A DNA stretch of 64,000 nt. Origin: Candidatus Electrothrix scaldis (GTDB lineage Bacteria > Desulfobacterota > Desulfobulbia > Desulfobulbales > Desulfobulbaceae). The DNA lies in assembly GCA_033584155.1 (NCBI GenBank), contig CP138355.1, forward strand, positions 310,001 to 374,000, read 5' to 3'. Positions 1 through 64,000 of this stretch are shown piece by piece; the first letter of the stretch is position 1, and every line of letters starts with the position of its first letter. A program made the position numbers and the translations under genes. A model generated the notes under the pieces. It saw nothing but the letters and a program-made list of their open reading frames with translations, made no database searches and was not told the DNA's origin.

Positions 1-173
1 ACCGTGGAGTCGTAACCCAGCACCACCATACCCAGAGAATCTCCCACGAGCAAAGAATCCACTCCAGCTTGATCCAAAAGCCGGGCCATAGAGGCATCAT
101 AGGCGGTAAGCATGGATATGGCATGATCACTGCCCTTCATTTCCCGAAAATCTTTCACTGTTATCTTCTTCAT
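1..173 (-). CDS. panB: 3-methyl-2-oxobutanoate hydroxymethyltransferase, N-terminal part (runs off window)
   Basis: The reverse strand from an ATG at 173 reads [19 protein letters not shown], continues through [18 protein letters not shown] and [20 protein letters not shown], and leaves the window at base 1. This is the typical start of PanB, the first step of pantothenate synthesis (hydroxymethylation of 2-oxoisovalerate with methylene-tetrahydrofolate). The TAYD and VGDSLGMV segments hold metal- and substrate-binding residues in this family. Only about 57 of the usual 265 or so residues are visible. The gene is too short inside the window to appear as a long ORF. Identification is by recognised motif only, but the motif is distinctive. 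Confidence 0.9.
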
Positions 174-256
174 ACCACTTTATATCTCCAATCTACGGGG
201 TTCTTGATTCCACGCCAACTCGCGTCCCTTCCCTCCAGGAAGAACACATTGAGTCA

Positions 257-664
257 CTACATTTTTTTAAATTTATTCGATTTTTTGCCATCAATCTTAT
301 CAGCTTGCTGGATCCCAGCAACCTGAACCAACTGCGCACCAATACTGATAAATCCTTTCACGATAGCAGCGAATATATTCATGACGAGCAAGCCTATAAT
401 CCCGAAAAAAACATATTGCAGGGCAGGTGACAGGTTAAACTCAAACTTTGTCGCCTCAAAAAAACCTCGCAGATAAAATTCATGCTTATCCGCCTGCGCT
501 GCCAACCATTTTACAAGGGCAACCCCCTCAGGATCTCTGATAATATCAACAGCCACTATCGCCAGCCCCAGCAGAGCAATTACTCCAGTAACAATCAAAG
601 CCACTCCTGTCCAGAAGATGGCATTCCTCATCTTATCAGCTCCACTTTCTTCCTGTTCCCACAT
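257..664 (-). CDS. Small membrane protein, two predicted TM helices, unknown function
   Basis: A 135-residue protein that I do not recognise. Residues about 12-38 (NAIFWTGVALIVTGVIALLG) and about 80-105 (LQYVFFGIIGLLVMNIFAA) are hydrophobic enough to span the membrane. Between them is a charged stretch of about 40 residues, and the C-terminus is Lys-rich (DGKKSNKFKKM). The ATG at 664 is preceded on the reverse strand by a strong GAGGAGGT ribosome-binding sequence (668-675), which supports this start over the internal Met at residue 12. The upstream Rossmann-fold remnant stops 9 bases before the start, so the two may have been one transcriptional unit. Function cannot be inferred. Confidence 0.7.
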   Translation of the reverse strand: MWEQEESGADKMRNAIFWTGVALIVTGVIALLGLAIVAVDIIRDPEGVALVKWLAAQADKHEFYLRGFFEATKFEFNLSPALQYVFFGIIGLLVMNIFAAIVKGFISIGAQLVQVAGIQQADKIDGKKSNKFKKM

Positions 665-673
665 ACGACCTCC

Positions 674-877
674 TCATTCATATGAAAAAATAGACGAAAC
701 GCAACGCTCACTTTCTTCCCAGATCAGGATATCACGCATTCTCATCCTCGCTCTCCTCCGACAAAGTCGGATACGGTACCAGCAGCCTTTCCATCGTGTA
801 AAAGCCTGCCGCGATTGGAGCAACACTGAAGCAACTGCTTTTCCTGTTTTGCCAAACCCGATGATACCAACATCCAT
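674..877 (-). pseudogene. NAD(P)-binding Rossmann-fold gene remnant
   Basis: The reading frame begins MDVGIIGFGKTGKAVASVLL, a textbook beta-alpha dinucleotide-binding start with a GxGxxG-type GFGKTG loop. After about 22 residues the translation becomes Arg/Cys-rich and unlike any folded protein, and it stops at residue 67. I read this as the 5' stub of an oxidoreductase whose remainder was lost by deletion or frameshift. A short real protein cannot be excluded. The parent family (for example a dihydrodipicolinate-reductase-like or 2-dehydropantoate-reductase-like enzyme) cannot be fixed from 22 residues. Confidence 0.4.
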
Positions 878-1108
878 GCTGATTGCCTCCTTTTTCTTTC
901 ACTTACCCATTCCAGCCACCTGACATTTCCTTCTTCATTCTTCCTCCCCTCTCCGTCGAGGTGGCTCCACAAGTCACCCCGGCACTTTCTTGCAGAACAA
1001 TCGAACAGAGAGAGAGTAAACAGCAAAAAAAACTTTCAATCCTCTGAACAGTTGTGTATCCTCAAAGTACAAATTATTTAACTTTCCATCTTAAAAGGAG
1101 GATACACC

Positions 1109-1501
1109 TTGAAAAAGCTTGTAATTATCAGCTTCTTAATATCTGCAAATCTAGTCTTCACCAGTGAACTTTTCGCTAAATGCCAAGCTAATTTAATCAA
1201 CTATGCCGATACAGTTCACATCTTTAAAGAAACAATGTGCAGCGAGGCAATGGGCAATTGTTACGTGCAGTTGGCTAAACTTCAATCATCTGATCCGGGT
1301 AAATATTCTTATGCCTACTGTGATATTGGGCCAACCAAGAGAGTTACTAAAAAATATGACCATTGCCAAAGTAAGGATATGGTGCGTTGCTCAATAGAAT
1401 GGTCTGACGGAACCATTGATAGTTATGATGAATTTTGCCAAGGCTGTATTGGCGAAGGCATGCCTGCTACAAGGCCTTGTGATTGGTCTTGTCCTTTTTA
1501 G
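1109..1501 (+). CDS. Secreted Cys-containing small protein, unknown function
   Basis: A 130-residue protein starting with TTG at 1109. The start is chosen because AAGGAGGA (1095-1102) sits six bases upstream and because it gives a clean signal peptide: KK, then VIISFLISANLVFTS, then a likely cleavage after LFA. The mature part carries ten cysteines (for example KCQ, TMCS, GNCYV, AYCD, DHCQ, RCS, FCQGC, PCDWSC), so a disulfide-stabilised periplasmic or extracellular protein is likely. No domain is recognised. It stands alone: more than 200 bases separate it from the upstream remnant, and an IS-derived region follows. Confidence 0.65.
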   Translation: MKKLVIISFLISANLVFTSELFAKCQANLINYADTVHIFKETMCSEAMGNCYVQLAKLQSSDPGKYSYAYCDIGPTKRVTKKYDHCQSKDMVRCSIEWSDGTIDSYDEFCQGCIGEGMPATRPCDWSCPF

Positions 1502-1631
1502 ACAATTCCTGATCCGTGACGCCAATGCGATCAACTTGACTCAAGCATGCAATCAGGGCACACTGGTTCCGTTTAGTTCCATAGCAAAATAAATCAGCCG
1601 GTTATGTTTCATTCCGGCAAGACCGGAACCC

Positions 1632-1667
1632 AATGGGAGCAATGGGAGCAATGGGAGCAATGGGAGC
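1632..1667. repeat. Four tandem copies of the 9-mer AATGGGAGC
   Basis: Perfect copies lie at 1632-1640, 1641-1649, 1650-1658 and 1659-1667. The last copy merges into the terminal repeat GGGAGCATTCCC of the IS-derived element that starts at 1662. The unit contains the first six bases of that IS end and has the same length as the 9-bp target duplication of the neighbouring ISKra4 element. Confidence 0.85.
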
Positions 1668-1800
1668 ATTCCCAAAAAACAGGTCAAACGACACTTGCGG
1701 CCTTTAGGAAAAAAACATGCTCTCTCGACATGTTCCATCGGCCAGCTTTAATTCTAAATTCTACAACGTGACGTGCAGAATGTCGGTGGGAATGCTCCCT
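1662..1800. mobile_element. MITE-like internally deleted ISKra4-family element
   Basis: The segment is bounded by GGGAGCATTCCC (1662-1673) and GGGAATGCTCCC (1788-1799). These are the same inverted ends as the complete IS at 1865-3406. Bases about 1662-1740 match, in reverse complement and with few changes, the 3' end of the transposase and terminus of the different ISKra4 element at about 51130-51217. They share AGGTCAAA, GGCCTTTAGG, ACATGTTCCATCGGCCAG and the terminal repeat. It is therefore a deletion derivative of that element type, keeping both ends but no transposase. No clear 9-bp target duplication flanks it. Confidence 0.75.
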
Positions 1801-1888
1801 GTGGATATTTTTTCAGAAATAGGTGTTACTCTCCCAGAGGAGGGGTATTATCCACCGCCAGCATGGGAGCATTCCCTAATTCTTAAAA

Positions 1889-2914
1889 TCAAAACGATGT
1901 TAAAGGCGGATAAATTTCAGCCCGTTTTCTTTCTTTATATTTTTCAATAATACGATCATATGTGCCGTTATATTTAGCACATCTGAGTTTTAAGATATTA
2001 TTGGCGAAGCTGCGATACCACCAGGCCCCTGATCGTTTCAAGCGAACATGACCGATAAATTTATTGGCACTTTCAATGGCCCCACTGCCGATACGATATC
2101 CACCTCGACGGGCGGCCCCGTAATTGACCCTTTTTCGATGTTCGAAAAGATAGTTACGTAAAGAAGTGATTTTTTCGGCGGCATCATCGGTTTTGGCCTT
2201 CATCCGCTTCAGTCCGTTCATGACGGCTTTCACCTGATTATGAAAAAGTCGGACCAGGGTCGCTTCAACCCATTCCCGCGCTTTTACACTGCCTTTACCG
2301 TATTGAGCATGGGCAAGCTCATGTAAGTGTTCAGCACAGTGATAATAATCCAGGATCTCTTTCGCATCAGGATAGAGTTCCTTTATTCTGTTCCAGATCC
2401 AGGGCGCACCGTCACCGATAACACAGAGTCGAACTCGTTCTTCAGGAAAGAAATCAGCATCTTTTATTGCCTGAAGTGCGTTAGCCAGTTCCTTATCAGA
2501 CTGCACTTGGTGCCAGCTGATTAAATGAATGATCCTTTCAGAATCAACAAAATAAAACCTGAACCCCTTTGATTCTTTCCAGTTTCCTTTACCACGTTTT
2601 CCAGAGCGTGGAGAAGGCTCGGGCCGGAGGGGAACATGCGCACCGTCCAGCGCAAGCATGAGAACCGGTCGCCTGAATTTGTCAGCAGCAAAACTTTCAA
2701 GCCGCATCAGCAGTTCATCCCGACTCGGACATACATCCAACACATCAAGGTTTTCGGTAACAGCCTGAGTAACTTCATGTATGTGATGTTTTCCAGCTAT
2801 GTTGCCGGTACAACGTTTATAAGCTTCTTCGGCGGTTTCAAAAGGCAGCTCACTGGCCAACCAGGCTTCTATATCCTGTACATCAAACTGCTTGGTATCG
2901 GTTGACAGGCCCAC
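1889..2914 (-). CDS. ISKra4-family transposase, catalytic frame
   Basis: A 341-residue frame carrying the DDE-type core: MLALDGAHV (first Asp), VIGDGAPWIWN (second Asp) and RIGSGAIESANK (Glu). The LDYYHCAEHLHELAHA segment after the second Asp is characteristic of ISKra4 transposases. The listed start is a GTG inside the overlap with the N-terminal frame and is probably not a true initiation site. Functional protein would need a -1 shift near 2917. The protein cuts and joins the IS ends; it has no role for the neighbouring genes. Confidence 0.8.
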   Translation of the reverse strand: MGLSTDTKQFDVQDIEAWLASELPFETAEEAYKRCTGNIAGKHHIHEVTQAVTENLDVLDVCPSRDELLMRLESFAADKFRRPVLMLALDGAHVPLRPEPSPRSGKRGKGNWKESKGFRFYFVDSERIIHLISWHQVQSDKELANALQAIKDADFFPEERVRLCVIGDGAPWIWNRIKELYPDAKEILDYYHCAEHLHELAHAQYGKGSVKAREWVEATLVRLFHNQVKAVMNGLKRMKAKTDDAAEKITSLRNYLFEHRKRVNYGAARRGGYRIGSGAIESANKFIGHVRLKRSGAWWYRSFANNILKLRCAKYNGTYDRIIEKYKERKRAEIYPPLTSF

Positions 2915-3222
2915 AAGGCCCGATCAACCGGATAAAAACCGTAATGACAATCAGAACAGTAAAAATAAGGACGTAACAGCTCGAAACTACCGATGGCTGT
3001 CTCTACCTTCCGGCTTTTATCTCCTCTTGTTTTCAGGCGGTGAGAACATTTAGGGCAGTCGATGTATACCTGTTCAAAAAGATGTCGATGTTTCTTGCGG
3101 GCGATTTCAAGGGCAATCGCCCCCAATATCTCAGATTTATTTTCAAAAATAGACTTTGTGATCTCATCAAGCATGGCGAATTCACCAACGGCAGTTTCTA
3201 TACGAGTCAAACGTTCACTCAA
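2869..3222 (-). CDS. ISKra4-family transposase, N-terminal frame
   Basis: A 117-residue frame with a zinc-ribbon-like pair of Cys motifs (CPKCSHRL at about 56-63 and CSDCHYGF at about 89-96), as in the N-terminal DNA-binding part of ISKra4 transposases. It reads on as GFYPVDRAL and then diverges to a short out-of-frame tail. The catalytic part continues in the -1 frame from about 2914 (GLSTDTKQFDVQD), which is what the family consensus expects next. The junction may be a programmed frameshift or a mutation; the sequence alone does not decide. The start ATG at 3222 is about 180 bases inside the right IS end. Confidence 0.75.
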   Translation of the reverse strand: MSERLTRIETAVGEFAMLDEITKSIFENKSEILGAIALEIARKKHRHLFEQVYIDCPKCSHRLKTRGDKSRKVETAIGSFELLRPYFYCSDCHYGFYPVDRALWACQPIPSSLMYRI

Positions 3223-3475
3223 AAAAATGAGCAGTTCACTTCGCCAGTCCCTTTCAATAGGGGATGAAAAAAAAATTTGATATTGCCAAGGCTCGTCCCA
3301 TGATGCTCCCGATGGAAGAATTTAAAAACGATCAAATATTAGCCAACACTTTATTATCTCTTGTTAAAAAATGCATGTCAATAATTAAGAATCAGGGAAT
3401 GCTCCCCGCCAGCATAGCGTTCAAAAGCACCTGAGATGACGTCCTCTTCTCACACAGTACAATGCAAACAGGAAG

Positions 3476-4504
3476 CTATCCCTTGCAAAAAGCAACCAGC
3501 TGGTCAAGCTTCTCCAGGGCTGCACCGGAGGCGATGATTTCCCGTGCCTGCTCCACTCCGGCCTGGAAATTATTCACCTTACCCGCAGTCATTAACGCTG
3601 CTCCCGCATTGAGCAGGACCATGTCCAGGCGTGCTCCTGGGGTATTACTGAGTACCTTACGAACTAGGCTCGCAGATTCCTCAGCAGTGGCTCCACCCCG
3701 GATATCGTCAATGCTTGCCCGACTCAGACCTACGTCTTCCGGGTCCACGGTGTAGCTTTCCACCATGCCATCATGGGCCTCAGCCACATAAGAGGTGCCG
3801 GTAACGGTCATCTCATCCATATTGCCCTCACCCCAGACCACCAGGGTTCGTTTCATCCCTAACCGAGCTAGCACCTCGGCAATGGGCATGGTCAGTTCCT
3901 TGGCAAAAACACCGGTGAGTTGGACATTGCTTCCAGCTGGATTGGTCAGCGGCCCAAGAATATTGAAGATAGTGCGAATGCCCAACTCACGCCTGGGGCC
4001 AATGGCGTGTTTCATAGCCCCGTGCAACATAGGAGCAAACAGGAAGCCTATTCCCACGGTGCGTACACATTCTGCCATTTTATCGGCAGGCATGGAAAGA
4101 TCAACTCCAAGTGCCTCTAATACATCGGCGCTGCCGCAGGAAGAGGAGACTGCCCGGTTGCCGTGTTTCGCCACCGGAATTCCGGCACCAGCCACAACAA
4201 AGGAGGTGGTAGTGGAGACATTAAAGGTGCCAGATCCATCACCGCCAGTACCCACGATGTCCATGAGAAGCTCTCCAGCGGCCGTGTCCACCCCGGTATC
4301 AACAAAGGTGGCCTTTTCCCGCATCACCCGAACAGCCCCTGCGATCTCATCAATGGTCTCACCCTTCATACGCAGGGCGGTGATAAAGGAGCCTATTTGA
4401 GCGTCCGTGGCCTCGCCGCTCATGATCTCCTGCATGGTTGCGGTCATTTGCTCTTCATTAAGGTCTTGCCCGGTAACCACCAGGGATATTGCTTCTTGTA
4501 TCAT
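3476..4504 (-). CDS. trpD: Anthranilate phosphoribosyltransferase
   Basis: A 342-residue enzyme transferring phosphoribosyl from PRPP to anthranilate, second dedicated step of tryptophan synthesis, cytosolic. Visible family motifs are GTGGDGSGTFNVSTT (about 87-101, PRPP/phosphate binding), KHGNRAVSSSCGSADVLEALG (about 113-134) and NPAGSNVQLTGVF. Length is normal for the family. The ATG at 4504 follows directly on the reverse strand after an AT-rich leader. No other trp gene is adjacent; the ISKra4 element lies 70 bases downstream, and gmd diverges upstream, so it appears monocistronic here. Confidence 0.95.
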   Translation of the reverse strand: MIQEAISLVVTGQDLNEEQMTATMQEIMSGEATDAQIGSFITALRMKGETIDEIAGAVRVMREKATFVDTGVDTAAGELLMDIVGTGGDGSGTFNVSTTTSFVVAGAGIPVAKHGNRAVSSSCGSADVLEALGVDLSMPADKMAECVRTVGIGFLFAPMLHGAMKHAIGPRRELGIRTIFNILGPLTNPAGSNVQLTGVFAKELTMPIAEVLARLGMKRTLVVWGEGNMDEMTVTGTSYVAEAHDGMVESYTVDPEDVGLSRASIDDIRGGATAEESASLVRKVLSNTPGARLDMVLLNAGAALMTAGKVNNFQAGVEQAREIIASGAALEKLDQLVAFCKG

Positions 4505-4755
4505 GGCTCAATTTCCTCAGACTAATCGTTTCTCACGTTTTTTCATTAACTCAACAAAAGGGTAGGTAATCCAGAACTGTACAGCAATCGCCTTCTCTTT
4601 GCAGTAAAAAATAAAGCTCAAAAAAAATGGGCGTCTGGTAAAAAAAATAATTTATGTGTTAGTGATGCGACTTTGTAGTTTGAAAAAATTTGCTAACCAC
4701 TGTACGCTAACAACGCTACAACTTCTCTGTATAAAAAAGAGCTAAAGAAGGAACA

Positions 4756-5868
4756 ATGAAGAAAGCCTTAATAAGTGGTATCACCGGGCAGGACGGTGCC
4801 TATCTCGCAGAATTTCTTTTAGAGAAAGGCTATGAAGTACACGGTATCAAACGACGAGCCTCCTCCTTTAATACCGAACGAATTGATCATCTCTATGAGG
4901 ATCCCCACACAAAAGGACGTCGTTTTATCCTGCACTACGGCGATCTCACAGATAGTTCCAACCTAATACGGATTATCCAACAAGTTCAACCGGATGAGAT
5001 TTACAACCTAGCTGCTCAGTCGCATGTCAAAGTGTCTTTTGAATCACCTGAATACACGGCGGATACCGACGGCTTAGGTACTCTGCGCCTGCTTGAGGCT
5101 ATTCGCATCCTCGGTCTGGAGAAAAAGACCCGTTTCTATCAGGCGTCAACTTCCGAACTCTACGGCTTAGTCCAGGAAATACCGCAGAAGGAAAGCACGC
5201 CGTTTTATCCGCGTTCCCCGTATGCCTGTGCCAAGCTCTATGCCTATTGGATCACGGTCAACTACCGGGAAGCCTACGGCATGTATGCCTGTAACGGTAT
5301 CCTCTTTAATCATGAATCGCCTGTTCGTGGCGAAACCTTTGTGACCCGAAAAATCACTCGCTCTTTATCTCGTATTTCTCTTGGCTTACAGGAATGCCTC
5401 TACCTTGGCAATATGGACGCATTACGCGACTGGGGCCATGCCAAAGATTATGTGCGTATGCAATGGATGATGCTGCAACAGGATGCACCGGAGGACTTTG
5501 TCATCGCCTCAGGGGAACAGCACTCCGTACGCGAATTTGTAGAAACCGCAGCACAGGAGTTGGGATTTAGCATTGCATGGTCAGGAAAAGGAGAGAAAGA
5601 AGTCGGCATCGTCTCCGAAGTAACCGCTGATAGCCTTTCTCTCAGTCCTGGACAACAAATTGTAGCTATTGACCCAAGGTATTTTCGCCCAACAGAGGTG
5701 GAAACGCTACTCGGAGATCCAGCACGAGCCAAAGCTCTCTTAGGCTGGGAGCCACAAATTTCCTTTAATGAACTTGTCCGGGAAATGGTACAAAATGACC
5801 TGGAAATAGCAAAACGAGACAAACTGTGTTCGGATGCTGGCTTTATGGTGTGTTCGTATCATGAATAA
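4756..5868 (+). CDS. gmd: GDP-mannose 4,6-dehydratase
   Basis: A 370-residue short-chain dehydrogenase of the extended type that converts GDP-mannose to GDP-4-keto-6-deoxymannose, precursor of GDP-fucose, rhamnose or perosamine for surface polysaccharide. The NADP-binding [15 protein letters not shown], the [11 protein letters not shown] segment, the catalytic Thr/Ser-Glu region STSELYG and the [15 protein letters not shown] (YxxxK) motif are all present, as is the [10 protein letters not shown] signature. AAAGAAGGAA at about 4744-4753 acts as ribosome-binding site. No fcl or rmd follows; about 400 bases without a gene separate it from rpe, so the partner reductase must be elsewhere. Confidence 0.95.
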
Positions 5869-6264
5869 ATGCGAAGGCATTCTCAAGATATAATTGTCCA
5901 GGACCAAGCCCTGAGCGGCTGTCGGTCATAAATTAGACCTTAAATTTCCGACGGTCACCCTACTGAGTGTTGCTACAGATAAAGGAAGCAATAACAGCAA
6001 GTTGCAAAAGCGAGCTTCTGTATTAAAAAAATGAGAAGTTTCATTGCATTACGATTAACTGTTAGCTTAAACAACACTCCAAAGGGGCACCATCTTATTT
6101 TCTATCTTCCTTAAAAAAAGCTCATCTTCAGGGCGCCTCTACAAAACGCTGGCAGATTGTAGTACACGAACTGTCAAGCAAACCTTACCAGCTCCATCAG
6201 GAGCTGATGGAGAGCAAAATATATCCCTGGAGCTTCGCTACACAATAATGCACCCAAAAACACC
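5869..6264. other. Non-coding interval between gmd and rpe
   Basis: Nearly 400 bases with no convincing ORF. The only structure I see is a hairpin with seven-base arms CTCCATC/GATGGAG at 6192-6212, which is itself around a palindromic AGGAGCT loop. It is not followed by a T-tract, so it is not a typical terminator. The promoter of the rpe operon presumably lies here but no confident -35/-10 pair stands out. Confidence 0.5.
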
Positions 6265-6930
6265 ATGAAAAATATAATGATAGCCCCCTCCATCCTCTCA
6301 GCAGACTTTTCCAAACTCGGTGATGAAATCCGGGCAGTTGAGGAGGCAGGTGCCGAGGTCATCCACATAGACGTAATGGACGGCCATTTTGTCCCCAATA
6401 TTACTATCGGCCCGCTGGTGGTTGAGGCGGCACGAAAGGTCACAGATCTCCCCCTGGACGTCCACCTGATGATCACCGAGCCGGATCGCTTCATCACAAA
6501 TTTTGCCGATGCCGGGGCCGACTGGATCACCGTGCATGTGGAGGCCTGTATCCACCTCCACCGCACCCTCAACTACATCCGCAGCTTAGGCAAAAAGGCA
6601 GGAGCCGTCCTGAACCCGGCAACCCCTCTTTCCACGCTGGATTATGTCCTGGAAGAGGTGGACCTGGTCATGCTGATGAGTGTGAACCCCGGCTTTGGCG
6701 GCCAGGGCTTCATCCCATCCACCTTAGAAAAGTGCCGGACCCTACGGGCCATGCTGGACAAGGTGAATCCGGACGCGGGCATAGAGATCGATGGCGGCAT
6801 GAGCCCCAGGACCATCGGGGCAATGGCCGAGGCAGGGGCGAATATCTTTGTGGCCGGTTCTGCGGTCTATGGGCAGGACGATTACGGGGCAGTGATCCGG
6901 GAAATGAAAGAACTGGCAGGGGCTGCCTGA
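6265..6930 (+). CDS. rpe: Ribulose-phosphate 3-epimerase
   Basis: A 221-residue TIM-barrel enzyme interconverting ribulose 5-phosphate and xylulose 5-phosphate in the pentose phosphate/Calvin pathways. It shows IAPSILSADF (about 6-15), the metal-binding HIDVMDGHFVPNITIGP segment, LDVHLMI, MSVNPGFGGQGFIP and EIDGGM with the catalytic Asp, all in family order. An in-frame ATG four codons downstream (6277) is an alternative start; neither has a strong ribosome-binding site. It is followed after 33 bases by a small membrane protein and then pgi, so the three probably form a sugar-phosphate operon. Confidence 0.95.
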   Translation: MKNIMIAPSILSADFSKLGDEIRAVEEAGAEVIHIDVMDGHFVPNITIGPLVVEAARKVTDLPLDVHLMITEPDRFITNFADAGADWITVHVEACIHLHRTLNYIRSLGKKAGAVLNPATPLSTLDYVLEEVDLVMLMSVNPGFGGQGFIPSTLEKCRTLRAMLDKVNPDAGIEIDGGMSPRTIGAMAEAGANIFVAGSAVYGQDDYGAVIREMKELAGAA

Positions 6931-6963
6931 CAGCGGAACCCTGAGAAAAGAGGACAGGAGCTG

Positions 6964-7245
6964 ATGCGCCTTCTCCAACGATACCAAAATGCCGCTGTGG
7001 TGGTGATGCGGATCTTCCGCTGGGACCTGCAACTGCACTTTTTTTGGGGATTCATCCTGACCCTGCTGGGTGTGTACTGGTCCCCGCTCTATGCCTCGGG
7101 CATTGTGGTCACGCTGGTGAAGGAGGCCCTGGACCTGTGGAGCAAGGAGTTGTGGAGCTGGGATGATGTCTGGCTGGGGATTATCGGTTCCCTGGTTTCG
7201 CTGGGGTACCTCTTTTCGCAGGATCTTTTGCAGGTGAGTTTGTAG
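6964..7245 (+). CDS. Small membrane protein between rpe and pgi, unknown function
   Basis: A 93-residue protein, start ATG at 6964 after an AGGACAGGAG ribosome-binding sequence. Two or three hydrophobic segments (about 25-52, LHFFWGFILTLLGVYW and onward, and about 70-88, WLGIIGSLVSLGYLF) indicate an inner-membrane protein with a short acidic, Trp-rich loop (WSKELWSWDD). The pattern resembles small putative membrane proteins of the phage-holin/YgaP-like size class, but I do not recognise a family. The tight spacing (33 bases after rpe, 44 before pgi) argues for co-transcription. Confidence 0.65.
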   Translation: MRLLQRYQNAAVVVMRIFRWDLQLHFFWGFILTLLGVYWSPLYASGIVVTLVKEALDLWSKELWSWDDVWLGIIGSLVSLGYLFSQDLLQVSL

Positions 7246-7289
7246 GGCAGAAAAAATGTTTCCGGGCAGGACAGCCTATTCTTGAGGAG

Positions 7290-8906
7290 ATGAATATGGA
7301 GTTTTTGAAGAATTTTGCAGAGATGAAGGCGACAAAAAAGCTGGAGCAGCTGGCTCGCACCCCCTATGACCTTCGTGCTCCGCAGGCCCTGTCCCCTGAC
7401 CGACTTGCCGGGTACCGGCTTTCCGCCTGCGGCTTTGACCTGTTGTACGGTACCCAACGGGTTGATGAGCAGGTCCTGGAGGCGTTGCAGGAGCTTGCCG
7501 ATGAGGCCCGCCTGGTTGAGCAGTTCCGGGCCATGAAGTCCGGCGCAGTGATGAACCGGATTATCGGGCACGAGAGCGAGGAACGGCAGGTCCTGCACAC
7601 GGCCTGCCGGGATCTGTTCAGGGAGCAGCCCCAGGCCCCGGAGGCAACAGGCGAGGCCAGGCAGCAGCTCCACCGCCTGAAAGCCTTCCTGGATGACCTG
7701 GACCAGGGGACCATCTGCAATGACCAGGGAGAGCCATTCAGCACGATGGTGCAGGTGGGTATCGGCGGTTCCGACCTGGGACCCCGTGCCCTGTACCTGG
7801 CCCTGCAACGCTCTTGCCAGCCGGGGCGCAAGGCCTGCTTTATCGCCAATGTGGACCCGGACGACGCCGCAGCGGTCCTCTCCGGGCTGGACCTCTCCCG
7901 GACCCTGATTAATGTGGTGTCCAAGAGCGGCACCACCCTGGAAACCCTGACCAATGAAGAGCTGGTCCGCTCCGCCCTGACAGCTGCCGGGCTTGATCCT
8001 GCGCGCCATATGGTGGCGGTCACCGGGGCGGGCAGCCCGATGGATGACCCGAAAAGGTACCTGGCCGCCTTTCATATGTACGATTACATCGGGGGACGCT
8101 ATTCCGCCACCTCTATGGTCGGCGGGGTGACCCTGGCCTTTGCCCTGGGCTATGACAATTTTGTGGAGATCCTGCGGGGAGCGCATGCCGCTGATCTGGC
8201 CGGGGAGCAGGAGAACATCCGGGAAAACCTGCCCCTGCTCATGGCCCTGCTCGGGATCTGGAACCGGAATTTCCTCGGCTGCAACACGGTTGCTGTCCTG
8301 CCCTATAGCCAGGCCCTGCTCCGCTTCCCGGCCCATCTTCAGCAATGCGATATGGAGAGCAACGGCAAGCGGATCAACAGACTCGGGGAGCCGGTGCAGT
8401 GGCAAACCGGCCCTATCGTCTGGGGTGAGCCGGGCACCAATGGTCAGCATGCGTTTTACCAGCTCCTGCACCAGGGAACTGAGGTTGTGCCTGCGGAGTT
8501 TATCGGCTTTCGGGAGTCGCAATATCAAACGGATATCACCATCAAGGGCACGACCTCGCAGCAGAAGTTGCTCGCCAATATGCTGGCCCAATCCCTGGCT
8601 CTGGCCCTGGGCAAAGACCACGAAAACCCCAACAAATCCTTTCCCGGTAACAGACCCAGCTCTGTGCTTCTCGCTGACCGGCTCACCCCGTACAGCATGG
8701 GAACCCTGCTGGCCCTGTATGAAAACAAGATTGCCTTTCAGGGCTTCTGCTGGAACATCAATTCCTTTGATCAGGAAGGGGTGCAGTTGGGCAAAATCCT
8801 GGCAAATCGTATCCTCGCCGAGCTGACAGAGGTAAAAACAGGCGAACAACTTCCTCTGGACGCCCCAGAGCTTTCACTGATCAAGGCTGCCAGCCTTGCA
8901 ACATAA
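7290..8906 (+). CDS. pgi: Glucose-6-phosphate isomerase
   Basis: A 538-residue SIS-fold enzyme interconverting glucose 6-phosphate and fructose 6-phosphate. Family signatures are VGIGGSDLGPRAL (about 151-163), NVVSKSGTTLETLTNEELV (phosphate binding), GGRYSATSMVGG, the catalytic-Glu region and AVLPYSQALLRFPAHLQQ-DMESNGK. Length is typical for the bacterial long form. The start ATG at 7290 is preceded by TTGAGGAG at about 7281-7288, which is close to the start; the second Met two codons on (7296) is an alternative with better spacing. Third gene of the presumed rpe operon; no terminator is evident downstream. Confidence 0.95.
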   Translation: MNMEFLKNFAEMKATKKLEQLARTPYDLRAPQALSPDRLAGYRLSACGFDLLYGTQRVDEQVLEALQELADEARLVEQFRAMKSGAVMNRIIGHESEERQVLHTACRDLFREQPQAPEATGEARQQLHRLKAFLDDLDQGTICNDQGEPFSTMVQVGIGGSDLGPRALYLALQRSCQPGRKACFIANVDPDDAAAVLSGLDLSRTLINVVSKSGTTLETLTNEELVRSALTAAGLDPARHMVAVTGAGSPMDDPKRYLAAFHMYDYIGGRYSATSMVGGVTLAFALGYDNFVEILRGAHAADLAGEQENIRENLPLLMALLGIWNRNFLGCNTVAVLPYSQALLRFPAHLQQCDMESNGKRINRLGEPVQWQTGPIVWGEPGTNGQHAFYQLLHQGTEVVPAEFIGFRESQYQTDITIKGTTSQQKLLANMLAQSLALALGKDHENPNKSFPGNRPSSVLLADRLTPYSMGTLLALYENKIAFQGFCWNINSFDQEGVQLGKILANRILAELTEVKTGEQLPLDAPELSLIKAASLAT

Positions 8907-9280
8907 GAAGCTTTCTCAAAAAAACAAAACCCTGTTCCGCCTCCACAAAGAGCCTAACACCGCCTTCTTCCTGTGACCTTTGCTCCCAGGAAGTGCGAAA
9001 AACATCGGGCTCTTCTTTCCATCCGTTGCACAGGGGCCAACATTATAGTAGAGTACCATATATCCAATGCATCTTGATCCGATGAAGTAAGGCGTTTTTT
9101 CTGTTCAGGATGTACTGACTAGCTCCGAAAATATTCAGTACCAGCTGTCATTTCACTGTTCAATGGACAAGGGATAGAGCCCCCGCCCCCAACACAGCGG
9201 GATGTTAACCCGAAGCTGCGTAAAACAATTCTGATGCTCTCTATGAGACCAAGCGGCACGGACTGTGACTGATTCTCCAC
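8907..9280. other. Non-coding interval between pgi and the hybrid kinase gene
   Basis: About 370 bases with no plausible gene, RNA or terminator that I can recognise. It probably holds the 3' untranslated part of pgi and the promoter of the regulator gene that starts at 9281. Confidence 0.45.
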
Positions 9281-10900
9281 ATGAGTGAAAAACACACCCT
9301 TCTTATTATTGATGATATAGTCGATAACCTGATGCTCCTTGGGGAAGCTATGTCCTCTGAGTATAAAATCAAGGTTGCGACAAGTGGTGTGCAGGGACTG
9401 GAACTCGCTGTTCAGGAGCCCAAGCCCGATCTCATCCTGCTGGATATTATGATGCCGGGTATTGATGGCTACGAAGTCTGCCGCCGTTTAAAGGCAGATA
9501 CCCGGACCAAACATATTCCGGTTATTTTTCTCAGCGCCTTGGACAAAGAAAGTGATGAACTGCAAGGGCTTGACGCAGGAGCTGTTGATTTCATTACCAA
9601 GCCCTTTAAACTGGAAGTAGTCCGGGCCCGCATCAATACCCAGCTTGAGCTCCTCCGGATGCGGGAACAACTACAGACAGCCCGCCTGAAAGCAGAAGCA
9701 GCCTCCCAGTCCAAATCAGTTTTCCTCGCTAACATGAGCCATGAGATCAGAACCCCGATGAGTGCCATCATGGGGATGACTGATCTCGCGCTGGAACGCG
9801 CCACGGATTCCCAGCAGCAGAGCTACCTGGAAACCGTCAAACTTTCCGCAGATGCCCTCCTGGCCCTGATTAATGACATCCTCGATTTCTCCAAAATCGA
9901 AGCCGGGCAAATGGAGCTGGACGAGCACCCCTTCCTCCTTGCAGAGGCCATTGAGGCTGCCATGCGAACGGTCTCTATCCTCTTAAAAGAGAAAGGGCTT
10001 GAAATCACCTTGGAGATTGCCCCGGATGTTCCTGTGGCTGTGGCAGGCGACAGTCTTCGCTTTCGTCAGATCATTCTTAACCTGCTCAGCAATGCCATCA
10101 AATTTTCTGAAAAGGGTATTATCCGCATCAATGTTACTGCGGAACATGCCGGACCAGAAACCATCACCCTGCGTATTTCAGTTGCTGACCAAGGTATAGG
10201 CATTCAACAGGACAAGATAAGCTCTATCTTCAGCGCCTTTTCCCAGGCAGACAGTTCGGTTTCCAGAAAATTCGGTGGCACCGGCCTCGGTCTGGCCATC
10301 TGTCGCCAACTTTGCGAGCTCATGGATGGCACCATCAGCGTAGAGAGCGAATACGGCCACGGAAGCACCTTTTCCTTCACAGCTATGTTCGGTGCCACCT
10401 CGCAAGACAACATCGTACGACCAGAAACCACGGGCTCTGAGCTCTTGAATATTCGCCCCATTCGGGTGTTGCTGGTTGAAGATAACGCAGCAAACCGTTT
10501 CTTGATTCGGGTTGTCCTGGAAAAATTCAAGCACGAGGTTATTGAGGCTGTTGACGGCATTGAGGCTCTCACTATTATATTAGACGATCATTTTGACTTG
10601 ATCCTCACAGATGTTCAGATGCCAAAACTGGACGGCTACAGGTTCACTCAAATTATTCGGGCCTGCGAAGAGGGCAAGGAACTTGCTCCAGACCTTGCTG
10701 ACAAACTGGACAGCGATCTGGTCAGTAAACTCCGCCAGCAATTGCACGGTAAACATCGTCTGGTCATCTCTATGACAGCCAACGCCATGAGCGGTGATAA
10801 GGAAAAATGTTTCACTGCGGGTATGGATGATTATCTCACCAAGCCTCTGAATCAGGAGGAGCTGGCGCTCACCCTCAACCGCTGGCTTCCCAAGGAATAG
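9281..10900 (+). CDS. Hybrid sensor: receiver - histidine kinase - receiver protein
   Basis: A 539-residue soluble two-component protein. Domains in order are a receiver (about 5-120, acidic pair DD at 11-12, phospho-acceptor Asp about 55 in LILLDIMMPG, Lys in FITKPF), a short coiled linker, HisKA with FLANMSHEIRTPMSAIMG (about 147-163), HATPase with DQGIGI and FGGTGLGLAI, and a second receiver (about 395-535, VEDNAANRF, LTDVQMPKLDGY, DDYLTKPL). The second receiver holds an insertion of about 25 residues (GKELAPDLADKLDSDL region) before the signalling Thr/Ser strand. There is no membrane segment or PAS domain, so the input is probably phosphorylation of the N-terminal receiver. No output domain or cognate regulator is adjacent. 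Confidence 0.9.
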   Translation: MSEKHTLLIIDDIVDNLMLLGEAMSSEYKIKVATSGVQGLELAVQEPKPDLILLDIMMPGIDGYEVCRRLKADTRTKHIPVIFLSALDKESDELQGLDAGAVDFITKPFKLEVVRARINTQLELLRMREQLQTARLKAEAASQSKSVFLANMSHEIRTPMSAIMGMTDLALERATDSQQQSYLETVKLSADALLALINDILDFSKIEAGQMELDEHPFLLAEAIEAAMRTVSILLKEKGLEITLEIAPDVPVAVAGDSLRFRQIILNLLSNAIKFSEKGIIRINVTAEHAGPETITLRISVADQGIGIQQDKISSIFSAFSQADSSVSRKFGGTGLGLAICRQLCELMDGTISVESEYGHGSTFSFTAMFGATSQDNIVRPETTGSELLNIRPIRVLLVEDNAANRFLIRVVLEKFKHEVIEAVDGIEALTIILDDHFDLILTDVQMPKLDGYRFTQIIRACEEGKELAPDLADKLDSDLVSKLRQQLHGKHRLVISMTANAMSGDKEKCFTAGMDDYLTKPLNQEELALTLNRWLPKE

Positions 10901-11027
10901 GCAAAGCACGCGAAGATACAACGATTTCCCCAAGCGAATTATATACACAAAACTCATGGGCTTTCTGCTCCGAAACGCCGTTGTGAGTGACTAAAGAGTA
11001 ACTGAAACAAATCCATCTGGAGACATA

Positions 11028-12038
11028 ATGGCAAACGAGAACCTGCCCGATTTCATTTCAGCCCTGTTACAGGAAAAACAAGCAAGCTGTCCAGCGGACA
11101 CTGTCCAACTGGTTCAGACCCATATTTCCTTTGTTCTTCTTGCAGGAGAGCATGTGTATAAATTCAAGAAACCTGTTAATTTTGGTTTCCTGGATTTTTC
11201 TACTCTGGAAAAAAGACAGCATTGCTGTGAGCAGGAACTCCTGCTCAACCGCCGCCTCTGCCCGGATATCTATCTTGATCTGGTCAAGGTGACCCGTGAT
11301 GGCGACAGCTATACTCTGAACGGGGACGGTGAAACTGTGGAGTATGCGGTGAAGATGGCCAGGATGCCGGAAGAAAAGATGATGGGAAATCTCATTCAGG
11401 CAGGCAAACTTGATCAGGTGCATATAGATACCCTTGTTGATAAGTTGACCCCGTTTTATCAGCAGGCAGATCGCACCCCGGAAATCGATGGATACGGCAC
11501 AGCCGAATCTGTTGCAGTCAACGTCCTGGAAAATTTTGAACAGACCAAGGGATTTATCGGCAACGGTGCCATCACACAGGAACAATTCGACAAAATCTCC
11601 TCCTGGGCCAGGGACTTTCTCACCAAGGAAGAACTGTTTAAGCAGCGCATCAAAGAAGGAAATATCCGCGACTGCCACGGCGACCTGTACTCAGCCAATA
11701 TCTGCCTTGCAGATAAGGTCTATATCTACGACTGCATCGAGTTTAACCGTCGTTTCCGGTATTGTGATGTAGCAAGTGATATCGGCTTCCTGGCGATGGA
11801 TCTGGACTTCCACGGCCTTCAGGAGCTCTCAGCATATTGCATAGACCAGTTTTGCCAGCACTCCGGCGATAGCAGTTTGAAAGAAATGCTCAATTTTTAT
11901 AAATGCTACCGTGCCTATGTCCGGGGAAAGATAGGCCTGTTTACCGCCTCTGACCCGGCGGTGGACGAGGCGGTGAAGAAAAGCTGCCTGGAAGCTGCGG
12001 CCAAGTACTTTGCCCTGGCTGAGAGCTACACGAACTAG
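11028..12038 (+). CDS. Aminoglycoside-phosphotransferase-like kinase-fold protein
   Basis: A 336-residue protein of the APH/choline-kinase fold, resembling the N-terminal half of the bifunctional APH-like/AAA proteins (COG2187-type). Visible features are HVYKFKKPVNFGFLDFSTLEKR (nucleotide-binding Lys), YAVKMARMPEEKMM, the catalytic loop RDCHGDLYSANICL (Asp and Asn as in HGDLxxxN) and IYDCIEFNRRFRYCDVASDIGFLAMDL (Mg-binding DCIEF). The ATG at 11028 has GGAGAC eight bases upstream. The substrate is unknown; actual antibiotic resistance is unlikely. The P-loop kinase gene directly downstream supplies the other half normally fused to it. Confidence 0.8.
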   Translation: MANENLPDFISALLQEKQASCPADTVQLVQTHISFVLLAGEHVYKFKKPVNFGFLDFSTLEKRQHCCEQELLLNRRLCPDIYLDLVKVTRDGDSYTLNGDGETVEYAVKMARMPEEKMMGNLIQAGKLDQVHIDTLVDKLTPFYQQADRTPEIDGYGTAESVAVNVLENFEQTKGFIGNGAITQEQFDKISSWARDFLTKEELFKQRIKEGNIRDCHGDLYSANICLADKVYIYDCIEFNRRFRYCDVASDIGFLAMDLDFHGLQELSAYCIDQFCQHSGDSSLKEMLNFYKCYRAYVRGKIGLFTASDPAVDEAVKKSCLEAAAKYFALAESYTN

Positions 12039-12111
12039 CTACCGAATTCATGGAGCAGAGTCATACATTACCCCACCCCAAGGAGTGGGGGAGCAAATCG
12101 GGAGCTTCGCA

Positions 12112-12681
12112 ATGACGGACAGAAAAAAAATGGAGCAGCCCACCCTTTACGTCTTTTTCGGCCTGATAGCCTCAGGAAAATCAACCTTAGCAGAGCTCTT
12201 TGCAGCGCAACAAGGCTTACCGTATTATAATACGGACAGAGTACGCAAAGAACTGGCCGGTCTTGCGGCAAATGAGCGCCGACCGGACGGCATGGGCCAG
12301 GGGATCTACACACCTGAGTTTACTGAAAAGACCTATCAAACCATGCTGGACCGAGCAAACGAGGATCTCCAGCAAGACAAAACAGGGGTGGTCCTTGATG
12401 GGTCCTACAGCAAGGCAACAGATCGCAACAAGGTCAACGAGCTGGCACAGACCTTACAGGTCAATGCTCTTTTCTTTCTCTGCTCTTGTTCCGAACAGGA
12501 AACCCAACGACGCCTTGCCCTACGTGCCCAGGATCCCAATGCGGTTTCCGATGGACGTTGGGAGATTTTTGTTCAGCAAAGGGCAAAGTTTGAGCAGCCG
12601 GATGAGCTGCCTTTGCAACAGCTTTCACGTATCGACACTGAAGCGGATCCACAAGAATTATTAGGTCTATTAATAAGCTGA
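12112..12681 (+). CDS. P-loop AAA/zeta-toxin-like kinase (second half of APH-like/AAA pair)
   Basis: A 189-residue P-loop protein with FFGLIASGKSTLAELFA (Walker A about 14-23), an NTDRVRKELAG segment and DGSYSKATDRNKV, as in the C-terminal kinase part of the APH-like/AAA two-domain family (COG0645-type). I start it at ATG 12112 because GGAG (12101-12104) is correctly spaced. A longer in-frame extension back to 12010 overlaps the end of the previous gene and looks like a translated spacer containing the hairpin CCCCAC...GTGGGG. In other bacteria the two halves are fused; here they are separate, 73 bases apart. Likely a small-molecule or nucleotide kinase, substrate unknown. Confidence 0.75.
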   Translation: MTDRKKMEQPTLYVFFGLIASGKSTLAELFAAQQGLPYYNTDRVRKELAGLAANERRPDGMGQGIYTPEFTEKTYQTMLDRANEDLQQDKTGVVLDGSYSKATDRNKVNELAQTLQVNALFFLCSCSEQETQRRLALRAQDPNAVSDGRWEIFVQQRAKFEQPDELPLQQLSRIDTEADPQELLGLLIS

Positions 12682-12736
12682 TCTTAGAGAAGCGGTCCGG
12701 TCTGTCCCCAGGGACTTTGATCCGGACACGGGCTAT

Positions 12737-12756
12737 GGAGCTTCGCAGGAAGCTCC
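12737..12756. other. Perfect hairpin, eight-base arms
   Basis: GGAGCTTC (12737-12744), loop GCAG, GAAGCTCC (12749-12756). It lies between the AAA kinase gene and the NIL ferredoxin gene. There is no T-tract, so it is more likely an mRNA structure or repeat than a factor-independent terminator. Confidence 0.6.
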
Positions 12757-12780
12757 TCAACCATCACACACATCGGGACA

Positions 12781-13215
12781 ATGACCAGAATATACCTCCT
12801 CCGTTATCCGAAAGACACCTCAAATCAACCTATTATCTGCCATCTGGTGCAACGCTATGAAGTGGAATTCAATATCCTGAAAGCGGATATCCGCCCCCAG
12901 CGGGATGGCATCATGGTACTGGAAATGAAGGGACAGAAAGAAAAAGTCGTTGATGCCCTGGATTACCTAAAAAGTTTGGGAGTGAAGGCAGAACGCCTTG
13001 CGGGTAAGGTGCATCGAGATGAAAGCAAATGCTTCCAATGCGGGGCCTGCACCGGTATCTGTCCGGTCGGTGCCTTATACATCGAAAAGCCATCAATGGA
13101 AGTCATCTTTGAGGTGGAAAAATGCACCGCTTGTGGTCTCTGTGTACCAGGTTGCCCGGTCCGGGCTATGAATATTTCTTTTGATCCCGCGACCAAGACC
13201 GGAACCCCAGCATAA
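12781..13215 (+). CDS. NIL-domain 4Fe-4S ferredoxin
   Basis: A 144-residue protein: an N-terminal NIL domain (about 1-75, the small domain also found after MetN transporters) followed by two 4Fe-4S motifs, CFQCGACTGICPVGAL (about 85-100) and CTACGLCVPGCPVRAM (about 115-130). Spacing CxxCxxCxxxCP is canonical for both clusters. Such proteins are common in sulfate reducers and other anaerobes and are suspected to act in sulfur transfer or homocysteine formation; here the role is unassigned. It is convergent with pstC, with a shared terminator hairpin between. Confidence 0.88.
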   Translation: MTRIYLLRYPKDTSNQPIICHLVQRYEVEFNILKADIRPQRDGIMVLEMKGQKEKVVDALDYLKSLGVKAERLAGKVHRDESKCFQCGACTGICPVGALYIEKPSMEVIFEVEKCTACGLCVPGCPVRAMNISFDPATKTGTPA

Positions 13216-13235
13216 TTTCAGCATAATACATCCAG

Positions 13236-13275
13236 AAAAAAAAAGGAAAGAGACAGGGCTCCACCTGCCTCTTTC
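13236..13275 (-). terminator. Factor-independent terminator for pstC (reverse strand)
   Basis: Arms GAAAGAGACAGG (13246-13257) and CCTGCCTCTTTC (13264-13275) around a six-base loop, with one mismatch. On the reverse strand the stem is followed by a run of nine T (A-run at 13236-13244). It sits between the convergent ferredoxin and pstC genes and should mainly stop the pstC transcript. Confidence 0.8.
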
Positions 13276-13322
13276 TCCCCTCCTCCTTTCCTGTTGTATT
13301 CCTCCCCCCGTTTTAATGCGTC

Positions 13323-14717
13323 TTACTCATACTCCTCGCGATATTTCCGCACAATATGCAGGGCAATCACGTTCAGAATCAAGGTCACGATAAAGAGTAA
13401 AAGACCTAAGGCAAAGGCCGCCATAGTCTTGGGGCTATCAAATTCCTGATCGCCCACCAGCAGGGTCACGATCTGCACGGTCACGGTGGTCACAGCATCA
13501 AGAGGGTTGGCCGTGAGACGAGCTGAAAGTCCGGCAGCCATAACCACGATCATGGTCTCGCCGATGGCGCGGGACACAGCAAGCAGGACACCACCCACAA
13601 TGCCGGGTAGAGCCGCAGGCAAAACCACCTGCATGATGGTCTCATTCTTGGTTGCGCCCAAGCCATAGGAGCCGTCTCGCAGCGACTGGGGCACAGCATT
13701 GATAACGTCATCGGAAAGAGAAGAAACAAAGGGAATAATCATAATCCCCATCACCAAACCGGCTGCCAAGGCACTTTCCGAAGACACGTTCAGGCCGACA
13801 AAGGTTCCTGCATCGCGAAGAAAAGGGGCCACAATAAGGGCCGCAAAAAATCCGTACACAACGGTGGGAATTCCGGCCAGGATCTCCAACAGAGGTTTGA
13901 CAACATTGCGAAAGGTATTGCCAGCATACTCTGATAAATAAACCGCTGAAAGTAACCCTATCGGAACAGCAACAAACATGGCAATAGCGGTGATCATGAA
14001 GGTACCAGCCATAACCGGAATGGCACCAAAACTGCCGGAGCTTCCCGCCTGATCGGCCCGCATAGCCATCTGAGGGCTCCACTTCAGGCCGAAGAGAAAG
14101 TCAGGGACAGAAATATACTGAAAGAAGCGGATGGACTCAAAAAGGACGGAAAGAACAATGCCCACCGTGCAGAAGACCGCTAAGGTCGAACAGCCGATAA
14201 GTGTATAGCGAATAATGGTTTCCACATGGTTACGGGCCCGTAAGGATGGCCGAATACGGCGATAGACCAAGGAAAAAGCTACAATAGAGGCCGCCAGAAT
14301 AACCACAGCCAAGGTTACGGAACCGATGGCCTCCATGCGATGGTAAAAATCAACTGCAGTCTGCATGGCCGGATCAACATCTCCGGCTGCTATATGACCG
14401 GCAACAAGGTTATGTAGGTCATTGAGGAGCAGATTCAGCTTATCCTCCGGCAAATTCTGCATCTGCTCCGGGAGAGTATGCAGGGCAAACCGGGTCAGGA
14501 GCCAGTCAGAACTTGTCATCCAGAACAGATATAAGAGCACCCCGGGAATACCACACCAAAATGCGGTTAATAACCCATAATAGGTTGGCCGGGAATGCAA
14601 TCGGGTTCCCTTCCCTTCCCGTGCCTTAGAGCTCAGAGCAAAGGCTTTTTCTCGTCCCTGCCAGTACGCCAGAGAACTCAGCATCAGTAATATTGCTGGT
14701 AAATAAATGAGTAACAT
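13323..14717 (-). CDS. pstC: Phosphate ABC transporter permease PstC
   Basis: A 464-residue inner-membrane permease. The C-terminal 290 residues are a standard PstC: FGAIPVMAGTFMITAIAMFVAVPIGLLSAVYLSEYA, ILAGIPTVVYGFFA and the ABC-interaction loop SLRDGSYGLGATKNETIMQVVLPAALPGIVGG, then AIGETMIVVMAAG. It is longer than E. coli PstC (about 320) because of an N-terminal extension with two further membrane segments and a roughly 75-residue periplasmic-looking loop (about 60-135), a form seen in other Proteobacteria-related lineages. It follows phoU by 50 bases in the same direction. No pstS, pstA or pstB is adjacent, which is unusual. Confidence 0.9.
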   Translation of the reverse strand: MLLIYLPAILLMLSSLAYWQGREKAFALSSKAREGKGTRLHSRPTYYGLLTAFWCGIPGVLLYLFWMTSSDWLLTRFALHTLPEQMQNLPEDKLNLLLNDLHNLVAGHIAAGDVDPAMQTAVDFYHRMEAIGSVTLAVVILAASIVAFSLVYRRIRPSLRARNHVETIIRYTLIGCSTLAVFCTVGIVLSVLFESIRFFQYISVPDFLFGLKWSPQMAMRADQAGSSGSFGAIPVMAGTFMITAIAMFVAVPIGLLSAVYLSEYAGNTFRNVVKPLLEILAGIPTVVYGFFAALIVAPFLRDAGTFVGLNVSSESALAAGLVMGIMIIPFVSSLSDDVINAVPQSLRDGSYGLGATKNETIMQVVLPAALPGIVGGVLLAVSRAIGETMIVVMAAGLSARLTANPLDAVTTVTVQIVTLLVGDQEFDSPKTMAAFALGLLLFIVTLILNVIALHIVRKYREEYE

Positions 14718-14767
14718 ATCGTCCTGCGTCCGTATCGTGCGTTGTGTTCAGCTGAAGAAAAAAAGTC

Positions 14768-15436
14768 CTATTCGTTCCTGACGATATCCCCTTCAACAAG
14801 ATAAATGACCTCTTCTGCAATGTTGCAGGCCCGGTCGCCGATACGTTCCAAATGGCGTGAAAGTAGGTACATGTTCAGAAGAGCAGCAGCATGGCCGGTA
14901 TCAGAATCAAGTTCCTTAACCACGGCCTTATAGGCCTTATCTCGCAGGGCATCCACTTCTTCATCGTCATGAAATATCCTGCGGGCGAAATCTGCGTTTT
15001 CGGTCACTAAGGCATCCAGGCTCATCTTGATCATACCCAGGACCTTAACCGCCATCGGCATGTAATCGACGGCAAAGGAGGTTCCGCCTTTTTTATTGAT
15101 GATCTGAACCCGCCGGGCAATACCGACTGCCATATCGCCGACCCGCTCCAGCTCATTATTAATTTTAATAATGGCGACAATCAGGCGCAGATCACTGGCC
15201 ACAGGCTGATGCAGAGCCAGCACCTTGAGGCACTCCTCCTCTATCTGCACCTCCATATGATCAATCTCGTTATCAGTGCGGATAATTTCTTCCGCCAAGT
15301 CATCGTCACTGGTTTCAAGAACAATACAGGCCTTACGCAGGCGATCCTCCACCAATGCTCCCAAATCGATAAACATCTTCTTGAGCAAATCAATTTCCCG
15401 ATGCAGCGTTCGGTTGATCATTTTTTTATCAGGCAC
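14768..15436 (-). CDS. phoU: Phosphate transport/signalling regulator PhoU
   Basis: A 222-residue all-helical protein made of two PhoU repeats. Each repeat has the metal-binding pattern: residues near EIIRTDNEIDHMEVQIEEE and ASDLRLIVAIIKINNELERVGD in the first, LLNMYLLSRHLERIGDRACNIAEE in the second. PhoU links the Pst transporter to the PhoR kinase and keeps the Pho response off when phosphate is sufficient. I start it at GTG 15436 because TGGAGA lies at correct distance. The frame stays open to 15517 but that extension (MNLCEEMKRKTKD...) has no family resemblance. It is the first gene of a phoU-pstC unit, divergent from phoB-phoR. Confidence 0.9.
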   Translation of the reverse strand: MPDKKMINRTLHREIDLLKKMFIDLGALVEDRLRKACIVLETSDDDLAEEIIRTDNEIDHMEVQIEEECLKVLALHQPVASDLRLIVAIIKINNELERVGDMAVGIARRVQIINKKGGTSFAVDYMPMAVKVLGMIKMSLDALVTENADFARRIFHDDEEVDALRDKAYKAVVKELDSDTGHAAALLNMYLLSRHLERIGDRACNIAEEVIYLVEGDIVRNE

Positions 15437-15687
15437 ATTTTTCTCCAAAATCCTGCTGTAAAGGCAAGTTGTCCATGAATCCTTTGTTTTCCTTTTCATT
15501 TCCTCACACAAATTCAAATGATAATACCGAGGGCCAATTATAGCTTAGTTAGCGTATTGTTAAATTTTCATTAGCTATTTTTTCGCAATAATTTCTTTTT
15601 GATAAAACATCATTAATCGTATTTTAACGATTCAATAACCCGAGAATAACAGCCAGAATTTAATGTATAACGCACTTAACGATCACA

Positions 15688-15918
15688 ATGATTTTTCGCA
15701 ACAGGTTATCAACCTCAACACAGGTGAATACAGTGCAGGAGAATAGTGAAAAGAAAATGGAAATTGCCCTGGAAAAGGCCGCAAAGATGATTTGCGACCT
15801 CAAGTCCGGCCTCTGTCCCATGCGTGAAAAACGCTTTTCGGGCTGCCCCTGGGCATGTACGGAAAACACGCGCCCCTGGCAGTGCTGGGTCGCCTATCTC
15901 AGAGACTCCACCACATAA
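15688..15918 (+). CDS. Small Cys-containing protein, unknown function
   Basis: A 76-residue frame; a shorter version starting at ATG 15757 gives a 53-residue protein. The C-terminal half has five cysteines (MICDLKSGLCPM, FSGCPWACTEN, PWQCW), which suggests metal or disulfide bonding. No family is recognised. The 3' end overlaps by 20 bases the convergent small membrane-protein gene at 15899-16114. No strong ribosome-binding site decides the start, so I keep confidence moderate. Confidence 0.4.
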   Translation: MIFRNRLSTSTQVNTVQENSEKKMEIALEKAAKMICDLKSGLCPMREKRFSGCPWACTENTRPWQCWVAYLRDSTT

Positions 15919-16114
15919 ACCTTATTTTTCCGCGTCCCCTCGCGGGAAGCACAATCTCGTCTTCAGCCTCTGCGCTGTCCCCTTGGACCATATTCCAGGC
16001 ATCAATAACCAACCGTACGTTGGCCGGAACCTCTATAGACTTGAGAGAAATGAAAAAAAAGACCGTCACGCCGCTCAGCAGAGCAAGGCTGAGCACTACA
16101 AAGACATAAATCAT
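15899..16114 (-). CDS. Small single-TM protein, unknown function
   Basis: A 71-residue protein starting at ATG 16114; AAAGGAGT (16121-16128 on the reverse strand) is a strong ribosome-binding site at good distance, which favours this over the GTG at 16117. The N-terminus (IYVFVVLSLALLSGVTVFFFISL) is one membrane anchor. It is followed by a soluble tail of about 45 residues that includes a short acidic stretch (GDSAEAEDE) and a basic C-terminus. No family is recognised. The neighbouring genes on both sides belong to the phosphate response but nothing shows it shares that role. Confidence 0.6.
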   Translation of the reverse strand: MIYVFVVLSLALLSGVTVFFFISLKSIEVPANVRLVIDAWNMVQGDSAEAEDEIVLPARGRGKIRFMWWSL

Positions 16115-16423
16115 CACACCACTCCTTTATTAAAAAAGACCAAGTATTGGCCGAAAATATAAAAGTGCTGTGTTATGGTCATATTCAAAAAAGATTAGTT
16201 TTCGATCTCCCTTCTCAATTGAGCGTATTTCCTATAGCCCGTGGCAAACTTTTACTCCTCCAGATCAATCAGCAGTACCCATTGGATTTGGCGAGGAGCC
16301 AAAGAATCAATCTCCCTAAAACGCTCAGCCGAAATAGTTTGATCCCTGCTCTCTTGGTCCTTCATCAGTCTACAACTGTACCGCTCCCATCGCCCTCCCC
16401 TCTTTTACAACTCCATCACATTC

Positions 16424-16452
16424 CTGTTAGGATCGTGTTAGCCTCCTGTTTT
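16424..16452 (+). promoter_or_regulatory. Pho-box-like site: three direct repeats at 11-bp spacing
   Basis: CTGTTAG (16424-16430), GTGTTAG (16435-16441) and CTGTTTT (16446-16452) are 7-mers separated by four bases, the geometry bound by PhoB dimers (consensus CTGTCAT repeats). It lies 68 bases upstream of phoB, consistent with autoregulation. The rest of the 400-base interval before phoB holds no gene I can support. Confidence 0.6.
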
Positions 16453-16519
16453 TGTTTGCAAGGATTGCAGGAACTGCGTACTAATATTTCCATGAACCGA
16501 CAAACAAGAGAGGGTATCT

Positions 16520-17215
16520 GTGAGTAAGGCGAACATCTTAGTAGTAGAAGATGACATGGATATCCAGCAGCTGGTCAGTTATCACCTGATCAGGGCTGGC
16601 TATAATGTCAGTTGTGCAGACAGTGGCGAGCAGGGGCTTCAGATCCTGGAAAAGGAGAAATTTTCCGCCGTGATCCTGGACCTGATGCTGCCCGGAAAAA
16701 ACGGACTGGAAGTCTGCTCGACCATCAGAGAGAACAAACAAAACCAGCATATTCCCGTAATTATGCTGACCGCTTTAGGGGAAGAAGATGACATCGTAGC
16801 TGGTCTGGATGGCGGTGCTGATGATTACGTCACTAAACCCTTCAGTCCCAAGGTCCTTATGGCCAGGGTCGAAGCGGTCTTGCGAAGAGACACGAAGAAT
16901 AGGAAAGCTGATGCTGAAGACGAAGAGGTTGTCGCGATCCATGATCTTCGCATCACACCGCAGCGGCATGAGGTCCTTGTTGCCGATAAACCTGTCCAAC
17001 TGACCACGACCGAATTCACTATCCTGCTCCTGCTTGCCCGCAGACCAGGTTGGGTCTTCAGCAGGCAACAGATTATTGATCAAGTCCGGGGCTATGACTA
17101 TTCTGTCACCCCCAGAGCAGTGGATGTCCAGATTTTCGGTCTGCGCAAGAAACTGGGAAAAACCGGGAAAAATATCGAGACCGTCCGAGGCATCGGGTAT
17201 CGGCTGAAGGAATAG
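16520..17215 (+). CDS. phoB: Phosphate regulon response regulator PhoB
   Basis: A 231-residue OmpR-family regulator. The receiver domain has EDD at 10-12 or so, the phospho-acceptor in VILDLMLPGKNGLEV (Asp about 54), and DDYVTKPFSPKVL. The C-terminal winged helix carries LTTTEFTILLLLARRPGWVFSRQQI and TPRAVDVQIFGLRKKLG...ETVRGIGYRLKE. The start is GTG at 16520 after AGAGAGGG. phoR follows one base after the stop codon. The assignment to PhoB rather than another OmpR regulator rests on that kinase partner, the divergent phoU-pstC unit and the Pho-box-like repeats upstream. Confidence 0.88.
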   Translation: MSKANILVVEDDMDIQQLVSYHLIRAGYNVSCADSGEQGLQILEKEKFSAVILDLMLPGKNGLEVCSTIRENKQNQHIPVIMLTALGEEDDIVAGLDGGADDYVTKPFSPKVLMARVEAVLRRDTKNRKADAEDEEVVAIHDLRITPQRHEVLVADKPVQLTTTEFTILLLLARRPGWVFSRQQIIDQVRGYDYSVTPRAVDVQIFGLRKKLGKTGKNIETVRGIGYRLKE

Positions 17216-17216
17216 C

Positions 17217-19022
17217 ATGACACGGCGACGCCCCCTTTTTTGGCAGATATTTCCAGTCAGCCTTCTGATCATTCTCAGTACCGTCCTGGCGGTCAGCTGG
17301 TTTGCAACCACGACCTTTAAGCAATTCTATTATGACCAGATGGCCGAGGACATTGAAGCCCGGGCCTTATTGCTGGAGCAAAAAGTCCTGGACCTGATCA
17401 TGGAGTCAACTGATGCGCTTCAGGATTTCTGTCGTCAAGCCGGACGACGGGCCCATACCCGCATCACCGTGGTTGCCCCGGACGGGGTGGTGCTGGCGGA
17501 TTCTAACGAAGATCCCCAGCGCATGGAAAAGCACGGAATGAGGCCTGAGATCACCTGGGCCTATAGCGGACGCACCGGTTCCTCTCTGCGCTTTTCCAAA
17601 ACTCTGCACCAGGACATGCTCTATGTAGCCATTCCTCTTCGGCTCAACCCAGCCAGTAAACCGGGTGCATTGCGGCTCTCTGTTCCGGCCACAGCCCTGA
17701 ATACGGTGCTGGCAACCATCCGCACCCGTATCATTCTCGCTTCCCTCCTGATTATCCTGCTGGCCACCATCTTTTCCCGCCAACTGGCCCTGCGTATCAG
17801 CCGTCCTCTGGAAGAAATAAAGCACGGAGCAGAACAGCTCTCTTCCGGTGCCAAGACCCGGCTCGTCAATATTCATGAACATGGCCTCTCGCTGGAAATG
17901 AGCGGCCTTATAACCTCTCTGAACAGAATGGCGGAGCAGCTTATGGAAAGGATTCTCCTGACCCGTCGCCAGCATAACGAGCTGGAGGCTGTGTTTTCCT
18001 CCATGACCGAGGCCGTGCTTGCGGTGGATGCTGAAGAGTGCGTGATTCGAATGAACCGTGCTGCCGGCAGTCTCTTTCGCATTGATCCCCAAATCAGCAA
18101 AGACAAATCTGTGCAGGGCGTAATTCGCAACCCGCAACTGATGGAGATGGTCCGGGGAACCCTGAGCAGTAATTACTCCACAGACGCTGAGATAGAACTC
18201 TTTGACGGCCAAAAGCGAACAATTCTCGAAGTTCGGGTCGTGCCACTACAGGATAGTGCCCAGCAACCCATCGGTGCCCTGCTGGTGATAAATGATGTCA
18301 CCCGCATCAATCGCCTGGAAAATGTCCGCCGGGATTTTGTCGCCAATGTCTCCCATGAGCTCAAAACTCCGATAACCGTGATCAAGGGATATGTGGAAAC
18401 CCTGCTGGATGGCGGGCTGGATGCCCATGCAGACGGCAATAAATTTCTTCAGATCGTCCTGCGTCAGGCCGGGCGTCTGGATGCCATTATTGATGATCTG
18501 CTCAGTCTGTCCCGCATTGAGAATAAGACCAAGAACAAAGAGACTGCTCTGGATCTGACCCTGGATGCGCTGACTCCGACCCTGCAAGCGGCCTTACAGA
18601 CCTGCGAACTCAAGGCTGAGGAAAAACAGGTCGGCCTGGAGCTCCATTGCCCTGCGGACCTCAAGGCTATCCACAACCCGGCCCTGCTGGAGGAAGCGGT
18701 GATCAACCTCCTCAGCAATGCGATTACCTATAGCCCGGCAGGCTCATCAGTGGTTGTGCGGGCTACATCGTATCAGGAGAGCGCCAGGAAGAAATGGGTC
18801 AAGATCGCTGTTGAGGATAAAGGCTGCGGCATTCAGCGGGAGCATCTGGACCGAATCTTTGAGCGCTTTTATCGCTGTGATAAGGCGCGGAGCCGGGAAA
18901 ACGGCGGGACCGGTTTGGGGCTCTCCATCGTCAAGCATATCGCCCAAACCCACGGTGGGAGCGTTGAGGTGGAGAGTCAGTTCGGTAAAGGCTCAACCTT
19001 TACTCTGAAGCTGCCAGCGTGA
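17217..19022 (+). CDS. phoR: Phosphate regulon sensor histidine kinase PhoR
   Basis: A 601-residue membrane kinase. TM1 at about 10-32, an extracytoplasmic domain of about 130 residues, TM2 at about 165-187, HAMP (RISRPLEEIKHGAEQLSSG), PAS (VFSSMTEAVLAVDAEECVIRMN), HisKA with NVSHELKTPITVIKGYVETLL (His about 381) and HATPase with NAITYSP, VEDKGCGI and ENGGTGLGLSIVKHI. The order TM-sensor-TM-HAMP-PAS-kinase is the long PhoR form found in Gram-positive and many delta-type bacteria rather than the short E. coli type. Translationally coupled to phoB. The convergent NRPS gene ends 84 bases beyond it. Confidence 0.88.
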   Translation: MTRRRPLFWQIFPVSLLIILSTVLAVSWFATTTFKQFYYDQMAEDIEARALLLEQKVLDLIMESTDALQDFCRQAGRRAHTRITVVAPDGVVLADSNEDPQRMEKHGMRPEITWAYSGRTGSSLRFSKTLHQDMLYVAIPLRLNPASKPGALRLSVPATALNTVLATIRTRIILASLLIILLATIFSRQLALRISRPLEEIKHGAEQLSSGAKTRLVNIHEHGLSLEMSGLITSLNRMAEQLMERILLTRRQHNELEAVFSSMTEAVLAVDAEECVIRMNRAAGSLFRIDPQISKDKSVQGVIRNPQLMEMVRGTLSSNYSTDAEIELFDGQKRTILEVRVVPLQDSAQQPIGALLVINDVTRINRLENVRRDFVANVSHELKTPITVIKGYVETLLDGGLDAHADGNKFLQIVLRQAGRLDAIIDDLLSLSRIENKTKNKETALDLTLDALTPTLQAALQTCELKAEEKQVGLELHCPADLKAIHNPALLEEAVINLLSNAITYSPAGSSVVVRATSYQESARKKWVKIAVEDKGCGIQREHLDRIFERFYRCDKARSRENGGTGLGLSIVKHIAQTHGGSVEVESQFGKGSTFTLKLPA

Positions 19023-19106
19023 AGTTACCTCACGCAGTGCGAGCTGCACTCTTTATCCCATTATTTTCATAGCTTTTTACAAGAGGGGGATTCACGAAAT
19101 GTTCAG

Positions 19107-22100
19107 TTACGTTTTGTCCAAACAAGCCTGTAGTTGTTCCGCCGTTGTATGAACATGCTCTCTGAGATACGAAAGATGGTCTCCGGGAACAGTATAAATC
19201 TCCGCACCCTGTTCCGCCAGAGTTCCCCAGTCGGAGAAGGAATTCCGAGTATAATTTTCTTCACAGAGCAGCAGAACAAGACGCCCAGAATAGAACTTCT
19301 TACGATAGTTCTTCGTTACTTCTATATAATTTTTCTTAAACATCCTTTTACGATTCTTAAATTGCATCTCGGGAGATACTTCTTTAGGGGGAGTACCGGG
19401 CACTATTTTTCGTATGTTTTTTTTTGCGTTACCTACAAGATATTCCGTTGCCCGATGCTGCCTGACTCTGTTTATCCATGACCTGACCAAGTGGTGAAAA
19501 AATAATCTCCTGCCTGTTGGATACGCTGTATCCATCAGGACCAGCAAACCTACTTCCTCCCCCTTTGCTCTGAGCTGCCGCGCCATCTCAAAGGCCACTG
19601 TTCCTCCGATACATTCACCTCCGAGCAGATAGGGCCCTTCAGGTTGTATAAGACGTATCTCGTCAAGATAGTCAGAGGCCATTTCCTCAACCGTTGTATG
19701 CGGGTTCCGCCCATCGTCCAATCCTTGAGCCAGCAACATATATACAGGCTGCTCTGTATCCAACTGGCGTGCAAGCCCTTCATAAATGATGAATTCACTG
19801 TGACCGCCCCCTCCACCCGGTATGAGAAAAAAAGTTTTTTTTTCTCCGCTAGCCCGGATCGGAACTAATGAAGTCCATGCGCTGCCCTGTCTCTTCTGCT
19901 GAACGATCTTTGCCTGTTCAGCAACGGTCTGGGCCTGGAAAAGCATTGCCAAAGATAAATCTCTGCCGAAATACTGCTGAATCCTGTTCAACAGGGTCAA
20001 TACCGAGATGGACGTGCCGCCAAGGTCAAAAAAGTTATCGTGTATACCTACAGGAGCGGTTTGTAGCACAGCCTCCCATATCAGGGCAAGCTGCTGCTCC
20101 TGCGTGTTTCCGGGAGCGACATAGGCTCCCCGAGCATTTTCATTCAGTTTCGGATCGGGTAGAGCTTTTCTGTCTATCTTGCCGTTAGGTGTGAGCGGCA
20201 TTTTCTCCAACACGGTGAATGAAGACGGAACCATGTAATCGGGCAGGCTCTCCTTCAGGAAACCGTGCAGCTCCGTGCTCAACGCTGCGGCATCCCTGTC
20301 CAACCTCCCGGAGACAGTCACATAAGCGGCTAGTGATTTATTTCCTTCCCGTTCATGCAGCACGACTAGGGCTGATGAAACCGCTTCATGTCTCGTCAGT
20401 GCGGCCTCAATTTCGCCCAGTTCGATGCGGAAGCCCCGCAGCTTGACCTGGTGGTCCATCCGGCCCAGATATTCCAGATTGCCGTCCGGCAGCCACCGAG
20501 CCAGATCCCCGGTCCGGTAGATGCGCTCTGTCTTTCCGAAAATTTTAACCTCGACGAACTTCTCCGCCGTCAGATCGGGACGGTTCAGATAGCCCCGCGC
20601 CAGACCGTCCCCGGCTATGCACAGCTCACCCGGAATGCCAAGGGGAAGCGGACGGAGGGTCGCATCAAGGATGTAGATACGGGTGTTGGCGATGGGTTGG
20701 CCTATGGGAGTGTTTCCATCGCGTTCCGTCGCCTCCTGAAAAACATGAAATGATGAGCAGATTGCGGTTTCCGTCGGCCCGTAGCCGTTGATAATGTGAA
20801 AAGCACTGTCTCCGGCCAGATCACGGTAATCCTGAAGCAATCCCTGCCGGATGGACTCCACGCCGACCAGCAGGCGCTGAAGGCTCCATTCGCTGCGACG
20901 CAGATGCCTGCGAAGACCGGCCAGCAGCGCGGGAGGAATATATGCGCTGTGAATCTGCCGGGCGCGGATATATCCGGCCAGATTTTCAGGATCGACAAAC
21001 TGCTCGCGCTGAAGGATATGCAGTGCTCCGCCGAAACAGAGCACTGAAAAATATTCCCATACCGCGACATCGAAACTGAACGGGGAAACCGCCATGCCTT
21101 CGAACGGATCAGAATGCGATGTCGCTCCCTCATAGGAATACAAAATATTTATGACGTTGCCCTGCTCAACCATCACTCCCTTTGGCCTGCCCGTGGACCC
21201 CGAAGTATAGATGACATAGGCCAAATTCTCCGGCCCGCAGCATCTCTGCGGATTTTCCGTCGTCCAGCCCGCATAACGCTGCGGATCGTCCAGATCGATC
21301 ATTTTTCCCGTAAGACCGGGCAGTCTGTCATGCAGACGGGTTTGCGTCAGGAGAATCTGCGCGCCGCAGTCCTCAAGTATGAAGCGGAGCCGCTCCTCCG
21401 GGTAGTCCGGGTCCAGGGGCACGTAGGCCCCTCCGGCCTTGAGGATGCCGAGCAGGCCGGTGATCATCTCAAGCGAACGTTCGGCGCAGATACCGACAAG
21501 GGTGTCGGCCTGAACGCCCAGTTCAAGCAGGGCATGAGCGAGCTGATTCGCTTTCTCATTGAGTTCGCGGTAGGTGAGCTGCTGATCTTCAGCCCGCCCT
21601 GAGCCTGCCGAAGGGAAAACAACAGCAATATTTTCCGGGGTCTTCGCCGCCTGCTCCTCGAAAAGATCGGCCAGCGTCCTGTCCGCAGGATATTCTGTAG
21701 TTGTGTCATTCCAAGCTATGAGCTGCTCCGTCTCCGCCGCCGTGAGCAGGGGCAGGCTGCTGATGTCCACTTCAGGCTGTTCAACAATACCCTTCAGGAG
21801 CACGGCGAAATGTTCGCTCATGCGCCGAATCGTTGCTTCTTCAAAGAGATCAACTGCGTATTCCCAGTGCAGGATCAGTCCACCGTCCCGTTCCGCCGCG
21901 TTCAGGGTCAGATCGAACTTGGCTGTCGGAAAGTCCTGCTCAAGCAGCTCGGTCTCCAGTCCTGGCAGGACGAGTTCCCCTTCCTCGTTATTCTGGAGCG
22001 CGAACATGACCTGAAAGAGCGGACTGCAGCTGAGGCTGCGCTCCGGCGCGAGACGCTCGACCAGCCGCTCGAAGGGCAGGTCCTGATACGCGAAGGCCTC

Positions 22101-22850
22101 CAGAGCAGTGCGGCGCACTTGGGCGAGCAAAGCGGAAAAGGACATGCCCTTCTCAAAACGGGCGCGCAGCACCAATGTGTTGACAAAAAAGCCGATCAGG
22201 TCTTCGATCTGGCTCTGGGTGCGGTTGGCGGTCGGGCTGCCGATGAGGATGTCGTCCTGACCGCTGTATTTGTGCAGCAGAACGCCGAAGACGGCCAGCA
22301 GGGTCATGAACAGAGTGCTGTTTTTTTTCATTCCCAGTTCGTGCAGCCAGGCGGTCAGGTCTGCATCGATCCGGCTCTCCAGATGCGCGCCCCGATAGCT
22401 CTGCACAGGCGGGCGCGGATGATCGGTCGGCAGTTCAAGCAGCTGCGGCGCGCCGGTCAGCTCTTCCGTCCATCGGGCCAGCCGCCGCTCCACGACATCC
22501 TCGTTCAGCGACTGCCGCTGCCAGGCCACGTAATCGCTGTACTGAACCGGCAGGGGCCGGAGTTCCGGCTCCCGTTCCTCGGCAAGGGCCGTGTGGATTT
22601 CCGTCCACTCCCGCAGCAGAATGCCGATGGACCAGCCGTCCGAGATGATGTGGTGCATGTTGAACAGCAGGACATGCTCCTGTTCACCGAGGATCAGCAG
22701 TTCGAGGCGCAGCAGCGGGCCGGTTTCAAGGTCGAAAGGACGTACCGCGTGTTTCCTGATCCGCTCCCGCATGGCGGCGGACTTCTCATCTGCTGAAAGA
22801 TCAGCCATATCCGTCACGGACAGCGGGTCGTACGGCGGCAGAATCTCCAC
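19107..22850 (-). CDS. NRPS, C-terminal segment: (C)-A-T-TE, frame-separated from upstream segments
   Basis: A 1247-residue frame that opens inside a condensation domain: its first part (MEILPPYDPLSV, then MHHIISDGW near 22655) continues the C domain whose start lies in another frame past the indel at 22855-22860. Then come an adenylation domain (VIYTSGSTGRPKG near 21190, NGYGPTE, KIDRKALP), a carrier domain (FFDLGGTSIS, Ser near 20010) and a thioesterase (FFLIPGGGGGHSE, GGECIGG near 19605-19625, GDHLSYL). The TE nucleophile position is Cys, not Ser. Hand-read A code is D-V-W-Y-L-G-G-I-C, which I cannot assign. The GTG shown as start is not a credible start; this is the last module of one long NRPS. 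Confidence 0.85.
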   Translation of the reverse strand: MEILPPYDPLSVTDMADLSADEKSAAMRERIRKHAVRPFDLETGPLLRLELLILGEQEHVLLFNMHHIISDGWSIGILLREWTEIHTALAEEREPELRPLPVQYSDYVAWQRQSLNEDVVERRLARWTEELTGAPQLLELPTDHPRPPVQSYRGAHLESRIDADLTAWLHELGMKKNSTLFMTLLAVFGVLLHKYSGQDDILIGSPTANRTQSQIEDLIGFFVNTLVLRARFEKGMSFSALLAQVRRTALEAFAYQDLPFERLVERLAPERSLSCSPLFQVMFALQNNEEGELVLPGLETELLEQDFPTAKFDLTLNAAERDGGLILHWEYAVDLFEEATIRRMSEHFAVLLKGIVEQPEVDISSLPLLTAAETEQLIAWNDTTTEYPADRTLADLFEEQAAKTPENIAVVFPSAGSGRAEDQQLTYRELNEKANQLAHALLELGVQADTLVGICAERSLEMITGLLGILKAGGAYVPLDPDYPEERLRFILEDCGAQILLTQTRLHDRLPGLTGKMIDLDDPQRYAGWTTENPQRCCGPENLAYVIYTSGSTGRPKGVMVEQGNVINILYSYEGATSHSDPFEGMAVSPFSFDVAVWEYFSVLCFGGALHILQREQFVDPENLAGYIRARQIHSAYIPPALLAGLRRHLRRSEWSLQRLLVGVESIRQGLLQDYRDLAGDSAFHIINGYGPTETAICSSFHVFQEATERDGNTPIGQPIANTRIYILDATLRPLPLGIPGELCIAGDGLARGYLNRPDLTAEKFVEVKIFGKTERIYRTGDLARWLPDGNLEYLGRMDHQVKLRGFRIELGEIEAALTRHEAVSSALVVLHEREGNKSLAAYVTVSGRLDRDAAALSTELHGFLKESLPDYMVPSSFTVLEKMPLTPNGKIDRKALPDPKLNENARGAYVAPGNTQEQQLALIWEAVLQTAPVGIHDNFFDLGGTSISVLTLLNRIQQYFGRDLSLAMLFQAQTVAEQAKIVQQKRQGSAWTSLVPIRASGEKKTFFLIPGGGGGHSEFIIYEGLARQLDTEQPVYMLLAQGLDDGRNPHTTVEEMASDYLDEIRLIQPEGPYLLGGECIGGTVAFEMARQLRAKGEEVGLLVLMDTAYPTGRRLFFHHLVRSWINRVRQHRATEYLVGNAKKNIRKIVPGTPPKEVSPEMQFKNRKRMFKKNYIEVTKNYRKKFYSGRLVLLLCEENYTRNSFSDWGTLAEQGAEIYTVPGDHLSYLREHVHTTAEQLQACLDKT

Positions 22851-23807
22851 CGTGCCGGTACCGTGTCAGGGAAGCGCATCCGCAGGCTCTGATGCCGTTC
22901 CGTGAGCAGGATGAAGGTCTGGCGCAATGCCTCGATATGCAGCTTGCCGCGCAGGCGCAGGGCTGCGGGCATATTATAGGTCGCGGACTGACCCTCCAGC
23001 CGATCCAGGAAGCGCAGCCGCTCCTGGGCGAAAGACATGACCGGCGGCGCATTCTCGGGCTGCGGTTCAACCGGCGGCAGGACATCGCCGCGCCGCTGCC
23101 GGTCCAGCCAAGCGGCAAGTTCCGCAATCGCCGGATGTTCAAAGAGGATGCGCAGCGGCATCTCCACGCCGAAGCTGTCCCGGATGCGCGAGACCAGCCG
23201 GGCCGCGAGCAGGGAATGGCCGCCGAGTTCAAAAAAATGCGCCGAAGCACTGTGTACCTCGGTCCCCAGCAGGGCCGAATACAGCCCGGCCAGCAGTTTT
23301 TCGCTCTCCGTCCGCAGCGGCGCGCCTTCGGAAATCTCCGAAGCATCCGGCTCCGGCAGATTTTTCCGGTCGATCTTGCCGTTGGGCGTGAGCGGCAGTT
23401 TTTCCAGTACCGTGAAGCTAGCCGGAACCATGTACTCGGGCAGGCTTGCCTTGAGAAATGTGCGCAGTTCCGCATACAGCGCGCCGGCATCCGTCTCCGT
23501 CCCGCCGGACACGGTCAGATATGCCGCCAAAGATTTATTGCCCTCCCGTTCGCGCAGCACGACAACCGCTTCCGAGACCGATTCGTGTTTCGTCAGCGCG
23601 GCCTCAATTTCGCCGAGTTCGATGCGGAAGCCGCGCAATTTCACCTGATGATCTATGCGGCCCAAGTATTCCAGATTGCCGTCGGCCCGCCATCTCGCCA
23701 AGTCGCCGGTCCGGTAGATGCGCTCGGTTTTCCCGAACAGTTCGACCTCCACGAACTTCTCCGCCGTCAGATCGGGACGGTTCAGATAGCCCCGCGCAAG
23801 ACCCGCT
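21328..23807 (-). repeat. Intragenic NRPS repeat, copy 1 (A start, C, T, A end)
   Basis: About 2.48 kb that is almost identical to 24518-26997 (offset about 3190) and, over most of its length, to about 27830-29948. It runs from the A-domain region just after the variable core of one module, back through the C domain and the T domain, into the end of the previous A domain. The only length difference between copies that I can see is the indel at 22855-22860. Confidence 0.85.
21597..21615. repeat. REP-like palindrome inside NRPS coding sequence, copy 1
   Basis: CCCTGAGCCTGCCGAAGGG, an imperfect palindrome of the widespread CCCTGAGC..GAAGGG dispersed-repeat type. It encodes part of the insertion PSAGSGRAE near the start of the A domain (after NIAVVF). 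The corresponding place in module 2 (AVVFENQQLAY) lacks it, so it is an in-frame insertion of 24 bases. Confidence 0.75.
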
Positions 23808-26041
23808 CCCGCGATGCACAGCTCGCCGGGAATGCCGGGGGGAAGAGGATGGAGGCCCGCGTCCAGAATGTAGATCTGCGTGTTCGCGATGGGCCGACCG
23901 ATGGGGACCATAGTACAGGAACAGTCGTCCGTACACTCCCAGTACGTCACATCCACCGCCGCCTCCGTGGGACCGTACAGATTATGCAATGCTGTTCCCG
24001 GAAGCCGGTTGAAACATTTTTTCTGCAGATCGCTGGAAAGAGCCTCGCCGCTGCATATTATCCGTCTCAGTGAACCGTTTCCGGGCATGACTGAAGATTC
24101 TAGGAAAATATGCAGCATGGAGGGAACGAAATGCAATGTCGTGACAGAACAGTCATCAATGATTCTGACGAGATACTCTGGATCTTTCTGTCCGCCTGGT
24201 TTCGCCGTCACCAAACAGGCGCCTGTGAGCAGAGGACAGAAAAACTCCCAAACGGAGACATCGAAACTGAACGGTGTCTTCTGGAGAATTTTGTCTTCCG
24301 CAGTGAGCTGATACTGCGCCTGCATCCAAAGCAGACGGTTGACGATGCCGGAGTGCGTATTCATACACCCCTTTGGCCTGCCGGTTGAACCGGAAGTATA
24401 AATGACATAAGCCAGACGCTCCGGCCCGCAGCATCTTTCGGGATTGTCCGCCGGACGGCCCGCATAAAGCTGCGGGTCGTCCAAATCAATCATCTTCCCG
24501 TCGAATCCCGGCAGGCGGTCATGCAGACGGGTTTGCGTCAGGAGAATCTGCGCGCCGCAGTCCTCAAGTATGAAGCGGAGCCGCTCCTCCGGGTAGTCCG
24601 GGTCCAGGGGCACGTAGGCCCCTCCGGCCTTGAGGATGCCGAGCAGGCCGGTGATCATCTCAAGCGAACGTTCGGCGCAGATACCGACAAGGGTGTCGGC
24701 CTGAACGCCCAGTTCAAGCAGGGCATGAGCGAGCTGATTCGCTTTCTCATTGAGTTCGCGGTAGGTGAGCTGCTGATCTTCAGCCCGCCCTGAGCCTGCC
24801 GAAGGGAAAACAACAGCAATATTTTCCGGGGTCTTCGCCGCCTGCTCCTCGAAAAGATCGGCCAGCGTCCTGTCCGCAGGATATTCTGTAGTTGTGTCAT
24901 TCCAAGCTATGAGCTGCTCCGTCTCCGCCGCCGTGAGCAGGGGCAGGCTGCTGATGTCCACTTCAGGCTGTTCAACAATACCCTTCAGGAGCACGGCGAA
25001 ATGTTCGCTCATGCGCCGAATCGTTGCTTCTTCAAAGAGATCAACTGCGTATTCCCAGTGCAGGATCAGTCCACCGTCCCGTTCCGCCGCGTTCAGGGTC
25101 AGATCGAACTTGGCTGTCGGAAAGTCCTGCTCAAGCAGCTCGGTCTCCAGTCCTGGCAGGACGAGTTCCCCTTCCTCGTTATTCTGGAGCGCGAACATGA
25201 CCTGAAAGAGCGGACTGCAGCTGAGGCTGCGCTCCGGCGCGAGACGCTCGACCAGCCGCTCGAAGGGCAGGTCCTGATACGCGAAGGCCTCCAGAGCAGT
25301 GCGGCGCACTTGGGCGAGCAAAGCGGAAAAGGACATGCCCTTCTCAAAACGGGCGCGCAGCACCAATGTGTTGACAAAAAAGCCGATCAGGTCTTCGATC
25401 TGGCTCTGGGTGCGGTTGGCGGTCGGGCTGCCGATGAGGATGTCGTCCTGACCGCTGTATTTGTGCAGCAGAACGCCGAAGACGGCCAGCAGGGTCATGA
25501 ACAGAGTGCTGTTTTTTTTCATTCCCAGTTCGTGCAGCCAGGCGGTCAGGTCTGCATCGATCCGGCTCTCCAGATGCGCGCCCCGATAGCTCTGCACAGG
25601 CGGGCGCGGATGATCGGTCGGCAGTTCAAGCAGCTGCGGCGCGCCGGTCAGCTCTTCCGTCCATCGGGCCAGCCGCCGCTCCACGACATCCTCGTTCAGC
25701 GACTGCCGCTGCCAGGCCACGTAATCGCTGTACTGAACCGGCAGGGGCCGGAGTTCCGGCTCCCGTTCCTCGGCAAGGGCCGTGTGGATTTCCGTCCACT
25801 CCCGCAGCAGAATGCCGATGGACCAGCCGTCCGAGATGATGTGGTGCATGTTGAACAGCAGGACATGCTCCTGTTCACCGAGGATCAGCAGTTCGAGGCG
25901 CAGCAGCGGGCCGGTTTCAAGGTCGAAAGGACGTACCGCGTGTTTCCTGATCCGCTCCCGCATGGCGGCGGACTTCTCATCTGCTGAAAGATCAGCCATA
26001 TCCGTCACGGACAGCGGGTCGTACGGCGGCAGAATCTCCAC
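22814..26041 (-). CDS. NRPS, middle segment: (C)-A-T-(C start), frame-separated
   Basis: This frame carries most of a condensation domain (MHHIISDGW near 25845), an adenylation domain (SGSTGRPKGC near 24390), a carrier domain (FFELGGHSLL near 23225) and the first 90 or so residues of the next C domain, then shifts frame at 22855-22860 and stops at 22814. The frame is open back to 26680, but upstream of 26041 it is an out-of-frame reading of the preceding T and C region. Hand alignment of the A core (FDVSVWEFF, TTLHFVP, ICSGE, NLYGPTEAAVD) gives D-V-W-H-I-S-L-V-D, close to the known serine code, so Ser is predicted. Its flanks are almost identical to the neighbouring modules. Confidence 0.85.
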   Translation of the reverse strand: MEILPPYDPLSVTDMADLSADEKSAAMRERIRKHAVRPFDLETGPLLRLELLILGEQEHVLLFNMHHIISDGWSIGILLREWTEIHTALAEEREPELRPLPVQYSDYVAWQRQSLNEDVVERRLARWTEELTGAPQLLELPTDHPRPPVQSYRGAHLESRIDADLTAWLHELGMKKNSTLFMTLLAVFGVLLHKYSGQDDILIGSPTANRTQSQIEDLIGFFVNTLVLRARFEKGMSFSALLAQVRRTALEAFAYQDLPFERLVERLAPERSLSCSPLFQVMFALQNNEEGELVLPGLETELLEQDFPTAKFDLTLNAAERDGGLILHWEYAVDLFEEATIRRMSEHFAVLLKGIVEQPEVDISSLPLLTAAETEQLIAWNDTTTEYPADRTLADLFEEQAAKTPENIAVVFPSAGSGRAEDQQLTYRELNEKANQLAHALLELGVQADTLVGICAERSLEMITGLLGILKAGGAYVPLDPDYPEERLRFILEDCGAQILLTQTRLHDRLPGFDGKMIDLDDPQLYAGRPADNPERCCGPERLAYVIYTSGSTGRPKGCMNTHSGIVNRLLWMQAQYQLTAEDKILQKTPFSFDVSVWEFFCPLLTGACLVTAKPGGQKDPEYLVRIIDDCSVTTLHFVPSMLHIFLESSVMPGNGSLRRIICSGEALSSDLQKKCFNRLPGTALHNLYGPTEAAVDVTYWECTDDCSCTMVPIGRPIANTQIYILDAGLHPLPPGIPGELCIAGAGLARGYLNRPDLTAEKFVEVELFGKTERIYRTGDLARWRADGNLEYLGRIDHQVKLRGFRIELGEIEAALTKHESVSEAVVVLREREGNKSLAAYLTVSGGTETDAGALYAELRTFLKASLPEYMVPASFTVLEKLPLTPNGKIDRKNLPEPDASEISEGAPLRTESEKLLAGLYSALLGTEVHSASAHFFELGGHSLLAARLVSRIRDSFGVEMPLRILFEHPAIAELAAWLDRQRRGDVLPPVEPQPENAPPVMSFAQERLRFLDRLEGQSATYNMPAALRLRGKLHIEALRQTFILLTERHQSLRMRFPDTVPARWRFCRRTTRCP

Positions 26042-26997
26042 CGTGCCGTACCGTGTCAGGGAAGCGCATCCGCAGGCTCTGATGCCGTTCCGTGAGCAGG
26101 ATGAAGGTCTGGCGCAATGCCTCGATATGCAGCTTGCCGCGCAGGCGCAGGGCTGCGGGCATATTATAGGTCGCGGACTGACCCTCCAGCCGATCCAGGA
26201 AGCGCAGCCGCTCCTGGGCGAAAGACATGACCGGCGGCGCATTCTCGGGCTGCGGTTCAACCGGCGGCAGGACATCGCCGCGCCGCTGCCGGTCCAGCCA
26301 AGCGGCAAGTTCCGCAATCGCCGGATGTTCAAAGAGGATGCGCAGCGGCATCTCCACGCCGAAGCTGTCCCGGATGCGCGAGACCAGCCGGGCCGCGAGC
26401 AGGGAATGGCCGCCGAGTTCAAAAAAATGCGCCGAAGCACTGTGTACCTCGGTCCCCAGCAGGGCCGAATACAGCCCGGCCAGCAGTTTTTCGCTCTCCG
26501 TCCGCAGCGGCGCGCCTTCGGAAATCTCCGAAGCATCCGGCTCCGGCAGATTTTTCCGGTCGATCTTGCCGTTGGGCGTGAGCGGCAGTTTTTCCAGTAC
26601 CGTGAAGCTAGCCGGAACCATGTACTCGGGCAGGCTTGCCTTGAGAAATGTGCGCAGTTCCGCATACAGCGCGCCGGCATCCGTCTCCGTCCCGCCGGAC
26701 ACGGTCAGATATGCCGCCAAAGATTTATTGCCCTCCCGTTCGCGCAGCACGACAACCGCTTCCGAGACCGATTCGTGTTTCGTCAGCGCGGCCTCAATTT
26801 CGCCGAGTTCGATGCGGAAGCCGCGCAATTTCACCTGATGATCTATGCGGCCCAAGTATTCCAGATTGCCGTCGGCCCGCCATCTCGCCAAGTCGCCGGT
26901 CCGGTAGATGCGCTCGGTTTTCCCGAACAGTTCGACCTCCACGAACTTCTCCGCCGTCAGATCGGGACGGTTCAGATAGCCCCGCGCAAGACCCGCT
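24518..26997 (-). repeat. Intragenic NRPS repeat, copy 2
   Basis: Second copy of the repeat at 21328-23807. It begins where the module cores stop differing (GTCATGCAGACGGGTTTGCG in both) and ends at the CCCGCTCC[G/C]GCGATGCAC difference near 26997. The indel site is 26046-26050. Confidence 0.85.
24788..24806. repeat. REP-like palindrome inside NRPS coding sequence, copy 2
   Basis: Same 19-base palindrome, same position in the A domain of module 4, carried along with the module repeat. Confidence 0.75.
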
Positions 26998-29900
26998 CCG
27001 GCGATGCACAACTCGCCGGGAATTCCAGGGGGAAGGGGACGGAGATTCGCGTCCAGAATGTATATCCTTGTATTTGCTATCGGACGGCCGATGGGTATCG
27101 TGCTGTCTTCAGCGTCAGATCGGAGCACGTTGTGCCATGTCGAGTATGTGGTGCTCTCGGTCGGCCCATAAACGTGGAGCAGATTTTTCGGCCCGTCCGC
27201 ATTCACGATTCCCTCCACGCTCAAGGGATCAACCTGCTCGCCGCCGAAAAGCAGATAATCCAGTCCACTGAATGCATCGGACTGATGCCGTGCGATCTGA
27301 TTGAACAGGGCCGTAGTGACAAACATGCTGGAAACAGCCTGTTCCCTCAGGTAAGCACCAAGTTCTGACGGCCTGATCAGCACATCTTTGGGCACATGTA
27401 CCAAGGATGCTCCGTTCAGCAGAGCTCCCCATATTTCATAAGTGGCTGCGTCAAAGGAAGTATTGGAAGCCTGGCCCATCCGCATGTCAGAGTTGAATGA
27501 CTGATAGTCCGCTCCCCTGACCAGCCTCACTACGGCCCGCTGCGGCACGCATACCCCCTTCGGCCTTCCCGTGGACCCCGATGTATAAATGACATACGCG
27601 AGGTGCTCCGACCCGCAGCATCTCTGCGGATTTTCGGCAGAACGTCCCGCATAAAGCTGCGGATCGTCCAGATCAAGCAGGGTGCCGGCAAAACCCGGCA
27701 GGCGTTCATGGAGACGGGTCTGGGTCAGGAGTATCTCCGCTCCGCAGTCCTGAAGCATGAAACGGAGCCGTTCCTCCGGGTAGTCCGGGTCCAGGGGCAC
27801 GTAGGCGCCTCCGGCCTTGAGGATGCCGAGCAGGCCGATGATCATCTCAAGCGAACGTTCGGCGCAGATACCGACAAGGGTGTCGGCCTGAACGCCCAGT
27901 TCAAGCAGGGCATGAGCGAGCTGATTCGCTTTCTCATTGAGTTCGCGGTAGGTGAGCTGCTGATCTTCAGCCCGCCCTGAGCCTGCCGAAGGGAAAACAA
28001 CAGCAATATTTTCCGGGGTCTTCGCCGCCTGCTCCTCGAAAAGATCGGCCAGCGTCCTGTCCGCAGGATATTCTGTAGTTGTGTCATTCCAAGCTATGAG
28101 CTGCTCCGTCTCCGCCGCCGTGAGCAGGGGCAGGCTGCTGATGTCCACTTCAGGCTGTTCAACAATACCCTTCAGGAGCACGGCGAAATGTTCGCTCATG
28201 CGCCGAATCGTTGCTTCTTCAAAGAGATCAACTGCGTATTCCCAGTGCAGGATCAGTCCACCGTCCCGTTCCGCCGCGTTCAGGGTCAGATCGAACTTGG
28301 CTGTCGGAAAGTCCTGCTCAAGCAGCTCGGTCTCCAGTCCTGGCAGGACGAGTTCCCCTTCCTCGTTATTCTGGAGCGCGAACATGACCTGAAAGAGCGG
28401 ACTGCAGCTGAGGCTGCGCTCCGGCGCGAGACGCTCGACCAGCCGCTCGAAGGGCAGGTCCTGATACGCGAAGGCCTCCAGAGCAGTGCGGCGCACTTGG
28501 GCGAGCAAAGCGGAAAAGGACATGCCCTTCTCAAAACGGGCGCGCAGCACCAATGTGTTGACAAAAAAGCCGATCAGGTCTTCGATCTGGCTCTGGGTGC
28601 GGTTGGCGGTCGGGCTGCCGATGAGGATGTCGTCCTGACCGCTGTATTTGTGCAGCAGAACGCCGAAGACGGCCAGCAGGGTCATGAACAGAGTGCTGTT
28701 TTTTTTCATTCCCAGTTCGTGCAGCCAGGCGGTCAGGTCTGCATCGATCCGGCTCTCCAGATGCGCGCCCCGATAGCTCTGCACAGGCGGGCGCGGATGA
28801 TCGGTCGGCAGTTCAAGCAGCTGCGGCGCGCCGGTCAGCTCTTCCGTCCATCGGGCCAGCCGCCGCTCCACGACATCCTCGTTCAGCGACTGCCGCTGCC
28901 AGGCCACGTAATCGCTGTACTGAACCGGCAGGGGCCGGAGTTCCGGCTCCCGTTCCTCGGCAAGGGCCGTGTGGATTTCCGTCCACTCCCGCAGCAGAAT
29001 GCCGATGGACCAGCCGTCCGAGATGATGTGGTGCATGTTGAACAGCAGGACATGCTCCTGTTCACCGAGGATCAGCAGTTCGAGGCGCAGCAGCGGGCCG
29101 GTTTCAAGGTCGAAAGGACGTACCGCGTGTTTCCTGATCCGCTCCCGCATGGCGGCGGACTTCTCATCTGCTGAAAGATCAGCCATATCCGTCACGGACA
29201 GCGGGTCGTACGGCGGCAGAATCTCCACCGTGCCGGCCGTGTCAGGGAAGCGCATCCGCAGGCTCTGATGCCGTTCCGTGAGCAGGATGAAGGTCTGGCG
29301 CAATGCCTCGATATGCAGCTTGCCGCGCAGGCGCAGGGCTGCGGGCATATTATAGGTCGCGGACTGACCCTCCAGCCGATCCAGGAAGCGCAGCCGCTCC
29401 TGGGCGAAAGACATGACCGGCGGCGCATTCTCGGGCTGCGGTTCAACCGGCGGCAGGACATCGCCGCGCCGCTGCCGGTCCAGCCAAGCGGCAAGTTCCG
29501 CAATCGCCGGATGTTCAAAGAGGATGCGCAGCGGCATCTCCACGCCGAAGCTGTCCCGGATGCGCGAGACCAGCCGGGCCGCGAGCAGGGAATGGCCGCC
29601 GAGTTCAAAAAAATGCGCCGAAGCACTGTGTACCTCGGTCCCCAGCAGGGCCGAATACAGCCCGGCCAGCAGTTTTTCGCTCTCCGTCCGCAGCGGCGCG
29701 CCTTCGGAAATCTCCGAAGCATCCGGCTCCGGCAGATTTTTCCGGTCGATCTTGCCGTTGGGCGTGAGCGGCAGTTTTTCCAGTACCGTGAAGCTAGCCG
29801 GAACCATGTACTCGGGCAGGCTTGCCTTGAGAAATGTGCGCAGTTCCGCATACAGCGCGCCGGCATCCGTCTCCGTCCCGCCGGACACGGTCAGATATGC

Positions 29901-32900
29901 CGCCAAAGATTTATTGCCCTCCCGTTCGCGCAGCACGACAACCGCTTCGCCGACAGACTCATGTTTCGTCAGTGCGGCCTCAATCTCGCCCAGCTCAATG
30001 CGGAAGCCGCGCAGCTTGACCTGGTGGTCCATCCGGCCCAGATATTCCAGATTGCCGTCCGGCAGCCACCGAGCCAGATCCCCGGTCCGGTAGATGCGCT
30101 CCGTCTTCCCGAAAATCTCTGTCTCGACGAACTTCTCCGCCGTCAGCTCGGGACGGTTCAGATAGCCCCGCGCAAGACCGGCTCCGGCGATGCACAACTC
30201 GCCGGGAATTCCAGGGGGAAGGGGACGGAGATTCGCGTCCAGAATGTATATCCTTGTATTTGCTATCGGACGGCCGATGGGTATCGTGCTGTCTTCAGCG
30301 TCAGATCGGAGCACGTTGTGCCATGTCGAGTATGTGGTGCTCTCGGTCGGCCCATAAACGTGGAGCAGATTTTTCGGCCCGTCCGCATTCACGATTCCCT
30401 CCACGCTCAAGGGATCAACCTGCTCGCCGCCGAAAAGCAGATAATCCAGTCCACTGAATGCATCGGACTGATGCCGTGCGATCTGATTGAACAGGGCCGT
30501 AGTGACAAACATGCTGGAAACAGCCTGTTCCCTCAGGTAAGCACCAAGTTCTGACGGCCTGATCAGCACATCTTTGGGCACATGTACCAAGGATGCTCCG
30601 TTCAGCAGAGCTCCCCATATTTCATAAGTGGCTGCGTCAAAGGAAGTATTGGAAGCCTGGCCCATCCGCATGTCAGAGTTGAATGACTGATAGTCCGCTC
30701 CCCTGACCAGCCTCACTACGGCCCGCTGCGGCACGCATACCCCCTTCGGCCTTCCCGTGGACCCCGATGTATAAATGACATACGCGAGGTGCTCCGACCC
30801 GCAGCATCTCTGCGGATTTTCGGCAGAACGTCCCGCATAAAGCTGCGGATCGTCCAGATCAAGCAGGGTGCCGGCAAAACCCGGCAGGCGTTCATGGAGA
30901 CGGGTCTGGGTCAGGAGTATCTCCGCTCCGCAGTCCTGAAGCATGAAACGGAGCCGTTCCTCCGGGTAGTCCGGGTCCAGGGGCACGTAGGCGCCTCCGG
31001 CCTTGAGGATGCCGAGCAGGCCGATGATCATCTCCGGCGAGCGTTCGGCGCAGATGCCGACCAAGGTGTCCGGCTGCACACCCTGTTCGATCAAAGCGGA
31101 TGCGAGCTGATTAGCCTTATCGTTGAGCTGCAGGTACGCAAGTTGCTGATTTTCAAAAACAACAGCAATATTTTCCGGAGTTTTTTCAGCCTGCTCCTCA
31201 AAAAGATCGGCGAGCATTTTATCCACCGGATATTCGGCTGCCGTGTCGTTCCAGGCGATGAGCTGCTCCGTCTCCGTTGCCGTAAGCAGCGGCAGCTTGC
31301 GGATATCTGTTTCAGGATTTTCAACGATGCCCTTCAGGAGTACGGCGAAGTGTTCGGCCATGCGCCGGATCGTCGCTTCTTCGAAGAGATCACGATTATA
31401 CATAAACACACAGGAGATCCCTTCTTTTTTTTCAACCAGATCTAACGTTAAATCAAAGGGTACTATTCCGGTATCAAATTCGAACTCATCCATCCTGAGT
31501 CCCTGTGATTCCATAGCGTTGTTTGGAAGATTTCTCAACTGAAACAGTACTTGAAACAGCGGAGTACGACTCAGATCTCGCTCGGGCTGCAGTTCATCCA
31601 CCAATTTTTCAAACGGCAGCGTTTGGTGATTATATGCGCCAAGGGCTGTTTCACGCACACGAGCCAGCAGTGACAGGAAAGTATTACTGCCGGAAAAATC
31701 CGTCCTCAGAACCAGCGTATTTATAAAGACACCGATCAGCTCCTCTGTCTCGACCAGATGGCGGCCTGCGATTGGAGCACCGACAGTAATATCATCCTGA
31801 CCGGTGTAACGATAGAGTAATGTTTGAAAGGCCGCCAGCAGTGTCATAAATAAAGTAACATTTTCTTGCCGGCTCAAAGTCCTGAGCGAGTCACTCAGGA
31901 CTTTGGATAGGACTAAAGAGTGTTTACCGCCACTGAAAGTCTGAACGGTTGCTCGCGGGTGATCAACAGGCAGATTAAGGATGCTCAGGCCATGAAGCTT
32001 CTGTTTCCAGTAGGAAAGATCTGTACTCAGCGTATCCCCCTGCTGCCACTGCCGTTGCCAGCTGGCGAAATCCACGTACTGAACCGGTAATTTTGCAAGC
32101 GGCGAAGGCTTGTCACGGCAGAAGGCGTCATAAAGTGTCGCGAGTTCCCGCAGGAGTACCCCCTGTGACCAGCCATCAAAAACGATATGATGCATGGTTA
32201 ACAAAAGTATGTGCATCTCATCGGTTATTCGCAATAACCTGCCCCTGACCAAGGGACCTAGCGTCAAATCGAAAGATTGTCGTACCTCAGAAGCAGCTAG
32301 GTGCCGGGCCTCAGTTTCAGGATCAGGACAATCTCCCAGATCTGTCACTGACAACGTCAAATTCAGGTTTGATGTTATGATTTGTACAGGAGTTCCATTG
32401 TTAACGGAGAAATGGGTTCGCAGGATTTCATGACGGCGTATGATCCCATTAAGGCTGTCTTCCAGTGCATCTACGTTAAGGGGCCCTGTGAGACGAAGGC
32501 TTGACGAACAATTATAAGCCGGATTCCCTGGTTCCAGCTGGTATAAGAACCACATCCTCTGCTGAGCAAAGGACAGAGGCAGCTCGCGGTTTCTCGGAAC
32601 AGGCTGGACAGATGATTGTTCCACTGCCGCTCTCTCCGCAGTTTCAAGGTGTTTGGCAATGGCAGCAACAGTCGGTGTTTCGAAAAAAACGAGAAAAGAC
32701 AATTCGATGTGTAAAACTTCACGGAGGCGGGCAATGACTTGAACCACAAGTATCGAATCACCGCCCAATTGAAAAAAGTTATCATGTACTCCCAGCCTGT
32801 TGACATTCAGCACCTCAGACCAGACAGCAGCAAGCTTCTTTTCCATCGGCGTAGTCGGCTCAATAAATTCAGCAACTAGGTCAAATTCAACGCCTGTCAG

Positions 32901-34412
32901 ACCAAGTTTTTCAGCAAGGCCTATACGCTGCAGCTTTCCGGTAGGGCCTTTAGGGATTTTATCCAGGATAATGATCTTGCGGGGTACCTTAAAATAAACC
33001 AGCCGTGTTGCTGCAAATGTCCGGAGATCTTTTTCAGCAACAGAGGCATGTTCGCGCAGCACGACGGCAGCGGCGATTTCTTCCCCCAGCTGAGGATGGG
33101 GCATCGCAAACGTGACCACCTGTGCGACTGCCGGATGATCCATAAGTATTTCATCAACTTCACGAGGAGAAATCTTTTCCCCACCGCGATTGATGATTTC
33201 CTTGAGGCGGCCGGTGATAAAGAGGTAGCCTTCACTGTCCAGATAGCCCTGATCGCCGGTACGAAACCATCCGTAGGTAAAGGCGGTCCGGTTCGCTTCA
33301 GGATTATTTTCGTAGCCGTGGGTAATATTGGCTCCGCGAATCACGATTTCTCCGAGTGTTCCCGATGGAAGCAGATGCCCGGCTTCATCCATGACGGCAA
33401 CCTCCGGTCCTGCTGCCATGCCTACGGAACCCGGTTTCCGGAGAAACGGCGGCAGGGGATTGCTTGCCATCTGATGTGTGGCCTCTGTCATACCGTAGGC
33501 TTCAATGACAGGTGCGTCGAAAACATTTTCCAGGTCGGCCAGTACCTGAGGCGGCAGAGCAGCTGAGGAGGAACGGATAAACCGCAGTCGTGTGCCAGCA
33601 ATAACTTCACCATGTTTTGAGGCACGGGCTAGTATTGCCTGATGCATGGTGGGGACGGCACTGTACCAGGTCGGACAGAACGCCTTGACCCACTCAAAAA
33701 ATTTGGGCGCATAAAAACCGGGCGTACAGATTACAGCTGCACCGACAGTCATGGAAGAAAGAAGCACTCCGATGAGGCCGTGGATATGGAACAGCGGCAT
33801 CACATTCAGGCAGCGGTCATTTTCAGTCAGCCTAAGCGTCGTACTGACATTACGGGCGGAACTGATCAGATTGCTCTGCGTCAGCGGTACAATCTTCGGA
33901 CGGGATGTCGTGCCTGAAGTATGCAGCACCAAGGCGATATCATCTGCCTGCTGAGGACTACTGCACCCTCCGGGTTTCTCCCGGGCCGGTGGCAGTGTGA
34001 GGGTAAAAAGTCCTGCCTCGCCATCCGACATAGGCTGCAGTTCAATAATCGGGATGCGACGTGCCCTGGCGGCTTCTCGTGCCGGTTCACCAATGCCGGG
34101 CTGAATAATCAATGCCCTGGCATTAAGGTCGGAAAGATAGAAGTCATATTCCTCGGCGCGATAGGAGGGGTTGAGCGGTGCTGCGGCAGTGCAAGCCGCA
34201 ACAGCTAAAAAGGCGACAGCCATTTCCGGTCCGTTGGGTAGGACAATGGCCACACGATCATTTCTGCCCACACCAAAGGCCGTTAATGTCTCAACCACCT
34301 GACTGATATGTCGGGTCAGCTGATGATACTTAAGAGGTGTACGTTCGGGTGCCATGATGGCAATGGCATCAGGTGCCGGAGCTGTTTGAACTCCTGATAG
34401 AAAACTAGACAT
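25992..34412 (-). CDS. NRPS, N-terminal segment: CAL-T-C-A-T-C-A-T-(C start)
   Basis: About 2800 residues. Order: acyl-CoA-ligase-like loading domain (about 1-520, VLHTSGTTSRPK, FIRSSSAALPP, AYGMTEATHQ, GWFRTGDQGY), carrier (LGGDSILV, about 550), C (HHIVFDG, about 740), A (SGSTGRPKG near 30765), T (LGGHSLL near 29600), C (HHIISDG near 29030), A (near 27570), T (near 26415) and the beginning of a C domain that loses frame at 26046-26050. The two A cores are near-identical; hand-read code D-A-Y-F-L-G-V-T-Y resembles branched hydrophobic (Ile/Val-type) codes. ATG 34412 is preferred to GTG 34430; neither has a strong ribosome-binding site. No epimerisation domain is seen. Confidence 0.88.
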   Translation of the reverse strand: MSSFLSGVQTAPAPDAIAIMAPERTPLKYHQLTRHISQVVETLTAFGVGRNDRVAIVLPNGPEMAVAFLAVAACTAAAPLNPSYRAEEYDFYLSDLNARALIIQPGIGEPAREAARARRIPIIELQPMSDGEAGLFTLTLPPAREKPGGCSSPQQADDIALVLHTSGTTSRPKIVPLTQSNLISSARNVSTTLRLTENDRCLNVMPLFHIHGLIGVLLSSMTVGAAVICTPGFYAPKFFEWVKAFCPTWYSAVPTMHQAILARASKHGEVIAGTRLRFIRSSSAALPPQVLADLENVFDAPVIEAYGMTEATHQMASNPLPPFLRKPGSVGMAAGPEVAVMDEAGHLLPSGTLGEIVIRGANITHGYENNPEANRTAFTYGWFRTGDQGYLDSEGYLFITGRLKEIINRGGEKISPREVDEILMDHPAVAQVVTFAMPHPQLGEEIAAAVVLREHASVAEKDLRTFAATRLVYFKVPRKIIILDKIPKGPTGKLQRIGLAEKLGLTGVEFDLVAEFIEPTTPMEKKLAAVWSEVLNVNRLGVHDNFFQLGGDSILVVQVIARLREVLHIELSFLVFFETPTVAAIAKHLETAERAAVEQSSVQPVPRNRELPLSFAQQRMWFLYQLEPGNPAYNCSSSLRLTGPLNVDALEDSLNGIIRRHEILRTHFSVNNGTPVQIITSNLNLTLSVTDLGDCPDPETEARHLAASEVRQSFDLTLGPLVRGRLLRITDEMHILLLTMHHIVFDGWSQGVLLRELATLYDAFCRDKPSPLAKLPVQYVDFASWQRQWQQGDTLSTDLSYWKQKLHGLSILNLPVDHPRATVQTFSGGKHSLVLSKVLSDSLRTLSRQENVTLFMTLLAAFQTLLYRYTGQDDITVGAPIAGRHLVETEELIGVFINTLVLRTDFSGSNTFLSLLARVRETALGAYNHQTLPFEKLVDELQPERDLSRTPLFQVLFQLRNLPNNAMESQGLRMDEFEFDTGIVPFDLTLDLVEKKEGISCVFMYNRDLFEEATIRRMAEHFAVLLKGIVENPETDIRKLPLLTATETEQLIAWNDTAAEYPVDKMLADLFEEQAEKTPENIAVVFENQQLAYLQLNDKANQLASALIEQGVQPDTLVGICAERSPEMIIGLLGILKAGGAYVPLDPDYPEERLRFMLQDCGAEILLTQTRLHERLPGFAGTLLDLDDPQLYAGRSAENPQRCCGSEHLAYVIYTSGSTGRPKGVCVPQRAVVRLVRGADYQSFNSDMRMGQASNTSFDAATYEIWGALLNGASLVHVPKDVLIRPSELGAYLREQAVSSMFVTTALFNQIARHQSDAFSGLDYLLFGGEQVDPLSVEGIVNADGPKNLLHVYGPTESTTYSTWHNVLRSDAEDSTIPIGRPIANTRIYILDANLRPLPPGIPGELCIAGAGLARGYLNRPELTAEKFVETEIFGKTERIYRTGDLARWLPDGNLEYLGRMDHQVKLRGFRIELGEIEAALTKHESVGEAVVVLREREGNKSLAAYLTVSGGTETDAGALYAELRTFLKASLPEYMVPASFTVLEKLPLTPNGKIDRKNLPEPDASEISEGAPLRTESEKLLAGLYSALLGTEVHSASAHFFELGGHSLLAARLVSRIRDSFGVEMPLRILFEHPAIAELAAWLDRQRRGDVLPPVEPQPENAPPVMSFAQERLRFLDRLEGQSATYNMPAALRLRGKLHIEALRQTFILLTERHQSLRMRFPDTAGTVEILPPYDPLSVTDMADLSADEKSAAMRERIRKHAVRPFDLETGPLLRLELLILGEQEHVLLFNMHHIISDGWSIGILLREWTEIHTALAEEREPELRPLPVQYSDYVAWQRQSLNEDVVERRLARWTEELTGAPQLLELPTDHPRPPVQSYRGAHLESRIDADLTAWLHELGMKKNSTLFMTLLAVFGVLLHKYSGQDDILIGSPTANRTQSQIEDLIGFFVNTLVLRARFEKGMSFSALLAQVRRTALEAFAYQDLPFERLVERLAPERSLSCSPLFQVMFALQNNEEGELVLPGLETELLEQDFPTAKFDLTLNAAERDGGLILHWEYAVDLFEEATIRRMSEHFAVLLKGIVEQPEVDISSLPLLTAAETEQLIAWNDTTTEYPADRTLADLFEEQAAKTPENIAVVFPSAGSGRAEDQQLTYRELNEKANQLAHALLELGVQADTLVGICAERSLEMIIGLLGILKAGGAYVPLDPDYPEERLRFMLQDCGAEILLTQTRLHERLPGFAGTLLDLDDPQLYAGRSAENPQRCCGSEHLAYVIYTSGSTGRPKGVCVPQRAVVRLVRGADYQSFNSDMRMGQASNTSFDAATYEIWGALLNGASLVHVPKDVLIRPSELGAYLREQAVSSMFVTTALFNQIARHQSDAFSGLDYLLFGGEQVDPLSVEGIVNADGPKNLLHVYGPTESTTYSTWHNVLRSDAEDSTIPIGRPIANTRIYILDANLRPLPPGIPGELCIAGAGLARGYLNRPDLTAEKFVEVELFGKTERIYRTGDLARWRADGNLEYLGRIDHQVKLRGFRIELGEIEAALTKHESVSEAVVVLREREGNKSLAAYLTVSGGTETDAGALYAELRTFLKASLPEYMVPASFTVLEKLPLTPNGKIDRKNLPEPDASEISEGAPLRTESEKLLAGLYSALLGTEVHSASAHFFELGGHSLLAARLVSRIRDSFGVEMPLRILFEHPAIAELAAWLDRQRRGDVLPPVEPQPENAPPVMSFAQERLRFLDRLEGQSATYNMPAALRLRGKLHIEALRQTFILLTERHQSLRMRFPDTVRHGGDSAAVRPAVRDGYG
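27830..29948 (-). repeat. Intragenic NRPS repeat, copy 3 (only in-frame copy)
   Basis: Third copy. At the homologous junction it reads GTGCCGGCCGTGTC (29231-29244) and keeps the frame, while copies 1 and 2 have two and one extra bases. In addition, the A core at about 26998-27850 is duplicated at about 30184-31036, so modules 2 and 3 also share their A domain. Confidence 0.8.
27975..27993. repeat. REP-like palindrome inside NRPS coding sequence, copy 3
   Basis: Same 19-base palindrome in the A domain of module 3. Its presence in three modules and absence from module 2 dates the insertion before the module duplications. Confidence 0.75.
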
Positions 34413-34532
34413 AATTACTGGAAAATGCACTGGTTGCAGCGAGGTTTCTGGTCTGCTCCTGCCCCTTGGTGACGGATTTAGGAATTTAACAGGAAATATC
34501 CTATCCGTTATGCAAGATGCCGCTGAGGGAGA

Positions 34533-34561
34533 ACCTTGTGTTCGCCTGTGTCTGCCCCTAC
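34533..34561. repeat. Partial copy of a dispersed TGTGTTCGCC/TCTGCCCCTAC repeat
   Basis: The interval between the NRPS and the upstream lyase-like gene holds TGTGTTCGCC (34537-34546) and TCTGCCCCTAC (34551-34561). The same blocks form the inner and outer arms of the 61-base palindrome at 38606-38666, so both belong to one dispersed repeat family. Confidence 0.6.
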
Positions 34562-34586
34562 TGAAAACGGGGAATTTATTTTGGGA

Positions 34587-35426
34587 TTAATCCCTTAAGG
34601 TATCTCTTCTCGCAAGATTTTCATTTAATACTGCCGTACATGACTGCACATCCACTTTTCTTTTTTCCGGAACCAGCAGCCCGTTATTTTCTCTCAATGA
34701 TATCATCATATTACCAATAGATTCCTGGGCAGCAAAAAGAGCCGGGGTGCTGTAAATCACGATAGATACCCCTACATCTTGAAGTTCCTGCAGATTACAG
34801 ATAGGAGATTTTCCGCCAGCAATCTGGTTGAACACAAGAGGTCTGCTGATGCAACTTTTCAGGGTTCTGAGCAGTTCAATATCCTGTATTGCATCAACCA
34901 GAACAGCATCTGCTCCGGCTTCGACAAATGCTTCAGCTCTTCTCATAATATCATCGAAATCGATGGCATCAGTACGGGCAATGACAAACATATTCCGACG
35001 GACGGCCAAGATACTTTTCAGCTTATGAATAAACTCATCCAGCTCAATGAGCTGCTTGCCGTCAAAATGACCGCATCGTCTGGGCCGTTTCTGGTCCTCA
35101 ATAATAATACCCGAGGCCCTGATCGACTCCAGCTGGGAAACAACATGACAGGCAACTTCAACGTCGGTGTATCCGTCGTCAATATCGACCAGGATATGAT
35201 GATGGGGCAGAATAGTTCTTACTCGCCGGACGAATTCCACAATATCAGACCAGGCGATAAAACCGATATCAGGTAACCCATAATGGCTGGCAGCAAAACT
35301 GAATCCACTGATAAAGAGAGCATCATAGAATTTAGCTGCAATTGAGGCTGAAAAAACATCATACACCCCGATAAAAGGGAAGATATTCCGCTCGGCAATT
35401 TCCTGGTGCATACTTTTTTTACTCAT
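34587..35426 (-). CDS. Isocitrate lyase/PEP mutase superfamily protein next to the NRPS
   Basis: A 279-residue TIM-barrel protein. Signature segments are VDIDDGYTD (Mg-binding Asp pair), IIIEDQKRPRRCGHF and VIARTDAI. The EDQxxPRRCGH loop with Cys is that of C-C lyases and CPEP-mutase-like members (2-methylisocitrate lyase, oxaloacetate hydrolase type). True PEP mutase has EDKxxxKxNS here, so classical phosphonate synthesis is not supported. It lies 174 bases upstream of the NRPS start on the same strand and may be in its operon. A role in making or supplying an acid starter unit is possible but is inference. SD-like GGAGAC precedes the ATG at 35426. Confidence 0.8.
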   Translation of the reverse strand: MSKKSMHQEIAERNIFPFIGVYDVFSASIAAKFYDALFISGFSFAASHYGLPDIGFIAWSDIVEFVRRVRTILPHHHILVDIDDGYTDVEVACHVVSQLESIRASGIIIEDQKRPRRCGHFDGKQLIELDEFIHKLKSILAVRRNMFVIARTDAIDFDDIMRRAEAFVEAGADAVLVDAIQDIELLRTLKSCISRPLVFNQIAGGKSPICNLQELQDVGVSIVIYSTPALFAAQESIGNMMISLRENNGLLVPEKRKVDVQSCTAVLNENLARRDTLRD

Positions 35427-35441
35427 AAAAGTCTCCTGACT

Positions 35442-36365
35442 TTAAAGGGGTACTGTTATGTGTTCATAATATAACGGGATCTTTTCTTTCTGCCGCAACA
35501 GCACCATCTCACCATCCCCTTTGAGAAAACCCGGCGCAAAGCCCTGCCGCTCACTGAGATGAAAGGCCACCTGACTGCATTTCACAGTAAAGAGGAAAAA
35601 GATCGGAGCCGACACCTCGGACAGGGTCTCGAAATTCCCCATACCCTTGCTGATAATCAGGTCCGCTTCCTTGAACTGCTCTTGAAACTCTGCGCTACAG
35701 GAGTCCAGCGGTGTACCGGGGCAGCGGGTTCCATTACTGATGACGGTACAAATCTCATCCAGCCCACAGGCGCGGGCATCTGCCAAGGTTGCATCATTAA
35801 TGATAGGCTGGTCCCGAACCGCCGCCGTTACCTGACAGCCTAAGCTCTTCAGCTGCTTGATCAGCAGGCTATCAAAAACAATCTCACCGCAATTATCGCA
35901 CAGGTAAAGCACGTTGGGCTTGCCTTGCAGGGCCTCAAGCAAGGTGGGATAATCATCCCAAACAAATTCGCGGTCAAAGCATTCCTGGATGGTCTTTGCC
36001 GCATCAAAACTATGCAACGCTCCATAATCAATGATATTGCCACCGATAGCGACACGCACTGCTGCCCGCAAGGGATCCTCTGTCGCCAGAACTCGTTGCT
36101 CAACCTTATCCAGGATGCTCAGGGCAAAACTATTCCCCTCCTCTTTTACCCTGGCAAAGGGATCATCCTCCCCGAGAATTTCCCCGAAAAGGGCATAAAG
36201 ACCCACCGCATTCTCAGGCGGAGAGAGTTCCGAGTTCACCTGCTTCATGTACTGACCTGCGCCGTCCAGGAGTTGCCGTTGCAGCACAAAATCTTCTGTG
36301 GCAAGCAGGCCGGTGGATCGGGCCTGGCGCATAAAACAGACTATGCAGTCAAGGGTGGTTCGCAT
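35442..36365 (-). CDS. DUF89/ARMT1-family metal-dependent phosphatase-like protein
   Basis: A 307-residue protein of the DUF89 family (damage-control phosphatases). It has the N-terminal CIVCFMRQA Cys pair of the prokaryotic subgroup, LYLCDNCGEIVFDSLLI with the metal-binding Asp-Asn, TAAVRDQPIINDAT and ISKGMGNFETL. Length is normal. Family members hydrolyse phosphorylated by-products with a divalent metal; the substrate here is unknown. It is followed upstream on the same strand by the TtcA-like gene after a 17-base gap, so DUF89 is transcribed behind ttcA. It also lies 15 bases from the start of the lyase-like gene, so read-through into the NRPS region is possible. Confidence 0.85.
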   Translation of the reverse strand: MRTTLDCIVCFMRQARSTGLLATEDFVLQRQLLDGAGQYMKQVNSELSPPENAVGLYALFGEILGEDDPFARVKEEGNSFALSILDKVEQRVLATEDPLRAAVRVAIGGNIIDYGALHSFDAAKTIQECFDREFVWDDYPTLLEALQGKPNVLYLCDNCGEIVFDSLLIKQLKSLGCQVTAAVRDQPIINDATLADARACGLDEICTVISNGTRCPGTPLDSCSAEFQEQFKEADLIISKGMGNFETLSEVSAPIFFLFTVKCSQVAFHLSERQGFAPGFLKGDGEMVLLRQKEKIPLYYEHITVPL

Positions 36366-36382
36366 GCGTTTCCTTTTGCGGT

Positions 36383-37180
36383 TTATAGTTCCGCTTTGGG
36401 GGATTCTTGAAGAAGGAGATAATCCTGACGAACATTGCCCAGCGCAGCAAAAATATGTTCCTGGCTGCCGGGAATATACTCATAAATATGTTCCAGCAGT
36501 CCTCGGATATCTTGCCGACGGGTCTGCTCGGATAGAGGGCAATCAGAGGCCACCGGTTCCAGGCCAAGCCGCTTGCCAATGGCCCGGATCTCTTCTTTCA
36601 CCAAATAGGCCAACGGTCGGATCAGGGCAAGACGACCGGAAAAGAGCACCTGCTTAGGGCGCATGGTGCTGATATTGCCGCTACAGGTGAGGTTAATAAA
36701 GAAGGTTTCCACGATGTCATCCCGATGATGCCCCAGAGCAATTGTCGCAAAGCCCTGCTCACGGGCATGCTCAAAGAGAAGGCGGCGCCGGTTACGGGCA
36801 CATTGAAAACAGATGCCAGCAGTATCAGCAGGGGTATCAACGCCATCCTTTTCCTGCTGCGTATCTGGGAGAACAGGCAGCTCTCCAGGTAAAACCTGAC
36901 AGGAGAGCCCTAAGGCTACAAGTCGATCACGGATAAGGCCAGCCCGCTCCCCTGGCCCAGTTTCCGGCGTGCCTGCTGGCCGCATATCCACATACACGGC
37001 CTGGACCTCATAATCAATAGGGGCCTTTCGCCGCCAGGTGTGCAGCACCCATGCCAGAACCAAGGAGTCAATACCGCCGGAAACCGCAACCAGCACCTTG
37101 TCACCATCAGCCAGCATGGAATAATCCAGCATGGCCTTGGCAATGCGTCGATTTTCGCTGGCTGTCAGGATACTCTTCAT
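36383..37180 (-). CDS. TtcA-like PP-loop ATPase (tRNA thiolation family)
   Basis: A 265-residue N-type ATP pyrophosphatase. The PP-loop is VAVSGGIDSLVLAWVL (about 31-46). CFQCARNRRRLLF (CxxC, about 128-140) and ALGHHRDDIVETFFINL match the TtcA family, whose members use an Fe-S cluster to thiolate tRNA bases (2-thiocytidine 32). A third Cys (SDCPLSEQTRRQ, about 213-224) could complete the cluster. Length is a little shorter than E. coli TtcA (311). Which tRNA position it modifies cannot be told. It starts at ATG 37180, 12 bases after the lipoprotein gene, in a run of same-strand genes. Confidence 0.85.
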   Translation of the reverse strand: MKSILTASENRRIAKAMLDYSMLADGDKVLVAVSGGIDSLVLAWVLHTWRRKAPIDYEVQAVYVDMRPAGTPETGPGERAGLIRDRLVALGLSCQVLPGELPVLPDTQQEKDGVDTPADTAGICFQCARNRRRLLFEHAREQGFATIALGHHRDDIVETFFINLTCSGNISTMRPKQVLFSGRLALIRPLAYLVKEEIRAIGKRLGLEPVASDCPLSEQTRRQDIRGLLEHIYEYIPGSQEHIFAALGNVRQDYLLLQESPKAEL

Positions 37181-37192
37181 GGACGAAGAGGG

Positions 37193-37846
37193 TTATTCTT
37201 CTTCAACCAGAAAAGGACATTTTTCCAGCCTCTTCAGCAAGCCCTTATTCATAAAGTCCTTGGCAGAAAGCCAGGTCAGGGCACCGCCGGTTCCTTCGCG
37301 GAAGCTGAGTAGGTTTTCCATCAGGGATTGTTGTTCCGCATCAAAACTATCCTGGCAGAGCATCTGACCATCCGGCATCCCCAGCAGACGATACTCAAAG
37401 GCAACAGAAGCAGGCTCTTTGGCGGTCATCTCCCCCCCAACCCTCTCCTTATAGCGGTGCAGAGTGGTTTCCAGCACGGCATTACAGCTCAGTTTATCTG
37501 CATAGGCCTTGGCCCGCTCCAGGGACTGTCTTTCTGAAGAGCTCTCGATATCCCCGAACTGACCATCACTGAACAACCGCACGTCCTTCCTGCTGAGAAA
37601 ATGTTTTTTCAGCAATTTATTCATATAGTAGAGCCCATCGTCCAGTTCTTTCCTCTCTATTTCAGAAAGCAATTCGCTATCCAGGGGCGTGGCACTGGTT
37701 GCCGGAGCAACCGCAATACAGGTTATCGTAAAATCAGGAACCTGCGCTACACTGCTTGCCTTTTTCTGGCTGCATCCACTGTTCAGGAGCGACACAGCAA
37801 GCATCCCGATCAGGGTTATTCCGATACCGCATCTTTTCATAATCAT
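37193..37846 (-). CDS. Putative lipoprotein, unknown function
   Basis: A 217-residue protein with a lipoprotein signal: MKRCG, a hydrophobic stretch (IGITLIGMLAVSLL) and lipobox LNSGC with Cys at about 25, followed by SQKKASS. The mature part is a mixed alpha/beta region with no motif I recognise; the wording FTITCIAVAPAT and DGLYYMNKLLKKHF suggests an envelope protein of the type that monitors or assembles outer-membrane components, but that is only a general impression. An in-frame earlier Met gives MIMKRC; either start works. Same strand as hisB and ttcA-like genes. Confidence 0.7.
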   Translation of the reverse strand: MIMKRCGIGITLIGMLAVSLLNSGCSQKKASSVAQVPDFTITCIAVAPATSATPLDSELLSEIERKELDDGLYYMNKLLKKHFLSRKDVRLFSDGQFGDIESSSERQSLERAKAYADKLSCNAVLETTLHRYKERVGGEMTAKEPASVAFEYRLLGMPDGQMLCQDSFDAEQQSLMENLLSFREGTGGALTWLSAKDFMNKGLLKRLEKCPFLVEEE

Positions 37847-37935
37847 TATGTTTCCTCGCGATAATAATCAGGGGTTTTCCCGGAAAAAGGTTTCCTTATT
37901 TCTCCAGTCCCAATCCACCCTACCCTACAACTACT

Positions 37936-38547
37936 CTACAACGATCCCTTAGAGGAAAGGGTACCGACCAAGCCCTGCCGAAGCGATACACCCTCTCCCA
38001 TAGCCCGCCCCAGGGCCTTAAACACCGCTTCAATAATATGATGGGCATTTTCTCCGTGCAGAAGATCCACATGCAGGGTTATCCCCGCATGCTGGGCCAC
38101 AGCCCGCAAGAACTCCAGGACAAGGGCCGTATCAAAGTCCCCTACCTTTTGGTCCCGGATGGTTACGTCGTAATGGAGAAAGGGACGGTTGGAAAAATCA
38201 AGGCAGACCCGAGCCAGGGTTTCATCCATCGGCACATAGGCGTGGGCATAGCGATGAATACCAGCCTTATTTCCCAGGGCCTGGGCAAAGGCCTGACCAA
38301 GACAGATGCCGATATCCTCCACAGTATGGTGATCATCCACGTAGGTATCCCCTTTTGCCTGCACAGAGAGGTCAAAAAAACCATGCACAGTAAAAAGGGT
38401 CAGCATATGGTCGAGAAAGCCAACACCGGTGCTGATATCAGCCTTTCCAGAGCCGTCTATATTCAGCTGGAGAGCAATCTGGGTTTCCAGGGTTTCCCGT
38501 TCTATGGTGCTTTCACGCGGGGAAATGGTCGTCGTGGGTTCAGTCAT
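37936..38547 (-). CDS. hisB: Imidazoleglycerol-phosphate dehydratase
   Basis: A 203-residue Mn-dependent enzyme converting imidazole-glycerol phosphate to imidazole-acetol phosphate in histidine synthesis. The two metal-ligand repeats are clear: GFLDHMLTLF and DDHHTVEDIGICLG in the first half, ENAHHIIEAVFKALGRA in the second. I start at ATG 38547 (MTEPTTTISPRESTIERET); the frame is open to 38826, but that upstream part translates the dispersed repeat at 38606-38666 and is not conserved in HisB. Monofunctional (no phosphatase domain). It is isolated from other his genes in the window. Confidence 0.93.
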   Translation of the reverse strand: MTEPTTTISPRESTIERETLETQIALQLNIDGSGKADISTGVGFLDHMLTLFTVHGFFDLSVQAKGDTYVDDHHTVEDIGICLGQAFAQALGNKAGIHRYAHAYVPMDETLARVCLDFSNRPFLHYDVTIRDQKVGDFDTALVLEFLRAVAQHAGITLHVDLLHGENAHHIIEAVFKALGRAMGEGVSLRQGLVGTLSSKGSL

Positions 38548-38605
38548 AATATAATCTACTCCGGCAAACCGCAAGGGCTGCCCCTCCCCCATTATGCAGG
38601 GTACC

Positions 38606-38666
38606 GTAGGGGCAAACCGCTGTGTTCGCCCTTTTCTACCGGGCAGACACACAGGTCTGCCCCTAC
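38606..38666. repeat. 61-base imperfect palindrome (REP/MITE-like dispersed repeat)
   Basis: Outer arms GTAGGGGCAAACC and GGTCTGCCCCTAC, inner arms TTCGCCC and GGGCAGA around TTTTCTACC. It lies 58 bases upstream of the hisB start. Related blocks occur at 34533-34561. GTTCGCCC/CTGCCCCTAC repeats of this look are common in environmental Gram-negative genomes. Confidence 0.75.
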
Positions 38667-38896
38667 ATTCCTGCGCCTGAAAAGGGGATGTTATTTTTAA
38701 GAATCCCTTACGGGTCGGTGAATGCGAATATACTATTCTGCCTGCCGGAGATTGGCAACCGGATATTACCTCTCTTTCCCATTTTCTCCTTCCTTGCGGA
38801 ACAGGGCGCCATCTGCTATCCTGCAACGAGGTCGTTCATATTTTTCCCTAAAATACCTAACTTCCATCTCGTCCCTTCGGACTGAAACAAGCAAAC

Positions 38897-39436
38897 ATGA
38901 AATTCGACACAGCAAAAATCCCTGTCTACCTTGTCTGTACGATCTGGGCAATCTATCTCCTGGACCTGATCCTTCCGATCCGACTCAATGCCTATGGGAT
39001 CGTCCCCCGTACAACTGGAGGCCTGCTCGGCATCCCACTGACCAACTTTCTCCACGCTAACCTCAGGCACCTTATCAGCAACACGGTTCCTCTCTTTGTC
39101 CTGAGCTTGCTCCTCACCCTGTTTTACCGGAAGATCTTCTTCGACGTCATTATTATTATCATCGGCTGCGGAGGGAGTCTAGTCTGGCTCTTTGCCCGCT
39201 CAGCCAATCATATCGGGGCCAGCATGCTTATCTACGGTCTGGCTGCCTTCCTTATCAGCTACGGCCTGCTGAAACGGGAGCTTGTCCCGGTTATTATCTC
39301 TGTCCTTGTGGCGCTGGTCTATGGCTTAGGAATGCTCGGCGGCATGCTGCCTTTTCATGGATTCATTTCATGGGAGGGGCATCTCTTCGGGGCTGTGGGT
39401 GGGGTTGTTGCGGCGCGGCTTTTGAGGAAGAGGTAG
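38897..39436 (+). CDS. Rhomboid-family intramembrane serine protease
   Basis: A 179-residue membrane protein with about six hydrophobic helices. Rhomboid signatures are present: HANLRHLISNTVPL (the HxxxN region in TM2 that shapes the oxyanion hole), HIGASMLIYGLAAF (GxSxxxY-type motif with the nucleophile Ser in TM4) and WEGHLFGAVGG (catalytic His in TM6). It is short and lacks any extra domain, as in minimal bacterial rhomboids. It would cleave membrane-protein segments within the inner membrane; the substrate is unknown. It diverges from hisB; no clear ribosome-binding site beyond CGGACTGAAA is seen. Confidence 0.88.
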   Translation: MKFDTAKIPVYLVCTIWAIYLLDLILPIRLNAYGIVPRTTGGLLGIPLTNFLHANLRHLISNTVPLFVLSLLLTLFYRKIFFDVIIIIIGCGGSLVWLFARSANHIGASMLIYGLAAFLISYGLLKRELVPVIISVLVALVYGLGMLGGMLPFHGFISWEGHLFGAVGGVVAARLLRKR

Positions 39437-39509
39437 CCTATTGGCCTGTAGAGAGAATGAGATTTTGACCAGCTGAATATAACGCTAACGAGACATTGAA
39501 AGAAAAAAA

Positions 39510-39941
39510 TCATTCTTCGAGCGGGATCTTTTTGAATTCAGAAAGATTTTCAATTTCCTCTAAAGTGGTAAAGCTTTCCTCCCCCTCAATGGTTTTATAA
39601 ATAACTAGATATTTACCATGAACATCCTTCTCGAAGGTAAACTCACCAATTTTAGCTGATCCACCATGTTTAAATAGCAACTCAAAATATCCCCCACCAG
39701 CTATTGAATATAACTTATTTTCTTGTATAGCATCCCATAAATATGTCTTTTTCGGCTTTGCTCTCAAAGCTTCTCGCAACAGTTGCGTCCCACCTCGACA
39801 TTTTATAGACAAAGAGGTACCATCACAGCAGCGTCCACCGCATACACCACCATGACGTGAACAACAACCTCTCCGACCAAAGCATGGGCCTGCAAATAAC
39901 AACAATACTATGACATGCGTTAATATAATTTTAATTTTCAT
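39510..39941 (-). CDS. Secreted protein with Cys-rich CCSRHGG motif
   Basis: A 143-residue protein with a signal peptide (KIKIILTHVIVLLLFAGPCFG). It is followed at once by a Cys-rich stretch RRGCCSRHGGVCGGRCCDGT, a short motif also met at the ends of secreted nucleases and other envelope proteins of Deltaproteobacteria-type genomes and probably a metal- or disulfide-stabilised knot. The remaining 90 residues (ALRAKPKKTYLWDAIQ, FELLFKHGGSAKIGEFTFEK) are not recognised. It stands alone, with the rhomboid gene convergent. Confidence 0.6.
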   Translation of the reverse strand: MKIKIILTHVIVLLLFAGPCFGRRGCCSRHGGVCGGRCCDGTSLSIKCRGGTQLLREALRAKPKKTYLWDAIQENKLYSIAGGGYFELLFKHGGSAKIGEFTFEKDVHGKYLVIYKTIEGEESFTTLEEIENLSEFKKIPLEE

Positions 39942-40180
39942 AGAAAGTAGTCGTCACGGAGGAGAAAATATCTTCAACAAGTAGATACCAAACAAAGTGA
40001 TCTACCCAGTTAAAAAAGTAAACAATAAATTACCTAAAAGATATCAGAAAGTAGAGTTCAACACCCCCATACAGACTACAGACCGGGATGAAGATTTAGA
40101 TTCGAATTCCACCAAAGGAAAGACAAAAAAACCGGGCAACGTGACAAAAGCACGCGCCCGGCAAAATGGCATAAAAAAAC

Positions 40181-41591
40181 GGCTCTTCGTAGATTAGTGG
40201 GGAACCCCATGTTCCGCAAATACCCGGAGCCTAAAATTTTCAAAATTTCTGTAGCCAAACGCTGTACGAATAATGTTTCTTATGCTGTTATTGAGTCCTT
40301 CAACAAAGCCGTTTGTAACCCGCTCGACAAAATAGTTCAAAACTTCATTCCACCAATTTTCCAGCGTACCAACAAACTTCAAAAGAAACACATTTCCTGT
40401 CACCCGAGCTTTCCATATCCAGGCTCTTAGGAACTTCGATGCTTTATCCCGACTTCTTACGCGCTCAAAAATACACCTAAATTCTTCTTTGATAAGGTAG
40501 AGTTCTCTTAGTTCAGGATGGAGGGCAAGCACCTCGGTCAAACGCGACTCTTCTTCGGTGGAAAGTTCTTCCCTGTTTCTCACAAGAATCCAACGTATTC
40601 CCTTTAATATGTCCTTTTTCTCATCAGGAAGAGCACGCTGAATTTTACGACGCATCTGTCCCAAACGCTCATTCAGCTGTTTCATCACATGAAATCTATC
40701 AACTGTAAGCCGAGATTTTGGGAGTTTCGTGCGAATTGCCTGAGCATAAGGTGCCCACATATCAATAGATACAAATTTAATCGCCCGGCGTTGTTCCTCC
40801 GTTAATTCATTGAGCCATTTTTCGAGAGTATCTTTACGGCGATCCGGTAGGACTGCGAGAATACTCCTGCTGCTTATATCTGAAATGACAAGAACAAATT
40901 GCCTATGCCGTTTCTTCAGAGAAATTTCATCAATCCCGAGTACCCGTGTGAATAGGCCGCTATTGCGTTCCGGTATGCGGCGGGCGAATCGGTTGAGAAT
41001 CTCTTTCACAGTCGCTTGGCTCAATTTCTCTTTTATGGCGACTTTTTTTCGGCAGCCCGCCTTACATCGTTCATAAATATGTCGTTCAAATTCCTTAGTA
41101 TGTCTTCTAAATTTTTCAATAAAAGGCAATGATTCCGTGAACGGTTTTTGACACTGTTCACACATGAAACGACGGGAGAAAAAATGTAAAAAAGTCCTCT
41201 TTCCCCAGATATCAAGATGTCGGACGCAACGCTCCTTTTCTTCATGTATTGCTTCGGAAGGAGTACCGCAACGGAAGCAGATGGCTATATCATCACGATG
41301 AGAGCATCGTAGATGAAGCACATCTTCCACACCTTCCAATCGCAAACAGTACATATTAACCTTCAAAGCAGCAACTCCGAGAAGTTCTGTCAAAACAGAG
41401 TCTGTTGCCTCGGTAAACATTTCTTCGCAAACTCGTTTTACAGACCGGGCCGCATCCTTAATATAAGCAAGAGAAAGCAATTTCACAGAAAAACCTCGTT
41501 AGATTTTTTCTGTAAATTTTACCAGAGGTACCTAAAATATCTATTCCAATTATGTAGAGAGACTACTTTCCCCACTAATCTACGAAGAGCC
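40181..41591 (-). mobile_element. Complete ISL3-family insertion sequence with 8-bp target duplication
   Basis: A 1411-bp element. The left end GGCTCTTCGTAGATTAGTGG (40181-40200) is repeated inverted at 41572-41591. The flanks AAAAAAAC at 40173-40180 and 41592-41599 are a perfect 8-bp duplication, the length typical of ISL3. It has split the terminator of the tRNA gene to its right: the A-run is the T-tract of that terminator on the reverse strand. Confidence 0.92.
40194..41486 (-). CDS. ISL3-family transposase
   Basis: A 430-residue intact transposase. The N-terminal zinc-ribbon region has CFRCGTPSEAIH and CEQCQKPF pairs; the catalytic part has VLGIDEISLKKRH (Asp), KFVSIDMWAPYAQAI (Asp), TVDRFHVMKQLNE and FVEGLNNSIRNI (Glu), all classic for ISL3. 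The stop codon lies within the left inverted repeat. No frameshift is seen, so the element may still be mobile. Confidence 0.93.
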   Translation of the reverse strand: MKLLSLAYIKDAARSVKRVCEEMFTEATDSVLTELLGVAALKVNMYCLRLEGVEDVLHLRCSHRDDIAICFRCGTPSEAIHEEKERCVRHLDIWGKRTFLHFFSRRFMCEQCQKPFTESLPFIEKFRRHTKEFERHIYERCKAGCRKKVAIKEKLSQATVKEILNRFARRIPERNSGLFTRVLGIDEISLKKRHRQFVLVISDISSRSILAVLPDRRKDTLEKWLNELTEEQRRAIKFVSIDMWAPYAQAIRTKLPKSRLTVDRFHVMKQLNERLGQMRRKIQRALPDEKKDILKGIRWILVRNREELSTEEESRLTEVLALHPELRELYLIKEEFRCIFERVRSRDKASKFLRAWIWKARVTGNVFLLKFVGTLENWWNEVLNYFVERVTNGFVEGLNNSIRNIIRTAFGYRNFENFRLRVFAEHGVPH

Positions 41592-41623
41592 AAAAAAACC
41601 CCGATTCTGATCAGAAATCGGGG
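41592..41623 (-). terminator. tRNA terminator, T-tract split by the ISL3 element
   Basis: On the reverse strand CCCCGATTTCTGATCAGAAT and CGGGG form an eight- or nine-base stem (41599-41623) followed by seven T (41592-41598). It lies 36 bases beyond the 3' end of the tRNA. The T-run is also the duplicated target of the ISL3 insertion, so the signal may still work. Confidence 0.8.
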
Positions 41624-41658
41624 TATATATAGTAAACCGGTCAAGCCGGGGTATTTTG

Positions 41659-41735
41659 TGGTGGCGATGCAGGGACTTGAACCCCGGACACCACGGATAT
41701 GAGCCGTGCGCTCTAACCAGCTGAGCTACATCGCC
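41659..41735 (-). tRNA. tRNA with CAT anticodon (elongator tRNA-Met or tRNA-Ile2)
   Basis: The reverse strand folds as a full cloverleaf: acceptor GGCGATG/CATCGCC, D-arm GCTC-AGCTGGTTA-GAGC, anticodon arm CACGG-CTCATAT-CCGTG with anticodon CAT, T-arm CGGGG-TTCAAGT-CCCTG pairing (with a G-T), and an encoded CCA. The initiator-specific three G-C pairs are absent, so it is not tRNA-fMet. CAT can also be the lysidine-modified tRNA-Ile2; choosing between them needs the identity elements compared across the genome. Confidence 0.92.
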
Positions 41736-41840
41736 ATGTGTAAAACGCTATAGCGTTTAGGCGGCATATATTGCCTTATTTTCTTTTCTCTGTCAAGAAA
41801 AAAAAGCCATACTTAACAAAAAAAATGTCAGATAGAACAA

Positions 41841-41883
41841 AGCGGCATCATCCCCGCCCCAAAAAGAGGAGAATGATGCCGCT
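41841..41883 (-). terminator. Strong hairpin downstream of groEL
   Basis: Perfect 11-base arms AGCGGCATCAT (41841-41851) and ATGATGCCGCT (41873-41883) around a 21-base loop, 52 bases beyond the groEL stop. On the reverse strand it is followed by TTTGTTCT, a weak T-tract. It is most likely the groES-groEL terminator or a 3' stabilising hairpin. Confidence 0.7.
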
Positions 41884-41934
41884 GAATCCGTACGATCTAC
41901 GGATAGACAGGTACTACTTGGCTGGAGGGCCTTC

Positions 41935-43599
41935 TTACATCATTCCGCCCATTCCACCCATTCCACCCATGCCGCCCATGCCACCAGGCATACCGCCCAT
42001 AGCAGCGCCTGCACCAGCGTCATCCTTATCAGGCTCATCAGCGATCATGCACTCGGTGGTCAACAGCATACCGGATACAGAAGCTGCGTTCTGCAGGGCT
42101 GTACGAGAAACCTTGGTCGGGTCAATAACACCGGCCGCAATGAGGTCACCATACTCTTCAAGGGCAGCATTGAAACCGTTAGCACCTTCCATCCCCTTGA
42201 CTTTCTCGACAACCACAGAGCCTTCCATACCGGCGTTGGCTGCAATCTGACGAACCGGCTCTTCCAGGGCACGCATAATGATCTGACGACCAAGATCCTG
42301 CTCTCCGACCAGCTTCAGGGACTCCAGAGCCTTGATGCAACGCAGGAAGGCCACGCCGCCGCCAGGAACAACACCCTCTTCCACAGCAGCGCGAGTAGCA
42401 TTGAGCGCATCCTCAACACGGGCTTTTTTCTCTTTCATTTCAATCTCGGTGGCGGCACCGACATTGATGACAGCAACACCGCCGATCAATTTTGCCAGAC
42501 GCTCCTGGAGCTTCTCACGATCATAGTCAGAGGTGGAATCCTCGGCCTGGGTGCGGATTTGTTTAACGCGGGCAGCCAGTTTATCCTTGTCACCAGCACC
42601 GTCGATAACAGTGGTATTGTCTTTATCAACAACAATACGCTTAGCTGTTCCGAGATCATTAACAGTAATGTTCTCCAGCTTGATCCCCAGATCCTCGGTG
42701 ATAACCTGACCACCGGTGAGGATAGCGATATCTTCCAGCATAGCCTTACGACGATCACCAAAGCCCGGAGCCTTTACAGCAGCGATGTTCAGGGTACCGC
42801 GCAGCTTATTGACAACCAAGGTTGCCAGTGCTTCGCCATCAACATCTTCAGCAATAATGAACAGCGGCTTACCCATTTTAGCAACAGCCTCAAGGATAGG
42901 CAGCAGGTCCTTCATATTGGAGATCTTTTTCTCGTTGATCAGGATCAGCGGATCTTCCATGTTGACTTCCATACGATCCGGATCTGTCACAAAATACGGA
43001 GAAAGATAGCCGCGATCAAACTGCATACCTTCAACAACGTCCAGAGAGGTCTCCATGGACTTTGCCTCTTCCACGGTGATAACCCCTTCCTTGCCTACTT
43101 TATCCATTGCCTCAGCAATGATGCTGCCGATGGTGGTGTCGTTGTTGGCGGAAATGGTACCAACCTGAGCAATCTCGCTCTGCTCTTTGGTGGGTTGAGA
43201 AATCGTGGACAGCTCGGCAACAACCGTTGCAACAGAAGCATCGATACCGCGTTTGATCTCCATAGGATTGGAGCCAGCAGCAACCATCTTGGCACCTTCG
43301 CGGTAGATGGCCTGGGCCAGAACAGTTGCGGTGGTGGTTCCGTCGCCAGCAACATCAGAGGTCTTGGAAGCAACCTCTTTGACCATCTGAGCGCCCATGT
43401 TTTTAAACTTATCTTTGATCTCAATCTCTTTGGCAACAGTCACACCGTCTTTGGTGATAACCGGCGCGCCGAAAGATTTCTCAATCAGAACATTGCGCCC
43501 CTTAGGTCCGAGGGTAACCTTTACTGCATCAGCCAAGCAATTTACACCGGCAAGCATTGCCTCGCGGGCTTTGCCGCTGTAATATAATTCTTTGGACAT
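41935..43599 (-). CDS. groEL: Chaperonin GroEL (HSP60)
   Basis: A 554-residue group I chaperonin subunit. ATPase signatures [29 protein letters not shown] (Asp about 87) and the C-terminal GGGVAFLRC region are present, and the tail ends in the usual Gly-Gly-Met repeats ([14 protein letters not shown]). GroEL forms the 14-mer cage that folds client proteins with GroES and ATP. Start ATG at 43599 is preceded by TAAGGAGTT. It follows groES by 70 bases in the same operon. Normal length, no irregularity. Confidence 0.98.
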
Positions 43600-43669
43600 T
43601 GTATCTAACTCCTTAAATATCTTTTAACGTCTGAATAAAAAACAGGTTGCTTTGAAAAAAACGTATCCT

Positions 43670-43960
43670 CTACGCTACGAGTACACCAAGGATATCATCT
43701 TCCCGCATGATCAGGTAGTCCTGTCCGTCGAATTTTACATCCGTTCCGCCGTACTTAGAGAACAGAACCTTGTCACCGGTCTGCACATCCATAGCAACAC
43801 GCTCACCGGCCTTATTCATCTTTCCGGGACCAACAGCAATGATCTCGCCTTCAGCTGGCTTCTCTTTGGCAGAATCAGGAATAATGATACCACCTGCTGT
43901 TTTCTCTTCCTGCTCCAGTCGCTTGACCAGAATACGGTCATTCAATGGACGAATGTTCAT
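43670..43960 (-). CDS. groES: Co-chaperonin GroES (HSP10)
   Basis: A 96-residue lid subunit of the GroE chaperonin. [21 protein letters not shown], the mobile loop [20 protein letters not shown] and the C-terminal [25 protein letters not shown] are standard. The ribosome-binding site is GAGGAGGA, eight or so bases upstream of the ATG at 43960. First gene of groES-groEL. No CIRCE inverted repeat is seen upstream, but a sigma32-like promoter is (44099-44126). Confidence 0.97.
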
Positions 43961-44098
43961 GGATAAATCCTCCTCTAATGAGATTGTTTTTTTATTGGTG
44001 TCAAAGCCGGACGACTGTAATGTATTCTGTCCGGCCTTACCTGTTTTTCAGGAACAGGAGCTTTGGTTTTTCAGCTCCCGTCATTTTGATGCGAGAAA

Positions 44099-44126
44099 CA
44101 ATAGGGATGGATTTTGAAAAATCAAG
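44099..44126 (-). promoter_or_regulatory. Sigma32-like heat-shock promoter upstream of groES
   Basis: On the reverse strand CTTGATT (44120-44126) and CCCTATTG (44099-44106) are 13 bases apart, close to the RpoH consensus CTTGAAA - 11 to 16 bases - CCCCATNT. It lies about 140 bases upstream of the groES start. No TTAGCACTC/GAGTGCTAA (CIRCE) sequence is visible, so control by RpoH rather than HrcA is suggested. By-eye match only. Confidence 0.5.
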
Positions 44127-44190
44127 GGGCAAAGTCTAAAAAAAATCACCCCTCAATTATTTGATATAAAAAAAGAAGAGAAAAAAGCAC

Positions 44191-45270
44191 TTATTTCACC
44201 CTGACGATCCACTCATGCATATCCGGGGTAGCGCCGCGTTGCAAGTCCTGAATGCCATCAAAAAAACGCTGGGCAAGCGGGCCGGTCTCCCCATGGTTGA
44301 CCGCAATGCTGTTTCCCTGATATCCAAATTCACCAATGGGAGAAATAACAGCCGCTGTTCCAGAGCCAAAGGCCTCGGTTAGCGAACCATCCTCCGCAGC
44401 AGCAATAACCTCGTCAATGGTAATCCGGCGCTCACTGGTAGGGATTTCCCAGTCTTTGGCCAGCTGCAAAACAGTATCCCGGGTAATACCGGGCAGAATG
44501 GTTCCTCCCAAGGGAGGAGTAACCAGTTCTCCATTAATAACAAAGAAAATATTGGAGGTACCAACTTCTTCGATGTATTTGCGCTCAACCGCATCCAACC
44601 ACAAGACCTGGGTATATCCCTTACGCTGGGATGTGGTATGCGCCTTAATAGAAGCGGCATAATTACCCCCGGTCTTTACATTGCCCACCCCACCGGGAAC
44701 GGCGCGAACATATTCATCTTCCACGTAGATCTTGGTCGGATTAAATCCCTCAGCATAATAGGCCCCGACCGGGCTGCAAATAACAAAAAACAGATACTCA
44801 TTGGCCGGGCGAACACCCAGTGCAGCTTCACTGGCGATCATGGCAGGTCGGATGTACAGGGCTCCGCCTTCGACTTTGGGAATCCACTCTCGCTCCAGAT
44901 AAACCAGACCCTTCAGGGCCTGAAGGACCTTTTCCGCCGGAATGCGGGGCATACACATGCGGTCGGCAGAGTCATTAAAACGATTGAGGTTATCCATAGG
45001 ACGGAACAGAAGAACTGCATCATCAACTCCACGATAGGCCTTCAACCCCTCAAAAATCTCCTGACTATAATGCAAAACCATTGCAGCGGGATCAAGACTG
45101 AAGTTCGCGTAGGGCCTGATCTCCGCATCATGCCAACCCTGCTCCTTATCCCAGCGCATAGTGAGCATGTGATCAGTAAAATGTTTACCGAATCCCAATT
45201 GGCTTTGATCCGGCTTTTCTTTCAAGGTCTCTGCCCTAAGCAGAGTAACATCAAGTTCGTTTTTCAGCAT
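44191..45270 (-). CDS. ilvE: Branched-chain amino acid aminotransferase
   Basis: A 359-residue PLP enzyme of fold type IV that transfers the amino group between glutamate and Leu/Ile/Val. The long eukaryote-like subgroup is indicated by GFGKHFTDHMLTMRWD, EIFEGLKAYRG, RFNDSADRMCMPRIP, GNVKTGGNYAASI (PLP Lys), EEVGTSNIFFV and GTILPGITRDTVLQLA. Length is right for that subgroup. The ATG at 45270 follows AAAGGAAAGA. It stands between groES and a small membrane protein gene, with no other ilv or leu gene nearby. It could supply a branched residue to the NRPS product but nothing in the layout shows this. Confidence 0.93.
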   Translation of the reverse strand: MLKNELDVTLLRAETLKEKPDQSQLGFGKHFTDHMLTMRWDKEQGWHDAEIRPYANFSLDPAAMVLHYSQEIFEGLKAYRGVDDAVLLFRPMDNLNRFNDSADRMCMPRIPAEKVLQALKGLVYLEREWIPKVEGGALYIRPAMIASEAALGVRPANEYLFFVICSPVGAYYAEGFNPTKIYVEDEYVRAVPGGVGNVKTGGNYAASIKAHTTSQRKGYTQVLWLDAVERKYIEEVGTSNIFFVINGELVTPPLGGTILPGITRDTVLQLAKDWEIPTSERRITIDEVIAAAEDGSLTEAFGSGTAAVISPIGEFGYQGNSIAVNHGETGPLAQRFFDGIQDLQRGATPDMHEWIVRVK

Positions 45271-45464
45271 TTTTCTTTCCTTTAGAACTCACTACATATA
45301 TTTTGTATTTTTCTTAAATCCTTACCAAGGACGAGCGAGGGCAAATGTATTGTCGTTCGTTTGTTCGTACCTGGATGATCATTACATGAGATTATAATTC
45401 ATCACGCCAAACAGGGTGGTAAGGGCTATAAAATAATTTTGGAAGAGCACTCCAGAGAGAGGTG

Positions 45465-45725
45465 CTAAAAGACTGCTGCTATAAAGCCCATAAAAGGCCC
45501 AAGCACGACCCCAGCCGTTAAAAAAACGAGAGGAAACATTACAATAGCAGTAATAGGCAGATAGAAAAACACCATCGGTCCAATGAAAAAGTTATAAACA
45601 AACCTATCAATCAAACAACACAGCAACGGAAAGAGAAGCATCAACAAGATGACCAATCCGTTTATAATGAGAACTTCTGTGCAGCTGAAGTTATTTCCTG
45701 GGTGCTTTACCGCGTCTGTTTTCAT
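45465..45725 (-). CDS. Small membrane protein with two or three TM segments, unknown function
   Basis: An 86-residue protein: a soluble start (MKTDAVKHPGNNFSCTE), then two long hydrophobic stretches (VLIINGLVILLMLLFPLLCCLI, about 19-40, and IGPMVFFYLPITAIVMFPLVFLTAGVVLGPFMGF, about 48-82). It is not recognised. A same-strand gene (ilvE) lies about 195 bases downstream. The ATG at 45725 has only a weak GGCGGAAT upstream. Confidence 0.5.
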   Translation of the reverse strand: MKTDAVKHPGNNFSCTEVLIINGLVILLMLLFPLLCCLIDRFVYNFFIGPMVFFYLPITAIVMFPLVFLTAGVVLGPFMGFIAAVF

Positions 45726-45892
45726 TCCATTCCGCCCTCAAACATGCGTGAGAATTCGCTCTAGGAGGCATAGGCAAGTGCAGCGGTGGTTTCCATCAAC
45801 GTTTTTCCATATCTCTGGCGCAAATATTTCTTATAACAGCCAACCCTCACGAAGTAAAGCCCATTCCATTGCGGCTCCCAGCTCAAATAAAA

Positions 45893-45926
45893 AAAGGCCG
45901 TCCCCTCATGTTAGGGACGACCTTTT
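45893..45926. terminator. Bidirectional terminator-like hairpin in a gene-free interval
   Basis: AAAGGCCGTCCCC and AGGGACGACCTTTT pair with one mismatch and are flanked by A on the left and T-then-A on the right. It lies in the 450-base stretch 45726-46181 that otherwise has no gene I can support. What it terminates is unclear; a lost gene is possible. Confidence 0.6.
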
Positions 45927-46181
45927 AAAATACAACGTGATGATAAAGCAGAGAGCTACAGCACTGACCTTTGTGCGGCAGATTAAAGTGGACCCCATCG
46001 TCAAATATTAATAAAACGACTATATCTCCGTAACATATTATTCTGACAAATAGTTTAGGTACACTCGATAATTTTTTCAGGAAATAACGTGTTGTAACGA
46101 GTACGAGGAAGAGAGATGGAAGCTACCAGATTCAAAGCGAGTTTTAATTTTCGGCTGTGAAAGCAGGGTGGGTACTTTTTT

Positions 46182-47870
46182 GGGTGCGGCTCTTTTCCTG
46201 CAATCTCCCAGCGATTATATCATTGCCGGAACTGCATCACCGTTCGGCATCCAGATATAGTTCCTGCACCGCTCCTTCCAAAAATGAAAGTTCAGGTATT
46301 TTTTCAGATCTCCGCTGGTTTTCAGCGCCCTTAGCTTCAGCACAGCATCCGCTGATTTCAGTCGCCAACGAGCACCGGTGAGATCCATACGATCCTTGAC
46401 CAAGTGACGACAAGCTCCCTCTATTACACCGGTGGCGATAGGCAGTCCTTTCAAAAGAGCTTCTTCATATCTCAGTCGTTTCTGATTTTTCTTGATATAA
46501 TTCGCAGCAGTATCCGCAGGGATACGTTTATTTTCATCTAATCCTCTACGTGTAGCCGCACGACGCAATCCGCTCGCCACGCTTTGCGCGTTTCCTTTCA
46601 AAATCTCAAGCGTACGGCCCTGAACCCACTTTTCTCGTTTTTCAGCGTTCTCTTTCTCTGGATAAAGAGCATGAACCGCCTTCCACAGGCACTCGACAAC
46701 ATGAATAAAATCCTGAATAACGGTTACTTTTACATCATGCTTCTCCGCCTGTACCTCGACCTGCCTGACCAGATCGGTCTGCCCGTCGATAAGAACAACC
46801 CATTCCATTTCTTGTTCAGGGTCTCGTCGAAGCGCCTCCCGGAATCCCTGGTCAAGGGCGTTTCCCATATCTTCCGTAATCTCGGCCCAGACCCGCTTGT
46901 TTTTAATTTCCGGACGCTCCGGTGCGACTTCCCCGTCAATACTGAGAAGCTGTTCAGGAGTGCGCTGATAAGGGGATGTGTCATACACTGAGACAACGGT
47001 CGCCATCCGCTTACGCCCCTTTTTCTCTCCGGGCTGAAGTCGGGCTTTTTTCTGATCCTTTTCCGCTTGTTTTTTGGCGGCGGGACGCAGATCCTGATTA
47101 TGCATTGATACGCCCTTACCGTCCGCCGTAATGACTAAAATACTGCCCTTTACGGACGACAAGTCAAGGGGTTGCTCGTAAAATTCCTTGAAATCACGAA
47201 CAATATCTGCGGATACTTCCTGAAGTTGACGTTTAGGCAGTATTCCGCCTCCCTGACGTTCCAGAAACTCCAATGTTTCGTCAAAAGAAGCGACTGCCGT
47301 CAAATGCGCTATTTCACTTCGTAGGCCGTGTGAATACTTGTCGGGCGGCAAATTCAACTCGGCATCCAGAGGAAAAACGCTGCCGACAAACTGCCCGTAA
47401 TAACCGATTCGTGACAGCTCGACCTCTCCGAAACGTGATTCAATTTTTCGAGTACAATCTGTTCTGCGACGATTGCGACGAATACCGTCTTCTCCGAGAA
47501 CAAATTCTTTTTTCTCTTCTTCTGCGGAACGCTGAGACAGATATCCCTGCGCCAGCTGCCGTATAATTTCCTGTCCTTTCTGTTGAATAACTGCTTCCAC
47601 GTCTCCGAAAGAGGATGTGGAGAATTCTATACCGGATACATGGGACGCCAGTTTATCAAGTGCTTCAAAAGACCGAAGATAATGCTCAATATTGCTTTCC
47701 GTAAGGTGACAGGGGCTGTACATATGGAACCTCCAAAACGCCGTGTAAAAAAATACCCATAATCTTTTACCGTATCATGAGAAGCAATTCAAGCAAATTG
47801 TAAACACAATCTGTTATTCGCAATCGAAATTTTATCAGTATGTTAACCTTGTATCAAAGGAGCCGCACCC
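46182..47870 (-). mobile_element. Complete ISKra4-family IS (GGGTGCGGCTC ends) with 9-bp target duplication
   Basis: A 1689-bp element with inverted ends GGGTGCGGCTC at 46182-46192 and GAGCCGCACCC at 47860-47870. The flanks TACTTTTTT at 46173-46181 and 47871-47879 are identical, a 9-bp duplication. One intact transposase inside. Its ends are shared by the 224-bp MITE at 51512-51735. Confidence 0.92.
46215..47723 (-). CDS. ISKra4-family transposase (intact)
   Basis: A 502-residue transposase, full length for the family. Visible parts are SRFGEVELSRIGYYG, SILVITADGKGVSMHN (first Asp), EWVVLIDGQTDLVRQ (second Asp), VIQDFIHVVECLWKAVHAL and LPIATGVIEGACRHLVKDRMDLTGARW (Glu and C-terminal signature). 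The reading frame is undisturbed, so this copy could drive in trans the MITE at 51512-51735, which has the same ends. Confidence 0.92.
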   Translation of the reverse strand: MYSPCHLTESNIEHYLRSFEALDKLASHVSGIEFSTSSFGDVEAVIQQKGQEIIRQLAQGYLSQRSAEEEKKEFVLGEDGIRRNRRRTDCTRKIESRFGEVELSRIGYYGQFVGSVFPLDAELNLPPDKYSHGLRSEIAHLTAVASFDETLEFLERQGGGILPKRQLQEVSADIVRDFKEFYEQPLDLSSVKGSILVITADGKGVSMHNQDLRPAAKKQAEKDQKKARLQPGEKKGRKRMATVVSVYDTSPYQRTPEQLLSIDGEVAPERPEIKNKRVWAEITEDMGNALDQGFREALRRDPEQEMEWVVLIDGQTDLVRQVEVQAEKHDVKVTVIQDFIHVVECLWKAVHALYPEKENAEKREKWVQGRTLEILKGNAQSVASGLRRAATRRGLDENKRIPADTAANYIKKNQKRLRYEEALLKGLPIATGVIEGACRHLVKDRMDLTGARWRLKSADAVLKLRALKTSGDLKKYLNFHFWKERCRNYIWMPNGDAVPAMI

Positions 47871-47906
47871 TACTTTTTTGCATGCCTTTTAACAATACCA
47901 TCGCCA

Positions 47907-48009
47907 TTAAACCACCTCTTCCGGCATATTAACCCGCCCAAGAACGGCAACTTGGTTAGCGATGGATTGAATAGAAATACCTTCTGGAATTTGCGGAAAC
48001 AATTTTAAT
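47907..48009 (-). pseudogene. 3' tail of a gene broken by insertion sequences (probably the DUF6602-like gene)
   Basis: On the reverse strand the 103 bases between two IS elements read LKLFPQIPEGISIQSIANQV and on through AVLGRVNMPEEVV to a stop at 47907. This is ordinary coding sequence cut at its 5' side by the IS1380 copy at 48010. Because the DUF6602-like gene is cut on the other side of the same IS stack, in the same orientation, this is probably its C-terminus. Direct proof is missing, since the bases between were lost with the end of the neighbouring ISKra4 element. Confidence 0.5.
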
Positions 48010-49749
48010 CCTAAATTGAGCGATTCTTGATATAAAATAATCCTTTTCCATGTTTCAACCATATGTTATTATTCATGTAAGTAAAGAACTACAGCTTAAT
48101 TGATTTGCAACCCTCCGGGTGAAGTACCATGAAGAAGAAAAAAAACACGACCTATCGAAAAAGTGACCTGAAAATTAATTATATTGACATAACTGACGAC
48201 TGTTTGACCAGTCGGTCAGGTCTGTCTCTTTTTATAGCGTACCTGCATGGTATTTCATTATTCCCTATTATTGAGAGTTTGTTCGGCGATCTGAGAAAAA
48301 GCAAAAAAAGGTGCATCGGCGGTTGAGATATTCAAGCAGATATTCTGTTTCATGATGGACGGAACCAGTCGACATCTGGTGTACTTTGACGATCTTAAGG
48401 CAGATAAGGGCTATGCCGCCTGTATAGAGACATCAGAGGATGACATGGCCTCCTCGCATACAATCAAGCGTTTTTTCGGCAATTTTTCTTTTGTTAAAGT
48501 GTTTGTTTTTCGACGTCTGCTGCAGAAACTGTTCATTTGGCGATTGAATATAACCAAGCCAGCCGTTGTTGAACTCGGCATTGATACAATGGTTATGGAA
48601 AACGATGACGCAGAGTGTCGACATGGAGTAAAACCGACCTATAAAAAAAAGAAAGGATTCCAGCCGTTACAGATGAACTGGGGAAGATTTTTTGTAGATG
48701 CGGTTTTTCGCGGTGGTGATAAGCACTCGAATCACGGTGACACTGTCCAAAAAATGATATTGCATATTGTGAATCGCATCAGAAAGGAATATCGACATGA
48801 TGTCCCGATTGTTATCCGAATGGACAGTGGTTTTTTCGACCAGAAGATTTTTGAATTTTGTGAGCAACTTGGTGTTGGTTATATCTGTGGTGGGAAGATG
48901 TATAAAGATATAAAAGAATTTGCAAGTGAGACAACCCGTTGGAGGCGTTTTGCCGCACCCGGTAAGAAAGATATTTGGGAGTATGCGGAATTCGGCACTA
49001 AAAGGGGTAATTGGAAGCAATTTCGACGTGCTATATACTGTCGCCTGTGCAACCACGGGTCTCAGCTTCGGCTTCCAGGAACTGGTCCAGACACCGTGAT
49101 CATTACAAATCTTGGGCGTGGCGGAACTATTGACGAACTTCTTGAAAAGGCGGGAGTTATGTCAGAATATGTAAGTGCCAACGCTATTGTTGCAGGGTAT
49201 CATGTACGCGGTAGCGACGAGTTGGTTAACCGAGGTTTCAAGGATTTTGGCCATGAACAACTGCCGTTCACTCGATTCACTCCAAACGCTGCGTGGTATT
49301 ACATGCTACTGGTCGGCTTTTTTCTTTTTGAATCATTCAAAGAGGATGCAGCTTCTCCCGTAGTTTCAATAACAGCCTATGCATCAACAGTGCGCCGTCA
49401 ACTGATAGATGTAGCGGGTAAAATTGTCAGGCACAGCGGTCAGGTTGTATTAAAAGTGGCCCGGTGTGCTTTTGAAGGGCTTCAATTAGCCGAAATGTTA
49501 AAAAGGTGTATTGAGCCCCCTGTGTTACAACACTAGGTGAGCATCTCTGGCAATTCTCAATTTGAATTCAGACAGGATAAGTGCGCCCAATTTTCATGAA
49601 AACTGCGGAAATTGGCCCCAAAACGTAACGGATCTGAAGAAAAGCTATATTCAGAGGTGTTTTTGTTTTCCCCTGAGAACCAATTTTTAAAAAATTGAGC
49701 TTTTCTTACCGGAATTGCTTTACCCAGACCATGAATCGCTCAATTTAGG
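48010..49749 (+). mobile_element. IS1380-family element, copy 1
   Basis: A 1740-bp element with ends CCTAAATTGAGCGATTC (48010-48026) and GAATCGCTCAATTTAGG (49733-49749). It is nearly identical to copy 2 (51415-53384 minus the MITE). The flanks (TTAAT left, TTTCA right) are not duplicated, which suggests a deletion next to the element after insertion. Its right end abuts the truncated ISKra4 element at 49750. Confidence 0.85.
48129..49536 (+). pseudogene. IS1380-family transposase, copy 1, frameshifted
   Basis: The frame starts correctly (ATG 48129, MKKKKNTTYRKSDLKINYID) and runs to residue 66, then breaks at a run of seven A at about 48301-48307 where copy 2 has six. The rest (48352-49536) contains the DDE parts VVELGIDTMVMEN, VIRMDSGFFDQKI and ELVNRGFKDFGHEQLPFTRF. 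With the extra A removed the protein would be about 469 residues. It could be a real mutation or a homopolymer error in sequencing. Confidence 0.8.
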
Positions 49750-49772
49750 TTTCAAATTCAGGACAGCAAATC

Positions 49773-50138
49773 ATGAAAAAGGGAACGTGTTCCGTCGAAG
49801 GAAATCTTGGTGTATTGGAAAATGAGATCTATGACAGTCAGCTTGAAATTAAATGGCTGATTAATGAGATATTTCATATCAACTGCCCTGCTTCCCTGCA
49901 TAAAGCCGAACAACAGATAGTTAAAGCAACAAACAGGCTTGCTGCTCGTATCTTGGCATTGAAAATACAGGAAAGTCTGAAGAGAGATAAGATACAGGAC
50001 GAGGAAAGGAAAGTAGTACGCTCTATTCCTAAAAAAATGAAGAATCAGGGTGTACGGGGAGTTAACATATCGACTTCACTTGGTGTAACGATCACAGTAG
50101 TGGCGAGCTACTTCAGTCGGGCGGTCAAAAAAAGATAA
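49773..50138 (+). CDS. ISKra4-family transposase, N-terminal frame of the truncated element
   Basis: A 121-residue frame ending in GVTITVVASYFSRAVKKR. The alternate frame continues SKKDKRRKKRNGIYPGLFLLGIHDRLTP into the catalytic ORF at 50173, so the protein is cut by a +1 shift at the A7 tract near 50127-50133. The family normally begins with such an N-terminal helical region. Either a mutation, a homopolymer read error, or a programmed shift. Confidence 0.7.
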   Translation: MKKGTCSVEGNLGVLENEIYDSQLEIKWLINEIFHINCPASLHKAEQQIVKATNRLAARILALKIQESLKRDKIQDEERKVVRSIPKKMKNQGVRGVNISTSLGVTITVVASYFSRAVKKR

Positions 50139-50172
50139 GAGACGCAAAAAAAGAAACGGCATTTATCCGGGC

Positions 50173-51195
50173 TTGTTTCTCCTGGGTATACATGATCGCC
50201 TGACTCCAAAACTTGCCTCTGAAGTCAGCTCAACAGCCGTCATTGTCGGCTCTTATGCTGAAGCCCGACAGGTTTTGGAGGGGAATGGAATATTCCTTGC
50301 TATCAAGAAGATATGTAACACCTGCCGACGCTACGCTCAACGTGCGAAGCTGTCGGCCCGGACTGAAGGATACAACTTTTCCGAGACATTGTCCGGTTGC
50401 CGGGTTGTTGTTTCTGTGGACGGGGGACGTGTTCGGATACGAGAAAAGAAACGCGGTCCTAAAACCCAAAAGGGACGCTCGGGATATCACGGTGCATGGC
50501 GAGAACCTAAGCTTTTGATTATTCATACGGTTAACGATCAAGGAAAAGTTGACAGGACCTTTGCGCCGTTTATAGATGCGAGTATGAAAGGGCCGGATGC
50601 TGTTTTTTCGCTCCTACGTTTTTATCTTGAAAAGATCAATGTGAGCTCGGCAGCGAAAGTGTTGTTTGTCGCCGACGGTGCCCGATGGATATGGAATCGT
50701 GTCAGTAAGCTGTTCACGTCACTCGGCCTTGCCTCCAATCAGTGCCATGAACTTCTCGATTTTTATCATGCAGCTGAGCATCTAAACAAGGTATCAGGAT
50801 TGCAGAAAAAATTAAAACCGGCACAAAGGAAGCGATGGTTTGCGAAACATAGAGCCATGTTGAAAAACGGCAGAAGTCAGGAAGTAGTTGAGGCGATAAA
50901 AGAGCTTTATCGCAGGAGTCGAAATAAAAAGCTCAAAACAGAGCGGGATTATTTTGTCCGCAACATGCATCGCATGCTTTATTCCGATGTCGCGGAAAAA
51001 AGTTTACCGATAGGGAGCGGGTCCGTCGAGAGCGCGATACGCAGAGTGGTTAATCTGCGCCTTAAGGGCGCTTCGCTGTTCTGGTTGCAGGAAACAGCGG
51101 AGGCTATGTTGTATTTACGAGCGCACTATAAAGCTGGCCGATGGAACATGTTGAGAGAACATGTTTTTTCCCTAAAGGCCGCGAGTGTCATTTGA
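50173..51195 (+). CDS. ISKra4-family transposase, catalytic frame of the truncated element
   Basis: A 340-residue frame with VVVSVDGGRVRI (Asp), LFVADGARWIWNRVSKLF (Asp), ELLDFYHAAEHLNKVSG and SLPIGSGSVESAIRRVVN (Glu). It is a distant relative of the transposase at 1889-2914 (same WIWN and YH-AEHL motifs, same IS ends). The TTG at 50173 is probably not a true start; the catalytic part depends on the upstream frame. With the left IS end gone the element cannot move itself. Confidence 0.78.
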   Translation: MFLLGIHDRLTPKLASEVSSTAVIVGSYAEARQVLEGNGIFLAIKKICNTCRRYAQRAKLSARTEGYNFSETLSGCRVVVSVDGGRVRIREKKRGPKTQKGRSGYHGAWREPKLLIIHTVNDQGKVDRTFAPFIDASMKGPDAVFSLLRFYLEKINVSSAAKVLFVADGARWIWNRVSKLFTSLGLASNQCHELLDFYHAAEHLNKVSGLQKKLKPAQRKRWFAKHRAMLKNGRSQEVVEAIKELYRRSRNKKLKTERDYFVRNMHRMLYSDVAEKSLPIGSGSVESAIRRVVNLRLKGASLFWLQETAEAMLYLRAHYKAGRWNMLREHVFSLKAASVI

Positions 51196-51217
51196 CCTAC
51201 TTTTTGGGAATGCTCCC

Positions 51218-51409
51218 CTTCAATCTTGGAAATAAACAGTAAAAAACCCCTATAGGAATCAATAAAGTATATTGTTTTGTCGAGTAAACAAATTTTATAC
51301 ATTAATGGATCAAGATTTATTTCACCTCCATCTAAAGCCATAATTTTGGGTTTTCCTGATTTATCAATTATAAACTTCCCATTGTAAAAAGCATCGTCAA
51401 TAAATTTAC
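51218..51409 (-). pseudogene. Middle fragment of the IS-interrupted DUF6602-like gene
   Basis: The reverse strand reads SKFIDDAFYNGKFIIDKSGK, PKIMALDGGEINLDPLMYKI and CLLDKTIYFIDSYRGFLLFI, then SKIEG where the ISKra4 end begins at 51217. If the IS1380 copy 2 and one TATTA duplicate are removed, it joins in frame to ...VAVFDFAN of the fragment at 53390-54141. So the gene was intact before the insertions. Confidence 0.8.
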
Positions 51410-51511
51410 TATTACCTAAATTGAGCGATTCTTGATATAAAATAATCCTTTTCCATGTTTCAACCATATGTTATTATTCATGTAAGTAAAGAACTACAGC
51501 TTAATTGATTT

Positions 51512-51735
51512 GGGTGCGGCTCTTCTTATTCAATTCTAGCTAACTAATAATACATCAATTGTAGATTTCAAATTGAGCGTTATTCGCTCGAACTGCTCGA
51601 CTTTTAATCCGGTAAAAATAGACCCCATAATTACCACCGCATTAACAGGAACAGTTTAGGCAAATAACAGTTAAAGTGAAATGAAGTATTGACACTTTTT
51701 CAAGACGATAACTTTGATTTAAAAGAGCCGCACCC
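51512..51735. mobile_element. 224-bp MITE of the GGGTGCGGCTC ISKra4 family
   Basis: Ends GGGTGCGGCTC (51512-51522) and GAGCCGCACCC (51725-51735) are those of the IS at 46182-47870. It has no ORF. Flanks AATTGATTT at 51503-51511 and 51736-51744 are a perfect 9-bp duplication, so it moved as a unit into the leader of the IS1380 copy 2 transposase. The intact transposase at 46215-47723 is a plausible source of activity. Confidence 0.92.
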
Positions 51736-51766
51736 AATTGATTTGCAACCCTCCGGGTGAAGTACC

Positions 51767-53171
51767 ATGAAGAAAAAAAAACACGACCTATCGAAAAAGT
51801 GACCTGAAAATTAATTATATTGACATAACTGACGACTGTTTGACCAGTCGGTCAGGTCTGTCTCTTTTTATAGCGTACCTGCATGGTATTTCATTATTCC
51901 CTATTATTGAGAGTTTGTTCGGCGATCTGAGAAAAAGCAAAAAAGGTGCATCGGCGGTTGAGATATTCAAGCAGATATTCTGTTTCATGATGGACGGAAC
52001 CAGTCGACATCTGGTGTACTTTGACGATCTTAAGGCAGATAAGGGCTATGCCGCCTGTATAGAGACATCAGAGGATGACATGGCCTCCTCGCATACAATC
52101 AAGCGTTTTTTCGGCAATTTTTCTTTTGTTAAAGTGTTTGTTTTTCGACGTCTGCTGCAGAAACTGTTCATTTGGCGATTGAATATAACCAAGCCAGCCG
52201 TTGTTGAACTCGGCATTGATACAATGGTTATGGAAAACGATGACGCAGAGTGTCGACATGGAGTAAAACCGACCTATAAAAAAAAGAAAGGATTCCAGCC
52301 GTTACAGATGAACTGGGGAAGATTTTTTGTAGATGCGGTTTTTCGCGGTGGTGATAAGCACTCGAATCACGGTGACACTGTCCAAAAAATGATATTGCAT
52401 ATTGTGAATCGCATCAGAAAGGAATATCGACATGATGTCCCGATTGTTATCCGAATGGACAGTGGTTTTTTCGACCAGAAGATTTTTGAATTTTGTGAGC
52501 AACTTGGTGTTGGTTATATCTGTGGTGGGAAGATGTATAAAGATATAAAAGAATTTGCAAGTGAGACAACCCGTTGGAGGCGTTTTGCCGCACCCGGTAA
52601 GAAAGATATTTGGGAGTATGCGGAATTCGGCACTAAAAGGGGTAATTGGAAGCAATTTCGACGTGCTATATACTGTCGCCTGTGCAACCACGGGTCTCAG
52701 CTTCGGCTTCCAGGAACTGGTCCAGACACCGTGATCATTACAAATCTTGGGCGTGGCGGAACTATTGACGAACTTCTTGAAAAGGCGGGAGTTATGTCAG
52801 AATATGTAAGTGCCAACGCTATTGTTGCAGGGTATCATGTACGCGGTAGCGACGAGTTGGTTAACCGAGGTTTCAAGGATTTTGGCCATGAACAACTGCC
52901 GTTCACTCGATTCACTCCAAACGCTGCGTGGTATTACATGCTACTGGTCGGCTTTTTTCTTTTTGAATCATTCAAAGAGGATGCAGCTTCTCCCGTAGTT
53001 TCAATAACAGCCTATGCATCAACAGTGCGCCGTCAACTGATAGATGTAGCGGGTAAAATTGTCAGGCACAGCGGTCAGGTTGTATTAAAAGTGGCCCGGT
53101 GTGCTTTTGAAGGGCTTCAATTAGCCGAAATGTTAAAAAGGTGTATTGAGCCCCCTGTGTTACAACACTAG
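51767..53171 (+). pseudogene. IS1380-family transposase, copy 2, frameshifted near the start
   Basis: From the ATG at 51767 the reading is MKKKKHDLSKK and stop: the poly-A after AAG is two bases shorter than in copy 1. Downstream the frame is open from 51840 to 53171 (443 residues) and includes the stretch that is broken in copy 1. So the copies carry different lesions, at separate A-runs. Catalytic motifs are as in copy 1. Confidence 0.8.
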
Positions 53172-53389
53172 GTGAGCATCTCTGGCAATTCTCAATTTGA
53201 ATTCAGACAGGATAAGTGCGCCCAATTTTCATGAAAACTGCGGAAATTGGCCCCAAAACGTAACGGATCTGAAGAAAAGCTATATTCAGAGGTGTTTTTG
53301 TTTTCCCCTGAGAACCAATTTTTAAAAAATTGAGCTTTTCTTACCGGAATTGCTTTACCCAGACCATGAATCGCTCAATTTAGGTATTA

Positions 53390-54141
53390 GCAAAGTCAAA
53401 TACCGCGACTGTATCAGTAGATATACCTGTTAGGGTAAGATCCTTGTCTGTAGCATCATCTAGCTTTATTGAGCACCTATAATATTTCCCGTCAGTTGAT
53501 TTCGCTAAATCTTCATGCATAAAAAAAACAGAATGATCCAGAGAGAATAATAAATCAGGCTGCTCAATACGCTTGTACTTATCTATCTCTCTCTTTAATG
53601 TATCAAAAACGTTATTCAGATTAATACAGGTTGCTCTGGTTTCACTAGTATAGAAAAAAATAACGGACAAAGGAGGAGAAGGTTTATTGATAACTTGACA
53701 TAGAGACTGGTGCTTTTCGTCGTCAATCCTGCTTTGCCATTCAATCCAAGTCTTTTCCGAAGGAATAAGTCTTTTTACACTTTTTGTATTCTCTAAAGCC
53801 TCCTGGAGAGATTTAGTCGTAAATTTTGTTTTTATTTCTATAGCAACAAGCACCTGATCTACTAAAAAAATTTTACTTTCACGACTAAGAGTGTAATTGG
53901 GTGTTGTCTTGTCGTATATTATTATATCGATTTGCTTAGATTCATTCCCTTCTATATCTATAATAATTCCAGTACCGATGCCATAATGAGAGGGCAAGAA
54001 ATCAGCAAGTAACCTTCTAATCTCTTCCTCATTCTCAGCACCCTTAGTGGCAGAGTGCCCGAGGCTTTGATTAATATAATCAAACCGAAGTTTCAGAATT
54101 TTAAAGATGCCACGCAGGTGACGATTTAAATCTGATTTCAT
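53390..54141 (-). pseudogene. DUF6602-like protein, N-terminal part (gene interrupted by IS1380 copy 2)
   Basis: About 250 residues from ATG 54141, cut at the IS end. The N-terminal part (SLGHSATKGAENEEEIRRLLADFLPSHYGIGTGIIID), then SKQIDIIIYDKTTPNYTL and the VLVAIEIKTKFTTKSLQEAL stretch resemble the DUF6602 nuclease-like fold: E..(R)xxL, GxGxI.D, Q-D-I-I-I-YD and AIEIKT, a PD-(D/E)XK-type D...ExK arrangement. Downstream pieces are at 51218-51409 and probably 47907-48009. It lies 27 bases after the RHH antitoxin gene, so it was the third gene of a PIN/RHH operon. Function unknown; a defence or toxin role is inference. Confidence 0.7.
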
Positions 54142-54168
54142 TGTAATATAAAGAGATAGTTGAAAATT

Positions 54169-54390
54169 CTAATCATTGTGATGGGTTTGAAGCTTCTTTA
54201 ATAACTCAAGCCCCCGTTTTTTACTGCCTCTACCAGCCATAGCTTTAAAGCGATTTTCGGCATCAAATGCAGTTAACGCCATTACCGTGAATTCCTCATA
54301 GAGCTTATTAATACTTGTTTTTCTTGATGCTGCCAACTCTTTGATTCTTTTGTGGGTATCATCCGGCAGTCTTACTGTAACTGTTCCCAT
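54169..54390 (-). CDS. RHH (CopG/Arc-type) antitoxin
   Basis: A 73-residue protein with a ribbon-helix-helix N-terminus: GTVTVRLPDDTHKRIKELAASRKTSINKLYEEF. The beta strand binds DNA and the basic C-terminal part (GRGSKKRGLELLKKL) is likely the toxin-binding tail. Such antitoxins repress their own operon. The start overlaps the end of the PIN gene by 19 bases, so translation is coupled. It is unusual that the toxin gene comes first. Confidence 0.85.
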   Translation of the reverse strand: MGTVTVRLPDDTHKRIKELAASRKTSINKLYEEFTVMALTAFDAENRFKAMAGRGSKKRGLELLKKLQTHHND

Positions 54391-54818
54391 AATGCCTCCT
54401 CAATAAATTCATCAGGTGTAACAATCCGCAAATTATCGAATAATAATTCTCCGCTTTTCAGGTCCTTAATGTTTTTTGTAATAATACAGCTCGCTCCTCC
54501 CCCAACAGCCAACTCAATGATATGGTTGTCTCCTTCATCCTGAAGATTCGGCCTCCAGTTGTAGTAGATTCTACACCACCGACAACATTTCATATAGGCC
54601 TGGAGAAACTCCAGCCTTTCTCTTTCATCTAAAATACATGATTTGAGTATCTTCTGCCTGCTAGTAACCTCAATGTGTTCATTGAATAAAGCTTCTCCCA
54701 TAAGCGGAGTAATTTCGTTCACGAAAACTTTTTCAATGATCTTTCTTGAGTAACTGCCTTTACTGCTTATCAATGCTGATACAATAATATTCGTATCGAG
54801 TACTATTTTAGGGGTCAT
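54372..54818 (-). CDS. PIN-domain toxin (COG1569-type putative RNase)
   Basis: A 148-residue PIN-fold protein. KIVLDTNIIVSALIS holds the first catalytic Asp (about 8), EGDNHIIELAVGGGASCIITKNIKDL the second Asp cluster and the conserved TxN-KD part. This is the PIN subgroup known from two-gene toxin-antitoxin modules paired with CopG-like proteins. It should cut RNA with Mg or Mn ions; target unknown. The ATG at 54818 is the first gene of the operon PIN - RHH - DUF6602-like. Confidence 0.85.
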   Translation of the reverse strand: MTPKIVLDTNIIVSALISSKGSYSRKIIEKVFVNEITPLMGEALFNEHIEVTSRQKILKSCILDERERLEFLQAYMKCCRWCRIYYNWRPNLQDEGDNHIIELAVGGGASCIITKNIKDLKSGELLFDNLRIVTPDEFIEEALWEQLQ

Positions 54819-54842
54819 GCTCTGAGTATAGAGTTTTTATTT

Positions 54843-55052
54843 TTATGCTAGCATATACGCAGGCAAAATAAAAGCGGACTTTTTCAGCTTCAACAAGGTT
54901 GAAAAGGAAGAAATGTACTCGCTCCGGTATCTCACTCCCTTTTCAAACCGCGCTGCCATGCGGATACGGGGCGAAGTTGTAGATTCGACTCTTGATAGTA
55001 TATTCAGGGTGCCTAATGCGATCAGGAAGGAAAAAATAAGCTGCTGTGTCAT
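54843..55052 (-). CDS. Possible small secreted or membrane-anchored protein
   Basis: A 69-residue frame with one N-terminal hydrophobic segment (QQLIFSFLIALGTLNIL) starting at ATG 55052, 17 bases after the alanine racemase gene, with GGAG ten bases before. The remainder is not recognised, and a similar-length frame on the other strand overlaps it. It may be spurious; I list it because the start region looks like a signal anchor. Confidence 0.3.
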   Translation of the reverse strand: MTQQLIFSFLIALGTLNILSRVESTTSPRIRMAARFEKGVRYRSEYISSFSTLLKLKKSAFILPAYMLA

Positions 55053-55069
55053 TGCCACTGGGCTCCATC

Positions 55070-56239
55070 TCAGCAGGTTCGTTTTAACCGATTCTCATTA
55101 ATGTAAATCCTCGGCACCCGAGCGCTGATATTGGTTAAAACCTCATAGCTGATTGTCCCGAGCTGGGCGGCAAGTTCATCGGCACCGATGCTCTCCTCTC
55201 CCTGCTTGCCAATAAGCAGCACCTCTTCCCCGATATAGGCCTCCCCATCCCCAATTCCGATCATGGTCTGATCCATACAAACGCCCCCCACCACCGGATA
55301 TTTTTTCCCGCGCAGCAGCACCTGTCCTTTATTGGAAAGGCCACGGCTATAGCCGTCACCGTACCCTACCGGGATGGTGACAACCCGGCAGTTTTTGCTG
55401 GGAGTCCAAGTCCTGCCGTAACCGATAGAGTTCCCGGCCAGTACCACCTTGAAATACATGATCTTTGCCCTGAGCGAAAGGGCGGGGAGCAGATCTGCCT
55501 CGGCTGCTGAGGCGGGTGAAGGATGATAGCCGTACAGCATAACCCCTGGCCGGACCATGTCGAGCTGACTGTCCTGCATCCTCATGATGGCTGCGGAATT
55601 GGCGATTTGGAGGAGGGGAGAAGGTCGGTTTTCGTTGTCAAAGAAGCGGGTTGCCTCGTGAAAACGTTCCAGCTGGAGCTGGGTAAAGGAGAGATCCGGA
55701 TTATCTGCATCGGCAAAATGGGAAAAAATAGAGACCAGATTCAGGTATTTTTCCGCCTGTAAGGCTGCGGTAAAGAGCTTGTCGGCATTGGAATGCCGTA
55801 TCCCGATTCGCATCATGCCGGTATCCACCTTCAGGTGGATATTGACCCGCTTGCCATAGAACTCGGCAGCTTCTCGGATGTGTTGCAAGGCATCCACCGA
55901 GGCGATGGTCAGATCAATATTATTTTCTATGAACAGGCCGATTTGGAATTTTGAAAAGGGACCCGAGGTGATGATGGGCACGGTAAGCCCTGCTTTGCGC
56001 AACTCCAGGGCTTCTTCGACAAAGGCGGTGCCCAGATAATCCACCCCTTCCGCAGCAAGGTGTTCCGCAACCCGCACCAACCCGTGTCCGTAGGCATTGG
56101 CCTTGACCATCGCAATGATTTTTCTGCCAGGAGCTTTTTTCTGGACGACCTGGAGGTTATGGCTGATACAAGCCAGATCGACCACGGCTGCGGAGCGATG
56201 ATAAAGGTCGGCGATGTCTGCTCCTCTTTGCTGCCTCAA
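55070..56239 (-). CDS. alr: Alanine racemase
   Basis: A 389-residue PLP enzyme interconverting L- and D-alanine for peptidoglycan. The PLP lysine is in IIAMVKANAYGHGLV (about 46). LKVDTGMMRIGI, TIPVGYGDGYSRGL and GGVCMDQTMIGIG (second active-site region with Cys-Met-Asp-Gln) follow in order. I start at TTG 56239, whose TGA overlap with the upstream gene (TTGA) indicates translational coupling. A longer open frame to 56608 is an antisense-like reading of that gene. The enzyme also could supply D-Ala, but no link to the NRPS is visible. Confidence 0.93.
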   Translation of the reverse strand: MRQQRGADIADLYHRSAAVVDLACISHNLQVVQKKAPGRKIIAMVKANAYGHGLVRVAEHLAAEGVDYLGTAFVEEALELRKAGLTVPIITSGPFSKFQIGLFIENNIDLTIASVDALQHIREAAEFYGKRVNIHLKVDTGMMRIGIRHSNADKLFTAALQAEKYLNLVSIFSHFADADNPDLSFTQLQLERFHEATRFFDNENRPSPLLQIANSAAIMRMQDSQLDMVRPGVMLYGYHPSPASAAEADLLPALSLRAKIMYFKVVLAGNSIGYGRTWTPSKNCRVVTIPVGYGDGYSRGLSNKGQVLLRGKKYPVVGGVCMDQTMIGIGDGEAYIGEEVLLIGKQGEESIGADELAAQLGTISYEVLTNISARVPRIYINENRLKRTC

Positions 56240-56697
56240 TGTTTTTTTCTCCGCATCCGCCGCAACCAGTGGCGCCAGCCGTGGCGGCTTGACAATAGGA
56301 GCCCCCAGCCCACAGCAACATAGATCGTGCCCAGGAACAGACCAGGTTCGGTCATGCTGCGTAAGGCAATGCCGGTGGCCATCATCAGGATAACAAAGAG
56401 CCAGGTTTTCCAGGGATAGACAGCACCGATGCAGCTTTTTTCGTTTAGGGTTAGAATGCGGCTCAGAATCTTTTTGGCAGAACGATCCAGGACGGTCAGG
56501 GACTTGAACGTGCCCAGAGAGACAGCGATCAGGAGCATCCAGCAGGCCGGATGCAGGCCAAGCCAGGAAAAACCGCGCACCATGAGCATGATCCCCACAG
56601 AGGTCCAAATAAAAGGGGCAGCAAAAAGATGCACAGATTTGTCGACATCTGGTTTGAAACGTGCTATGCCATTTTTTTTCGGCGTGTCAGTTGGCAC
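56236..56697 (-). CDS. Membrane protein, about four TM segments, coupled to alr
   Basis: A 153-residue protein not recognised as a family member. Hydrophobic segments are around 24-42, 50-66, 93-112 and 118-137, with a short basic C-terminal tail (HWLRRMRRKKH). Its TGA stop overlaps the TTG start of alr by two bases, so the two genes form an operon. The length and TM layout are like small uncharacterised inner-membrane proteins. No clear ribosome-binding site is seen. Confidence 0.65.
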   Translation of the reverse strand: MPTDTPKKNGIARFKPDVDKSVHLFAAPFIWTSVGIMLMVRGFSWLGLHPACWMLLIAVSLGTFKSLTVLDRSAKKILSRILTLNEKSCIGAVYPWKTWLFVILMMATGIALRSMTEPGLFLGTIYVAVGWGLLLSSRHGWRHWLRRMRRKKH

Positions 56698-56936
56698 TGG
56701 AAATTCCTTTTGAGTAGTGAGTTTAAATGGTTATATCGTAATATGAAGAGCCTGGTAGAGTGTCTTGCTCTGCTAGGCTCTACAGAACCAACCCAGTTTT
56801 GTCAAGGCGAAATGCGCTACTTTGTTCAGCTCTCTCTTGCCCCCTAATAATAATCCGTGTTAACTATAAATAGAGGCTTTTGAAGAGCAATACCCGGTGA
56901 GCAACCGGTTGAATCATATACCGTGAGGGCAGAAAT

Positions 56937-57251
56937 ATGAAAAAAAAATTAAACTGTTGGGAAGTAAAAAAATGTGGACGTGAGCCAGGAGGCGATAAGG
57001 TTGCTGAACTTGGAGTATGTCCTGTTGCTGAAGAAGGAAGGGCAGAGGGAATTCATGGTGGCGAAAAGGGCGGACGTTGTTGCTGGGCCATAACAGGCTC
57101 TCTCTGTCGGGGAGAGCTGCAGGGGGATTATGCGAAGAAGTTTGGCGATTGCAAAAGTTGTGATTTCTATGAAATGGTGAAGCGGGAGGAAATGCCGCAG
57201 TTTAAACTGGGCTTGACTATTTTGAAAGAGATAAAAGAGAAGTCCTCCTGA
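56937..57251 (+). CDS. Two-CW-domain protein
   Basis: A 104-residue Cys-rich protein with the arrangement NCWEVKKCGREPGG, VCPVAEEGRAEGIHGG, GRCCWAITGSLC and FGDCKSCDFYEMVKREE, as in the two-CW-domain proteins common in Deltaproteobacteria-type and other anaerobes. Nine cysteines suggest metal or Fe-S ligation. Function is unknown; in other genomes it is often fused to or near signalling genes. The C-terminal helix (QFKLGLTILKEIKEK) is not part of the domain. A strong GTGAGGG-like site lies upstream, with ATG at 56937. Confidence 0.85.
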   Translation: MKKKLNCWEVKKCGREPGGDKVAELGVCPVAEEGRAEGIHGGEKGGRCCWAITGSLCRGELQGDYAKKFGDCKSCDFYEMVKREEMPQFKLGLTILKEIKEKSS

Positions 57252-57411
57252 GGAGGAGCAGGTCCTGCTTGTCGTATCTGAGTGGTATGAGAAATCAGGG
57301 CCTGATTCGATTCCGGCGCGATGACTGTAAAGCCGGACTGGGGTTCCCTCCGGTCTGATACGTATTGAGGAGGCTGGCCTCCTCTGGGTGGAACTCCCGG
57401 TTTGTTTGAGA

Positions 57412-60400
57412 ATGAGTGATTTAACGCAGAATAGCGCAGAGAAGTTTGTCCGTTTTGTTCGGTACCTTCGTGCTCTCTCGAAAATGAGTGCAAAAACTGT
57501 TCGCAGTCTGGAACAGTACCGCCAGGTGTTTTGGTTACCCCTGGACTCTGGTGTGGTTCGTGCGGAACAGGATCAGACAGACGATGCACTTTGGATTGAG
57601 GTCAAAAGGACGGAAAAACCGCCCCTGCCATTGCCACCGGAACGATGCCGTACCTGGGTTGACTCGGAGGCACTGGAAAACCTTGATGTCATCCCGGAGC
57701 TTCGTCTCCCGGCGGAGTTTTTGCACAGGGTCTCTGCTGCGGGCAAGAGCGGGGGAGAGGAGGTGCTCTATCCTGATACCTTTGCTCGGAAAGAACAGCA
57801 ATGGCAGGACTATATTGAGCAGCAATGGAAGCCTTGGCGGGAGCAGTGCCGTCAGGTCCTTTTGCATGAGAAAATCTCTACTGATTTGTTTCGTCTCTAC
57901 CAGGAGCAGCAAAAGCTTGGAGAGCAATATGAGCTTCTGCTCTGTTTTGGCCTATTGACCTGGGAAACCCCCAGTGAGGAAATCGTTCAACGTCACCTGA
58001 TCGTTGTTGAGGCCACGATTTCCTTTGATCCCACCGCAAAAAAGCTGTGTGTTTATCAGGCCTCGCAGAGCCCGAGGGTTGAGCTGGATATGCTTTCTCT
58101 GGACGAGCAACCAGCAGACGCCCAGAGGATTATTCAGGAGTGTAACCAGGCCCTGGAAGGTAACCTCCGCAAGAAGCAGGCGCTTGATGCAGTCCTTGAC
58201 ACTCTTGGCCAGGCCTTATCCGGGGATTCCCCCACTTCACAGGTAGAGTTGCCAAGCATTACCTATGCCCCGGCCCTGATTATGAGAAAACGCTCCATGC
58301 GTCCTTTGGAGCATATTCTTGAGAAAATTTTAGATCTCTGTATTTCCAGCAGCTCAATTCCGGAGGAATTTCTTCATCTTTGTGAAATTTTACCTGAGGA
58401 AATTTCTGAAAATTCACGCGGTGGAATATTGGAGGAACCGGAGCACGGAGCGCAGGAGTCTTCAGAGGAGAGATTATTTTTCCCCCTTCCTTCCAATCAG
58501 GAACAGCGCCGGATAGCCGAAAAACTGAAGGAAAAGAAAGGTGTTCTTGTGCAGGGGCCACCTGGAACCGGAAAATCACATACCATTGCTAATCTTATCT
58601 GCCATCTACTTGCGCAAGGAAAGCGGGTTTTGGTGACAGCTCAGACCGCCAGGGCCCTTCAGGTCCTGCATGATTTACTCCCGGAGCATATTCGTCCTTT
58701 ATGTTTTAACGCAGCTGAGCAGGGAAAGAAAGAGCAGGAAGATCTGGAGCGCAGGGTCAAGAATATCCTGGCCGAGGAAAAAGTCGGGCAAGTAGCCGGG
58801 GATGAAAAGATTCAGGAGCTGGAACAGCGCATTTTCCTGAAACAGCAGGCACGGCAGGAGACTGAACAAAAGATTCTGGAACTCCGTGAACAGGAAACCC
58901 GACAGCACAGAATCTGTGAAGGACGTTATGTCGGAACTGCGGCCCAGATTGCGGCACAGCTACGCGAGGAGGAACCGGATTTATCATGGTTTACAGACAG
59001 CATCTCGCAGAAGAATCCTTTTCCCTGGTCGCCCCAGCAGCTCCTTTTTCTCCGCAGATATCTACGGACAAGTGACGAGCAGGAAGAAAAAAAACTGACT
59101 GGAAAAGATCTGCCACAGCTTGAGAAAAATTTTCCTGTCCATAAGGTCCAGGAGGCCTTTGAAAAAGAGGAACAGGCCCGTGAGGCTGCGGATCAGGGAA
59201 AACAACGTATCCAAAGCGGACCGGGCAAAATACTTTTCCAGGTGGGCAAAGCAGATCGGAAAGTGCTTGAGTCCTTCCGGGACCAGCTTGCTGATTTTAC
59301 TGAGACGGTACGGGAATTGCGACGACGCCCCATGTCCTGGTTGAAGCTAGCGGTTAGTGATGTGCTCTCTGGGCGGAGCGGGGTCTGGGAGAACCTCTTG
59401 CAGATCTCACAAAAGACCCTGCAAGGCCTTCCCAAACGTATTGAACAGGTTGATACCCTGGAAGTGGATATCTCCTGGGAGATTGACCGGAAGAAACTTC
59501 TGCAGGATGCCATGACTTTGAAAAAGCATTTCAAGGAAGGTGGTCGGGCCGGGAAGTGGATTTTTAAACCGGAGATAGTGCGCAAGCATGGAGCCTTGCT
59601 CAGTAAGATCAGGGTGGATGGGCAGCCTTGCAATACCGTGGACGCCCTGTGGAAATTGGTGGACTATCTCCTGGTTGATCGGAAATTATATTATGTCTGG
59701 CATCTTTGGGAGGACCGGGCAGAGCGGAGCACTGGCCATTTTTCCTTACAGTTTGCCGAACTTGAGGAGTTGCTGAAAACCTTGCAACAGGTTCTCGCTC
59801 TCCATGCACGAAGAAAGTCTCTGGAAGAGCGGATGAGCTTGTTCAGTGGCCTGGACATGCCTGACTGGTCAGATCCTGTTGCGGTGCAAAATCTCTTGGA
59901 AGATTGTCAGGCAGTTTTTGCCCGCCTTGATTTTCTTTGGCTTGGTTCTTCCATAAGCCATGCCCAGAAGAGCCTTGCTGTTTTTGCCCAACGGAGCAAT
60001 GCCCATCCCATTACCAAGCTGATTATAAAAAGTCTGCAAAAGAGAGATATTGCAACCTATCAGCAGCTCTTTGGAGAGGTTGAAGAGCTTAAGATCAGAC
60101 AGGACGAACTTGCTGAGAAAAATCGTTTGCTGGATGAACTGGCAGATAGCGCCCCGCAATTGACTGCGCAACTGAGAAGTTGTCAGCAAAGAACCGAATG
60201 GGCTGATCGTCTGGGACAGATGGAGCAGGCTTGGGCCTGGGCCCAGGCAAAGGATTGGTTGGCGACCTTCCTTGCCAGTGACCTGGAAAGTCACCACCGT
60301 CATAGCCAGCGCCTTGCCCAGGAAATTCGGGAGGAGCTTTCCGCGTTAACAGCGGTCCGGGCCTGGAAGCATTTTTTTCAGGGGTTAGGCCATCAGCAGC

Positions 60401-61824
60401 ATATGTACATGATTGCCTGGCAGCAGGCCATGAAGAAATTCGGCAAAGGAACAGGAAAGCACGCCCAGGCCCATAAAGAAAATGCTCGCCGCCATCTGAC
60501 GGCCTGCCGAGCAGCTCTTCCGGTCTGGATTATGCCGCTGCATCGAGTGTATGAAACCGTACCGGCAGAACCGGGCTTTTTTGATGTCGTGATTATTGAT
60601 GAGGCCTCACAATGCGGTCCCGAGGCTTTGCCCCTGCTCTACCTTGGGAAGCAAATCCTTGCTGCGGGTGATGATAGGCAGATCAGCCCCGAGGCTGTAG
60701 GCGTGAACCGTGAGCATGTGCAGCAGCATATGCAGACATACCTTTTTGATTTTGTGCATGCGGATTCTTTTGATGTGGACTCCAGTCTCTTTGATCACGG
60801 TCTCCTGCGTTTTAGCAACAGAGTTGTGTTGCAGGAGCATTTTCGCTGTATGCCAGAAATCATAGCCTTCAGTAATACCCATTTTTATCAGGATGACCCC
60901 CTGGTTCCACTTCGTCAGTCGCTGCCGAACCGGCTTACTCCTTTACGGGATGTTTTTGTCAAGGATGGGACGCGAGAAGGGCAGGGGCAACGGATTGTTA
61001 ATCAGCAGGAGGCTGAGGCTCTGGTGGCCACGGTTGTCCAATGCTGTCAGGATAAGCGCTATCAGGGAAAAACGATGGGGGTTATTGTCCTGCAAGGGAC
61101 AGCTCAGGCTTACCTGATTGAAGAGCTCCTGATTAGAGCCCTTGGGGTCGAGGAAATGGGGCAGAGAAAGTTGATCTGCGGCAATTCCTCCAGTTTTCAG
61201 GGGAGAGAACGGGATGTTATCTTTCTGAGCATGGTGGTCGCCCCTGAACAGAAGATCAGGGCGCTGACCAAGGCCGCAGAGCAGCAGAAGTTTAATGTGG
61301 CTGCCAGCCGGGCCTGTGAGCAGATGTGGCTCTTTCACTCGGTTCAGGAGAGGCACCTTCGCCCTGAATGCCTGCGAAGCAAACTGCTCAAGCATTTTCA
61401 TCAGCCGGTTCAGCAGCGAGTTAATATAGAGCCCGGAGAACTGGAAGAGATATATGCGGTAGCGCGAGGAACGAACAGAGTGGTGGAACAGCCGCCAGCT
61501 CCATTTCAGACCTGGTTGGAGGTGGATTTAGCCCAGCATCTGAGTGGAATGGGCTATAGAGTCGTTCCGCAATACCCCTTTGCCGGGAGAAATATCGACT
61601 TGGTGATCCAAGGACCACAAGCTCAGCTGGCCCTTATCTGTGATGGTGATCAATGGCAGGGACCAGAACAATATGCAATTGATCTGGAACATCAGGAAAA
61701 ACTGGAAAGATGCGGTTGGCAAGTCTTCAGGATGAGGGCCAGTCGCTACTCGGCAGATCCAGATAAGGCCTTGGACCCTCTTGTGCAGTTGCTTGAGCAG
61801 TTGGAAATTATGCCAGGATTTTGA
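57412..61824 (+). CDS. SF1 (Upf1-like) helicase with C-terminal PD-(D/E)XK-like nuclease domain
   Basis: About 1470 residues. N-terminal 340 residues are of unknown fold. The helicase core has VLVQGPPGTGKSHTIANLI (Walker A, about 380), VVIIDEASQCGPEA (Walker B, about 1063), GDDRQISP, QEHFRCMPEIIAF, SSFQGRERDVIFLSMV and FNVAASRA. Between motif I and II is a roughly 650-residue, Glu/Gln-rich, probably coiled-coil insertion. The C-terminus (about 1373-1450: GYRVVPQYPFAGRNIDLVIQ, ALICDGDQW, LERCGWQVFRMRASRY) fits the REase_MTES_1575/DUF559-type nuclease fold. Such fusions occur in defence islands. Start: ATG 57412; a GTG at 57388 is alternative. It stands alone, 160 bases after the two-CW gene. 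Confidence 0.85.
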   Translation: MSDLTQNSAEKFVRFVRYLRALSKMSAKTVRSLEQYRQVFWLPLDSGVVRAEQDQTDDALWIEVKRTEKPPLPLPPERCRTWVDSEALENLDVIPELRLPAEFLHRVSAAGKSGGEEVLYPDTFARKEQQWQDYIEQQWKPWREQCRQVLLHEKISTDLFRLYQEQQKLGEQYELLLCFGLLTWETPSEEIVQRHLIVVEATISFDPTAKKLCVYQASQSPRVELDMLSLDEQPADAQRIIQECNQALEGNLRKKQALDAVLDTLGQALSGDSPTSQVELPSITYAPALIMRKRSMRPLEHILEKILDLCISSSSIPEEFLHLCEILPEEISENSRGGILEEPEHGAQESSEERLFFPLPSNQEQRRIAEKLKEKKGVLVQGPPGTGKSHTIANLICHLLAQGKRVLVTAQTARALQVLHDLLPEHIRPLCFNAAEQGKKEQEDLERRVKNILAEEKVGQVAGDEKIQELEQRIFLKQQARQETEQKILELREQETRQHRICEGRYVGTAAQIAAQLREEEPDLSWFTDSISQKNPFPWSPQQLLFLRRYLRTSDEQEEKKLTGKDLPQLEKNFPVHKVQEAFEKEEQAREAADQGKQRIQSGPGKILFQVGKADRKVLESFRDQLADFTETVRELRRRPMSWLKLAVSDVLSGRSGVWENLLQISQKTLQGLPKRIEQVDTLEVDISWEIDRKKLLQDAMTLKKHFKEGGRAGKWIFKPEIVRKHGALLSKIRVDGQPCNTVDALWKLVDYLLVDRKLYYVWHLWEDRAERSTGHFSLQFAELEELLKTLQQVLALHARRKSLEERMSLFSGLDMPDWSDPVAVQNLLEDCQAVFARLDFLWLGSSISHAQKSLAVFAQRSNAHPITKLIIKSLQKRDIATYQQLFGEVEELKIRQDELAEKNRLLDELADSAPQLTAQLRSCQQRTEWADRLGQMEQAWAWAQAKDWLATFLASDLESHHRHSQRLAQEIREELSALTAVRAWKHFFQGLGHQQHMYMIAWQQAMKKFGKGTGKHAQAHKENARRHLTACRAALPVWIMPLHRVYETVPAEPGFFDVVIIDEASQCGPEALPLLYLGKQILAAGDDRQISPEAVGVNREHVQQHMQTYLFDFVHADSFDVDSSLFDHGLLRFSNRVVLQEHFRCMPEIIAFSNTHFYQDDPLVPLRQSLPNRLTPLRDVFVKDGTREGQGQRIVNQQEAEALVATVVQCCQDKRYQGKTMGVIVLQGTAQAYLIEELLIRALGVEEMGQRKLICGNSSSFQGRERDVIFLSMVVAPEQKIRALTKAAEQQKFNVAASRACEQMWLFHSVQERHLRPECLRSKLLKHFHQPVQQRVNIEPGELEEIYAVARGTNRVVEQPPAPFQTWLEVDLAQHLSGMGYRVVPQYPFAGRNIDLVIQGPQAQLALICDGDQWQGPEQYAIDLEHQEKLERCGWQVFRMRASRYSADPDKALDPLVQLLEQLEIMPGF

Positions 61825-61992
61825 TGGTGTCGGGAGAAGTGATTTTTTCGACAATTTGGCCTTGTTAGGCAAGATAAGGGTTTGCTTTTTCCTGCAAAAT
61901 GTTTAATTTATAACAAATAATCAGAGACATTCTTGTCTCTCCGGTAGTATTTGTTGAACACACTTTGATACCCATCGAACAAAGAGAGTTGT

Positions 61993-62421
61993 ATGGATAA
62001 ATTGACAAGGGAGGCTCATGAACACGATAAGCTCGCAGAGTCAATAGTTTTCTTTGAGAAATTTCTCAAGGTTATTACCAGTAATGATGCGAAGAATTAT
62101 ATTCCACGTCTGTACCGATTTGCTGATGAATATGTTGTCCAGCATTTCAAGTTTGAGGAGCAGGAGCTTTTTCCGACTATCCTGAAAAAAGGCTCTTCAT
62201 ATGAACGGTATTTCATCGCGGAGCTTCTGGAAGATCATAAAAATATACTCACCGCCTTAGAGAGATTTAAGGAGAGTATCTCGATCTATGAACCGCAGCC
62301 GGACAAAGAGCAGGTCAAAAAGATCATTCAAGCAAGTGAGGAGGTTATCAGTGAAATTATCGCTCATGCACGCAAAGAGGATAAGCTCTTATTTCCTGCC
62401 CTGAAGAAGTATAAAGTGTAG
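61993..62421 (+). CDS. Hemerythrin HHE-domain protein
   Basis: A 142-residue four-helix protein with the di-iron ligand pattern: HEHDKL (first helix), VVQHFKFEEQELFP (His, Glu), LLEDHKNIL (His) and HARKEDKLLFPAL (His, Asp/Glu). Family members bind O2, NO or sense oxygen and iron; a stand-alone cytosolic form is usual in anaerobes and microaerophiles. The ATG at 61993 follows AGAGAG. It is convergent with the aldo/keto reductase gene. Confidence 0.88.
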   Translation: MDKLTREAHEHDKLAESIVFFEKFLKVITSNDAKNYIPRLYRFADEYVVQHFKFEEQELFPTILKKGSSYERYFIAELLEDHKNILTALERFKESISIYEPQPDKEQVKKIIQASEEVISEIIAHARKEDKLLFPALKKYKV

Positions 62422-62440
62422 CTTTTTGTTTTTCTGTCTT

Positions 62441-63649
62441 TTATTGTTCCTCGCGTGATTTCCCTAGCAAGGCATGCGCCTCTTCCAACAGCCTGATTAA
62501 TTTTTCAACGGGCATTCCTGCTTGCTCCGCAACATTCGTAAGATCGTAATTTCGAGCTGCTGTTCCATTTAACCCCGGTACCCAGGGCATATCCTGTCCA
62601 AGCATCTTATAGCGCCGCCGGGAAAACTCTACAAGGTCCCAGCCACGGGCCAGATTATACAGCCATAAGACCATGCCGATATTGATATAGCCGGGTGTCT
62701 GCTGCCAGGGCGGGAAGCTCGACCAGAGGGCATCAGGTCGGGTATGACCGGTTGCCTCTTCCATGCGTCGTTCCCATAACCGATATATTTCCTGGATTTT
62801 TTTCTGATCATCCAGCCAGGCCAAGGCCTTGAGATGATTGTCCAGGTCAGAGATTTGGGCGGCTCCAACGCTGATGGTATGCACTTCAGGGCGTTGCAGG
62901 CAGTAGAGGTCATTAAACTGGATCGGGGTAAGGGGAACGCATATATCTTTGAGGCAATCAGGCGGTGTTTGCAGCATGCCGCCCTTATCTGTAGGGCTGA
63001 TGATAAACACGCCCATATTATTTTCAGCAGCAGCTTCCAGGGCAGGGCTGTTCCGCTGATACACCGTGTACCAGTGCAGGTTCATATAATCAAACCCGCC
63101 GTCCTCCTGATGGGCAATGCCCTTGAGGATGATCTCCACATCGCCATGCCCTGAAAATCCCACCCAATCCACTTTTCCTTGGTCCTGAAGTTTACGGGCC
63201 GCAGCAAGACAGCCACCGGGTCTGCATATCTGCCATAGGCTCCGATGATCATTCAGGCCATGTAGGGCCAGCATATCAACTTTTTTTTGTCCCATGCGAT
63301 CAAGTGAGTCGAGTACCTGAGCAGTAAATAGCTCAGGATCATCCTCTGGCTTGACCTTGGTTTGGAGGATAAGGGAGCTGCGTTCATGCTGGTCAAGAAT
63401 TTCGGCCAGCTGGCGTTCTGAGGTGCCGTAATTGCGCGCCGTTTCAATATGATTCATGCCCAGAGAAAGGGCTTTGTCTACCAGGTTGGACATATCCTGC
63501 TGACCATGCTCCGGGATCTGTTCCAGGGGGATATCCTGGGGAGAATATCTGGAACGCATCATGCCGAGGGAGAGCACAGGCATTTCTAAGCCGGTTTTAC
63601 CGAATGTTCTGGTTGGAACTTTTTGCTGTGCTTTTTCTTTTTGCTTCAT
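62441..63649 (-). CDS. Aldo/keto reductase family protein
   Basis: A 402-residue AKR. The barrel part shows FGKTGLEMPVLSLGMM, MNHIETARNYGTSERQLAEIL (Tyr of the catalytic tetrad in ARNYG), KVDMLALHGLN, VDWVGFSGHG and IISPTDKGGML. The C-terminal 120 residues (EIYRLWERRMEEATGH on) are longer than in classical AKRs, as in the group that often carries a 4Fe-4S motif; no CxxCxxCxxxCP is present here, so the cluster form is ruled out. Substrate unknown. Confidence 0.85.
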   Translation of the reverse strand: MKQKEKAQQKVPTRTFGKTGLEMPVLSLGMMRSRYSPQDIPLEQIPEHGQQDMSNLVDKALSLGMNHIETARNYGTSERQLAEILDQHERSSLILQTKVKPEDDPELFTAQVLDSLDRMGQKKVDMLALHGLNDHRSLWQICRPGGCLAAARKLQDQGKVDWVGFSGHGDVEIILKGIAHQEDGGFDYMNLHWYTVYQRNSPALEAAAENNMGVFIISPTDKGGMLQTPPDCLKDICVPLTPIQFNDLYCLQRPEVHTISVGAAQISDLDNHLKALAWLDDQKKIQEIYRLWERRMEEATGHTRPDALWSSFPPWQQTPGYINIGMVLWLYNLARGWDLVEFSRRRYKMLGQDMPWVPGLNGTAARNYDLTNVAEQAGMPVEKLIRLLEEAHALLGKSREEQ

Positions 63650-63835
63650 GATTAGACGTGCTGCTGGAGTGTTTTAGTGAGCTGAGTTAAAGAGACATTT
63701 TCAAACGAATAGATTGCAATTTGCGTAATTCATGAGGTACGTTCAAGTATTGTGGGTGAGTAAAAAATACCTATTTTGTTATTTTTTCCGGAAAGAAAGT
63801 TCATAATTCAGCATGTTATATTTAAGGAATCTTCT

Positions 63836-64000
63836 ATGAATAATTCTATGGATAAGCCAAGGAAGCCATGTGTTGCCGCTTTGCTGTCACTTTTGAGTTG
63901 TGGGCTAGGGCATGTCTACGCAGGGGAATTAAAAAGAGGCATACTCTTCTACCTGGGACGGGGGCTGCTTCTGGCGATACTCCTGTTCCTACTCTTTATT
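63836..64000 (+). CDS. Membrane protein, N-terminal fragment (runs off the window)
   Basis: From ATG 63836 (AAGGA at 63823-63827) the reading is MNNSMDKPRKPCVAALLSLL, then SCGLGHVYAGELKRGILFYL and GRGLLLAILLFLLFI at the edge. The pattern KPR-P-VAALLSLLS-GLGHVYAG-L-RG is seen at the N-terminus of signal-peptidase-I-associated and TM2-like proteins of delta-type bacteria. It may be a lepB-type gene with an extra N-terminal membrane region, but the catalytic part is outside the window. Confidence 0.55.
   Translation, partial: MNNSMDKPRKPCVAALLSLLSCGLGHVYAGELKRGILFYLGRGLLLAILLFLLFI

Follow-up and report, generated by a model that had tools for sequence, protein, structure and literature searches.

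Within a 64,000-nucleotide window of the Candidatus Electrothrix scaldis genome (5,089,909 bases, one contig), a nonribosomal peptide synthetase (NRPS) gene held long repeats of near-identical sequence interrupted by A-domain cores, most of which were unlike each other. The locus raises the question of how different cores came to lie within the same flanks, and which of the two, core or flank, was copied recently. The first-pass annotation had taken the pattern as recent tandem duplication combined with exchange of the cores, and had guessed at a Desulfobulbales genome, which agrees with Ca. Electrothrix.

The NRPS gene and its locus

The NRPS gene was located on the minus strand at 19107–34430 of the window and encoded five modules in the order M1 (loading), M2 to M4 (each C–A–T), and M5 (C–A–T–thioesterase) (Table 1). 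It displayed the C, A, and T catalytic motifs and the terminal thioesterase (TE) of a modular NRPS: A2, A3, A6, A7, A8, and A10 were present in M2 to M5, the C-domain motif was HHIVFD in M2 and HHIISD in M3 to M5, LGG[DHT]S was found in five T domains, and TE was found in M5. The reading frame was not intact as assembled (see below). The acyl-CoA-ligase type of M1 had gone unremarked in the first-pass annotation. M4 had been called serine-type, in keeping with the nearest solved structures: in the PDB set, its core (the cores included the A4–A5 region) was nearest to Txo1 and Txo2, with EntF in fifth place. The pocket letters of M4, read by eye with presumed anchor positions and codes, were serine-like.

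The syntenic place was inspected in four of the seven other genomes of the genus, and the sister (G005) was the nearest of these seven by two proteins (97 and 98%). G005 matched the window at 97.98% nucleotide identity from 7001 (query start) to 16236, at 95.4% over 16383–19015, and at 95.6% over 35485–38673; between the points corresponding to 19015 and 35485 it held about 1.8 kb for which blastn gave no match to the window stretch. No NRPS was found at this site in G005, and its one close match, located elsewhere in that genome, was broken. In three further genomes, relatives of 11028–12038 and 35442–36365 lay 1.4–4.6 kb apart, and the genes of 16520–19022 had only matches below 38%. Either gain of the NRPS segment here or its loss in the relatives may account for the difference.

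Table 1. Coordinates of the NRPS features in the window
Feature	Position	Strand
Segment absent from the syntenic place of the sister: NRPS plus PEP-mutase-like gene (34587–35426)	19016..35484	
M1: loading AMP-dependent ligase domain, acyl-CoA-ligase type	32841..34430	-
M1: carrier protein after the ligase domain, LGGDS	32754-32768	
M2: C–A; C domain unlike the C domains of M3 to M5	29949..32588	-
M2: C-domain motif HHIVFD	32175-32192	
M2: core tract, identical to M3 26995–27848	30181..31034	-
M2: 231-bp patch, A6–A8 region; differs from M3/M4, partly nearer M5	29949..30180	-
L1: linker block (from the M2 A-domain end and M2 T through M3 C to the A1–A2 side of M3)	27839..29948	-
M3: core tract (A2 to A6), identical to M2	26995..27848	-
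L2: linker block	24518..26999	-
M4: core, serine-type by similarity	23810..24517	-
L3: linker block	21327..23809	-
Frame-changing site, M5 copy (same site: M4 copy ~26049, M3 copy ~29236)	22858..22860	-
M5: core, 86–88% aa identical to the broken NRPS of the sister	20705..21326	-
M5: A-domain end, T domain (own type), thioesterase	19107..20704	-

Linker repeats and identity borders

The repeat unit had a spacing of 3186–3191 bp, and each linker started, in gene direction, at an A-domain end (A6/A8–A10), crossed T and the following C, and stopped at A2 of the A domain after it. In self-alignment, L1, L2, and L3 were identical over their common length save for a single site no longer than 3 bp: (i) 21327–23361 of M5 and 24518–26551 of M4, with 22858–22860 as the sole exception; (ii) 23362–23809 of M4 and 26552–26999 of M3, together with 24652–26551 and 27839–29737 of the same two modules, the latter pair differing at the frame-changing site; and (iii) 26552–26762 of M3 and 29738–29948 of M2, to which the identical core tracts of these two modules were added. 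The near-identical blocks of about 2.1–2.5 kb described in the first-pass annotation were thereby recovered, and their borders had been right to about 10 bases. Its further statements that the A cores between the blocks differ, that the core of M2 and M3 is duplicated, and that identity should drop sharply at the core borders held as well: the cores of M5/M4, M5/M3, and M4/M3 showed 20–72% identity in ten 60-column blocks (24 of the 30 values below 50%), those of M2 and M3 were identical, and self-alignment and mosaic mapping both placed sharp breakpoints within A domains with kept flanks, namely between A2 and A3 (M5 and M4), just before A2 (M3), and at A5–A6. The 231-bp patch of M2 had not been recorded before. 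A portion of the C-domain repeat, when searched against plasmids, gave no match.

These borders are probably the result of NRPS modules recombining with each other by homology, in which shell arms pair and either the core or the linker moves. In such an NRPS, composed of an acyl-type loading module, four C–A–T modules, and a thioesterase, the A-domain shell (C–A linker to A2/A3, and A5/A6 to A10), being much alike across modules, would serve as the pairing arms. A crossover or conversion tract that ends within such an arm would either move a core alone (as in the M2/M3 tract of 839–854 bp) or spread the linker A6–T–C–A2 from module to module (L1 = L2 = L3). The recent events consisted of linker copying plus one core tract common to M2 and M3; we infer ordinary homologous recombination as their agent, as well as the directions of copying, the order of events, and a changed product.

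Age of the copying

Ten orthologous genes at the locus had a pooled pS of 0.10 (dS 0.03–0.28) relative to G005. At this sister-species rate about 36 synonymous differences were expected between the linkers of M4 and M5, whereas no nucleotide difference was found over 470 codons (349 synonymous sites), and the copying was therefore younger than the split from the sister. M3 differed from M4/M5 at one site, on the margin of the M3 core tract. The paralogous segments were more alike than the age of the species predicts, as expected under concerted evolution by gene conversion.

Cores of modules 4 and 5

A rather unlikely alternative is a recent import of cores 4 and 5 into the copies of a single duplicated module whose flanks were resident. 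Core 4 comes closest to this expectation: recent linkers bordered it on both sides, and it was nearest to cores found elsewhere (64% in Nostoc and 64% in Ca. E. gigas), compared with 21–25% identity to the other cores of the shell family (see below). A close donor was, however, not found among 257 genomes of the class, where matches with an E value of at most 1e-25 occurred in eight genomes other than its own, with the best at 64% (Ca. E. gigas); outside the genus, the best candidate among the named loci also reached 64% (Nostoc), and among the first relatives compared the best was 57% over 225 aa. Linkers copied round a resident core would produce the picture of core 4 equally well, and at a best match of 64% import and such linker copying are not distinguishable. 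Core 4 was not found in any module that had a different form of the shell, and the exchange of core 4 is therefore undatable.

For core 5, the sole near relative in the 257 genomes was that of the sister (87%), and this kinship is older than the species split. M5 equaled M4 from the C domain to 21327, and from there to the thioesterase, A6–A10 and T–TE included, nothing was a recent copy of M4. The broken module of the sister was 69–98% identical to M5 at the nucleotide level through the core, and from the block at 21347 the sister resembled M5 more closely than M4 (96 vs. 76%, 96 vs. 84%, 82 vs. 76%, and 93 vs. 76% in the first four blocks). Behind A6, the shell of the sister was overall nearer to M4 (dS 0.45) than to M5 (dS 0.65); core 5 and the C-terminal shell therefore do not have one common history with the sister, a pattern that fits repeated exchange but blurs its direction. 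Two simpler relationships were tried and rejected: (i) plain vertical orthology of M5 and the remnant of the sister, since C and T–TE were unlike and the A-domain dS of 0.30–0.65 exceeded the 0.03–0.28 of the ten ortholog pairs, and (ii) kinship of core 5 with the sister over the whole A domain, since the sister was nearer to M4 behind A6.

Judged by these comparisons, M5 has one recent border only, at 21327, and an older exchange at A5–A6. With one recent border, one crossover or linker spread suffices, and nothing in the data requires or demonstrates that core 5 was recently imported with two borders. The earlier reading of recent tandem duplication plus core exchange was strongly supported as to recent duplication or conversion and separate histories of cores and flanks, with a two-sided core tract in M2/M3, but is rather unlikely as to a recent swap of cores 4 and 5, because M5 had one recent border and core 4 had no donor above 64% in the 257 genomes.

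Mosaic structure of module 3

M2 and M4 differed at 1037 informative sites, along which M3 followed M4 at 40, then M2 at 234, and then M4 again at 763, and at none of them did it depart from both. These sites formed three runs, as few as in none of 20000 shuffles (minimum 315); the mosaic pattern of M3 is not due to chance. Its breakpoints fell at 26994/27000 and 27838/27849 (resolved to 6 and 11 bp, respectively), enclosing an M2-like tract of 839–854 bp that extended, by motif places, from A2 to A6. M2 and M3 were each other's core partner; their identity may go back to copying from M2 to M3, to copying from M3 to M2, or to an origin of M3 by unequal crossing-over, with the 231-bp patch due to an event of its own.

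Plain tandem duplication by unequal crossing-over, in which M3 would consist of the M2 core plus linker with the joint at 27838/27849 and without core conversion, agrees with the 3186–3191-bp spacing and with an M2/M3 core and linker that are identical save for the 231-bp patch. It is nevertheless unlikely: the patch demands a further event, and unequal crossing-over alone does not account for identical L2 and L3 next to cores of three kinds.

Frame-changing site and assembly

As assembled, the gene was split into three ORFs (34430–25992, 26680–22814, and 22850–19107) by net differences of +1 and +2 from M3, both at a single C-domain site. This split was missing from the first-pass annotation. 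The M3 copy of the site was in frame, while the M4 and M5 copies lost the frame, and the frame breaks coincided with the sole differing site among otherwise identical linkers; by a hand estimate, another independent change in ~2.1 kb would fall within 3 bp of the earlier one with a chance of the order of 0.1–0.3%. A residual assembly error in the repeats is plausible, since the pipeline included early nanopore basecalling and short-read polishing. The assembly paper (PMC10926707) gives reads of 3779 bp on average, nanopore reads below 4000 bp discarded, early nanopore basecalling, and polishing with Racon, medaka, and short reads.

These reads and this polishing would also accommodate the view that the pattern is partly an assembly artefact, with repeats of 2.1–2.5 kb miscounted or polished to one consensus, and so would copies that differ at one site only, of which two of three lose the frame, which is odd for neutral change. 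An artefact is still quite improbable, because (i) the linkers were flanked by differing sequence (C of M2, the cores, and T–TE of M5), so that a read longer than 4 kb can span one; (ii) polishing would not create sharp borders at A2–A3 and A5–A6; and (iii) the contrast of shell and core was also seen against the same-genome remnant and Ca. E. gigas.

Shell and core genealogies in the genus

The N-terminal A shell was used as the query in a search of eight genomes of the genus, and seven shell modules were found at 82–100% identity (next best: 58%): M2 to M5, one each in G005 and Ca. E. gigas AU1_5, and a remnant that lies at 2.35 Mb in the genome of the NRPS itself. Compared with the remnant and Ca. 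E. gigas in 25-residue blocks, M3 was 52–100% identical at the amino acid level in the shell, but 12–68% in the core and 12–64% in the C domain. Shell dS was 0.11–1.02 over all 21 pairs of the seven modules; pS was 0.69–0.89 for the 19 unlike core pairs and 0.65–0.79 for the 18 unlike C pairs, at or near saturation, and the T domains of unlike pairs were less clear-cut (pS 0.53–0.88).

A tree was built from 58 A domains, composed of the seven of the shell family, 41 of 79 named loci picked by rank and full-length match, and 10 more that came from cable bacteria and their order. The seven shells, from three species of the genus, formed one clade (SH-aLRT 99), while their cores fell in five separate places, with five label changes, all five forced by starred branches. 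As few changes as for the cores were needed in 23 of 500 label shuffles, because near-copies produce some clustering. Constraining the seven cores together was rejected at a cost of 303 log units (p-AU ~1e-108), and constraining the M4 shell with the partners of its core cost 231 log units (p-AU ~7e-64). That core and flank phylogenies differ was thus strongly supported; single core placements are soft, since long branches meet in the core tree.

Divergence without recombination, with shells conserved by selection on account of the catalytic motifs they carry and cores diverging by positive selection, was rejected as extremely improbable, because synonymous sites too differed between shell and core, and in the tree and AU analyses cores grouped with those of other phyla and shells within the genus. 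In a more speculative and rather unlikely reading, one A-domain shell lineage would act in Ca. Electrothrix as a standing acceptor frame, with conversion keeping the shells alike within the genus, so that cores of at least five lineages could be exchanged. Shell likeness would then supply the pairing arms, and a homogenised shell would itself speed core shuffling.

Relation to known systems

The locus adds a very fresh case, from a new group, to a known mode of NRPS evolution. Core exchange is described as the predominant mode in NRPS genes in one study (Mol Biol Evol 2021, PMC8097286), in which, as here, breakpoints lie inside the A core, the C–A linker and the A-sub/T interface are kept, and related modules carry cores of different origin; unlike there, the modules here are paralogs in one gene of one closed genome of a cable bacterium, and the M4/M5 linkers have no synonymous difference. 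The text of that study had no match to 'desulfo'. Another study (Nat Commun 2020, PMC7486941) reports breakpoint hotspots in three places, the first between A2 and A4, the second from about A5, and the third between C and A; the borders here correspond to the first two, and the N-terminal border of the shell family to the third (C/A), but those hotspots were drawn over Pseudomonas, Bacillus, and Streptomyces, while here single borders were resolved to 6–11 bp.

According to two further reports, (i) the wollamide/desotamide case (Nat Commun 2022, PMC9205934) likewise involves a duplicated NRPS with A2 to A5/A6 replaced from its own genome, but substrate choice was tested there, and (ii) gene conversion in microcystin mcyA2 (BMC Evol Biol 2013, PMC3640908) involves pocket-covering stretches of 707 and 1029 bp, comparable to 839–854 bp here, but its named parents are other strains, while both partners here belong to one gene. 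On NRPS turnover in cable bacteria, nothing was found in the literature searched, in which matches on cable bacteria gene clusters were unspecific.

The locus provides an unusually clean and recent snapshot, in that M3 is an exact two-parent mosaic with breakpoints resolved to 6 and 11 bp and one shell family of the genus carries five core lineages. The natural joints at A2–A3 and A5–A6 are useful to peptide synthetase engineers, and NRPS turnover is displayed here in cable bacteria.

Decarboxylase insertion in an A domain

The protein encoded at L018, a locus elsewhere in the genome of Ca. Electrothrix scaldis (see table), harbored a PLP-dependent decarboxylase domain that sat in frame within its A domain, between A5 and A6. 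The Pyridoxal_deC match covered residues 633-1008 (E 4e-43), and the closest NCBIfam to this domain was PanP, with a score under the PanP cut-off. The downstream decarboxylase/A joint lay close to the position of the core breakpoints in the NRPS of the window. A junction query against 257 genomes of the class matched three others, all across the decarboxylase part only; one literature search brought up no paper that appeared to concern such a fusion.

Features within and outside the window
Feature	Position	Description
NRPS protein, 1682 aa	L018 2536-7584 (G000:C1 about 1283.5-1288.6 kb)	A domain with PLP-dependent decarboxylase inserted
NRPS remnant	L014 4545-8315 (G000:C1 about 2.35 Mb)	same A shell as window NRPS
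Sister species' one close A-shell match	L013 8956-9942 (G005:C1 about 4.81 Mb)	broken A core
PEP-mutase/methylisocitrate-lyase-like gene	34587-35426	same strand as NRPS, upstream of it
1478-aa protein	57388-61824	AAA helicase parts, MTES_1575-type nuclease domain

Linkers and thioesterase of the window NRPS

The three otherwise identical linkers differed solely at one site, located at 22858-22860, about 26049, and about 29236 in the respective copies, where the reading frame was lost in two of the three copies. Thioesterase GxSxG motifs usually contain serine; the translated M5 thioesterase (about 19515-19832) displayed GGECIGG, with cysteine at the serine position.

Related A shells and neighboring genes

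The same-genome remnant stopped within A8, adjoining an IS66-type transposase, and had a sulfotransferase gene beside it; the window transposase at 48352-49536 had a copy with 100% amino-acid identity near this remnant. In the sister's match, a Y2-type transposase disrupted the A core, and a DUF772 transposase lay in the vicinity. The PEP-mutase/methylisocitrate-lyase-like gene, like the NRPS, was missing from the sister locus. The helicase/nuclease gene is possibly a defence gene.
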